Of a stretch of 64,000 nucleotides of DNA, positions 1-64,000 are shown piece by piece. The notes below the pieces were generated by a model. That model ran no database searches. It saw only the letters and a program-made list of their open reading frames with translations, and had not been told where the DNA came from. Each line of letters opens with the position of its first letter. Position 1 is the stretch's first letter. The translations under genes were made by a program, and so were the position numbers. This DNA is from Hoplostethus atlanticus (Eukaryota > Chordata > Actinopteri > Trachichthyiformes > Trachichthyidae), in the NCBI GenBank assembly GCA_034670405.1, contig JAXDDX010000001.1:6498001-6562000 (forward strand), read 5' to 3'.

Positions 1-1699
1 ATTCACAGCCCTGCAGAATGGTGGGTTTTTTATAATTGACTATTCATGATGACACATCTTCCAGTGAGCCAATATATTTCAATTAATTTGTAACCATATA
101 CAGTCACAAAATACTGCACATGCATGTACACATACAAATGGAGCCATGCACCAAGCTCACTGGGTATATCAAGATGCTCCTACAGTGTTATAAATAACCT
201 ACAAACCTAAAAAATAAAAAAATAATGGCAAATGATTAGAAAATATTCATTGGAATTAATAGAGTCATTGGAAAAAGTGGTCTTGGTGCTAAATAGCCTG
301 GCTTTGTTCAGAGTGGTTCATGCCAAGTACGTCATTCACAGAACATAAAGGGAACGTGTGATTACATTTCATCACTTTACGGCTAGAGGAAACCATTCAA
401 CCAAAAGGATATTAGGTAAAGAAGGAAGAAGCCACCATCAACAAGACAGAAATATAGGGAGGTTCTAATAAGGCGAGCTAACGACTGGGTACCTTTTTCT
501 ACTAAATGTGAAATATGATTTTCACTTTGACTATCATTGACCAGACAGAGGCGTTATACGTTACAGTTTGTGTGGCGTGACCAAACATAGACAGAATGCC
601 CTCATAAGATACGAACAAATACACTGGGTAACATTTAGACGTAATGAAGACTTCCATATGATGCCCACTAGAGTCCTTGCAGAATCTTGTCTTGCTCAAA
701 TAAAACTAGATGATTAAATACATCCCTGCCCTCCTCTCACACCCACATAGATCTATGCAGACAATCACAGTGGCATGTTAACACATTGGAGAAAAAGTCA
801 ATGTAGGGAACAACACGATTGTTTGAAGTATTGTGTAGTGAGGGTATTTGTTAAGCTAAAGTACGGTTTGTAGAGCTGTAATAGAGGGGATGTCTCTGTA
901 GGAGAGCCTTCAGCCGGGGCTGAATACTGATGCTTCTGACTGATTGCCACGTCTGTGGGATCTAATTTGAAAGGTGGACAGTGATGAATGTCTTTCCTCC
1001 ACTTACTGGCCGTCTGATGTATTATGCATCCCCATCTGATCAGAGAGGCTGATGAGGCGCAGGGAGACGGGGGGTGTCCATGTCCGACGCACCCTGACAT
1101 TGGTTATATAAATGACTGCACCTCCACGCCTTTCATTTCCCAGCTCACAGGTCACGGGAGGAGCTAATAGGGCCATCGTTAATAGGGGATGACTGACTTC
1201 AGCTGGGGCCGCCCGTGCATTTTGATGGGCTACACATTTGACAAAGTCTCTTAACACAGTGGCTGAACCATGCTCCCTGTCAGCCTGGAGTCTAATTGTC
1301 AGAGACACAAACGTGGGCAGCAGCCGGAGGATAGCGCTATCGGCTGCCCAACAGCCACTGTGATCGTCTGTCTGTGTGCATCTCGGCTCTGCATAAGAAA
1401 AGGTGTGCTTACTTCAGTTGTTTGGCAGCCAGAGTCAGAGGAAAAAGACCCTTATTGCTACAACCTGTCAGCAACAGAACCCATGATTTAAGACTAATGC
1501 TTTGATCCGTGACTACTGGATGGCGTGTTTTGCTGCTGACATCATGTTGCCAGCTGTATAACTGAAGGAGTGAAACCCTGCTATTAGCCTGTAGGAAAAA
1601 AAAGCCCTACGCTGTTTTGTTCTCTCCCCAGGAAAACAGCATTGGTAATTGTGCCTCTGCTGAGGGAGTGGAGTAGGCTCATTCTTTGTTTAAGTGTCC

Positions 1700-2560
1700 A
1701 CCAGGAGACCACTCACTGACACAACCAGGGCTCCTGAGCGCCCATCAACTGCACATTTTAATGTGCTGAAGCAATATTGACTGCAGCGGCAAATAAAAAA
1801 GCCCCAGCCCTGGTGGGCTCAACGTGGGCCCTAACGAGTTTATGGCTGCCCTAATTGAGCCATTTTCACATCAGCGGCTGTTTTTGTCAGATCAGGAACT
1901 ACTCTCACATTCCCAGCTGTGATTTTCTCTCCGACAGTCAGCTCACGGCCCCCGTATCAACCCCGGCACAACGGAAGGTCACCGCTGGTACAGATAAACC
2001 TATTCACACGAGCCCACACACTGACACACCCCGAGCAGCATTTGTAGCCCGAGAAAAAAAAAAACCCCACATCTCCTGGAAATACAAAAACAGGATGTAT
2101 GATAATTTCTCTTTCGCCCCGATAAGACAGAACACAAGTACAGAAGATGACAGTGATTAAGAGCCACTTTTGTGACACAGCGAGTGTACGTCTTGCGTCT
2201 GATTCATCCACTGTTTTTCCGGATGTCTTTCACTGAACCATTATCTGGATTCTGAATTTAACCACGGCGCTCATTTGTGTGAATCCGTATGCTGATTATG
2301 CAGCAAACAGCCGCTGTTTACCAGGCGGAGAGCAGGGAAGCCATCTTTAATTCATTAGGAAAACATACTTTGCAAGAAGACTTTCAGTGGAGGCTTTATA
2401 TGACTTGGGCCGCCTTAATACATGCTCAGTATGCAGAGGAGGCCTATATTAAAGTAGTGGATAATAGGTGAAAAAGGCTGAAATGCAGCCCTTCACCAAT
2501 GAGCCATTAATTAGTGCTGAAGGAGGTGAACGACGTGTTCAAAAGCTGAGGATTCTTCAT
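1700..2560. promoter_or_regulatory. Candidate conserved non-coding element(s) in intron 1
   Basis: This stretch is free of repeats and simple sequence and has balanced composition. It carries homeodomain-like and other plausible sites (tgccctaattgagccatttt at about 1848; tgctgattatgcagcaaaca at 2290; gagccattaattagtgctga at 2500). It looks like the enhancer-type sequence typical of long introns in developmental regulators. No comparison was possible; this is inference from texture only. Confidence 0.25.
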
Positions 2561-2899
2561 TAGTCCTCCCAGGGCTACACACTAGTCATACAGACACACA
2601 ATTATCCCTCCCACCCCGCCAGCCAGCAGCAGCTTCTCTTCTATGGAGCTATAGCCTTGGGGTGGCGTCGTCACAAGAGTGTACTAGAGGGACACAATGA
2701 GACTAATGTCCAGGCTGTACACACACACGGTGACAGCGGCAAGCGCTCAACCCGCCCGTCACTCTCCTCTCCTCCTGTCAAACCACCGCTCCTGATTTCC
2801 AATACATGTCTTATTATGGCGTATCGGGCCGTTCTAATTAGAAGATGGGGATAGATTTCATGAGGAGACACTAGCATGTGATCTCATTAGCATTGTGTT

Positions 2900-3648
2900 A
2901 AGGCACTATATCAAAGTTGTAGCGCGTGTGTGCTTTTGTCTGATGATTCCTTCATCTTTTTTTGGGGGGGGATTGTTGTAAAGATTGTTCGTGTCATTAA
3001 TCTCACTTGAAGATGCTAAATGAGCAAGAGTTTTAAGTACTTGATTGACGCAGCCCAATGGGATTTTTGGTTTTTGAAGATGTACTGTCAGCTTTGGGGG
3101 GGGGATTCTGATTTTTTTTTTTTGCCATCAAGCGAGCAAAGCATGATGTCTTTTAAGCAGACAATTACAGTCACTGATAAATGAGAGGGATCAGAAACAT
3201 ACATCCATTGCAAAGCTTAATAATGCTCTTGTGAACAACTGCTTACTTGTCTGTCAGTGTACAATACTAACATCTACAGGCCGTTTTGTTGATGTCAAAA
3301 TCTCCCATTTACAGCCGGAACCGTTCAGTCAGACAGTCAATTTACTAGCAACCACAAAACACACACCTCTATTTCAGCTGGTGTTGTTTTCATCTCACAA
3401 CGCTGGAGAAATGAGCAGCCATTGTGTGCTTTCTTCTCCCCGGTCTTTCAGCACAACCTGTAACTAATGTATTCTTGTAAAACGACTAATATTCAGCAGA
3501 AGAGGCAGTTTACCTTGATGGTAAACTTCAGAGTGCCGCGCTTTGGACAAGCGTGGCATAAGCAAAGACAAGAGCAGCGTGGTAGAGAGAGGGGGCTGTT
3601 CTGCTGAGGAGGCGCCAGGCTTCTCTGAGCTGAGTGTATTCTTCTATG

Positions 3649-3689
<41 letters not shown>

Positions 3690-5400
3690 TGATAGCCCTA
3701 CAACTTATTTATTTATTTCCTTCCTGTCGTGATACACTGATAAGTGGGAAAGAGACCAAACAGCGAAAAGTAAGAAAACAACAGGAATATAGTCGTTTAA
3801 AGGGAGTCTATTTTGAGTCGGGGACAGCTTCTCTCTCCGTTACTGAATTAATCAAATCCAAAGGACATCATCTTCAAACTCGACATCCCCCTAAAGGCGA
3901 GCATCTCATTCTGTATGCAGCTGAGGAAGCTTCACAACATCCTAAAAATACAGCGCTCCTGGAAGAGAGGTGCTCTACCAGTCTGAGGGGAAGCATGAAG
4001 AACTAGCGGGCCCATGGGAATAGACATTGTGATTAGATGCAAAAACTCTGCTTTCATAAACAGCATTAGTTCTTGTTAGACATCCCACCCCTCCCACAGA
4101 TGCAAGCCCTCTCTGTTTTGCAAAGCAGGGAGAAGGCATTATTGTTTTATTTGCATTTTTCGTTTCCCAGGCTCTTTCTCCCCACATGTTTAACACTAGT
4201 GGGCAAAAAGCTGTTGCTGGCAGACAGGTGTTTGGACTAAATGTACAGTCCACGCTCATCATCTGCTGCTCCCTGTCTCTGGTAACAAGGTGCCATCTGA
4301 CTGGGGATTTTCCCTTTTACCAACTGCTGCTTTGAACTAATCAATTTGCTGCAGGCTATTGCTCTCCTGTGATCATATAATATGAGTCCAATAAAAAAAG
4401 GTCTAACTCAGTGGTTGGACAGAGCCTCGGCTTATTTTGCCGTTTCATCATCAGTGTTAGCTTGATGTGCAAAAACTGAATACACTGAGTGATGAGGTGC
4501 TTGATTACTTAATATTTAATAGTGTGAATAAATGCTTAATTTAAGTACAATAACATTACTTCCTGATGTAAATAATTAATGGCACACATTTATGTTTTTA
4601 TTTCATGTATTTTTTATTAATGTTTCTATATTTCTTTGCCTTTAAGATTTATTTTGGTTAGGGTTTTTTAGAGTCTTTTCATGCTTTTCATGCTACATCT
4701 CACGTATTTTAATCAATTTGCTTCCCAATACTCAACGTAAAGACAGCGTTGTTCCATTTCTAATGTTGAGTAAGGACCGGAGTCGCCATGAATACAAACA
4801 ATATGACACAACATGTATTTCAATTTCAAAAGGTAATGGGAGCAGACAATTTTGCTATCCATCACTCACTGTCAACGCCAGTTATCAACAAATTTGTCTT
4901 ACTGTCAGTTTGTCACTGTCTGGACGCCCCTTGCCAGAATTCAAGAAAACATGTAATTTGAGACACAAAACACCACTCTATGAAACCTTAATAGCAAAAA
5001 CAGGAAGTCTGACAGCTCTGCCATGATTACAGTTTGCCCCAACAATAAAAATAGGGTACTGTAGAGATGTGCTTATCAAAGTCCCACTTTTCACTGTGTC
5101 CTTGCACCACTGCTGCAGAGTTGCTGCACCCTGGAGAAGAACTGTTTGGAAAATTATTTTCTGTTTTCATTTCATTTTTTTCCAATATTTTTTCGATATC
5201 AGAAGGCTCAATTTTTCTTGTACATTCAGGAAAGCCACCAATGGAAAGTCCATGATTTACCACTGAGAAAGAGGGGGGCTTTTTAAAAGGATAATTGAAC
5301 TGTCAATTGGATATGAATATAGTAGTGTTGCAGTTTTATTCTTCAGTTCCAGTTTCTGAGAGCAAATTAACAACCTCCATATTTTAAGACACGTCTCTCC
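2900..5400 (-). other. Intron sequence, nothing specific
   Basis: Holds two T-run/G-run junctions (about 2955-2971 and 3096-3124) and the CA tract at 3651. No exon, RNA gene or mobile element recognised. Confidence 0.5.
3651..3685. repeat. (CA)n microsatellite
   Basis: Perfect CA dinucleotide tract. Confidence 0.97.
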
Positions 5401-5792
5401 TCACAGTGACAGAATCTACTCTACATACGTCTGCCATAACCTTCCCATACTTTTGTTGCTTTTTTGATATGAAAGTCATTAACACTGTAGATGTTCTGAA
5501 ATACGAACATCTCTGGTTCTCTGCCGATTCCCTGCCTGTGACTGTAAAATCCTATTGTCCATCTATATTGTGAGGCTTCTACGGCATATGGATGAAGCCA
5601 TTTTGTGAGTCTAGTTCTCGTAAAATGAAGTGTATAAAGTAATAACATGCAGGAGGGTCTACTCTCTGCACCATGAATGAGTCGCTCCTGCCGTGGGGAG
5701 CCGGTGACATGATTGTGATTGGACGAGACACAGAGAATCCAGATCAAAGCAATCTCTAGTGTTTTGGCCCCCAGCACAGTGTAGAGCAGGCC

Positions 5793-5833
5793 CACACACA
5801 CACACACACGCACACACACGCACACACACACAC
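5793..5833. repeat. (CA)n microsatellite with CG interruptions
   Basis: CA tract interrupted twice by a CG step. Minus-strand frames rich in VCVCV are translations of this tract. Confidence 0.97.
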
Positions 5834-6318
5834 GTTGAATCATGCACTCTCTACCTTTCACTCTCTCACACATGCACTCGCACTTTGTGTCACACATTTA
5901 TGCACAGTGCCTCGTCTGAGTCTCTCTAACACATTCACACGTACTGTATTCACTCTTGTGCACTCATTGGCTGCAGAGTGTTGATCTGGCTGAGTAAGCT
6001 GCAATAACTGGAGGAGAGTATGAGACCTTTGTAGTGTGCAAGACATTAAAACATACTCTCTCTCTCCATCGTTCACTATAGTTAAATGCATAAAACTATT
6101 CAAATTATTATTATTATTGACTGATACATTAGTATCAATCTTAGCACCATATAGTAATTGAATAATTCAATAAGATGTTTACATGCAGTAAAATAAGAAT
6201 TCTAAAATACAATTTCATGTAATCTTTCCTGTAATTATTTATTTTGTTGAAGATTTGTATTCAATATATTGTGTTATTTCTTCTATTTATTAAGTGAAAT
6301 TTTTAGATAAGTGGTATA

Positions 6319-6356
6319 TTATTATTATTATTAGTAGTAGTAGTAGTAGTATTTAT
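6319..6356. repeat. (ATT)n(AGT)n compound microsatellite
   Basis: ATT units pass directly into AGT units. Confidence 0.92.
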
Positions 6357-6788
6357 TATACCTCCTGCCTTATAAGCAACAAGTGAACTCACTGACTATA
6401 TTCGTGTGATATTGCGCCCATGATATTTCTGTTGCTCCATGGTAAATTTCTCACACGAGACTGTGAAGGTTGAATGTAAATAAAGATAGCAATAAACATC
6501 AACAGCTTAACCCATTACAGGTTTGTTTGGCAAGTGATGGACAGGCTTACTTAGATTATGGTTTATCCAGAATATCTTTGCCTCTCAAAATGCAGGTACC
6601 ATTGCAGTACTTCATGTCTCTGTCACAGTATGAGTACTGAGGTTGTGATCTTATGGAAGTAACATTGTTAGATTAAAGTGTCGGTGTGAATGTAAACAGT
6701 GTTTTTCTCACTGTCTGACACACTCACAATCTCACATTTGTACAGTACACACTGCGTAATGCAAATTTGAATTTCCCTTTCTTTCTTT

Positions 6789-6791
<3 letters not shown>

Positions 6792-6819
<28 letters not shown>
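6792..6819. repeat. (CA)n microsatellite
   Basis: Perfect CA dinucleotide tract. Confidence 0.96.
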
Positions 6820-6823
<4 letters not shown>

Positions 6824-8499
6824 TGCAGTGTGGGTCTGTCTGGTAACGGGTGGAGTAAAACCAGAAGGAGCTGAATGGGAGTACGTAGTGCCTCCTTGTA
6901 GTGCCTTCTATGTGACCTTGCTGGTGACATCAGAGCAGCCTGCAGTGTGCAGGCAGGGCCAGACAGCTTCCAACTGACACACACTGCGCTGAAATAGAAG
7001 CAGAGCGTGGTTACAAGACTCATTCTTATTTCATACTTTCCAGTGGTAACAATCAAATTGACATTTGCCGTTCCCACCATCCTGTAAATGGAAGCCTCCG
7101 TTTAATTGCTTTCATATGGTTAATCCAAATTAAGCATGCCCACAAAATAAGATATTCCATTTCATTTGGATGGCTAGGTGATTCCACCAAATCTGTCTTT
7201 TCCTACTCTGAGCTCGCAATACCAAGGCACTTCTGAATGAATAACTTCAAACCTCGGGAAAAGACCCAATTTTGGGCAAAACTGTTTGTACAAGACAATC
7301 CTCTATATTTGCCATGGTATGAATGCTGAATACGGCAGTTTTGAAGTGGTTTAGTGGCTTAGAGAAAGTACATTTCAGTTGGAAAAAGTTGCTTAATTGA
7401 ACCAGATGCTCTATTGTGTAACATTAGTGTTCTTTCTCTAAAACCAACAGAGCAGAAATGAATGTGTGAAACAGCTGAAAGAATGACAGAATTATCTTCA
7501 TGTCATAATTCATGCAGCTCTTTATGCCTGCTGATTTATCTCAGCAGTGGTCGGATACATTTTCTCCTTCATTATCAGTGATGAAGGGGGAATTAGAGCA
7601 GCATTCATTAAAATCAAACACTTTCTTTATTTTAGTCCTACTGTATGCCCTGTTCTCAATTCCAGAAAAAGAAATAGTGTATAGATATTCTAGACCAAAT
7701 ACTGTGTACTTTATCGCTTTTACTTTTATTTATGGACATATTAGTCAGGCTTGCTTAGCTGTATCATGTGGGAAGTTAAATTGTTTTACTGCCTCTGCAG
7801 TGGCAGTCACTAAAGTAAATTGAATGTAGGAAAAACTGTGAGCCAGTTGTAGAGTAACTGAAGACAAGACACACACTACGGTTTACAGCTACTTGGAGTG
7901 CTTGTTTTCAGTTCCAGGCTATGAACTATTAGTGCACTGTTGTCAGTGCTGTCTTCTGTCCTACAGGCAATAGTGGGGGACCTTCTTTCTCCTCACAGAG
8001 GACTGGCACTGTCACACAGGGAGTGCTACCACTCTGCAAAAAAAGGGACAGGGCCTTCAAGTCGGAAAGTACTCCCTTTCTCGCGCGTCTCTTTTCCTCC
8101 CAGTTTCACACTTGATTCCCACAGGCTGCCATTGATTCATGTGCTACAGTGTGTTGATGGTGAGCACACGCAAACCTCTTTTCAGTGTACTAGAGTCGGC
8201 ACTGCCTTTTCAACCTGTCTACTGATGGAATTTCCTGGCTTTGAGCCCTATGCATACTTACCAATAAAGCGAAATGGTATCCCTTGTATACTGCATAAAA
8301 CTGCAACCTTCCCACCATGAAACTGCCTTAGTAAGCACAAACATTCAGCCAGTATTTATGCTACTTGTGAAGTGGAAGATTGAAAGAGAGCAGTGTATTC
8401 AGCTCTAGGAAATTGTCACCTTTTTGCTGGGGACTTTGACACCTGACACAGAGGAAACAGGAGAGAAAGCACGTACCACTATCTTCAACAAACATGCTT

Positions 8500-8531
8500 G
8501 GATTGTTGGATTGTTGGATTGTTGGATGGTT
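8500..8531. repeat. 8-bp tandem repeat (GGATTGTT)4
   Basis: Four consecutive 8-mers, the last with one change. Confidence 0.95.
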
Positions 8532-10671
8532 GAAGTGCTGTTTACATCCCAATGTGCTCGATCTTCTACTGACCTGGTGTAAGAGGGATTTTATGCAGAC
8601 AAACAAGTGGAAGAGGAAACTGGCAAGCCAGTGTGAGGGTGACTCAGTTTGGTAGTTCAAGTCAGGACAAACTCTTCCAACAGCTGGCTCTACAGGAGCT
8701 CTTGTGCAATTAACAACAGCGGCAGCAGCAGGGAAAGAGAAAAAGGGGCCAAACCTCCTGTCATCCAATAAGAAAGGACTTCGGCCAATTCCAGTGTCTG
8801 AAATTCACCACAAGGTACGCTTGAAGTGAACATCTCAATGGGCCGAAAATCAGGTGCTGCTGCCTTAGATGAAGATTCTTAAAAATCAGAATCAGCTCTG
8901 CACATCACACAATAACGGAGGCATTTTGATTCACAGTCTGTAAAGGTAGGAAATCCTATGTACAATATCTCAATATTACCAGACAATCTAACATTTAACA
9001 TTGATAAGTGCAATTGCCGAACAGTAACTCGTTGCATACCGAGACAATGCAGCATAAACTTTGGAGGGTTCTCAGCCAGCCAGTCTTATCTAGTGGGGCT
9101 CTGTAGTAGAGTAAGAGCAGCTGAAAGCCATCTGCTGTGGAGGAAGAACTGGCTGCCTTAACAAGTAGGCAAACTGTCAGGGAGGATTAATGCTCTACCT
9201 TAAACCTGAGTTAATAATAAATGGGCTGTTTACTTGTTCAAGGGGGAGGCCATAGATAACAGCACTCAAAACCCCTCCTCTTACTGCCAAAAAGATAAAT
9301 TCTGGTTAAGTGGGGACCTGCCTGCATTGTGGCCTCCAGTTCCCCAATCATTATGAACAAAACAAGAGTTTTACTCTCACTTACTAATGGAAAAGGTCAG
9401 ATTGTATGCATGTGTATACAACATTTTGAAGACTCTGTTCTGAAGAGATAGATATTATGTTCACTGTCAGTAATCCCCTGGCTGGACCGGACCTTCTGAA
9501 AGTGTCAAGTTCAAGAGTGCAGCCTTGTTTTCAGTTTTCTGTATTTCTCACTATTGTAAAAAAAATCACACCACGATTACATTCGGTCATAAAGCTATTC
9601 TTTTCAGTTGTGTTAGAGCTGACCACCGGACCACCGGCACAGCACCCGGCTCTATGAAAGGGTTTTGTTAGAGAGCCGAAGGCGGCTTCAAAACTGGCGA
9701 CATGCATCACCCTCTTTGCTGCTGATGCATGCAAGAAAATGTGGGAAAGAAACCCCTGAGAAGGAGTCAAAGAAATGTCTTCTTCTTCTCCCCCTCTCTC
9801 TTTCACTCCTTAAGGGCTGTATTAGCCCACGGTGGGGATTTAACTAATGAGCCTAGCTGCTCTCCACTGGGGGCATCCCAAGACAGCCTTTCTCCTACAA
9901 TTGGTTCCAAAGGGTTTAAATGCACTGGTCGCTGCAAAGCTCCACTCTGTCCAGGAGATTATAAGGTAATAAAATAGATGGAAGAGATGTGGTGGAGGGG
10001 TAACGTTTCACATTATTTGCCGTTATGGTGATTGCAGAGCATACGGCAAAGCAGGCTAAAATGACGATGGTAAATCAATAACTTTGATCACTGAACACAT
10101 TTTACAGTCAGTGGGTGTCTGTCAGTGTAATTCTGTTTGGATGTACCATTTAATGAATACATACAGAAAACAAAGGGAATTCATTTATGACATGATTGCT
10201 CTCTATAGGACATTTTACATGAAATACATCAGGCCCCTGGAAAGTGCACATACGCTGTTTCCAGATACATCTTGTCGAGAGTAATTTGTAAATCTTAAAA
10301 ACTCTATTTTAAAAACACATTGCTAAGGGTCCACTGTGCAGGCTGGGAATTGTTGCAGGGATTACAAATGATTCCGATGCTGATGATGAACGAAAATGGG
10401 TGACTCTCTCCAGATCCAGTGCTCTGGGAGTGCTCTTTTCCCAAATGCACATGATGTTTGGACGCTTTGCACCAAGCGTTATTAGATGACGTCAAACCAA
10501 GAAGTTAAATTATATCCACATTGAGTACACATTCTACACGTGATCCCTGTGTTCAAATGTAATATACTTTCAAGCAAGCAATCCATCCTGGCAAAGACCC
10601 ATTCATTCAGAAGGATCTATTTCAATCTTGTGTCCAACATGCAAACAAAACCTGCTGTAATCCTGACTCCA

Positions 10672-10691
10672 GTGTGTGTGTGTGTGTGTGT
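10672..10691. repeat. (GT)n microsatellite
   Basis: Ten GT units. Confidence 0.93.
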
Positions 10692-13110
10692 AGGGATGGA
10701 ATTCTCTTGGCTGTTCCTGTAACACGTTCAGCTGACAAAGAGCTTATCACAGAGGATTAACTCCTGCTTTTCAAGGTGTTTTTTCCACATCAAAACTGTA
10801 CTTTTGGCACGCCACCAAAGAGCATGGGTGTGGCACGTTGCAAATCTCTTTCTGTTCCAAAAATCCCTCTTGTGATGCTCGAACAAGCCCAACTTGACAA
10901 CTTGTACAAAAAGTAAAGCAAGGTAAGCATTTATCATTAGCAGAAGCTGGGTGAAAACTGACCATCCCAATCCATTTTGTTTACTCTATGTACGCAAAGC
11001 CGGCCGAGTGAATGCCCAGAGGAATCGAAAAAAGGAAATCCACCAACGGTTATTTCTAAAGACAGATGTGAAGTCACCGACAGCGTACTCGTCATCGTTG
11101 TACAATCACAGCACGTCTGAACTGATTGTCACATGGGTGTGTCCCTGCGAAAAGCTCTGCTCAATAGCAGCTGCCTTGTTTTCATGACGACCATTCATAA
11201 ATAAACCTCTTGAACATTGACTCACTCGCTGCAAAGCTTGAAGCTGTTAAGGTGCAACGGCTGAGCTGGATTGCTCCGGCAACCACACCAAAGTATTTAG
11301 TCTGTCTCCTCAGTAAACTAGAAACAAGGGAGTATAATCCCTTTTCTCAAAACTGGGATCGTTTTCCCCCACAAAGCCAGCAAAGGGGCATCTCCTCACT
11401 TTTTCCCAGCTTCTCTTCCTCCTATTATGCATCCGAGGGACACTCATTTGCAACACTGAAACGAAGGCATGAATATCACCCTCAACTGCTAATTCTCAGA
11501 GGTCTCTGTGGTGGTATAAATCATTAAGACAGATGCTCCTCTGAGATTCTGTGGTGGTCATATTCTTCTTGCACCAAAATGCATTTGATTTCATTTGTTC
11601 TATGTTCAGTCTTTTGCAAAATGCATAACAAGCCGGGTGATGGTAAATTTAACCCCTTGTTGAGATCATTTGCGTTGTTTTCAGCTAAATTAGACGCCAA
11701 GGCAAGAGCTGCAAAATGGTTGCTTGCGGTCTGTCCGGAGACGATATATATCATATTTGAGCAGATGAATGAAGGTGACACAAAAGCCGGTGTTAATTCT
11801 TAAGATTGATGAACAAACTGAGTTAATGCAGTCTAGTTTGGATGTTTAGCTGAGCCTTCCATCTGCAGTAGATATGGTGACGTATTATGTGGAGGATGCT
11901 CATTGTGAGAGAACCATTGTTCTACTGCTAATCCTGGCTCAGCTTCTCCACCAACCAGCACTGGAGGCTTAAATGCAGCAGGCGATTTTATTCTTCACTT
12001 TGTGCTGTTGTTGTTGTTGTGCTCTTATCGCAAATAATAGCAACAGGCTGAAGAAATAGATCCCCATTTGATATATGAGCCATGTCTGTAGAAATGCATT
12101 GTGGCTTGTCAATTAACTTTTTTCTCCTTCCTTTGGACAGGCGCTCGTCGTCTGCCAGGAGATGTGTGGTGGCAGTGATTTGACTCTGGTGTCGAGAGCA
12201 CATCAAAGACGGGGCCTATGAGAGGTCTGCTTTACCTTTGAACATAGAATAGGATTGGAGGCTGCGCCAGCTCTCTGCAGGCAAGGCTCAGGCTGATCAG
12301 AGGCTACCCAGCGCAGCAAATGCAGCAGCAGCAGGCACAAACACTCGTACCACAGTCACTTTCAAAGGACCCCTCTACCCACCACTGATAGCCTACACAC
12401 AGAGTGAGCACACGCTACATGACGGCGAGGAGAAAGGATGAGACCATACTTTTAGATCGTCCACATTATTATCCTGAACAACAAATCAAACACACCTCTA
12501 TGTCTGTACTGGCCAATGGAATTCAGACAGTAGAGAGGAATCCAGCGTGCTCCTCTGACCTGTTCCCAGGGCTTCATTCAATTAAAATTAGCTTTATTTT
12601 TTTATTTTTTTTCCAATCCTTCTTCCATTTCTTACGCACAAAATATTAATTACATTAATCATGGTTCACAGTCTCTCAGTTAATTGTTCAGCAGAGGAGC
12701 ATTTCAGAGGGCCACAGCTGAAGCCTGGAAGATGAAAACAGGATGGGACCAGGGGATGTGAGGGGGTCGGGAAAGGGGGAGGGGCACTAATGCCTCCCTA
12801 CTGTCACTGGACTGTAAAACGCAGATGGGACCCCCATCATGTGTTGCTTGCTCAGCAGAGAGACGTATCACCTTACCTACAATCTCAACTATGTCATCCC
12901 TCCCTAAATCGTCTTACGTTTTCCTTGTTATTTTTCAGAACAACATCCATCACTACATTGGCATTGACATAATATTTACTGCTTTTAGTAATACTACTTA
13001 CTGTTATTTTAGTTTATATCAATATAAATTCCATAATCATCGAGGTTACTCTCATCATTTCAGAGCAACATGATATTTTTTAATAATTTGGCAAATTATC
13101 TTTAAAAAAT

Positions 13111-13133
13111 GTGTGTGTGTGTGTGTGGGGGGT
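13111..13133. repeat. (GT)n followed by a G run
   Basis: Eight GT units running into ggggggtg. Confidence 0.9.
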
Positions 13134-13408
13134 GTTTATGAGTACAAATGATTATCAGGTTAAGCAGAAAAAAAACATGAGCTGGCAGTTTGCGTCGTAA
13201 TCTCTGCCCCCATATCTATGTAACAAATTTAGCGTGGACTCCGTAGCAAGAAAGAGACTTTATTCTGCCAATTAAACACATCATTATGCTAATGTAGCCT
13301 TTGAGTCAGCGAGTGGGCAGCAGCAGCCAGCGCTTCCTACGGGCCGAGGTCTACTACTGAGTCTATAGTGGACCAACACACTCATAATCTCTCTATCTGA
13401 CACTTTCA

Positions 13409-13410
<2 letters not shown>

Positions 13411-13485
<75 letters not shown>
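13411..13485. repeat. (CA)n microsatellite, about 75 bp
   Basis: Uninterrupted CA dinucleotides, the longest simple repeat in the window. It abuts a LINE/SINE 3' end on its right. Confidence 0.98.
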
Positions 13486-13487
<2 letters not shown>

Positions 13488-13499
13488 CACCTTTAATGA

Positions 13500-13935
13500 C
13501 CACAGGGAGAAAAGGGACATTCCTGTTGACGATGATTCCTGGACGATCCTGACTGAGCGGGCGCTTGCGTTCTCCTATCTGGGCAGGGTTGGCGCCTGCG
13601 TGGTCCCCTAGTCCTATGAGGTGTCGTTTGCTGTGATCCCCCACATCAGATCTGGATGTCCCACCATAATAAACTTGTATGCATTGTGTATATGCTGCTT
13701 GCCCAAACTCTGCATCTATTGCACGCCCAACCGTCCTGGTAGGGGGATCCCTCTCGGAGTAGCCCCTCCAGAGGTTTCTTCCAATTTTTCCTAAAAGGTT
13801 TTGAGGGTCCAAGGCTGAGGGATGTTGTGTACTAACCATTTATTGTTTCACATGTTGGGCACTGTGAAGCCCTTAGAGACTGTAACGGTGATTAAGGGCT
13901 ATACAAATAAATGTGATTTGATTTGATTTGAATTG
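13500..13935 (+). mobile_element. Truncated non-LTR element 3' end (LINE or LINE-tailed SINE)
   Basis: The stretch ends with cttagagactgtaacggtga, then gggctatacaaataaatg and a (TTTGA)n-type tail. This arrangement is very common at the 3' end of teleost non-LTR elements. Upstream, ggggatccctctcggagt and gaggtttcttccaatttt also fit the 3' region of these repeats. The 5' limit is uncertain and may abut the long (CA)n tract at 13411-13485. No RT motif is visible. A minus-strand open frame across it is a by-product of the repeat. Confidence 0.7.
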
Positions 13936-16900
13936 ACTACACATGAATGCATTTGAACACCGCCATAACTGCGCTGTCATACACACTATATCAACTCTGT
14001 ATTGGTAACGGTAGTTTGGGGAATTACTCTGATGTCTAATATTACTTGTGTCAGTTTGTCAACAGCAAACTAATGGCCATTACTCAATACGTGAGGCTGT
14101 GAAAATGATGTAGGACTATACAGTGACAAAAAGTGACAAGCTTGATTCAGTGGAAAAGCAGCCTCATTAGTATTGGATGTGATCGCCTTGTTAAAGAAGC
14201 CTGCCAGACTGCGCAGTTCTAGAAGAATACCAAGCCATTCAAGATGCACACCACAACAAAATGCTAATGGGAGAGACAAAGCGTTGTGCTGACAGGATTT
14301 CGATACAGGGGTTGTTAAGAGTCAGAGGGAGAGCAAGCTGGATGCCTGAGTGCTCAAATCCCACCTGCCTCTTTTATACACTTGGGAGGTTAGATGAAAT
14401 CAGCCCTCAGGAAGTTCAATATCTGCATCTGCTTGACCACATCGCGGCCCCCTCAATGAGTAGCAGAGTCTCTGTGGCGAGCTGAAGCAGCATGGCTCGA
14501 GGAGTGCAGGATTAGGCCAGGCTCTCCAGGCGGACTTCACAGCACTCCACTGAAACATTCATGAGGTTGCCAGCATGGAGGCATGGAGACAGAGGCCAGC
14601 CTCTGATCCATGGGCAGAGCCCCCTGCCTGAACTGGACCCCCGGCTGCTCTTTAACCAGGGTGAGTGTGACAAACCCTCTCACCTAGCCCATCAGCCACA
14701 GGCTGTGGGGCTCTGGTGGGACTGTGGTAGGCTCTGCAGGTACTGGGCACTAACCGGGTCCCTCCTGGGAGGGTCTGGAAGCCACGCTGAGGTGCTCTTT
14801 AAGCTGAGAGGACTGAATCTGGGAGGTGGAGGCAGGGGCTTTCCTTTGCCACGCAGTGTTTGTTCCTCGGTGACTAACAGAGGGCTGCTTATGCCTGCGG
14901 AAAAGTCATGGTGAAGCTGACATGTTTGGATTGGAGAGCAGTCAGCTCTGTCTACATAGTCACAGTAGAGCGGCAGAGGGCTGTTATAGAGCTAATACTG
15001 ACAGAGGAAATAGTTTTGGCTGCAACGAGCAGGATGTTTTCATACTGTAGCTAGGTGCTCATGGATACGGCTAGTATAACAGTAAGGTCAAACACTTACA
15101 GTAACTTGGCAGAAAAACTAATCACTGAAATCAAAACCACAACCTTTCTCCAGCCGTCAGAGCCTTAAAAGACCTCTACTTTTTATTCCATCTAAACCTA
15201 TCAAACTCTCCCTCTGGGACGTAACCAATGACGGCAGCTTGTTTAACAACTTTTGGTATCTGCATTCATGTATTCTAATTAGCGCAGGTTTACCTGATCT
15301 TGGTGAATAGATGTGCCAGACGTGCCATTTCACCATAGCATGAGTCACACAGAAAAGAAGACGGCTGAAATCTCTACACCCACCGCAGCAGCAAACACTG
15401 AACGTCTGCCATTATTTTCCTCAATATTCCCACCATCATACTATTAAAGGGGACGTACCATAAAACATCAATCCTCTCAGTAAAAGCATGCCTTGACTCT
15501 ATGTAGAAAACACACAATAAAAAGGTAGAGGAGTCGGCATTGCAGCTGTTCAAACTGAAATCTAGCGATCTACAATGTTAAGAAAAGAAACATCTGGAAG
15601 TGGAAAAATTGTGGACCTTCAAATTGAATTCTTGACAAACAAGAGTTTATGTACAATGATGAGCAAATAAAGGCAGAAGTAGCATTTAATTTTGTTTATC
15701 AGAATGTACAATTTAATGTTTTTATCTTCCTTCGGCATTTGGTTTGGTTTTAAGATAACACATCTTCTCCAAACAATTTGCAATATAAATGATTCTAATA
15801 ATAAAATCAAAATGCTTTCACATAAAAGTGACTTTGCTAAAGCATTTTCACCAAGTTCAGGGATGGTCAGCCTCAAAATCTGAAACAACTACAAGAAATT
15901 CCTCACTACATCATAAACAAAAGGATTTATTTGAGTGTGTGTGTGCACGTGCACATGTGCTATGCAGCGCTGCTACATGAGAACAATTTAACTATAAGGA
16001 TGACAGGCAGGACCTCGGTGTAGAGGTGCCTAGCGGAGGGAAGAAGACACAGGAAGACAAGGCCACAGCCTCTCCATTACCTTGCAACCACTACACTCCA
16101 TGACAATCATAGCACTACAGACATAAAGTTGGGCTGTGTTAATTTGAGCACTACATATCCAGAGGCAATCTGCAGTAAGACACCAATTACACAGAGTTTT
16201 AAAGTGTCTAATTGAGGCCCTTCAGTCTGAATTTGTTATTGCCAGTTCTGATTCAGGGATGAAGACAACATGCTCAGCTGCAGCCTGCTGCTTACTCTTC
16301 AAGGGATATGTGGTGTTAATAGGATGGATGCTCAGGCTTTGGTTCAGCGTCCTCCTACTGAACCAGCACGCCGCAGGGTGATAATCCTTATTTTGTTGCA
16401 CTGGTTTATTACAATGCTAGCAGTACATTTTCCATTTCACCACAGGCCCTAGCTGCTTGATGTGAGAGCAACCCTCTGGAGGGAGTGTCAAGTCTACAGT
16501 ATATCATGAAATGGCCTATTATACTGAAAGAAAACTTTTTAAGTTACAAATTTATGCTTGGACAAATTAAATATCACTGTTCACAAAAATATGGATTTGT
16601 CTTATTTTTGACATTATATATCATTACCCCCTATACCAGTGTTACCAATCAGGTGTGAGGGTGGAGCATCTCTTCAGGAGCCAGGCTCTGTGTGTATATT
16701 CGTTCATTCATTCGCTTGTAATGCATTTTGCAATGAGCATGACTTAGGGGAATTATGGTATGCACTATTTAGGCCACGCAGAACCCCCATACAACCCATG
16801 TGCTTATACACCAGGCAATACAGTAGCAGTCAACAACCGACTGGAAGCTAGGGCACTGTACATCCACATACCAGGAAGTAGCTTGCTGATTCTCTGACTG

Positions 16901-16989
16901 CAGTGGCTAAGCCAACACATGAATTAGATATTTTATAATTTTTCATTGATTCTCTCAGTCACAACAACACTGTGCTACCACAGCACTTT
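13936..16989 (-). other. Intron sequence, nothing specific
   Basis: Mostly unique. A pair of perfect palindromes lies at 15943-15960 (gtgcacgtgcac overlapping gcacatgtgc). The GC-richer part at 14440-14900 has no splice-bounded coding frame that I recognise. Confidence 0.45.
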
Positions 16990-17282
16990 GGTGTTAACAG
17001 GTGGAGGTCTGATCAGCAACTACAGGAAATGTTTGGTTGAGGTTATTGCTGCTAAAGGAGGTTCCACCAGTAACTTAATCTCACAGTTCACATACTTTTT
17101 CCAATCCATGATGTTTGAACAATATGTCCAATAAAGATTTGTAAAAGTAAAAATGTTTTGCGTGTTACTTCTTAAATCACATTGTGTTTATCTATTTTTA
17201 TGACTTTGATGAAGATCAGACCATATTTTAGAAGCCATTTATACAGGAACGCAGGGCTCGCAAACTTTTTCTCACAACTGTA
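16990..17282. mobile_element. DNA-transposon remnant, Tc1/mariner-like terminal region
   Basis: The text caactacaggaaatgtttgg, then gctgctaaaggaggttccac, cacatactttttccaatcc, gttcaataaag-like sequence and finally aactttttctcacaactgta follows the order of a repeat common in teleost genomes. That family ends in a terminal inverted repeat reading close to 'cacatactttttcttgccactgta'. Only one end is recognised here and no transposase frame is left. The family name is from memory and is not certain. Confidence 0.55.
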
Positions 17283-20200
17283 TAAAGCGATAGCACCCTT
17301 GTATTGTAGTTCCAATAGTAAAATATCAGTGCAGGAGCCAAATTATGAGACAAAAATAACATGAAAAGATGCAAAGCAAAGATGAATGTGAATGAGTTGT
17401 GGAACGTAAATCAAAATTCTTCCAATTTGGAGTGCTGATGAACTTAGCTGGCCTTTAATTTCACTTTCAGTGCAGCACAAATGCTAAGCACCGTCCACAA
17501 ACTCTTCTGCTTCCAGATAGTACGGGTCACACTGAGATTTCCATGACTCCAACTCCAAAAACAGCCACCAGACTCTCATTAGGAACCCCATGTTGGAGAA
17601 CATGAATAATGCAGCACACTTAGAACACTGGCCAGCGTCTGTACATTCACCAGTGTGTTTGATCTTGTCAAGTTTAGCTCACATTTCTGCATTTATTCTG
17701 TGGCGTTTAACTAAGCAAGTTCCCCGAATGCACACAAGGGTGTCGCAGGCAGTCACTGCTATTTGATGGGTATAAATATGGGAACGTTTGAAGATTAACC
17801 CAAAAGACTAATGCTGCTGTAACACTTGCAACGGGTAGATCAGCTAATGAGAAGCCAGCCCTGGTCTTTGGCATCATAAACATTTTACCAAATGTATTCC
17901 AAAGCCCCCCTGGAAAAGCATCTTGAGAGTTCTTCCCCTTATGTACTGTACTTCATCTCATTACTAGAAGGAGTCAAAAACATCAACAGGAACTTTGAAG
18001 CTCTGAGTGCACTGAACCAAAAGGCACAGAGGTGAGAGTGGGCACATAAGTAAAAAAAAAAAAAAAAGCTCAAAATAGTCCACTGGCAATCCATCCACTG
18101 AGGTGTTCCAGCAAAATAGAGTAGAGAGAGGACACCGAACAAGTGTTATAAAAGCTTTAAAAGGTTTAAAAAAAAAAATCAATTGAGAGGGAGAGAGTCT
18201 AGTTTAGAACAGAATATCAGAGAAATGTGGATTGATTTCTGGTGACTAGTAGTTCTCTTACATACCTACCTGCCTACATACGTTGAATGCACTTACTGTA
18301 AGTCGCTTTGGATAAAAGCGTCTGATAAATGACATGTATGTCATGTAATGATACTTTCCCATCCCATTGATAACAGTTGATCAGCTGAACTCAGTCTTGT
18401 TTGCAGCTTTCTCTTGTCTGAAGGCTCACACACATATTTTAGGCAAACCAAATATTATCTATGTTTTGGTTAAGTCACTGGATAAAAAAAAAATTAAAAA
18501 CAGAAAACTTGAACATTACAAAACATTATGTCGCTGTTCCCTCTGACACGTTAAGCCATGCTAAAAGCCAGCACACACACACTGAAAGCTATAGATAGAC
18601 ATCAGTGTTTCCCCTATATCTTTTCAAACTGTGCTGGTAGGAAGTATGGAGGTCCAGAGAAAATCTTTACCTTAAAATCGTGTTATTAGGTCAGAAAATT
18701 ACTGCTAGGAAATATGACTCAGACTGCATTTAACATTACGTCAGTTGTATTGCTATCAGTAATACAAATGTGTTTCTATAGCTCTAGCCAAGCAATGTCT
18801 GAAATCTCTGAAATCTGTTAAACAAAACGTTATTTGTGATCTTGACTTTAGTCTAGATCTCGATGGCTAGCTAACGTCTGGATGAGTCTACCTCTTGTGT
18901 CGTTGCTTCTCAGATGCTCGGCTTGACTACAGAACCGAGGTGAAGTTGAGGAGAGGGTGAGGAAATGCACTGCCTGTGGCCTGCAACAATGGTGTTTATC
19001 GTGTCACAGTTGTATCTCGCCTGCCTCTTTACTTAAAGAGACCACTTAGTAAAAATACAATTTTATTATTAGCATGATATTTTTAGATATTTTTAGCATG
19101 GCGGGTAATGATCGTACTGTGGCGGGCCGTCATGGTAGAATACATATAGGGGAAATGACGAGCACACACCCCTCTAACACCAAGAAAACAATGACAGTCT
19201 ATTAGCAACCCTAACGACCTAATGCTGGTCAGGTTGATCAATAAACAAACAGCCGGAACAAAACTCTGGCAGTAGAGGCTTTGAATGGCCTCTGAATTTA
19301 TACTTGCTTATAAGGGACAACCAGTCCACTAAATACTGACTGACTAAAAAAATTTTGCATTCACATACAAATTCAAAACTAAAATGTGTTAAAATCATAG
19401 CCAGTATTACATTGTCTGTCAAAGATTTTGCTCAAAATAATTCGTACTGAAATGCCAACGTAAATCATAAAACATCTAGTTGAAAATATTTTAGCAGAAA
19501 CAAACAAGTAATATGAAGCTTATCCTCCGAAGGAAATTCGTCTGAATTGCAGTGCAAATGGACCTCAGAGAAATTTGGGGAACTGATCAGGGATGGCAGT
19601 TAATACCAAGCCATCATGTTACAAGCCCATTGATTTGGAAAGACTTGAGCAAAAAAGGGGGGAAATAGGCATGTCAAGCTAAGCTTTATTGAAGGTCAGA
19701 GTAGCCTACTTGCAGTGTGGGCAATCTTCCCCTTAAGTCATTTAGCTTTAATTTCCACATCTGATATCACAAAAAGTGCTCCCTGTAAGAGGGATAAGCT
19801 TAGCATTGGCCAGAGCTAAAAATAATAAGTCTTAGATGTTAAGAGACCAAGGTTTGTTCTCCCAAGTCATTAGCTGAGATAGCCGTTATACTGACTTCTA
19901 TTCCCTGAGAGGAGCGCAGGAGGAATGGTGCACTGCCCGCTCTTGCCTTCAAAGTCATTCCAAAGAGTTTGGTCTCCTTGCCACAAAACCGGATTTCCCA
20001 ACATTTCGACATTTACTGAAATCATAATACAAGATTTTTCCCATTTGAGAACGATGCTGAAATAACGTTGTTACAAGTTCCTGATTTAGTCACCGAGTCA
20101 GTAACTATCAAATCAGTTTAATGATGATTATCCAAATACACTCTCCCCATTAGATGACAAGCTGCATCAGCTGCATAAAGATAAGAGCATCTTCAGCGCA

Positions 20201-20670
20201 CACTGGGGAGATATTATCAATGCCCCTGTGAAAGCAAGGATGAGGAAGTTCAGCAGAATTACCAAGTACTCGTCGAAGAACTCAATTACAGTAAACAAGA
20301 ATAATTAATTTGTTGCCAGCAGATAATCAAACTGGATTAAGCTGATAAAACTGATTTTAAGGTGCTCTGCCAGTGAACATACTGAATGACCCAAAATGTT
20401 TCTAGTTTGATAACTCAGCCAGCTCCTCCTTAAAGCAACACATTGGGATATTTGATACACAGTCACTCATCCTGCCCCTTTGACAGCAATGAAGTTAAAA
20501 AGTTAGGGGCTATAAAAATGATATACATGACAACGGCATTTCATCATGTGTTGTACCAGCTCCCAGATACTCGCTGTTAGCTTGGGACCCAGAGGAGCTT
20601 CTGTATCTCCATGATAAACTCATCTGGCATGATTTATTAACTAGTGAATCACACTCTGCTCTCGCTCCAC
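17283..20670 (-). other. Intron sequence, nothing specific
   Basis: Contains an A16 run at 18052-18067 and the short repeat tail at 18282. Otherwise unique AT-rich DNA. Confidence 0.5.
18282..18350 (+). repeat. Teleost interspersed repeat tail ('gtaagtcgctttggataa' core)
   Basis: The segment contains ttactgtaagtcgctttgga followed by taaaagcgtctgataaatga, a sequence found in very high copy in ray-finned fish genomes. It is one of the strongest indications that the window is teleost. It looks like a 3' end only; the body upstream is not recognised. The class (SINE tail or DNA element end) is not assigned. Confidence 0.75.
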
Positions 20671-20674
20671 AACG

Positions 20675-20702
20675 CACACACACACACGCACACACACACA
20701 CA
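20675..20702. repeat. (CA)n microsatellite, interrupted
   Basis: CA tract with one CG interruption. Confidence 0.94.
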
Positions 20703-23700
20703 GTACTGTACAACTTCTCTGGAACAGTAAGCCTTTCCACAGGGACAGTCAAAGTCATTAGCACCTCCAAACTTTCTCCATGCTAATTTCTGCTTTGATA
20801 TACTGGGTAGCTCATTTAAAACACAGTTTAGAAACGGGGTGCTAATGTTTCAAACTTTCACCACCGATTAAACTTTTTCGCCACTAACACGTAAAGTTCC
20901 GGGGGAAAAAATGAAAAAGTTAATAATGCTACTTGAAAAACGCATCGTTCAAGTTCCACAATTAAAAAATCATGACTTGTTTCACTTTCAAGTCGTATGT
21001 CTTTCTGCGGTTTCCGAGTGCCACCCCTCATCAGTGATGCTCCACTCTGGCCAAAATGACCTTGTGGAGGTTAGGGTAAGGCAGCTGTCTTATCACATCG
21101 GCCCTACCCTGGTCTCGAGTGGTCCGTCGAGTGCACTGCTGGCACCAGACTGCACAAAGAATGCTGGCATCATTTCATTCTTTGAGCCTCCATCTGCCAC
21201 GACTCTGACCAAGGGGCTACTTCTTATTTTAGACCATCTATTCACATCCTCGTGTCCGTGTCCGCGTCCGCTCATACGGACCCCCACCGGCCCACCACCC
21301 CCGTCCCATTTACCCCTCACATCCACTCTTCAAACGCAAACTTGGGCTCCCAAGGCGGAGCAAGGCTGAATTTCATGAAGTAGATTAGAAACATCAGTGT
21401 CCTTTCCCCAAACTTTTGTCAGGTGAAGGATAGTTGTTCTGCTCTACTGGACAAGAGAACCAGCTTTGCTCTCTCACTTACACAGCAATTTAGAGGAAAT
21501 ACCAAGCAGCCAGTGAAAAAGTAATATTCAGTCACACAGATCACTTTATAATGTGCCACAGTGAGGAGTATATCAATGATGTAATTATCTGAACAGCTAC
21601 ATCTTTATTATAAAGTGCTTTGGTTCATAGTAGGGCAGGGGGGGGGTTATAATCTAAGCACTGATATTTGATACTCTTCAGAGTTTAACATGTGTATCCA
21701 TTTTCGTTGACTAAATTATGATGAACGTGAACATCTTAAACACACACACACACACTCACACACACACTGCGCCATATGGTTTTGGCTCCGTTAAAAAATG
21801 CATCACATTTCGATGACCACTGTAGCTGTCTGGCAGACCAGACTAGAGACCACAACATTTGTAGAGATGGATGGCTTTCATGTTAAAGATATCAAAGCAA
21901 CCCCAAAAGAAATACATTCTAAGTGACATCTATGTATTACCAAGGGGAAATGGTTGCTCATAATTGACTTCATATGCAGCAAGGGTGAGATCTGGCATGC
22001 AGCTGACAGCTCTGCGGAGATAGTGTAATTTTACACCACATGAAATGTGGTGTGTAGGATGATCGACTGAGAGGACCAAAATATTTGGGAAACAGCCTCA
22101 GCAGATTTTCAATTCACAATGCATCTGATGAATATTTTACAGCCTTATCAAGCATATCTAGAAGTGGCCTTCAGTCATCAGGATTATAACTATTGATTAT
22201 AAACTCTGTACATTCCCTTTGCACTTCAGAGCAGCTCCATTGGTATGATGCAAGGACACAGAAAAACCTCCTGTGAGTATATAAAAAGGACAAACGTTGT
22301 GATGATGATCTGACGGCTTCTGGACTGTGTGCCTCAACATTGTTGCTTTTTTAACCATCTTGTTGGCTGGGCTGGTAAGTGCAAACTCAGAGCCAAGTCA
22401 AGCAGTGAAAGATTGCCAAAGAAATGTCTGGCAGACAAAATGTTTCTCTCCTGCTGGATGAATCTCCACGGTAGAGAAGTACACCTGAGGCCATTGCTGT
22501 ACCAGAACAGTTGACTTTGACTTTTTTTTGTGGTGGTAGTCTCACAGGTGGGACCAAATTAACTGTAATCATACCTTAACTTTTCGATTAGTGCACCTCT
22601 TAAAACACAACTGGACCGAATCGTTGATATGTAAAGAGATTCTTCATTTGATATTTACAGTGGCCGGTAATCAATACAGTACTTAGTAATCTATTGTTGA
22701 TCTCACATAGTTTATAACAAGCTTGGATAACTGAGAATATTTTCTGAAATGATAGCAGTGAGTATATTGTAGCTGAGATAAATTCAAAGACATCTAAAGG
22801 AGAAACTTTAGCTACAACTTTTAAAACAAACTACTTTCTAGAGCAATATTCAGGAGTTACCAAGCTTCTTGTTGTCGAGTCCAAAAATATAGTCCTCTAG
22901 GAAAGATAAACTTTACAGTTTTGTCTCCGTGACCTCGTCATCTTGAACTTTTGACTTCAGAGCTTTTGTTCCTCTTGCGTCCCTTGGGTGCACTGTGCTG
23001 GTGTATTGTCTACACTCTCCAAGAGACGACAGGACTTCAGTGAATTTGAATTGTTGTGTGCACTGTGATTACTCCCCAGAGTGTACATCGTAACCCCACA
23101 TGGTTAGTTTGGAATTTAAAGAAGTGCAGATTAATAAATCATAATCCCGAACTCAGAACTCCTCAGTCACCTTTTTTGTTGTATCTAACACCCCAATTCC
23201 CAGCGGGCTGGGCACAGTAAGGCTTGTAAGATCTGTGCTACTGAGGAGAAAGGAAACAAACAGGTGGTGTAAACCTCGGCGGGCCCAGCATCTCTGTGCA
23301 AAGCCTCCATGACTCTGTCCTATCAAAGCAGGTTGTGAGACCTTGCTGCAGTGCTCTGGTAGTCCCTTGCTATACACACTTAGCAGCCTCTGGGAAAAGC
23401 ACTCCAGGTGCTCATTGACTTGCATGAAGGCTGACTTTAGTTCTCACGCTAGCGCATGCAAAAGACTGATGAGCTGCTATTGATCTCTTGCAGTTGATGC
23501 TCTTTTTCCCATCTACAAAGAAGATTATATAATAAGTAATTGCAAGAAAAGGAGCTCGAACCAATTATCTTGGTTATCAATCTAGTAAGACCATGTCATA
23601 TTACAGAGGGAGAAACATTTAGTATTTACTTTAACAACAAAACCCCTTTGTTAAACGTGTGAATCAGCCAGAGACAGCGTGCAGAGTTGGGAAAGTAGAC

Positions 23701-25549
23701 TGCTATTACCCATGAGTGCTGCAAGATGCCCAGCCTAAGTGAGATGCCGTTTGCTTTCAAGGACACTTAGGATCCCAAGGTACTTGTTGAAGAGGAGGAA
23801 TATTATTAACCCCAGTGGCATGGCCTTCCATTTCTTCATATTTCACAGGCAGAACCGTCAAACCATTATATTAGAACATTTCTTTGAATGGTGAAAGCTA
23901 ATTTGACTTGAAGAAAATTGTTCAGTGTAAGGTCAAAACAATGCCACAACAATGGCGGAAATGGGGCACTGTAAAAATAACTAGACAGGGGAGGAAACTT
24001 CAGCAACACAAGCTGTTCTTTCTTTCTAGGCCAGTGTGCAGCAGCTTGCCATGACTAGACACTTGTCTGAGTAAAAAAAGGGAGGTAACACACTTTTACT
24101 TCAGAGAAAAGCCAGATGAGAGTTGATAGATGCACAACTTGCTTTTAGATTTTCAGCTTGAACATTCACTTACTTTGGGCAACTTTGTAAGAGACCTTGA
24201 AAAATCTCAGACGAAAAATTAGCCTCACTCCCCTTCTCAATAGTTATGATGCCAGATGAGATTGGAGAAGCTGGAGCCACTGTCCGAAATTAACTTTTTG
24301 GCTCATCTGCCAAGGGCTGGTAAACTTAAAAAATAAATACCTGCCAAGAATACGTTTTACCAGGCAAAATAATTAATATAAATTCTTCATACAAAAATGT
24401 CACCTCACCTGATTTCAGTGTTTGTTTAAAAGTTTGAGGAAGGAAAAGTTTGCAGAAGTTTAGCCGCTTCCACTTGGTGTAGAACCAGCATTAACAGGCA
24501 GCCAACCACACAGACAGAACCATTGTCTTGCTATATAATTTGCTCACGGTCAGAGACTAACAGCCAGCAGGGACAATGTCTGAGAACAAGACCAAAGACT
24601 GCACATAACTGAAACATGTTTTGTTGTCTCAAACTAAAGTTACTGCCAGTGTGGTGGGCGGTTTCAGACCCTGATTGAAGTGAGTGTAGAAGAAACAAAC
24701 CTGCTCAAACTCAGGTAGAGCAGGTGTGCTTTTACTCTTGTCTTTTCCGTATAGGACATGGCAGTATGACAATATTCTGTCTACCATCCTCAGTGACACA
24801 AGACTCTGGAGCTCCACTATAATTAACCCTGGCTGGGCTCCAGCCCAGGTAGTGCAGGGGAGAAGGCCCACTGACTGCCAGCATGTCTGGCAGACACCAT
24901 CCATTCCCCAAACCTGGAGATGATCCTGCACGGGAGACACTTTGACACTCTCTACCGCATACACGGTGGATTCAGCAGTGCTTCGGCCAACAAACCCATC
25001 TGTGGAACTCATTATTAGCTATTCATTGCTAAAGACTCAAGCAAGGCCCTCAACGCAGAGATATTTTCAAAGTTGCCTCCATATGATATCATTATTCCAT
25101 CAGATCATTCTGTGGCTCATGTTGAATTTATTTTCTGAATTCATTCTTTTTCCTTCTTTAGATGGTAATGAGTAAATATGGATAATAGCAAAAATATGCT
25201 TACTGCATTTACGAAGTTAAAGAAACATTAAAATGTGAATTATGTACAACTACAACTATGTGTATAATGTTTGGAAACCTTTCCACAGCATCCAGAAGTG
25301 CTGAGCATTATTTTGCATCAGCATTTCTTAAAAGAGCCCATAAGAGCTCTAATATTGTAGATATCCTCTCCATCGTCATTGGATAAAGAGAATCCATAAG
25401 CCCCTCATTGTTTGCAGTTTGACCAGGTGCTTGGCACGTAAAAACCCACATTCATCTGCCAAAAACTTCTGGCTCGCGTACAAGACTGCAAACATCTCTT
25501 GCTCACTGCTCTGAAATGATTTTTTTTTGAGAACTCACAGTCTGTGTGG
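20703..25549 (-). other. Intron sequence, nothing specific
   Basis: One CpG-rich patch with a gtgtcc/gcgtcc hexamer series at about 21251-21280, and a CA tract at 21741. No exon recognised. Confidence 0.45.
21741..21768. repeat. (CA)n microsatellite, interrupted
   Basis: CA tract with one CT interruption. Confidence 0.93.
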
Positions 25550-28450
25550 TCAGAAGAACACAAAAATATATATTTAAATAAAAAGGAAAGTAATAAACTA
25601 TGGATATCACATAATTGTTGTATAAAAATGAAACCTTTATCTTTAATTAGCCTTTTATTTATCTTTTATTATAATCTTTTATTTTCCAGCTCCAATTAAT
25701 GAAATGCATACTATCACACATAAATCAAACTAATCATACATGCCATATTTTTTCATGTTCCTATTTGAGCAAAATTTACCATCTACCAAAGATATCTTCC
25801 TGAAATGTAATCTTTTGTGCTGCCTTGTGATGATGAATATGAACTTGAGGGTAACCTGTTCCTTACAAAAAACAGAATTCAATTAATATTTAATTTGTCT
25901 GCAAATTAAATTATTGAGGAAACATGAGGGCTTTTCATAATTTCTCTGCAAGTTTTTCTGAGATTAATTTGGGTGTTTTCATCAAAGCCAACTTTACACC
26001 AAAGCAGCTACATCCCCTCCCCTTTCCAGTTTTGGCTGCACTTCCCTTTCAAAATGATTGATTCATGAATGGATGACTGCACAGGCCTGGTGTGTAATTC
26101 ACTATGTCTTTCATGTTGCTAACACAATCTGGTCTTAAAGATCTCAACATTTTGCTCACTTATTCTTTTCCATATCCCATTTCACCACAATAGATAAGGG
26201 GTTTTGAAATTAAATTAGACTGTAGAAAACATGATAATGATACAAATCCTACAAAAACTCACAGTAGTTTACGTTCGTCCTGCTCCTCTTCCTAATTACC
26301 GATGCAACAGCCAAATTCTAATGATGTTGACCTTCTTGCAAAATAATTCTCCCTAGCTTTCAAAATCACCTTTTCATCTGCTAGCCTAAAATTGCAAGCA
26401 ATTGACAGTTTCATATGTTAGTCCTTTAACTAGAAATATGGCTTGATTGTTATAATTTACTGCAAGGTCTGCTTAACGAAAAGTCACATCATGTGTCACA
26501 TGTGTTCAGAAGACTTGCTGCCCTTTGATCCAAATGCTGCTTCTCTAGCAAACTCACTGTCAAGTTATTAGTTGTCAGACATGCAAAAAGCAAAGCAATT
26601 TTCTTACAGTAATTTAACCATTAAAATCTCAATAATTGGTTATTGCTTTATTGACAGTGATTTATTCCATAGAGTTTCAAAGTGAATGGAATCCTGTAAG
26701 CAGAAAGCAATGCAACTTATATATGATGAAACACTTGAGCCAGAAATGAGAGAGACGTAACAGAGATAAGCATAAATCCAAAAGGTAAATCTTTAAAGTG
26801 CTTATTAAAACGTATTTGACTTGTTAGAATACATGTCCTGCTGTTTCACATTCTGAGAAAGCGTTGGCTGTCTATTTTGGTGTATTTCAGTCATCCTAAT
26901 ATTTCACATGCCACACCATGCAATGAATTTAACCCCAACAATCTAAGATCAGGTCCTAGCCTTATCTGGCCATTCAATTCTAGGGGTCTTCTTTGCAAAG
27001 AACCTACAAGCTTCTAGAAAGAGGATAACGGTGGGACGGAAACTCTGCAGATGAAATGATGCTCCCCGTTCATTTGTACGACAGCACATGTAGACATTTT
27101 GCAGAAGATTTTGGGAAGGTGAGTGGCCCGAATTAGCGAGAGGAGAGGAGTAGACCTCTCCGCTACTTCATACAAATTTTCAAGCAGCCAAAGCAGGCAT
27201 TAACCAATCAGATGAATAGTGTGTGTCTGCTTTATTAAGTTTGATCACAAACGTAATCACTGTAATTTGTTCATCTTGATAGAATGGAGAAGAGCAGAGC
27301 AACAGCAATGATCCTCTTCCTGCGATCCGTGGTGTAGCAACGAAATGCATCTGTATTTTCTGAATTTACAACCAGGGTCTTATCAGTGGTGTTTTGTAGA
27401 ACCTGCTTCACTGACAATCATTCTCAACAAATGAAAATGATTTACAGAACAACATTACTTGCATGCATTTATAGTCAATCAGTATTTATTTAGTAGGTAA
27501 TCCTTCCATGAAAGCAAAATCTGCATCCATTACAAAAATGGCCACTTCAAGGCCCCACGAGGAGGCCAATATTTTGGAGCATAGTATTGTCAAGTATCAG
27601 GGGCTTTGTAAGAGGATTTAAATTACTGGGAAGAAAAAATATTCATCTTATCAATGCTGACTTTTCAAAAGAGTTAACATTATTATCGCATGGAATGTAG
27701 ACATTGCTATCTCAATAACTTTGCTGCTCTATCAAGAAATATCAGAAATGTGAATTATAAAAAAATCTTCAAGAGATTCTGAATCCCTGCTTCTATTTTC
27801 CTTTACTTGATTTGAAATGAAAAATGACTTATTTTTTTCTCATTAAATAGACAGTGGCATAAATCATTGTAAGGAATACATCACTGAACCTGGACTGTTG
27901 TTAAGGGTCAAACAGTATCCAAATGTACGACACGGGTTGAAACTACCCAGTGCTCTGCAAATCAGCTGGGCACAAAATACCCTTCTGTTCCCACTGTCAC
28001 CTCCTGGTACCTTCACGCTTTGTGGATATATCTGGGAGGGAGGGGGAGGCAGGGGAGAGGCAGAAACCAGGGGCTGAGGCCGAGGAGCATGGATAAATTA
28101 GCCAAACCACTTAGGTGATTTCAACTAAAATTAGCAGTGCTGCCTGTGGGCTCCATCAATTTTGAACTTGCTCAAACTCTGACAAGCATGGGGGAACTTT
28201 TTCCCCCTGGCCCCGGTATCTAGGAGCCCCCTCTGTCTGCCTCTCTCTCTTTCCTCCTTACACCCTATCCTCTGCTTTCCCTCTACATTTCACTATAGAG
28301 AGCTCCAATTAGGGCTCTCAGCCACGTTGCATGTCCACTACAGTACATGAGATTTCTAGAGATTCCCTTTCTTTATCTCTCACCTCCTCGCCTTGATGTA
28401 GCAGGCACCTGAGCAGTATTCAAATGAAGAACATTTTCCAGGGTTCACTG
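25550..28450. other. ORF-poor, AT-rich intron block; possible enhancer cluster
   Basis: No open frame of 60 codons occurs on either strand from about 25.2 to 28.5 kb, and I recognise no mobile element and no microsatellite. The sequence is AT-rich but complex. Around 28080-28200 the composition becomes more mixed (ggataaattagccaaaccac). It is either ordinary AT-rich intron or a block of conserved elements. Confidence 0.3.
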
Positions 28451-29619
28451 CTATAATATTAACTGAGCAGAAAAAAAGTAGACGGTTGAGTAACATTATT
28501 GCTACAAAACTGCACTGTGATTTATTTTCAACCCTCAAACTGAGCGTCCAACACCGTGTTCACACGTGCTCATGGTGTCTGTTGACACACAATGAACTGG
28601 TAGCCCAGAAACCACATGATCTCAATAGGGTGGAACACAATGGGCTGGAATCTCAAAGGACTCCTTCGACAAAGTTGTAATACAAATACTGGCAATGCGG
28701 CAACATAGATTTAATTTCATCTTTTTCCTGTTTGATAATGTACAACAATGGAAATATAATCAAATAGCAGTGACTGCCTGCGACACCCTTGTGTGCAGAA
28801 TAATATACCAATAATTTCTTAGATTGAATTGAATATTTTGTCTGGCACATGCAGGATGAATAGACAATTTCCTTCATAATCTAATGACATATGGGCAACA
28901 TTTATCTACATCTGGTTCCTCCTGGCACCATTTTTTTCTCTCTAACCAAATGGCCAAATTGCCTGTCTACCTCAACTGACAGGTGGCCACCCTGCACTGA
29001 AAAATTTAAATCACATTTTATGGTTAGTGAGTGTCAATTGTCTCTCTGGACAGCAATTCCAAAAGGTGCTGCAATGCCACATGCTGTCTTTGACACAACA
29101 ATTAGCGAGAAGATAAGCTCACACACACACAGTATTCCTGAATCATTTAATGAACAATAGAAGCAAGAACTCTATTAAGCCACAGAATAACTTGGTTTGG
29201 GGAACATTTCTGTATCCACATATGTTCATGAAATCAACACTAATTTTGAGGTGATTTTTATTACCATAATTAATTGCTCACAGTAGTTCAAGCTGCAGGG
29301 TGAATAGTGCTTTTCATTGCTAATCAGACAGCAACTCATCAGCACCCAGACAGCATACCTACTGAAACAGAGCACAGGAGCATGGAAAACCAAACACACG
29401 CGTACGGACACACATAAAAACAAAAACAAAACAACAATGGTTAAAAGGACGCTGCAGCGACTCACTAAGACAGTCAATCAGACATGCAAACATGCACAAA
29501 ATAGTGACGGTTCAAATTTGCTGCCTGAGTGACTAACCAAGACCACAGAGCCTGGACAGATGAAGACAAAGACATTTCACAGGAGGAAATGCATGGCTCC
29601 AACCAGCCAAGCAGACTAA

Positions 29620-29920
29620 ATTGACCTATTCCTTAATCGCTTTTAATGAAGACAATGTGAGCCCTGAGTGCCACTGAGACCTCGAGCACTGGCGCTGCCT
29701 GCGCACACTGCCGCAAACTGGCTGCCACACAAATGAAACAAAGCAGAGCTGCTGATTTTTAATTCTAAATTGTGAATTTCAAATCATCTCTCCCGGAGAC
29801 TACCTTTCCCCCAGCAGACATTCTCTAATTTGTCCAATTAATGGGAATAGTGTTCCAATTAAAATGTCATATCCAAATGAATTTAATTTGAGATGAAAAC
29901 TGCCTGACTTTGGTTGGTGA
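29620..29920. promoter_or_regulatory. Candidate conserved non-coding element
   Basis: Repeat-free, with several ATTA cores (tttgtccaattaatgggaat, ttccaattaaaatgtcatat) next to a GC-richer part (ggcgctgcctgcgcacactg). Enhancer-like texture only; no conservation data. Confidence 0.25.
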
Positions 29921-30840
29921 GACATTTTTAACAATCAGCGGAAATGAGCAAAGCTTATATTAACATCCGACTATTTTTCTTCTTACCATAAGATCATGTT
30001 CAGAAATATAAATGGCTAACTTGATTTATTGACATGTTATGTTCTCATTATTGGCTGTGTAGTTAGCAGTAAACATTACAATGATCAACACAGAATGCAT
30101 TCTTGTGGGAGCAGGATATTTGGATCTGACTGGCTCTTGTGTCCATTCATCCCCAGACCTGTGTGATGATGAGAGTCTATGTTTTGTCAGCTCCCACCAA
30201 GAGGCAGCTTAGGGATACCACTGAGACAGGGAGGTCAAATCAAATTAAAACCTTTTGATCACTCCACTGTACAACATCACAGCCGGCTGCCCCTTTCTAG
30301 CTATTATGTAACTCCTAACATCTGTTACTTCTTCGCAGTCTTTATGTCCGGCCTAAGAGCTGCAACATTATGCAATGGGTTAGAACAAGAGCTTAAATCT
30401 ACACGAAGACAGAGCAGAGCACCTGCATGGTTCAGACAGACATGCAGGATGGGAATCTGTTTCACCAAATAACAACCAAATCAAATAACACAAGGATAAA
30501 GGGTGTAGCGTGCAAATTGGATGACTTTTTCAATCTCCCAGGTGAAATAACTCTTAGTTGCTGAAATGTTAAATGAATTAATTTAGCTTCAACCTCCATT
30601 TTCTGCTGGGCCAGGACTGGTAAAAATGTAGGCAGACAAATGTTCTCATCTCTTGTGGGAATGACTAGCGGAGGACATTTCCCTGGGAATATGCGAACAT
30701 TCTTTATTCGGCATAACAGTTCCAGCAAACCTATTGTTTTGAGTTGACAAGGTGCTCCATGGAAGCACGTCGGCTCTTATATCAAATTCGCCATTCTGAC
30801 CTTCGCCCTAGTTTCAAGTGGGGGAAAAAAGAGCGCACGT

Positions 30841-30905
30841 GAAAGAGAGAGTGGGAGAGGGAGAGGGAGAGTGAAGACAGGAGAAGTTACAGAGAGGAGA
30901 TTTCC
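30841..30905. repeat. Purine-rich (GA/GGGA) tract
   Basis: Almost all purine on the plus strand (gagagtgggagagggagagg). It starts directly at a CACGTG E-box (30836-30841). Confidence 0.85.
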
Positions 30906-33440
30906 AAGGACAATTCCAACTTCCTAATGGAGTCTCCAGAAGCTGGAGACTGGTATGCCAGTAAAGAGGAGGGCAACAGGAACAACGGCTCCCTCTGGGG
31001 TTAAAAGCCTCTTAGTCTAACTTTGGTCAGGCCAGTGGTCAAGGGTACCAGCAAGATAACTAACCGGATATCTGGTAGGACAACTGACCCATCTACTGTA
31101 CATCCTATGAAGTTAGGATGAAGTTACAAGAAATCCATATCTAGCTGTTGAATATTGCTCCTTTCTTTAGGAAAAAAGTGTCTTCACACGCTACACATCC
31201 AACACTGAAGTTGGTTTCCTTTCTACTTAGATGTCCACGTCATCCCTCTTGGTTTGCATATAATTCTGACCTATAGAAGATTAATAGCCCTTGAAAGGCA
31301 AACTGTCAAGGGGGGGCTGATTTAAAACACAGCTGCATATTTTGTTATTAGAGACCTCACAATTCTAAGTTATGTTAAGAAATCATGTCTCGCAGATTGC
31401 TGCTGAAGTCACTTTCTTGTATAAAATAATGAATGAGCCGGATAGAATCGTTTCTGCTTTCCTCTATGACATCATAGTGCTATTTGGCAAGATGTTACAT
31501 GCACTGATAAGGAATCAGATTTACAAAAGCTTGTCAACATTATTGTAAGGCGATCTTAGTACGTTCTGCCAGACTGAATAACGTCCATACACCTTCATCA
31601 TTAAAACGTGTGTGTCCAATACTGTATTTTGCAAATATTCTATTTCTATATTCACTTGTGCCCTTTACACAGAAGTTATGGACATACTACACTCTATCAC
31701 AGAAGATACAAAAAAAAGTCAAAAGACTGTCATACTGTTACAAATCTCTTTTGTTACTTCCAGCCTGAAAAAGTGCTGAAAGTATTGCTATTGCACTGCT
31801 TTCCCCATATGCTTCCAGACATCATCAAAAGCCTATTTTTACTTTTTATTGGTAAATCATCAACTTTTATTTGAAAGTAAAACAAATGACAGACGTTTCA
31901 GCCCCTTGGCAGGCCGTCGTGTGGGCAGGACAGCAAAGCCAGGCAGCCTGACGAATGCCCAGCCAAGCCAAGCTGGAGGGAAGTAAAAGACACTCCTCCT
32001 CAAACAGGCCCGTCAGCTTTCAAAAAAGCAGCCATTAGCGAGTGCTCATCAAGCGGGAGCAGGGGCCCGTCCATTCCCTCAGCGGAGCGGAGCAAACGGC
32101 AGGCCACAATGCCTCTGTGGGAGGAAGGAGGCGGAGGACTACAGAGATGAGCCCTGGACCCAGTGGTGTTTCTGAGCAGAGTCAAGCCGCACGTCCCAGG
32201 CACACTCAATTCCCAGCCCAACTGTCACTGCTGGCACTCAGCTCAGCCCCTTCAAGCACATAATCTGTGCTCATATGGCTGTTAAACACCACACACTCCG
32301 GTCCTTCACTCATCCCATGCCATGGTATTGTTGTGTCTGCCGTCATTCTTTCTATTATTGAGCCATTAAAGGATTTGGATAGACAACCGTTTATCAGCAT
32401 ATGGTATCTTGATCAGCAACAAGGCATCTTCAGGACAATAGATTATTTGCGCATCTAGAAGCTGGTCAACTCTTCAGGATAATTCAGGAAATATCACTTC
32501 TCAATAGTCTGTTTTGGAGTATGACTATCTGAATCCTTTTGCTCATTGACGTCTGCATCATGTGAGAGGTGACTGAGATTCTTTCAAGTTAGAGGGAGAA
32601 TCATTGCATTAATCTCAGTGAACATGGAGGGGTCGAAGGCGGCACTCTGCCATGCTGGAGATTCCCACTGACGCCTATCTCTCCTGATGACAGAGCGATA
32701 ATGTCACATGGGCCCAGGTGAGCGAAAAATGGCAGCCTGCTTGATGCCCAGCCGGCTGCTTTAATTGGCTAAAACAAAGTAATTTGAGAGCAGTATGGGG
32801 GGCATGAGGGGGTAAATGATGGGACAGAAGGTCATTGCTTCTCTTTTACTTGCTGTGTGCCATCCACCAACACTCCCAGCATGCTCTACAGTTAATATTG
32901 AGATCTATTATACACTAGCCTTTCACCATCTGCTTTACACACTGAGAAACTGTGCTACACTCCTTGTTATTGAATTAAAAAAAAAAAACATTATTTTATT
33001 ATATGTCCATTTGAGGATATAGCAGTATGCTTTGATACTTGGGATCATAAGACATTATGATGTTAAAGCAACAAAAGAGCTTCTAACAAGCAAAGACCAG
33101 AGTCATTTTAAACTGATCTTCGTGTCCATATGACAAAGAACAGGGCACAATAATGCATGATGGCAATATAGAGAGTATTATTTTAATTTTATTTCAAACT
33201 ATACACTTATAGTACAGACTTATTTGTCTGACCACCTCAGGAATGGAGGTCATCAGAAGGAATGAAATGTTGGGAACATTAGATTAAAAGTTTAATTTCT
33301 GAACTAAAGCATATCCAGAATATGAAACATACTGTATGAGACATGCTAGGTACATTCTAATTGCGTGATGCATTTGTTTTGCCCCTAATGCCCATCCATA
33401 CTGTTCAGAACCCTCAATCAGAGAAACTGCTAGATGAAAA
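30906..33440 (-). other. Intron sequence
   Basis: A GC-richer stretch at 31890-32260 (ccagccaagccaagctgg) and one candidate conserved element at 32600. No coding exon recognised. Confidence 0.45.
32600..32810. promoter_or_regulatory. Candidate conserved non-coding element
   Basis: Repeat-free stretch ending ctttaattggctaaaacaaa then gtaatttgagagcag. Same reasoning as other candidates: unique sequence with homeodomain-like cores in an otherwise repeat-dotted intron. Confidence 0.22.
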
Positions 33441-33445
33441 AAAAT

Positions 33446-33477
33446 TCAATAATTGTCAATAATTGTCAATAATTGTC
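33446..33477. repeat. 10-bp tandem repeat (TCAATAATTG)3
   Basis: Three exact copies plus a 2-base partial. Confidence 0.95.
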
Positions 33478-33674
33478 CTTGGTAAAATGTATCAAGGCTT
33501 CCACAACAGAAAAATACTGGATAAAACAACAGGTCATAACAAAAGGTCTTGTATTTTCTAGTGTATAACCACCTTCATATGCAGGCCTGTGTCAACGGGG
33601 TACATATTATTACTATCATTACACACTGTGTGTGCACGAGCCCAGAAATGTGTGTACTCAAGCGTGTACTCAAG

Positions 33675-33770
33675 CGTGTGTGTGTGTGTGTGTGTGGGGG
33701 CACGTATTCATGCATGCAGGTACATGTGTGTGCATGCGTGTCTGTGTGTGTGTGCTTGTTTGAGTGTGTT
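33675..33770. repeat. Compound GT-rich repeat
   Basis: (GT)n then gtgcatgc and tctgtgtgtg blocks; preceded at 33652-33675 by two copies of the 12-mer gtgtactcaagc. Alternating purine-pyrimidine throughout. Confidence 0.9.
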
Positions 33771-34511
33771 GAGATACATGATGCACCTGTGTTGAACAAA
33801 TGACCCCCATGCCTGTGTGGGTTTCTCCCAGGTGTGGCTGATGCATGGATCATGTGGTGCAGAGTGCTCGGGGCAACATTGGCGCAATCGTCCTGGGATC
33901 ATCTCTGAATGTGGCCCTGAATTTGCATTGAGTGGTGGAAAGGTTCACCTCCTCAACACAGTCTACTATGCATCTGAGGTGCAGAGGAGGTGCATGCTAG
34001 ACTAACCCCCTGCAGGCAGAATCAGGTGTTATCTGTCTGACTAGGGACACCACCATCAATCTCTCCTGTCCACTTTCCTTTGCCCAGAATCAAATCAGCA
34101 CAGGGAAATACATCTGTGCTGACGATGTAGAGACAAGATATGCAATCTACTGTATCAGACTCATGCCGTGTTTGCCTGATGTTCGGATTCAACTACATAT
34201 TGCTGATAATGTATTTGTCACTGTATGCAACTGGCATAGCCGCAAAATTGTCAAAGAATATTATTATAAAATGAGATATTGCCATTCCTCTTACAGATGC
34301 ATTAGCTTCCTCAACTTTTGCACACATATTAGTGTTACATTGCCAAGAGGAGCTATGAGCAGCTATATTCCTGGTGTTACAAGTCAACTAATAGCTTTTA
34401 TTCATCAAAACATACAGAATGCATAGTACAGAGTAGTACAGTAAAGAGTCATTGAGAGTCATTATAGTTACAACAGTGACCTTCTTTTGACAGAAGATTC
34501 AGGTGAAAGTT
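33771..34511 (-). other. Intron sequence between the GT repeat and the LINE fragment
   Basis: No RT motif is readable here, so it is not assigned to the LINE, though a decayed 5' part of the element could extend into it. Confidence 0.4.
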
Positions 34512-35690
34512 TGATTTTAACCCTTTTAGATCTTGGTGCAGGCTTTGTCACTGTAAACTGACTAGAATTGTAATTCTGGGTTGGCATCAAAGACATAGCA
34601 TATAGAGTCATTGATTCAGCTCATACCTCTCACCTAGAACATTACCTGTCACTATAGAAAATTCCTCTTTATCATCAACACGTTACCTATGGAGTTCCTC
34701 AAGGTTCAATTTTAGGCCCCATCCTATTTTCCATTTACATGCACCCACTTGCTCATGTCATCCGTAAACAAATTATTTTCTTCTGTTGCTACACCTTACA
34801 TTGCTAAATAAAACCTTGAAAACCAGTGGCTCAAACCACCTAGCAACACTGCGATCAAGTGCCAAATCAAAATCCACATTTTCTGTAAATCAGGAGTAGT
34901 TTCATGGTGTCCTGTTGATCAGGTACATTCTATGTAACAGTGTAACTATATAACTATGTCCTAGGGTCTAATCTGACCTATGGCACCTTTGATGCTGGTG
35001 ATACCCCTCTCTCTTTCCTGTCTCGTTTCACTGTAAACTGTCCAACAAATCAGACATGGCATGAAAATAGCTTTATTTTCCCCCCAAACACATTTGAATT
35101 GTTTCATAATGAACTAGGTCAGCCAATGTGAAACCAGCTGCCAGAAATTTGGGAGTAATTTTTGATGCTGATTTTAATGAACAGGTAAATACAGTGATGC
35201 AGTCTTGTGAACAGATTTTTATCATTTAGTAACCCGGAAAAAGTAATTAACGCTTTTATTGTAACTGTCTTTATTTTGGCATCAATCAAAAGTCTATTCA
35301 CATCTTCAGCTTGTTCAAAGTACAATGGTTAGGATTTTAACTAGTACAAACAGATGAAATCACGTCATTCAAATTCTGGCATCTTTTCATTGGTAATTGA
35401 TTTTAAGAGCACAGGTTTGGCCCCAAGCTATATTGCAGTCCTCTAAGCCCCCTTTGAGCCAGCATGCAGCTTCACATCCTCCCAAAGTCTATACTTGAAA
35501 CTAAAGATGAATGGGCATTTACCATCAAGACCCCTATGCTATGGCACGACCTGCCTGAGGAGCTTAAGCTAGCAGAATCAGTACCTTTTAAATCACTTAA
35601 AACCTATTTTTATTGACCTGCTTTTATGTGATGTCTTTTATCCTACTGTTTCTCTACACTGTACAACAAAAAAAATCAAAAATCAAAAAT
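34512..35690 (+). mobile_element. Degenerate LINE reverse-transcriptase fragment (L2/CR1/Rex1-like clade)
   Basis: Remnant of a non-LTR retrotransposon ORF2. At 34523-34558 the translation LLDLGAGFVTVN matches the RT palm motif A block (family form LDLSAAFDTVDH), but the catalytic aspartate in the FDT position is lost. At 34688-34741, in the same frame, YGVPQGSILGPILFSIYM is a near-perfect motif B block. The following FxCYADD box is decayed to CYTLH. After at least one frameshift, WHDLPEELKLAESV followed by FKSLKTYFY and a stop at 35614-35616 matches the C-terminal end of L2/Rex1-type proteins. The copy ends in an A-rich tail with aaatca units near 35668-35690. It is 5' truncated, carries several stops and cannot make protein. 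It lies antisense to rora. Exact family needs a repeat-library search. Confidence 0.85.
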
Positions 35691-35750
35691 GAGCATGCTT
35701 CCTTTTAATTAATCTGTAAAACAAGGCTTTACTGCTGACTATGCCTTGGG

Positions 35751-35766
35751 CCACTAGGCGGCAGGG
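35751..35766 (+). promoter_or_regulatory. CTCF-like motif
   Basis: ccactaggcggcaggg matches the CTCF core CCASYAGRKGGCRS with one mismatch. It lies about 60 bases beyond the LINE tail, so it could also be part of a dispersed repeat. Occupancy is not shown by sequence. Confidence 0.35.
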
Positions 35767-38700
35767 AGTTAAAAAGGAGACAACAGCACAGCGAGAGTGA
35801 AAGTGAACAGAGAGATGCAGAGGAGAGCAGGAGGGGCGGAGGTAAGTGAAAAACCTCTGTTGACACCTGGTCTGTCTGATAATCTGATCTGTGTATGATG
35901 GCTCAGAGTTTGAAAGGCACTTTGTCCAATTAGAAGAGTGCAGCAAATTTCCACCTGCCCCTGACAGAGATGAAGTGGCTCTTTCAGAAGACATTGTGGC
36001 AGTGAGCCAGCTAAGAGAGCCCAAACACTGCTAGTGGAGCAAGCAGAAATTAATGAGCATCACAAGCCACACTCGTTTAACACAAGATGACATAGAATGA
36101 ATATTCCCCCAGTTTAAGACTGTCTATGGTAGTTTATGGAAGAGAGTAAGATGAAGGAAGTTTTGTGTTAACTGTTAACATGTGATAAGAACATGTTTCT
36201 GAGGTTGATGTTTCTGAAAGACTGAAATTCTGTTGGTTTTGGACATCCGTCTACCTGTCACATTTCTCAGAGTACTGTCCTTGTTTAAACCAAACTGCAT
36301 CTGAACTACTATGGTAGGTTCATCATTTGTAAGAGACCACGACCTATGGCTATGGAAATGACAGCAAGGCAGACAAATCAACCACTCGGCATGGCTAAGA
36401 CCACCCAACAGAAAGACCAGTTACAAATAGAAACACCTCCTATTTTTCTATGTTAATACAATTTGAATGCAACAGTACTTTGCAATGTAATTATTATGCA
36501 TTTGTTATTCTTTCTGATGTACATTAAATTCTCCTCAGTTTATAGTACAATGTATGAGGAAACGACAGCAACCAAAGCCTTCTATCTTCCTATTTCTGTA
36601 TGTCTATTTCTGTCTGTCACATAAAAATAGGCTTTTAACAACCCAGCATGGCGTTAATTATTGCTCCTTAAGTACTACATTAGTAAAATAAAGTAGCAAA
36701 TATTGATTGATAAGACAGATTATTTGTCAGTGAATGAGAGCATGATTCGTGTTCCATACATGGTGAAGAGTGACTCTAACTTTCAATCACTGCCAGGGAG
36801 CAGCACAGCAGCATTGATTGAGCCCCATTGTGGCACACTCTCTGTCTTGATACGCGTCCTACAGCAATCAATCCACACACACAAGATATGAGAGATCAAA
36901 TATTCATTAGCAACTTATTCAGATTCAAAATCTGTTTTTTGAAAATAACAATGGGATGGAATAGTCTTTGACAGTCTCTGACAGTCTTTGACAGGCAGAT
37001 TACAATGATTGTATTACACATGAAGTACGGCCAATTGTGATCACATTTTACAGCATCAGTTTGAGTTGTGTTCATTATTGTTGTCTCCCAGAGAGAATGT
37101 GGTTGAGGAGCTAGATTACTTAACAAAGATTATAGTGTTATGGATAATCACAACGAGACAAATGGCCTCTTCAGTTTCATAAATACTCAAGCAAAGACGC
37201 TGTATGCACACGTGTTTATAATGTCCAATCTCATGTATTATGGACAAACATGAAGGTCAGTAAAGACCTCTGTCCTTGGAAAATACACCCTTGACTACTG
37301 TGAGGTATTTAAATAAGAACAAGCTAATAGTTTCACACGGTATGATTCAACATGATTAATACTTATGGGTATTGTTTAACCACTCCAGTCCATTGGCCCT
37401 CTGTAATTGGCAAAAAAAAACTGAGAGATGGGCTCCTATGTTAATAATTAGTTGGTTCTGCACTCTAAAAAATTCTGTCCAACCTCACCAGATTTTAATC
37501 AAAGGCTGAAAATAGTAGCTGATTGTAATCGGCACTCAGAAGTCACCAGGGGTGTTTGAAGAGCCCGTCAAGCCTGAGAGTGGAGCTAATTCGATTAAGT
37601 GGCGGCAGTACCTGGAGGGGACGGATCTGTATCTCTCCCTTTTTTATTTATGAGATTAAGTCGCGCTTGTTACTCCAATATAAATAATCAAGCCAACAGA
37701 AATGACACTGATTTTCAAGTTGTCTTATCTTTCATGTCTCCAAAAGTTTTTGTTTTTCAGGTGTCAGAACCAACTTTGTTGAGTAATACTCTAAGAGTAT
37801 TGATGCAGCAAAAAAGGAAACAAAGGAAATGATACGCGTCCTTAATAAGGTTAATACCTTAACCCATGTGACAGAACCAAAGGAACTTCAAAGTATATAC
37901 TGGAAAAATGTTCTGCTCCTGCTACGTGTATTCTTCATTATAATTTGTAAAATGTGTGAGTGGATTCTTGTACATTAAACACAGTGTCAAGTCCAGGCAT
38001 GTTAAATAATGCTGCAGAGACTCACAAAAAGAAGTTAATTACACAAATCCTCTAAACAGGTTGGTTTGGACCGAGTCAAATAAAGCTTCAGCAATAAACT
38101 ATTCCTTCTACACCTTCTTCACCCAGTGGCAATTTTAGCCATGTTTAATAACTTGTAAAGACATAAGTACAAATATTATTGCACAGTATTTACACCAAGA
38201 TAACTGCATAGGGGAAGATACATGGCTTCCTCTGTCTCTCTACTGTGCCTTAGCCATAGCTACTCATACACTCTAAACAAGACAGAATGCAAGCTTTTCC
38301 ATTTTCTTCTTGTTCTGGTGTCACAGGCATCCAACACTCAACATACTCAACACACAGTCCTTAACGCAGCGCTGCCGGGAGAGCCGTTTAACCTACAGTA
38401 CGCAAGATGAACAACAGCTAAGGGACTCTTGAGGTGTTGTTCAAATGCCACAGACCTTACACTGTTACCTCTTGCTGTTTTAAAGCACGCACATGTGGGT
38501 AATGTCTGGGAGAGCCCCTGTGGCTGGGAGACCCTCAGAGCTTTTTGTCTCAGTGTTGTGCAACCTGCACTAAGAGGCAGACTTGAATGGCTTTAGGTTC
38601 ACATAACTTCAATGGGAAACAGCTTGTATGTATCCAGACGTAGGAATGATGGTTTGAATGTTATGACTGGTCAAAGGTTTTGACGCGTTCCCAGTTGAGT

Positions 38701-39339
38701 GCTGGAAATTTCCGGCCCGAGGAGCTTACCTACCTGGTCAGGAGCTTTGCATTCTCCAGACTGGTGGAGCTGTGAAAGGCTTGGCCCTAGATGTAACACA
38801 AGAATTCCTCTGAGTGATCCTTTAGACCCCTCTCACCACCTCTCTCCCTCTAGGCCTCTTCTGAGGGGCCTATTTCATATCAGAGCAGCACAGAGCCAAG
38901 CTACTCTACAGCAGCAGTACTTAGGTCACAGTGTACCGCATTAAATTTAGACTCCTTTAACACCCTCCAATAATGCATCTGGAGTATTACCGGTCATTAC
39001 TATTCAGACTTTTCTATCTAAGATACAAACTTCTGTAAATGGGCCATAGATCTGAGCCATCATTCACCACTGGAGATTTCACATCAAATCTGGTGCCTGT
39101 CACCAGCCGAAACTTCCTCGCCAGCCCCAGTTGAGCCACTGGTGATTAAACTCCAAAATAAACTGTCCCACAAGAATAAAACTTTCAGATTTGGTCTAGG
39201 TTATACTTGGTGTCTCTAAACTTTTTTAATTAATACAGCCAATCAGGGCTTACCCTGCATTGACTATATATATATATATGTGAACCCAATGAACATGAAA
39301 ATACAAATTACCAACTAAATGCAGTTACACCGCAATAAT
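35767..39339 (-). other. Intron sequence, nothing specific
   Basis: Unique AT-rich DNA with one 10-bp tandem repeat at 36963. No features recognised. Confidence 0.5.
36963..36994. repeat. 10-bp tandem repeat (AGTCTTTGAC)3
   Basis: Three copies, the middle with one change. Confidence 0.94.
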
Positions 39340-39548
39340 TCTCCGGCTTTGACTCCATTCTTGCAATAGTGTAACGTTTAGTCTACGGTCATAAAGGATG
39401 TCTTGTCTGTATGTGAGGTCCCATTTTGTTCTGCAGCTAGATTGCAGTGTGTAACTGTCTTGCAATATGCCAGCACCAATTATCCTAGTCACATTCCTTG
39501 CGCACCAGTTGTACTTGGAGAATAAAAGTAATTCTGATTCTGATTGAA
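39340..39548 (+). repeat. Interspersed repeat 3' end with 'gattctgattctgattg' tail
   Basis: Ends with cctagtcacattccttgcgc, a tacttggagaataaaag stretch and a short (TTCTGA)n tail. This matches the 3' end layout of a common teleost non-LTR repeat family. The upstream limit is estimated from the start of the coherent sequence and may be wrong by tens of bases. Confidence 0.55.
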
Positions 39549-40274
39549 ATGGTTTCAAATAACCTGAACATTGTTAAATTGAGATTTCTGTATCATGATT
39601 GTGAGTGCTACAGGATATAGTTGATGAAAACATAAATATTTAGAAAAACATTGGCAATAATAATACATATGGATTTCAGTCATGTGAACTTTGAAGCTAC
39701 AGGCCCAGATGTTTAGGCTTAATGATAATCCTGGGTCAAGTGTTGAACTCGTTTTCAAAAGCATTCCTGGTACACATAATCGGAAGACAGTTTTCACCAG
39801 CAGTGTGTCTGCAAAGCAGCTTGCTACAATAAAATCCACGGGGGTCCTTTCATGCAGGTTCCCTGGTACCAAATACAGCACATGTTGCAACATAACCACA
39901 TAACCATAGGTTATTGTATTATTACTTGCATCCTTTAATATGACAGAAAAGAGAGATGCTAAAAAAAATTTTTTTTTAAATCATTTAAAACGTATGGTAG
40001 TTATTATCTATAAAGTAGCTAAAAAATATATGTACTTACTTTATGAGCAATTACAGTAGTAGCAGTGCAAAGCAAATGGTTTAGAATCAGAATATAAAAA
40101 ATAAACTCAATATCATATTTCATTATTTTTATTTTTAACTTTAACCTTAAGCATATAGGGATATAAAGCACTGGGCTCTCTTTCAGACAGGCTAATAATG
40201 TTGGGAAATGGAGAAGTAAAAATGGGGTTCTACATGCATGCACCCATTTTACACTGAAAATCTGGACAGACATA

Positions 40275-40308
40275 CAGACAGAGAGACAGACAGACAGACA
40301 GACAGAGA
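40275..40308. repeat. (CAGA)n microsatellite
   Basis: Tetranucleotide tract with slight interruptions. Confidence 0.93.
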
Positions 40309-41829
40309 CCTACAAGACAAAGTCCCAATCAGTGCTCATTTAACTCCTAATTATTGTAGCCGTGTCTTATCTTGACACTCATAGGTTCATGCTCATTACT
40401 TAAGCCTGGTTCAGAAGAGGGTGATGCACAAAAGAACATTTTAAAAGTTAACGCCGAAGTCTAAACTAAGAGCAGATGCCACCGTCTATGCAACAGATTG
40501 GTGTATGTGTGTGTGTGAGTGCTTATTCAATGAGGTACTGGTCATCTCCTTCAGTTTAAATAATGATTTTGATTTTGTAGACAGTTGAACGCAGGAGAAC
40601 AGAATGCGTGGGTATGTGAGTATATGTGAATAGGTCAATTACTGAGTATTGACTTTCAATAGGCTAATTGTAGCCAGTACGTTTAACAATGTAACTCCTA
40701 GCCCTTGAGCTAACACACAACATAAGGCTGTCTGACATCAACAAGAGAGTTTGTGACATTACCACCTCACCCACATCTAAGAATTGAAAATAAAGGAGGG
40801 ATAAAACCCAGTATTATGTCATAGGCAGACTGCCAGGGAGAACGAGATACCTAATGGAGTTCCTCTCCCGGATCTGTCCAGGCTGAGAGCACGGCTAAGC
40901 CTATACCTGTATCCTCATGCTCTCCAGCGGGCAGGGGACCCTAATTCGTTGAATTTGAGAATGCCACAGCCTCACTAATGTTGCTGTCCACTTGAGTGCT
41001 GTGTGAGCCCCATGCCAACTCCAGGCTTTCTGAGATTTTGTGTAAAACCTTTTTTGAAAGCCTCTGCTTCCCTGCACCCTATCCGTCTTCTGTCAGCAAC
41101 AGCTAAATACATATTGCCACTCCAGCCGACAACTCTCATTCCACTCTCCACAAATAGAACTGTTTGGTGAAAGTCACGTTTTGTGTTCATGAAGAGAGGA
41201 CCAAGTAGTTTCATACTATAGCTTTTTAATTTGGATTAGCGACTACTCAGCTACCAAAACTGCCGTTCCAGGCGTGGTTTGTTGTCCACTACGCAACAAG
41301 CGACAACAGTTGGCTAGATCTTTTTTCTATCGAAAATAGTAACACAACTAGTGATGGAAAAATCTACTAAATAACTAATATTATAGCATGGTAAGTTGAA
41401 AGCTGTTTGGTATATTTAGTGTGAAAAGATCAGAGGAGTGATGATCTAGATATTATATTGAGGCAGACTGATAAACCAAATGTAGTGTAATATTCTCCAC
41501 TGCAGGAAACCACGCTGCACTTCACCAGGTGACAGCTCTCACAATGTACCCGCACAATGAAAACAACATAATGTTATCTGCCATGCTTGCTGATACACTA
41601 TTAGAGCTGTTTGCCTCATACGGCCAGCCATCAGTTCCACCACTTTCTCCCTATTGTGGGAAAACGATGTTCAGATGACTCGTTAGACACTGAACACGAG
41701 TATAACAAGCATTTACAAAGCCGCAGCATAAGAAGCACCAGAAAAACAGACTAGTGTGGTCAATCCCATATCCGTAACATAGCCTACTCGGATCTTCATC
41801 ATCCAATGCAGTCTACTACTACAGTACTA

Positions 41830-41830
<1 letters not shown>

Positions 41831-41872
<42 letters not shown>
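41831..41872. repeat. (CA)n microsatellite
   Basis: Perfect CA tract of about 42 bases, 2.7 kb into intron 1 from the rora donor. Confidence 0.97.
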
Positions 41873-41876
<4 letters not shown>

Positions 41877-42496
41877 GGTTAACAGAGAGGATCAGGGACA
41901 CCACGGCTCTTATCAGATCTGCGGCTTCCCAGTGCAATTGTGAGGTTTCAGCCAAGCCTCTGCAGAGACCATCAACTTACATAACCAAGCCATTAATATT
42001 GATTGTTTCCAAATTTGCGAACTGAGGGATCTTGCAATATGAAAATAGCACCCTTTCTTCTTTCCAGTAATGATATCCACAACCCTCCAAGGCCTGTTCT
42101 CTGACCCACTCAAGTCTTACAGCAGAGCTTCTGCTGAAGCAAGCCCTTTCTACTTAAAAGGTATTAGCACTCAGGGTTAAAACAGTAAATGCTCTGCATG
42201 CAGGATAAGAAATGTGCATCCTCAGAAAGTCTAATGCAGCTGGTGGACTTGAGCAAGTCGTCTGCGGTATTTCAGATGTTGGTTTCAGTGGCTATCCTAA
42301 ATAAGTCTAAGAGAGTCTGAACATAGCACCGTAATCCTAAAAATGCCTTACAAGTTTGGAGCTCAACCATGAGTCATAAACCGTTTTATTGTTTTATTTG
42401 TTTTTGATCCTACACTGGACTGTGGCACCACTATAAACCGATGGCAATTACTTCTTAATACAACACATGTACTTTTGGATGAACACTTCGTTAAAT

Positions 42497-42520
42497 AAAA
42501 TTAAAATTAAATTAAATTAA
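42497..42520. repeat. (AAATT)n tract
   Basis: Four to five pentamer units. Confidence 0.85.
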
Positions 42521-44513
42521 GTCAACATTTCTTTATGAAAGCTACAATTTCATAGCTTTCCTTTTGCTCACAGTATTACTGAATATTTTCAACACTATTA
42601 TTAAGTTGTGAGACCAATTGGTATATAGTAATATATTCTAAACATATTCCAACATATGTTCATGAACACGAGGCGGCAGACCACAACACGCTGCAATTAC
42701 TACGTGATCCTGTGAAGCCATATGTCAAAGTTACAGATAGCAACTTAAGGACATAATGATTCTGAAGATTAGATAAAAAGAAACTTGACTGCCTGTTGCT
42801 TTTTATACTTATTTATATTAAGGTCTGGAGTATAATACTAAGTGGTATGATAGCCTATGATACACACTATTTGAATCCTATAATAAAATGTGTATTAATG
42901 TATTATAATTTCATAAATATCCACACACATTAACACCTGAACTTCTCCAAACTTTTCTTCAAGATCACACTACACGTTCTATTGTTACTGATAGTAAGAG
43001 GGGCGAAATGAATGCAAAGAGAGAGGTTACAGTGCAGGGAAACTCCTTCAGAGCTACAGAGGTTGTCCCACTGAACATGTTTTTTCACCCATTCAGCATT
43101 ACATAACAGACCAAAGGCGTTCTTTTTCCTGTCTCTCTTTCCCAGACGCACTTTAATCCTGTGCATAAACGGGTGGGGTGAATATGGGTCAGCAGGTTAG
43201 GAGTGTCTCAAAGTCAGACTTGTGAAAAAGAAATCAACCTATGAAGCCTCCAAAACGACCTGTCTTTGTCCCCGCTATTACATAAGTGCATGGGCTCTAC
43301 CAACTTACAAAGTGAAATAGTGTCGCCTTACGTGATATAAATACCCACTGAGGCACACTGATTTATTTTCGATGATACAATCGTGACGGTTACAGGGACT
43401 CGGTGAACTCCTGTGCAAAGTGAAAAGATCTGCGGTGATTTCTGCTCTCAGTTGCGCGCCTCTGTTTATGGCTAAACCTGTTACATAACCAGCTTACATT
43501 CCACATTCACCATATCACACTCTAAATATACCCTTGCGCACAGGAGGAGTGCGCACACAAAACCCGCCGTGCAATGAATTCGTTGTCATAATCTACAGTG
43601 TTCGCCTCACTATATTGTATACACCAACTCTGTTTGTAAGAATCAGCCGAGAAATCGCTATTTCTTTGAACTTGGATGAGCCCGGTTAGCCTGTACTGGA
43701 GGCAGTCTGGAGGGGGGTGTGGTTAAATACTGTCTGTACTGTACTACAACATGGACGGGACGTGGACAAATCATGTTAAAATGAACTAGTCTTCACCAGC
43801 AATGCACACTTTGACGGGCTAATTTACCAAAAAAAAAGGCCTGTGGTTTTACCGTCTAATCATGTGCGTCTTGGAGGCAGTCGGCAGATGCCGATGCCTT
43901 CATGTTTGCAACAGTATTTCAGAGCTGGCGCTTAACAAATTCCAGCTGCTGGGGCGTCTTTTGCACACAATAATAGCTTGTATCTATTAGCTGAATAGGT
44001 ATAATTTCGGCCAGAACGCGTTTCATGTTGTATCGACAATAGTAGAGGGCACGTCCCTACAAAGGAGAATGGGACTAATCGATAAACTACAGTTTCCAAA
44101 AGTTCACTTTTGACACTTGGAGAATAACACGTTTGGGTACACAGGTTGGCCTGTCTTGGCGCTAAATAAAGCGTCCGTCTATCAATTTAACTTATTTGGT
44201 AATGGATGTATCTTAAATTCAGAGTGAATGTGACATCTGTGACCATATCAACCCTCTATGATTTGAGCTGTCAGTGGAGCCTGAACAGCAGGGCAACACA
44301 GACAGAGGCACTATGGGCAAAACCCGTGATGGTACAAAAAAATACGACCCTGTGATTGATTGATTGATTGCTTGCTTGATCGTAGACGATCTGCAGTTAT
44401 TTAGAGGGAAGCGATTATTTGACACTCTGTTGGTAGAATGAATTCATTTTGAAGTTTGATCAAATTCCACGATCGATCAATATTTCTCATACAACAAAAT
44501 GAGAAATATAGGT

Positions 44514-44526
44514 CTGCTTACCTCTG
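44514..44526 (-). other. rora: Splice donor of rora exon 1
   Basis: On the minus strand the exon end reads CAGAG followed by GTAAGC, a near-consensus U2-type 5' splice site. The intron begins at the complement of position 44521. The boundary splits the glycine codon after base 1, matching the established RORalpha1 exon 1/exon 2 boundary after the SSTSR segment. Confidence 0.9.
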
Positions 44527-44675
44527 TTGGTGCTTGAGCAGGTCTGCCTTCGTACCGGGGCTGGATGGTCCGCTTTCCGGAGGGTCTCCAGGTTTACCGG
44601 GGTTTCCCTGACCGGGGTAGCCGGCTCCGAGACGCTGTTGCCCGGGTCGCTCGCTGGATCTGGAGGGGACTCCAT
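44522..44675 (-). CDS. rora: rora exon 1: N-terminus of nuclear receptor ROR-alpha (RORalpha1 type), partial gene
   Basis: RORalpha is a monomeric nuclear receptor and transcription factor that binds ROR response elements (A/T-rich flank plus RGGTCA). It acts in the nucleus in clock, cerebellar and metabolic programmes. This exon encodes 51 residues plus the first base of a split glycine codon. The protein starts MESPPDPASDPG and ends with RETPVN, then PAPVRRQ and SSTNR. The mammalian RORalpha1 N-terminus also has MES at the start, then RETPLN, RK, PAPVRRQ and SSTSRG in the same order and at similar length (about 55 residues before the glycine). The middle, residues 10-22, is divergent. The ATG has A at -3 and G at +4, and an in-frame TAA lies at 44697-44699, so this start is well supported. 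The exon ends AGAG|GTAAGC, giving a phase-1 intron as in the known gene. The zinc-finger and ligand-binding exons are absent and expected left of position 1. Which teleost paralogue (roraa or rorab) cannot be decided from this exon. Identification is from remembered family sequence, not a search. Confidence 0.9.
44540..44665. promoter_or_regulatory. CpG-rich segment over rora exon 1
   Basis: CG dinucleotides are visibly clustered within the exon (ccggggtagccggctccg, cccgggtcgctcgctgg), in contrast with the AT-rich, CpG-poor flanks. This fits a small CpG island at a developmental gene promoter, though part of the bias may simply be codon content. Confidence 0.45.
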
Positions 44676-45015
44676 GTTGAATTTCAGCTTTACTGTTTAA
44701 CTATCGCTAGTACTTAAAACTAATTCTATGCGATATGTGAGCTCCGAGACTACGTCTTGCTATCTATTTTAGAGTAGAAGTAAGAAATGAGAAATGCGAG
44801 TGTGTCTGGAGGTGGGTGTGTAGGTTTGATTGTCCACTAGCAGCGCTAGTGAGTGCTCCAGTCATGCAAACTGAAAAGGGAGAGGTTGTCAATAGCCGAT
44901 GAATAGATGTAGGCCTAAAAGTAATCCATGCCGATCGACCCTGTGCAGTTTTAAACGGGAATAACAGTTGTTGCAGTCTAGTCTTGTCCAGCTGTTTTTC
45001 ACGTCTATGCATTAT
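44676..45015 (-). promoter_or_regulatory. rora: 5'UTR and putative core promoter of rora
   Basis: This lies immediately upstream of the ATG. An in-frame stop occurs at 44697-44699 and no other in-frame ATG lies between it and the start. A TTTAAAA box on the minus strand at about 44948-44955 is the best TATA-like candidate, which would put a start site near 44920 and a 5'UTR of about 245 bases. A near-palindrome, actag-cagcg-ctagt, lies at 44836-44850. Exact transcription start and box assignments are inference; only the position upstream of a solid first exon is firm. Confidence 0.4.
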
Positions 45016-45295
45016 CTTCTTTCGAATTTGGGCAAAAATGTAAGTAACAGGACCTGGGCTGCTATTGAATCTGAAACTGAACTGAACTGCCTAACATTGT
45101 AAACATACTTACTGGCTTGATGTGCTAGTTGCATAAAACAGTAACCTGCAGCTTTAAGTAGCATTGATTTGATACGATGTTGAAGAGAATTAAAATTAAT
45201 ACTCATGGAAAGCCCAGCTGTTAGGCTAAATAGGTCTATGTTGTTTTAATCACAACTTGAAACACCATCTCTGGTCGCAATCATAGTCATCGCCG

Positions 45296-45320
45296 TCATC
45301 ATCATCATCAGCAGCAGCAA
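45296..45320. repeat. (CAT)n(CAG)n compound trinucleotide
   Basis: Run of CAT units passing into CAG units about 0.6 kb upstream of the rora ATG. Related CAT/AAT runs occur at 45552-45568, 45936-45954 and 46166-46191. Confidence 0.88.
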
Positions 45321-45870
45321 TATATTTGTTTCAAATTGACAGTCAAAAGCCATGGAGGTAAACATGAGAGGTGGTAGAGTTATTCATGAGAATGTGAAGA
45401 CATTCCACCACAGACAGACCATGGAGGTCTTTCCTCTCTGCTGCAGATAGATACTCTGGGCCATACAATCATGGTGGTAATGAAGACTGCAATTGACCGT
45501 TCATTATCTTAAGAATCCAAACAACAAGAATGAAAGGGCTCTTGTTTCCATCATCATCATCATCACCACCATGCTTGGGGGAGGAGCGGACAGCATTTTC
45601 CTCAGTCGTCTGCACGAGCAGGCGTACAGCCCCGTGTCTTGGTTAGAGAGTAGCCTGTGTATGTCCTGTCTCTCTGTCTCATAAAATAGCGAAATGAGAC
45701 GATCGTCTTCGGAGAGAATATACGACAGCACACTACAGTATCGTGCAAGATACCAGACGTCGCTCTGGCAGCCATGCACTGCTTGTTACAGAGCAATTAC
45801 AAACACCATGCTTCCTGCATGTGATCAGCGGGCAGACTCCGAGGCAGAACCACGCCTCTTTAAAACGGTG

Positions 45871-45876
45871 CACGTG
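45871..45876. promoter_or_regulatory. CACGTG E-box upstream of rora
   Basis: A perfect E-box, gcacgtgg in context, about 1.2 kb upstream of the rora ATG. CLOCK/BMAL1, USF and MYC use such sites. CACGTG is not enriched over the whole window, so only its location makes it notable. Confidence 0.25.
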
Positions 45877-45954
45877 GACTTTGACATGGTCCTGGTCTTC
45901 AGTTCAGATCCAGAATACGCATTAATAAGGGGAAATAATAATAATCATCATCAT

Positions 45955-46156
45955 CCCTAACGTTAATTCACTAGGCCTTATATGTTACTATAGTATTACT
46001 ATATGTACTTATAGAGTGTCTGGAGTACTCTGTAGTCACTCTAATATTCCTATAATATTTCTATAGGGATATCATTATAACATCCCTATAATATTTCTAT
46101 AGGGATTCATAGTTCTGACATGTAATAAAGGATTAGTATAGTTCTTTTCGTAAGGG
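45955..46156. mobile_element. Candidate MITE, about 200 bp, hAT-like target duplication
   Basis: The left end reads ccctaacg and the right end cgtaaggg, inverted with one mismatch. Flanking 8-mers are atcatcat and atgattat, a possible diverged 8-bp target duplication as made by hAT elements, although the left one sits in an ATC-rich tract. Inside, the self-complementary block ccctataatatttctatagg occurs twice as a direct repeat (about 46050-46071 and 46085-46106), and an actatagtattactatat block lies near the left end. No coding capacity. Terminal repeats beyond 8 bases are weak. Confidence 0.4.
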
Positions 46157-49100
46157 ATGATTATCACCACCGCCATCATCATCATCATCAGGTATTGCAC
46201 TGAAAAAAATGATAGTGGTTATCTTGTCCATTCTGTTTGATGGAAACCCGTATGCATGTCTTTAAGCATAAACATCCATATATTTTAAAATGTACAGCAC
46301 TGTTTCCCTTTTCAGTTGTTCTTCCTCTTTCAAAGCTAATTTGCTATTTGTTTGCACTTAGATGTGATATGGGATGACATCTTACTGTTGCAAGAAATCG
46401 AGGCATTTCAATTCTAGTATTCTGCCATCTTACCGCTACTTCATTTTCTCAAAAAGAGATCGAGGCTGACACGCACAGTAGCATTTATCTATTGTTGTTT
46501 ACCACAGAGGGAAATGCTGCTCAAAGAGTTCTGCCTCATGATAGTTACACCAGTTTGACTGTTCACACTCCAATAGGCTGCAAATCATGCTGACCTACTG
46601 TAAAGGGCTTTAGCCAATGCACCATAGATAAACAACAGTGCATTTGACTATATCAACACCAAACAACTACATTGACTACAATATCAATCCACAGCAATGG
46701 AACTAATGTATGTAATGTACACCCACTGACAGGAGGGAAGGGAGAAGGGACATGGCAGGTTAGTTCCATCAGTGAATTTATCTGCAGATATTTTGTCTCG
46801 AGCAGAAAACCATTATAATATGCTGACTGAGTTTCTCTACGAGACACGAATACATGAAGTTGTTTAACTCGCTAGTTAGCTAGGTAGGCACGAAATTTGT
46901 TACAACTCTGTAGCACTTTAGTGGTTTTCTGCCACCAGTTAGTGCGAACTGGGATTGGTCTATCTATTGTCCTTCATTTGATCCTTCATTTGGTTTTCTC
47001 TACATCAGTGGCAGATTTGCAATTTTGTCAGTCAATTGCAACTATAAGATACTGATCATAAAATAACCAGGATTGTTCTATAAGATAAGGCATACAATTA
47101 GGTTGCCTACCTTGTGGTTGAAAATGGAATCGCTACCATAAGTGCAAACTGATCTGTGTTGACCTGTGTCCTCATTTATTTATTTATTTATTTTGTTGTC
47201 CCAGGGGAGACGCCTTAGTCCATATGCACAAATGCTTATGTATGTACATGAAGATAATTGGTTTCTAACGTGGCATTTGGAACACAAAAGCAGAGATGCA
47301 GAGAGAGTTAGGAAGCACATGGAAGGTCACATTCACACTCTGGTTTAAAATGTCAGAGTGCGGTAACAAAACACCTGTATGGTCACCTAAATTCTATCAA
47401 CAGATGAGCATGAGCAGGTGTGCTTAAAACTCACAAACACATAGAAAATAAAGTGAGAAAAAAAATTAAATATAAATGCATTATATCTTCCAAAAATTAC
47501 AAGAAACAAGAGACATTTTAAGTTTCATTTTAAGTCATTGTGACTTCGCCAAAAGCAACGTTTCTCATGTTTCAGTTGCAGTGTTCATTACATGAAACTA
47601 ACAAGAGCATGATATAACTTTTGGAGCCCTGCTGCAGTGAAGGTAGACATTTTGACAGAAAGCCAGAAAGAATCTCTCACTGCCAAGAGAAGAGGCCATG
47701 TTCCTTTCCTTCTGCTCAGCTTTAGCTCCTCCAAATTTCACTGACCTCCTGACCCACTGCAATTTGACCGTGTGAACCTTACGCTAACATTCCACGCCTG
47801 TTGCAAATACAGCGTCAAAACTTGGAAACTTGAACTCAGAGAGACGTAAATACACTCAGAATTTAGCCTCTGAAATACACAACATGCAAAGGACATATGC
47901 ATAAACATATGCATGCCCAACTGGTATGAATAGTACATGCTTACATCTGCAGGCATACAAGTCATACAAGCAAATTGACAGTTTGCATATACACACAAAC
48001 ACTACATACATGTATATGCATGCATTAGATTATATGAGATGAACCTTTAACTCTGTTAACTTTAAACTCTGTGGGGAAAATGGTTGTTTTGAGTTGAATG
48101 TGTATACCGTACACACACCAATACACTGCCCTGTGTTTAAACCAAAAGGATGCAAGGACAAGTTTGATGTTGCTGGTTTAATTTTTGAGTTACAATGAAT
48201 TATGCTGCTGTCATAGAGTTGAGCTGGGGAAGGATGTGGCGGATGTGAAGCGGGTAGAGTAAGCATGCCTGCCTGTGTTTAAAAATGATTGATTAAGCTG
48301 ACACCAGCTCAGGGGTGCAACACCGCTCTATTTTTCTCCCTCATTATGTAAGGCTATATTTCAAATCAGGAGTGCACTGGAGGAAGACACCAGAGACACC
48401 AGACAGGACACCCTTCAAATAAAAAGTTTATCAGACAACAGCCAAGGAGACTGATGAGTTTCCCCTCTAATCTTGTCTTGGGAGTGGCAATAGAAACAAA
48501 GAAAAAAAGGTGTTTGTCAAAAGAGTGGGTCATCTTTACACAAAGAAAAAAAATAGTTTGACCAGTTTGTCCACAAGTATTCACATTAAAAACATATTTG
48601 TATTGTTCATCATGAGAAAACGTTTTTTTTTTCTTTTTTTTCTTAAACAATGCTAATCTCTTAATCATGCAGAGCTCAGAAAGTTGCCTTGTATTAATCA
48701 ATATTTTGCAAAGCTGTGTTGTAATGATCGTATATTTGGACACGGGAATATCTCATGTTTCATTTATTCATCTTCTTCATGACTGATGAGTTGATCTGTG
48801 CTTAAAAAGAAATCAATCAGTTCAGATGGGTGAAAAAATTTTGCTCAAGATTTACAGCAGCGATAACACTGTTCAGAAAATATAAAACTGCGCCGCACCA
48901 GGTTTATTCTCTGCTGTGAACTGTACTGTACATGTGTGCATATAGCAGGAATACAATGTGAATTCTCAGAATGATGTATTTTTTCATGGTGGACATCATG
49001 ACATTTCTTTGTTGCTTTACAAATCGGACATCAGAACCAAAGCCCACCAAACACAGAATACACTACAAATGGTTCTCTGCATGCTTATGTAGTGCAGAGT

Positions 49101-50554
49101 GCCAGAGTGTAATGAAAGAGACATATTAATGGCCTTTCACTTATTCATGTGTCGGAAATGAAGAGGCACAGTCACAGTTTGAAACGGTTGACAGAATAAA
49201 GAGCCAACATTGGGGGAATGATTGTATTTATGATTTCAGTCTGACAGATGACGGTATCAAGAGAGAGACTGAGTGACACATTTTTGACAGTTCAAAGAGT
49301 TAAATGATGTGATGTATGGCAACATACTCAAGCACGGAGGCGCACACTCTTATACACTTTCATTTTGAGAATGAGGGCCTCACGGGTAGAGACCTTGGAG
49401 GCAGCTGTAAAATCACTGCTACTTTATAAGCATTCAAACATAAGACGTATATATGGACATAATCTATAGGACTATCTAAATTAAACAGGAAAACTACAGG
49501 ATGGTTTACTCCAGTTCAACTGCTCTGGGAATTATAGACCAACATACCGTATTGAGTCTCTCTCCCTCAGAGACTGTGCTACCAATAGCACCACCTAGCA
49601 GTAGCTTGACCATAGCAAATCACTGCTGACACTCAGCCTGAGGTGTGTTCACACACATTATTTCTATTTCTATGTAGCTGAACATTTCTATGCATACTAA
49701 ACAATGTGTGCATTATTGTGATTGAAATTATTTCAATATTATTTAATATTTTTTTTAAGAATTAGAATATAATATTTTTGAGGAAATAGGAAATGTGTGA
49801 GTGTTGATGTGGCAGAGCCCTCTGTTCTGCCTGTCCCATTTCACAAACTGTGATGATGATTGAACTTTACAGTGATTCTTGGTAGCGTATTTGCATTTAA
49901 CACAGTTGAAAATTTGTATTTGTATGATTTTCAGCCTAAGGATGTTCCTTAAATAATAGATTATATTTGATCATATTAATTGTGATAAATCGTCCTAATA
50001 GGAATTGTAATATTCTTGGTCACAACATGATGATTATGAACTCAAAGACAGCCATAGTTGTTGGGATGCCCTCATCCATGCCCAGAGACAGCAACAGTTA
50101 CTTTTTCACCAAATAAAATCTATTCATTTTATGTACATGGTTTAAGCTGGGCACATCAGACATAATAATATGAGCAAAACGGATTGTGGAAAAAAGGTCC
50201 TGCAATGGTGAAGAAAAAAAAGTTGTCGGGTTAGGGTGAACTCCTTTCTGTCAGAGCTAGAATTGACTCATGGCATGTGTGTAGAGTTCATATGACTAGG
50301 GACCGGAATGATTTTCTCAGTTAAAAATCAGGAGGTGAAAAATGGCGTGGTTATTTGTACCTGACAGAAGTTAAGAGCTTTTCCCTGAGGCCCGCTGGCT
50401 CCCTGCTGACCGCAAGGCAGCCTTCTCCTCCAGTATCAGCTCACCTTGTGAGATCACACTTCCCCACTGGCTGGTGAGATGGCATATCCCACAACTCCAC
50501 AGCAACTACTGGGGAGTTCTCAGTGCATTCAGTATAAAGCAAGTTACATGGTGT
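46157..50554. other. Upstream sequence, nothing specific
   Basis: Holds an ATTT tract at 47173 and a T-rich run at 48621-48644. No gene or mobile element recognised. Confidence 0.5.
47173..47194. repeat. (ATTT)n microsatellite
   Basis: Five ATTT units. Confidence 0.9.
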
Positions 50555-50650
50555 GTGTTTGCATGTGTGCATGCGCATGTGTGTGTATGTTTTTGTTTAT
50601 GCATGTGCATGTATGAGCATGTATGCATGTGTGTGTCTATGCATGTGCAC
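50555..50650. repeat. Degenerate GT/GCAT-rich repeat
   Basis: Irregular series of gcatgtgt, gtatgt and gcatgtgcat units; alternating purine-pyrimidine, likely an old GT microsatellite. Confidence 0.85.
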
Positions 50651-53109
50651 AGTATGTCCACAAAAGTTCACTTATGAGGCCGAAGCATGGAGTCAAGTGC
50701 AAGGTCAAGAGTCTGAACTTGTGTAATTAGTGGTGTAATTGTTGCATAGTTCTACAGGCTTATCAGAGAAACGTGCACGGCACAAAGAGATCCCACAGGA
50801 AGAGATCAAATCAGTGTCGGGGGAGAGAGGATCTCGGTTTGAGTTTATGTTTTAAAGGTTCAGAGGCAGTAAAGCGATCTGTCATCCGGGATTGAATGTT
50901 TGAAATGGACCAATGACTGTATACATGGATGCAGATGCCAGCATCCATACTGCTTACTACTCACTCACTCTGCTTTCTCATTACACTCATTTCTCATTAC
51001 ATTACATTTTCTCATTATACTCAGAAAATCTACCTCATAGTGAATGCTGCCATTTGTTCAACCATCACTGGGAAAACATCCTGGCTGACGGAGCATAAAA
51101 GGCAATGTCTTATAAATGTTGACATATTGTAGATATAAGATATAATGTTTGCTGTGCACTTACATTATTTTATTTTGAATACATTTATTTTCAAACATGT
51201 TTTTCTTTCTTTTTTCGATTTTATTTTCTATTTCCACACTGTTAACTCAAAATTACATAGAATATAATTTTCAGACGTTACAGGGAGCGAACATTATTGT
51301 GGCTCTTCAGCCGATAAAGCACAGAGGTCGACAGCCTATACTATTGCATGTGATGATGAAAACAAGACGGAGGCACGCTGCCTGTCTGATCCTTTCTGAC
51401 AATCCTTGCCCATCAGACATTACTGATGTTGGGCGGCTGCTAATTTAGCCTTTAGCTCCATGGTACCGTAAATCACAACACTCAGGAAGACAAATGTCAG
51501 AACACATGTTGCCAGACTGTGTCTTTGAGCAGAAGATTCCTTTAATTGGGTGTGCAGGGACCGGGTCCAATCCCCAGCACCCTCCTCTTCTTCCTCCTTC
51601 CTCACTCTCCCTCTCTCTTTCCCTCTCTCAACATACTAACAAAAGGCAGAGAGATGAAAAAGACAGCGCCAACCCATCCCTACTTTGTGCCATTATAGAA
51701 CAGACACACTAGGGGTAAAGAGGTGCAATGCTGAACATCAAGGAGAGCTTTATATAACTCTCTTTTTATACGCCTTGTTTCATGTTTATTTTACTTCTTC
51801 AAGCTATCATGTCTGATTGACACCGCTTCCTGTCATAACAACCATTATTCATCGAACCAGCTTATGGAATACAGTGATAGCTTCTGGATATATTTGTCTG
51901 AGTTTAGGAAAATGTGTAAAGAATCAAAAATGCTCTCCAAAGTATGTTCGGTGTCATCTCATCATCAGTGTTATGATTCCACCCTTTCCCCTTCCTCCGC
52001 TCACACACACTCTGAACTTCAGCAGAGGGAATAGAGATCATAAAGAATAGATATTCAAAGGCCTAAACACAAAAAGACTTTCCTCAAAGCCTGCCTCTCT
52101 CTGGATCCACTGGGCTAGAGAGGGTGAAATGTCCACACAGAGAAATCACAGTGATCGAGTCAAAACAAAGCATTTTATTTCTGTTATAATTTACTGTTCA
52201 CAATTTAGTTATCGTTACCCTTGTGAGCAGCAAGTCTTTATTTCAGCACTACCAGATTAGTTGAATATGTCTACATTTACAAATTTGGCAATTTGAGCAC
52301 CATTCTGGTTCAAATGCTTATCATAATCCCACACTGTAAAAAAAGATAATTAAAAGACATATAACCAAGGTAGTTGAGACAATTCCTACCTTAGTTGCAA
52401 GAACAAGTGCTAAGACATTCACTCCATGTCAGACCAGAACGTCAGACCAAGCTGAAATCACTTGAAATGGTATTTAGTGACTTGATGTGTTCAATCTATT
52501 TCTGATTACCACCAGCCAGGGACGTACCTTTCATTTTCAACTTCGGGAAACACACATTGCTCAGAGAATGAATATATTCAACTTAATACATTTGTACAGA
52601 TATACAGCTTTTAAAATCCTGCTTCAATCGTTTGGCATACAACTCAGCTGAAATGTTGTTGATGAAACATTAGCTACACAAGCTATCACATGGTCTACAA
52701 GTGGTAGGCATTTACATTTGATGTTAAAGAGGTCTAGCTATATTTCTGCTTATTTGTCTGTACTCATGGCATAATAACATGTGGTCATGATAAGTTCTAT
52801 ATACAGACAGGAGCAACTGTGTTTGATGTTTGATTCACATCCTCTCTATCAACTGAGATTCACTTTAATGTCTTTTAGGGTCGTCTTTGCGTGATCTCAC
52901 TTAGGGCACCAACAATGCTGTGACCGTCAATGATTAGAAGTGTCATTTGTGCCTATGGGGAAATCTTGTCTATGCTACCAGTCTGTTATGCTCTGCTATG
53001 CTCTGTTATTGCCATCTTTTCATCATATTTTCACAATTTAATTTTCACCAGTTTAACAAGATGAGTCTTTTTTGATTTCATGCATTAATGCACATATTTA
53101 CAATGCATG
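50651..53109. other. Upstream sequence, nothing specific
   Basis: A CT-rich stretch lies at about 51585-51630. The text acactgtaaaaaaagataatt near 52330 resembles the start of some fish DNA elements, but no partner end was found. Confidence 0.4.
52981..53010. repeat. 10-bp tandem repeat (CTCTGCTATG)3
   Basis: Three near-copies of a 10-mer. Confidence 0.85.
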
Positions 53110-53575
53110 GCTGGGCAGATTACATGTGAGGGGATTACAGTTAATTGATTACTAAAACGGTAATCCATTACTGTTAATGTAAGAAGATACTTTTGAGAAA
53201 CTTGTTTGATTACTCAAATGTTTGAAGGGATAAAAAGCATTCAGATTTTAATCTCACGACATTAACAATAACATTATTTTGCACCACTAAATATAATGAT
53301 TGTTACTGGGTGTAGTTAGATGTGTAGTGAATATATCAACGCTAATTTGCAAATTGAACCAAATTAATCGTCTAGCTGCATATCGTAGGGATTTTGGAAG
53401 AAAGGTAATCCAGAAATAACAGAAAGTAATCAGATTACAATGCTAGATTTGAGTATTTCATTAGGTTATATTAATAGAATTAGATTAGATTAGATTAAAT
53501 TAGATTTAAAAAAAAATCAGCAGATAGTCAGATTGCAACAGATTACATTTTGAAAGTGACCTTGCTGATCCCAAG
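53110..53575. repeat. Degenerate repeat with gattac/gtaatc arms
   Basis: Begins gctgggcagattacatgtga, continues with alternating gattactaaaacggtaatcc, and finishes cagattacattttgaaagtg followed by accttgctgatccc. Common fish repeats with repeated gtaatc/gattac blocks and an 'aaagtaaccttcccaaccct'-like end have this organisation. This copy is diverged and interrupted by unrelated AT-rich sequence and a (ATTAG)n stretch at 53479-53507. Confidence 0.4.
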
Positions 53576-55543
53576 TCACAGCTCACGTGTATATTATGGT
53601 GCAAACATTACAGAAACTCTTTCTGTGTCCTGAAATCACGTGACCTGTGATTCACATCATCTCTGTTTGTTTAGGCGAGGCCCAGCATATCAGTGGGGAG
53701 CGCTGGGCCATGAGCCGCACAGCACCACTCTAATGAGCAGAGCTGGACTCACTGAGACAAAGAGAGCCTGGGTTCTCTTTAGCATCTCAGCCTATTATCT
53801 GGCTCTTGTCCAACACAGAAATGAATTCCTGTTCCTTTTTGTAGCTGTAGTTCACAAGTGTATTACTCTGTCCACATAGGCTACAAAATACACACTTTAA
53901 TTAATACCATTCAAATAAATATGACATGATCTGTGTAAAAGCACATAGGTAAATTAATTGTAGCTCAGACCAAGGCACATCTCTCTATAACTGACCTGTT
54001 GATGACATTCTTGATAACTCAGAGGATTGGGATTCATGTTGCAATCCATTAGACCAAAAATAAAATGAGCAATAACAACAAATAGGTCAACAATAAAAAC
54101 ACCTCAGTCTCACAAAAAATACTTGCAAGGATTGTTAAGTCATGCTCATTTAAAACAAACTATTGCTAATCAATATGGTGCCTTATCTCCTGGTTTGTAA
54201 TTAAGGGATGGGCTCATAAATTCGCAGGTTAGCATCAATGCAGGTTTCATGAAGGGGTCATAAAGTATTAATTCATCTTTTAAAGGTATTTCTTTATTTA
54301 AGTGTGACCATTTTGGAATTTTGGAAACTGTTTTGGAAACAGTGTGGGTTGCTAAACAACAGTCATCAGTCTAAAATTCACTAAGACTGAAATAGACAGC
54401 CAGTAAAGAAAATTACACAGAGACAACAGCCAAAGCTATCGTTTTCCCCAAGGTTTTCTAAAGCCTGAATTGTTTGCAGTAATGTTTGTCTTCAACAACA
54501 AAACAAGTCTCTTCTCTTTTTCCTTGGTGTTTTTTTCCCCCCCAGCCAGACCCCATAGTGAGCAGCAGGCACCTTTTATTGATCAACGCAAAGTCCCAAA
54601 TAAATGAGCGCAGAATGAGAGCTATGCTCCAGGGACTTCAGGGGAGCTGGAGCTCCATAGGTTCCCATCAATTTTAATCACTCCGCTAATGAAGAGGCTC
54701 CTCTCTGTTGGGTGTCCATAACTCACTGTGCCAGAGTTACCTCCACTACCTCAATCAAATCATCTCTACGCAGCCCCCTTCTCCTCACAACTCTAATGAC
54801 CTTTTCAAAATATACAATGCATGCATTAACAGAGTTGAAAAATTGTTAGATATTGTTAGATGTGAATAGAAAAAGAGTTTGGCAAAAAGAAGAACGTGGG
54901 CAGGATAGAGCAGGTTAATCAAGTTCACCTCTACTTCTGGGCCAAGACACACAATGCATTTCTCCATCAGAAAATGACTATTGTGATTATGTCATTAACA
55001 AGAGCTAATTAAGCAGGCCGGTGTTGCAATGCACAATTAGTTATTAGTTGTTAGAAAAAAATCATTATTTGATTAGAAAAAAACATTTTGAGTGGGTCCT
55101 TTTTGCTGAAGGCTGAAATTATTAGCCTATAATGCAATCAGACATACAATGAACATAATGAAACAAGGGTTCATAGATGAATTATTGGATCTAATCACAG
55201 ATACTGTACTCCATGTGATTTGAGTGGCCATTATTTTTGCTTTGTGAAAATCTGAGGGCCAAGACAATATTTCACTTGAGCAAAGTTGTGTGATGCCAGA
55301 CTGAAATATAATACGCTGTTCAACTACATGCAGTTGCAAATTCCATTTATCTCCAATGTGTCAACAAATAAAACTTCCTCAAGTCCACAAATATAACTTG
55401 AGAAATCTGGGCCTTCCTAGGGAGAAGCTCTGCATGCCATGATGGTGTGTAATCTCTTTCTCTCATCCTTTTTTACCCTCCAAGTATTTTAGAAGTTATT
55501 GAAACTCCAGAACTCTGTGAACTAGTGTGAACTAGTGTTTCAT

Positions 55544-55605
<62 letters not shown>

Positions 55606-57017
55606 ATATTTTACTTCTAGTGACGTCCAGAATCTTTCTCCAGCATCTGCTCCACTCACTGTAGGTAAGGGGAAAAATCCATCACCTTCCCCCTGGGTTT
55701 GCATAAGCCTCTCAAAGAGGGGAGTCGCTGCTATTGGGCTATTTGTTGCCACGTTCTGGGATTTGCCCTGTCTTTTCAAATTTGATATCTGAACACTCCA
55801 GTGTGGGCATCTTGGCTAAGGCTCAGGTTCGACCCAGGGTGATGAGAGGTGTTCACTTCAAACTTCTCTCTTTCCTTGTAGCTGTAATATGAGATTTTTA
55901 CATTGCACGAGTCACAGGACGTATTGGTTATTTTTCATTAATCAAAATGTGCACTGTGTGACTTTAACATAATAAGTTATAATATGCCATTTCACCCAAT
56001 TCCCCTCTGATCATATGTACTCCATTGTGTGAGCACATTTAAAAAATAAAAAGAACACACACTCGACGAGAGTACTCTGGGGGTGATCTCTCGACTGGAA
56101 CACATTAAGTTCACTGTGATTAACAGCTTGCTCTGAGACCCTATGGTGAACATTGATGTTTGATCTTTCATTTGTGATGTAGCACATGGGGCACTCTTTG
56201 TGTGTTGTTGTTGTAGCCTGTGGGCACACTGTGCTGTGTGCGGAGGCAGGGGCAGTGGGCCAAGTGGACAGAGACATTGCTCTCATCACTGCAGCTGGCC
56301 TGACCTGCTCATACATCCACATTAGGAGTGGATGTGACCAGCCCCAGTGTTGCTCCTTAGACGTCGGCCAGGGGATGCTCATGACACGTTCCGATATTAG
56401 AGACAGTAGACATTAGAATAGCTGAAATGACCACATGAAAGAATAGTTTTACAGTTTATTTTTTAGATCTAATATCTAAGAATAGATTTGCAATTTGTTA
56501 ATTTTATGTAGTTCTCACAGCCGCCAATATGTTATGACAAATACCTGTATGAGAGAAGGATGAAATATTTTCCTCTGCTTGTGAGGCAAACACACTAAAA
56601 TAAAGAGGATAATGACTATAAACTGATGAATGAGTTTTTGTGGCAGACATCTCCCTATTAATATGTGTTCCTTATTATCGATCAAACTAAACAACCTGAT
56701 GGAGCTGACTGAAAGTCACCTTGATATAATTCTGGCTATCAATCATTTGGACTGCACTCTTAGTCATGGTTGGCAGTGCCATTAGCATCACCATGGTATT
56801 GTTTGGGGAAGAAGACAGTGCTGTTCCGCCATGATTAACACAATGAAGAATCATATCCTCCTGTCCCACTGCATCATCCATTGTTTCCTATTTAGCTCAC
56901 TAATCTCCTGTGGATGTTTGATCTCTGTATTATGACTATCCTAAAATGTCTAAAATGTCACTTGCACTCATGCTTTCTACTAAATTTGTATTCAGCGCTG
57001 AATTCAGCAATGGAAGC
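53576..57017. other. Upstream sequence, nothing specific
   Basis: Two CACGTG sites, 53584 and 53637, lie 53 bases apart, the second within tcacgtga. The rest is unique DNA plus the CA tract at 55545. Confidence 0.45.
55545..55603. repeat. (CA)n microsatellite, about 59 bp
   Basis: Uninterrupted CA tract. Open frames reading HTHTHT and VCVCVC come from it. Confidence 0.98.
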
Positions 57018-57037
57018 GTGTGTGTGTGTGTGTGTGT
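57018..57037. repeat. (GT)n microsatellite
   Basis: About ten GT units. Confidence 0.93.
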
Positions 57038-57479
57038 CTGTGAACGAGATACACAGGCCTCTGTATTTGTATTTTTAAGCCTAGGATTCTCAAGCAGTCT
57101 GCCATGGATAATCAATCAAGACTGAGGTGTCAGCCAGCAGATTGCTTAAGGTTTTAAAACTTTTTTCCTTTGTTTCTGTGTGTTTCCATTGTTCAAACAG
57201 CAATAACTTTAAAGGGTCATTCTGTCTGAAACGACCACTACCAATCTTCTGTCATGAATTTGTACCTCATCTAAAATATTACAGTATCAGAGCAGCGATA
57301 AATCATCTGCTTTACATGTATGTACTCTTCAGTGCATCACTATTTACAGTGCACCAGTCCCCTGTACATGTATGCTAAGACTGCAGGCCATATATTCTGC
57401 TCGTGGTCATTACCTTTATCATACACCATTACCCAAGCGTTAGCTGTTTTCCTGCCAGTGTTCACAACAGAAGCATGAA

Positions 57480-58560
57480 GGAACAACTCACCCAACACCT
57501 GGTCTGGGATCAGGGGGCAGAACACATTTGCCCTCTGGTCTCACATGAGCTGCATTTGGAGGCGAACCATGGTCTTCCTAAAGGTTCTGTGTGGTTGGGA
57601 GACATATGGCTTAGCCTGGTGTTATGTAACCCTCAGCCCTCACCATCTGCCTGGAGGCCCAGGTGTGCAGAGCCTGCCAGCCTCCAACTGAATCCAACAC
57701 CACTGGAGCTCTGTCATTCATGGCTTTTTAATCTCGCCACCATCCCTTGTTCCACTTACCAAACACGCACGTGTACAAATAAGCTGTATTAATACCGGAG
57801 CCCTACCCACTTTGGCCCAACACAGGCAGGAAGCAGGCGGAGAAGCTTCTACAGTAGATGTGTGAGGGAAAGTGTAGGGGATAGTGGTGCCCGGCAGTTG
57901 TTGACAGGAGGGCCCAGTGCACAGAGCTGGCTGGGAGTTATTGGAAAATAAATCATAAATCATCTCACCTCAGTGACAGGGAAAGGCCCTCACAGAGCAC
58001 ATCTCCTGTGTGGCCAGGCTGACTTCCTCTGATCGCCTGCTCCTGTAACGCTCATGCTAATATTGCTCTAATGAGTATGCATACACCACACCAAGGCTAG
58101 ATCATTAAGAAGGACTGAGACGGGGATGAGGAAGGAAAACTTGAGTCCCGATAGCAGGAATAATTTTGACCTCGCTATATGAGCACGGCAACGAGTTCAT
58201 TCCGGGAACCCTCTCCGTTCCCATGAGGCACCTTGACTTGTTTCTACCCAGAGGCGATTTAGCCAGCAACTCATCCCTTCAGAATATTGGAAATAAAATC
58301 AACGGTGGGACTTGAAACATACTGGGTGGCTTTAGATCCAAAGCACTGACAGGCGTGTAGTCAATATAGAGTGCAAATGCGGAAAAACCAACAAACACAT
58401 TTGCCTTTACAAAAACAGTGCAGCCAGTCAGGTGATCGAGGCTTTAGTAAATGTTGAGTGGAGGGGTGTTCCAGCAGCGTGGTCTGCAGATTTATCTGTA
58501 GAGAGAGGAGTACAAAGATGAGCCCCCATGAGGATTCAGGAAGAGATGGTTTGTGTTTGA
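57480..58560. promoter_or_regulatory. Candidate conserved upstream non-coding block
   Basis: About 1 kb of unique, moderately GC-rich sequence, including cgctcatgctaatattgctc and taatgagtatgcatacacca near 58050. A 129-codon plus-strand frame overlaps its left half (57403-57792), but its translation resembles no family I know. A regulatory reading is preferred, at low confidence. Confidence 0.22.
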
Positions 58561-59928
58561 TCACCCATCAGGTGTCAGGGATGTTTCGGCTGTTAAAAAC
58601 ACAGGAGAGGCTGCCGCTCTTGTTTGTGCCAAGCACATTTCTTCAAAGAGCCTCGGAGGCTCTGTAGCGCCTCATTTAAATGGGAAAGTTTCTTTCAGTT
58701 GGTTGCTAGCGCTGGTGGATCTCCTGTTGACACAGGACATTTTCCCTGTGAAAACACATCACTGTTGTTTTTCTCCCTCTTGGTGAAAAAGTGATTAATG
58801 ACCAGATCTGAGATTCTATGAAAGCAACTGTGCTGCTCCGCAAATCCACCCTAATTACTACACATTGTTACAAGGGTGGGTGAGGCAGAATATCACATGA
58901 ATGCTGAGACCAGACCATATTTTTGTATTTGAAATATCTATTTAAAAATCCCTTTAACAATGCTGAATCATTCCTACCTAGATAATGATTTAATTTTGCT
59001 GTTTAGTGATGTTTTTTCTTTTCTTCTGTTGAATCTCCGTGACATCCCAATATAAGCTCGCTCTCGGTACATACTCTCTCTCTATCAATTTTAATTGCCA
59101 CAGTTCTTTATCTCTCCCCTCCAATATAAACAGAAAGTTGAAAGTAAAAGTAACAAACAAAAAATGGGGGAAATGAAATGTATTCCCGCATACTATGATA
59201 TGGTAAATGTTAGCGCCTGCTGCATCGCACTCCATATCACTTCGCCCCATATGAAAAATAGTTTGCTATTTTGGAACCCCCTGGCAGCCATAGTGGATCA
59301 CCACAGACCCAGAGCTCATTTATCTTTTGTCAGAGATGAAGCCAAACTAACGCCATCTCCTGAAGCTGCTAAAGAATGAGGAGGGACGTAGGGAGGGTAA
59401 AAATAAACCTGGAGCCCAGGTAGCTACACAAAGAAGTCACTCTACAAGTAATAGGTGGCTTTTGAAAGTGGAACTCTGTTTGGAAGTGTCTCTCTGCTCG
59501 GAAATTATGCTATTTAGTCTCTAAGTACATTAAATCTGATACCTTTGCTGGCTTCCATGAACAAGAGGGAGATTTCACGAGATTGGTTGGACGTAATCAC
59601 AATATTATCTGAGAAATGATTTGGCCAGCTTGGCAGGTCCCATTCAAAAGCTCTCGCAAGTACAGTCAACGCCCAAAATAAAAGACGTATCAATATGTGT
59701 CGTAATAAAGAGCTGCCAGACCAGACTGAGACAACCATAGCATGAAGTTCAACATCATTTTCAAGAGCATTTAACAATGCATCACTCCTCATGCCCTGCA
59801 CATTTTTCTGTAAACATTGTGCATGTTGAAAACAATCCTACTTTTGCACAGGTAAGGCACATTTTTTATCTGATTATATTTTATCAGTATTTAAACAGCC
59901 ACTGTTTATGGTGGGTGTTTCGGGTGAG

Positions 59929-59984
59929 TTGGTTAGTTAGTAATGAGTTAGTGAGTGAGTGAGTGAGTGAGTTAGTTAGTTAGC
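59929..59984. repeat. (GAGT)n/(TAGT)n microsatellite
   Basis: Five GAGT units flanked on both sides by TTAG/TAGT units. Confidence 0.9.
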
Positions 59985-60939
59985 TAATCAGTAGTCATTG
60001 AGAAACAGCTAGGTATTCTCTAAGCTAGTTTCATTTTGGTCTGAAACTCTGCACCTTGCACCTTTTTTTCTACCAGATCACTCCATCTTAACATGGCTAC
60101 AATCAGAGCAATTACACTAAGTTACACTGCAAATATTTAAGGCCTGTAAATGTATACAAAGAAATGCATAAAAACACAAAACACAAAGTAACATAAATAA
60201 GGTGTAAAAACAGGGAACAATGCAATAAATTGCATTGCACTGCATTGGGGTTTGGAACCAGGGAACAACATTTGTGTCGATCTCTTATTTCTGCTTCTTA
60301 TCCCACACCCTCTTAATAGCCTTCTTAAAGGGCCAGCACACTGACAAGCAATTAGAAGAAATCATTGGCTGTGTTTACATGCATGGATAATAACCTGGCT
60401 GTTGTTTGAGGTCTTATTTGGCTTAAGCTGTTTACATGAACCATTAATATCCTGCCCTTGAGTATCCCTGTTGCCATGAGTAAAGCCATTCAAAGTTAAA
60501 TCTCAAGCTGAGATATCAGATAAAACGGTCCACTAGCAAAAACATATGAAAAGGTGCAACTGCCAGATATCCCCTCCCTCACTGAATGGGGTTACTTCTT
60601 ACACTACTAATCTAATAAAAAACAATAATCAAAGGAGTAAGATGTTTACGTGCTACAGTGACTCGTTTAGACAGGCATCTTAACCGTGTTCCTCATAATC
60701 AGAGCATGAGCTTAACCCTGCAACTGAGTTCAGATGTTTACGTGCATCGACCCGAGACCGGGTCATATTAGAATAACCAGGTTAAGAACGGAATTCACTG
60801 TGCGTCAACATACTCAGTCGGACACACTCAAAGGCACGCTCAGTCTCCCATAACCCCTTTTATCAGTGATCATCCCTTCCAGACCTCCCCTGCTTAGAGG
60901 GCATCAGACTTAAGTCTTTCTTTTTGTCTTTCGGTCCAG

Positions 60940-60940
<1 letters not shown>

Positions 60941-60991
<51 letters not shown>
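60941..60991. repeat. (CA)n microsatellite, about 50 bp
   Basis: Uninterrupted CA tract. Confidence 0.98.
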
Positions 60992-60992
<1 letters not shown>

Positions 60993-62604
60993 GCTCTAAT
61001 GTTATATTGTTAAGTCTCTGTTTGACTTGACATCAACATTAAAATCATATAGTAACCCTAAGCCATTTCCCTATGAATAAAGCCCTGAGATCTACGTCTT
61101 TCCAAACAGCTACTCTTACTGCAGGTTATGAACAATAATGTAATAGCTTTCCTATGATAACTGCTATCTGTAAATGGCAATGGGCTTGGAGAATAGAATA
61201 CTTACAGAAAAAGAAGTCAATGCAGGACAGTATAAATCATTCTCCTCCCTCTGCATCCCACCCATCCACAAGCCATATGATTAGCCTTGCATCTTTGCAG
61301 CTCTCTACATGATTGAACAACCCTGTGGTGCAATAAACTGGAGCTGTATAGTAACATATCTCCCTGACAAGGCAATGATAGGTCAGTCTACGTCTACTCA
61401 GAATGAGTCATCTGCGGGTCCTGGTGCCGGGCCATATTGTGGACAGTGTGACAGTACAGGTATATCTCTCAGCGTGACTCTGTAAGGCTGGAGCTGATAG
61501 CGTAGTGGACTGGTTTGATACACTGCATGGCTACTGCTACAGATGGCCGACCCTGATGTGTCTGACTCTCTGGCTGTCTCCACCCCTGTCTCTATCTCTG
61601 TACCTCAGAGAAGCTTCACTCTGGAGGCAGGCAGACCTGGTGGAGGGGAGGGGGGAAACACACCCAGAACCAACACACAGCCAGTGGGCTTGTCATTGGG
61701 GGAACACACCATGACTAAAAAAGGCCCTGCTGTGATTGCCTCTCCATGCCTGATGTGGTCTGATGATGGCTCATCCCTGGCCCGGAGATGAGAACCTGAT
61801 GAACTGTCAGGAGCCAAACAGCTTCAAATGAGAAATTGACAGACAAGAGCTGCATATAGGGAACATAATAGACACATTGGGCTGCCTGGACATCTCCCTG
61901 CAGGTGGTAATGTGATGTCTTGTCTGCGTCTCCCATGTACATACAATACAATGCTATACACAAGCAATAATATAGCCAGAGAGCATCTGGTATCCATTTT
62001 ACTTGAACACAACAAGTGGTCATATTTCCATTGCAATATCTTGTTAATTATAAAACTGCTGAAATGGACTGTATGCATTGTTTCATGTTGCACAGCCATC
62101 ATCAAAGAAGTGAATTATGCTTTCTCGTGGTAAAAAATATTTCATCACATTTGCAGTGCTCGGGATCTCTTTGACTTTGATCTCAATGTGTCTTTTTAAT
62201 CAAGTTCCAGAAAAGACATCTTCATTGGTGCGGGCCCCGGCCAGACAGCACTGGGAGACATATGCTAAGTTTATCTTCAGCAAATAGATCAGCAGTGCTT
62301 TAATATGTTTCCTCTGTAATGGTCTCCTTTCCCATTGCACTGGACCCATTTGGCATTATTTGCTGCTGGGCATGACTTCTTAATAGAATGTGAATTCCAA
62401 TTTGACTCTCCCGCTTAGCAGCCTTAATTTGAAGGCAGCCTGTCCGCAGCCTTGGAAAGTCGATGGCAGTAATTTGAGCAAGACCCCCTAGCATTACCAC
62501 TGCTGCATTAAGCATAATTCCTGGTTAAGATGTTTTGCAAGAAAAGGCTGCAAAGAAGAAATTTATTTTTTCATTGTTTGCGCATCTATTCAGTAATATC
62601 TTTT

Positions 62605-62850
62605 TTTGTTTTGTGATACTCTATTGATCTCCCGAAGGATGGGAAGTTCATCTGTCCACATGCTCCCCTCCACAGGGGGGGCCAAGGTACAGGGTCAACT
62701 ACAGAACGGCACCCCTGGAACTGGTAGGGATTCAGTGTCTTGCCCAAGGACACTTCAACAGGATGGATGCTTGCAGTTCATGGGGGCTTTACCTTATAGG
62801 ACAGTCTCCCTTAATCGCAATGCCACCCTGCTGCCCAAGAGCCATCATTC
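62605..62850 (+). repeat. Common teleost interspersed repeat ('cagtgtcttgcccaaggaca' element)
   Basis: Recognised by ctattgatctcccgaagga near the start, ccacaggggggg in the middle, gggattcagtgtcttgccca then aggacacttcaacaggatgg, and ccaccctgctgccc at the end. The order is that of a high-copy fish repeat. A plus-strand open frame over it is incidental. Element class is not assigned. Confidence 0.7.
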
Positions 62851-64000
62851 CATTTTATTTGCTTGAAATCTAGAGAATTATCTTATATCTGAATTATAGC
62901 AAATGACAATGCACAGCTCCTAAAGAATGTCTAACTTACTGGTAATATGGCATGCCAATGTAATTCAGTCAGCGTGATTCCTTGAGCATAAAGAAATCCA
63001 GTAAGACAGTACACTTAAGCTGTAAGGACATCAATAATAAAACATTCGCTTTCAGGCAACAGATACACAGAGGATCCTAATTGAGTTTATAATTACCAGA
63101 ACATGTAGGGAGGCAAAGTGGCTCATCAGACCACTAACAAACATGTGACCAGTGGGTTGGTGAGAAGCCTGTTGAGCTCTGGAAATGATAGCGTACCCAT
63201 GAGGGGTGGGGGGCAAAATAAAGTTCATACTCAAGCAGGATCTAACAATTACTTGGACAATCATAAAAATAGAAAGGAGTGGGAGGAGTACTGCCTCACC
63301 TCCAGGCAAAGTACAACTAGATAGATAAATAGAAACCAAATATTAAGCATCATATGCAATCTAGGTTGTTTTAATAACCATTACTGTCAATCCTATTATG
63401 ACAAATCTTCATACATTAACCATTAAAACACAGATTAATTTGTTCATACTGTATGATGTGAATGCACGATCAATTGTAATTCCGATAGAAGGAGCGATTC
63501 AGTGTGTGCAATGTGGATGGATAAAGTGGGAGGGAGGAGAGAGATGAAGAGATGAAGAGATGAAGAGATGGATAGAGAGCTGGAGATGGCTGCCCAGTCT
63601 GCTGGCACTCAGACCCAGCTGGGTTATGGGGAGGCAGTGGCTGCCTAATGAGCCTCTCTTACCCCAGAGAGCTCACCCCTCGTCTTCCCCCAGAGTCCCC
63701 AATATAAGGATGAAGGACTGCACACACTCCATCACTATCACATGTCTTGCTTTTCAAACATGCAGCAGGGGAGCTGATGAAAACACAATCTCTCTCTCTG
63801 TAAAATGGTCATGTTTATTCAGCACCACCGATCACTCACAAATCAACAGCGCACTCATGTCGTCTTAAACAAGGAGAAATACTGATACTGGTAAATACAA
63901 CTATTACTTACGCCTTCACTATATTCAGGGATCTATTTCATAATAAAAGCACCATAATGTCATTCCTAATGACCACCACCACTGCTATGCCAAAGGTGGA
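62851..64000. other. Upstream sequence to the window edge
   Basis: GA-rich 8-bp repeat at 63543. Nothing else recognised. Confidence 0.45.
63543..63574. repeat. 8-bp tandem repeat (GATGAAGA)n
   Basis: Three exact units and one diverged unit, inside a GA-rich segment. Confidence 0.93.

Follow-up and report, generated by a model that had tools for sequence, protein, structure and literature searches.

The minus-strand segment at 44675–44522 of the window (the whole 64-kb stretch of DNA analysed here) belongs almost certainly, judging from its letters and their translation, to the nuclear receptor gene rora, as the first coding exon of its alpha1 isoform. The exon identity and the direction of the gene, with the gene body lying to the left on the minus strand, are well supported. 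They rest on the match of the encoded peptide and its specificity among five ROR N-termini, on the signals for translation start and splicing, and on the CpG-rich surroundings, and these same grounds support the claim of the first-pass annotation that the locus is the minus-strand RORalpha1 first exon of rora. The coordinates of the exon and of the other features are collected in Table 1.

Table 1. Features located in the 64-kb window.
Feature	Position	Strand	Details and basis
rora alpha1, first coding exon (almost certain)	44522..44675	minus	51 codons + 1 base (phase 1), peptide MESPPDPASDPGNSVSEPATPVRETPVNLETLRKADHPAPVRRQTCSSTNR; tblastn and translation
5' splice donor GTAAGC, following GAG at the exon end	44516..44521	minus	donor matrix score
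Start codon, context AACATGG	44673..44675	minus	sequence
Stop codon TAA in the same frame, 24 nt upstream of ATG	44697..44699	minus	sequence
Part of the presumed intron 1 of rora alpha1, which would continue beyond the left edge	1..44521	minus	absence of other rora exons
UnaL2-type LINE 3' tail	18285-18338	+	full-length Rfam match, 55.3 vs gathering 55
Reverse-transcriptase-like fragment (PF00078)	near 34673-34792	+	21.1 bits (cut-off of 29.6 not reached), E 0.00027
CpG-undepleted tract, candidate promoter region	about 43000..46000		uneven, with a CpG ratio as low as 0.35 at 45001-45500
Weak TATA-like TAAAATA, candidate core promoter, 96 nt upstream of ATG	44765..44771	minus	pattern only

The peptide encoded by the exon was compared with residues 1-56 of human RORalpha1, for which, as for the other ROR N-termini used, a provisional reference sequence served. 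The alignment showed 32 identities over 52 positions when the split Gly is included. With this Gly the pairwise local score was 140, and none of 2000 peptide shuffles reached this value (maximum 60). When this reference N-terminus was searched against the window with tblastn, with the low-complexity filter and the composition correction switched off, the exon locus scored 58.2 bits (E 8.65e-15) and the next match 18.5 bits. In the controls, the best of 40 dinucleotide-shuffled windows gave 23.9 bits and the reversed window 19.6 bits. The alpha1 N-terminus was the only one of the five provisional ROR N-termini to match the exon peptide above shuffles; since those of RORbeta1, RORgamma1, RORalpha2, and RORalpha4 showed no match above this level, the alpha1 match is specific among the five. 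These results support the RORalpha1 N-terminal signature (RETPxN, PAPVRRQ, SSTxRG) that had been read from the sequence. A Pfam search with the 51-residue peptide gave no match, and a PDB match to a bacterial toxin subunit (E 0.59) was treated as chance.

Most N-terminal letters of the human reference are provisional. With 519 residues it falls a few short of the 523 of human RORalpha1, so that it probably has a small gap, for which the likeliest place is behind position 469. The reference carried the expected residue at all 13 positions that were checked, 12 of them published, with only 4 of the 13 falling within residues 1-56. The checked positions were S35, S100, S155, T183, S201, N202, K162, K469, K79, and K240 (PMC11099308), R37 and K38 (PMC11649617), and S39, which is implied by the R-K-S motif (PMC3847654). 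Literature searches with human peptide fragments returned no paper containing them. The RORalpha1 peptide strings, searched together with isoform names, were absent among the matches listed, and the first exon of teleost rora was not the topic of any title or abstract start among the matches listed.

The 154-base open frame proved exact in coordinates, strand, length, and peptide, and the strong start context and the upstream in-frame stop that had been claimed with it are also present. The donor, described earlier as consensus, is near consensus: GAG|GTAAGC scored as high as or higher than nearly all GTs of the window (10 of 7426 on both strands, itself counted, reach its score with a vertebrate donor matrix). 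It stands in phase 1 directly after the codons for SSTxR, and the junction therefore cuts the Gly codon of SSTxRG, of which the exon holds just the first base. The boundary of the human alpha1 exon we take to be the same, with a phase-1 end at the Arg before this Gly. With the human and mouse RORA alpha1 first exon (NR1F1) the exon shares, besides the phase-1 end, the N-terminal peptide (RETPxN, PAPVRRQ, SSTxR) and residues R37 and K38, and it may also share a very long first intron. It differs from human RORalpha1 in that the peptide is four residues shorter.

The composition of the locus was compared with that of the rest of the window. The exon is the GC peak: only 11 of 63846 windows of 154 nt have an equal or higher GC content, and all 11 overlap the exon. 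Its GC content at codon positions 1–3 is 0.62, 0.61, and 0.73, and that of the flanking 154 nt on either side 0.35 and 0.38. The highest ratio of observed to expected CpG among 636 windows of 400 nt (0.96, against 0.36 for the whole 64-kb window) was found in the one starting at 44401. Among the 3-kb segments scanned, the one that begins at 43001 has the largest number of CpGs (99 vs a median of 41). As the exon is the GC peak and lies inside the 3 kb with the most CpGs, a promoter around it is likely, and the CpG and GC content would suggest that this promoter is unmethylated. A pyrimidine-rich, acceptor-like AG at 44872-44871, whose home-made score is reached by 222 of 8494 AGs, makes a further non-coding exon upstream of the coding exon possible.

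Several observations concern the surroundings of the CpG-rich tract. Just downstream of the exon, in the presumed intron, positions 43251-44250 are also CpG-rich, with a ratio of 0.70-0.86 in 500-nt windows; this stretch may be regulatory sequence or an alternative promoter. An RORE-like match was seen at 43181 (+). At 45974-46106, at the upstream edge of the tract, there is a 35-nt unit with CTATAGGGAT, present in two closely similar copies (89%) and a third, weaker one (63%). The copies make a 30-nt inverted repeat, which is imperfect (73%) and has a spacer of 1 nt.

As no other rora exon was detected in the window, the left 44.5 kb most likely belong to intron 1, and the right side most likely lies upstream of the gene. 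The remaining rora exons are expected beyond the left window edge. In a tblastn search of the window with the 519-residue human reference, only three matches were obtained beyond the exon, with E values of 3.5–7.9. A degenerate pattern of the small second exon, as presumed for rora, matched twice in comparison with 1.51 matches expected, which is chance level, and the DNA of the match left of the exon passes into a CA/TG repeat. A scan for the second exon that was anchored on acceptors covered 1876 minus-strand candidates in the left 44.5 kb. The best of them scored 19/45 on a CA repeat, and the best of the plus-strand control scored 17. No second-exon candidate was convincing, which agrees with an intron longer than 44 kb but does not prove it. 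The provisional RORalpha2 first exon had no match in the window at E up to 1, and four matches to provisional RORalpha4 (E 0.19–0.96) were treated as chance. Human RORalpha1 has 11 exons and RORalpha4 has 10 (PMC11099308). According to Table 1 of the same paper, the human alpha1 transcript starts at chr15:59,308,794 and alpha2/alpha3 at 58,707,024, with alpha1 upstream. Because these starts lie 601,770 bases apart, a giant first intron is to be expected.

Contrary to the first-pass annotation, the left 44 kb are not featureless: they contain a LINE tail, a reverse-transcriptase-like fragment, and part of the CpG-rich tract, which extends over about 43.0-46.0 kb. The reverse-transcriptase-like fragment is probably what remains of a LINE within the presumed intron. 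Translated frames were scanned against Pfam at E up to 0.1; such whole-frame scans can miss short exons, so that the absence of other genes is not proved by the following results. In the right flank (44676–63991, both strands, three frames each) no family exceeded its cut-off, and the DUF2990 and DUF5841 matches below it were treated as chance. The three minus-strand frames of 1–44591 and two plus-strand frames of 16000–22498 gave no match. The three plus-strand frames of 34600–44591 gave only the reverse-transcriptase-like match below the cut-off. ARAGORN found no tRNA in the window, and the Rfam matches at E up to 0.5 to mir-297 (36.4 bits, gathering 90) and SCARNA7 (28.7 bits, gathering 65) were treated as chance.

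Two other explanations of the exon were considered. An open frame of 154 nt is by itself unremarkable in GC-rich DNA and might resemble RORalpha1 by accident, but the match of 58.2 bits stands against at most 23.9 bits in the 40 shuffled windows, and the failure of all 2000 peptide shuffles to reach the observed score likewise speaks against an accident, which makes this explanation extremely improbable. The segment might also be a relic of a rora duplicate (e.g., rorab) that has decayed or been partly lost, in which case the first exon would have become separated from functional exons downstream. Such events are known in fishes: losses of rorab were reported in sticklebacks, snailfishes, and salmonids, and some salmonid roraa duplicates have apparently been lost (PMC12154703; PMC8674837). 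The failure to find a downstream rora exon in the window would also fit a relic. However, the start, the frame, the donor, and the CpG-rich setting are all intact, and a dead promoter is expected to lose its CpGs, so we regard a relic as very improbable.

The preferred reading is that the exon is an ordinary orthologous exon, probably from a fish, in which case fish roraa and rorab would be the expected orthologue class. Both losses of rorab and duplications of roraa occur in fishes (PMC12154703, a preprint; PMC8674837). The preprint describes rorab as previously unannotated in its two reference genomes (PMC12154703), which fits the earlier remark that gene predictors easily miss exons of this kind; the first exon is not mentioned there.

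The exon peptide covers a cluster of modification sites known from human RORalpha1, where S35 is phosphorylated upon PKC activation (PMC11099308) and R37 is a reported PRMT5 site (PMC11649617), although another study assigned PRMT5 methylation mainly to the DBD (PMC11120602). K38 is reported to receive a single methyl group from EZH2, which DCAF1 reads so that the receptor is degraded (PMC11649617; for K38, also PMC9839724 and PMC3847654), and R-K-S is the sequence that was used to screen for EZH2 targets (PMC3847654). Human positions 35-39, S-A-R-K-S, read T-L-R-K-A in the aligned exon peptide. Thus, relative to the provisional human reference, the S35 phosphosite is Thr, and the EZH2 methyl-degron R-K-S (R37-K38-S39) of human RORalpha1 is R-K-A here, with R and K kept and S replaced by A. 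Because of these two changes, while R37 and K38 remain, RORalpha1 of this lineage might evade the methyl-degron control that EZH2 and DCAF1 exert in human, or might be under a retuned form of it, which we consider a rather unlikely outcome. If it were true, the turnover of the receptor would differ in this species (or in this duplicate). The change from RKS to RKA, seen in a single sequence, may be neutral drift, and the exon adds one sequence point on the variation of the human RORalpha1 modification cluster.

The gene rora is a clock and brain-development gene, and in human RORalpha the N-terminal domain acts with the zinc fingers in setting the DNA-binding properties. In the mechanism proposed for the locus, transcription would start in the CpG-rich tract around the exon, and the exon would supply the alpha1-specific N-terminal domain. 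The phase-1 donor would then be joined to the small second exon by removal of a first intron longer than 44 kb, and the exons of the DNA-binding domain would follow to the left of the window. The exon leaves the knowledge of rora unchanged. Its value is that of a small, correct annotation, which fixes a gene, its strand, and its likely promoter in 64 kb where almost no other coding sequence was recognised in the present scans.
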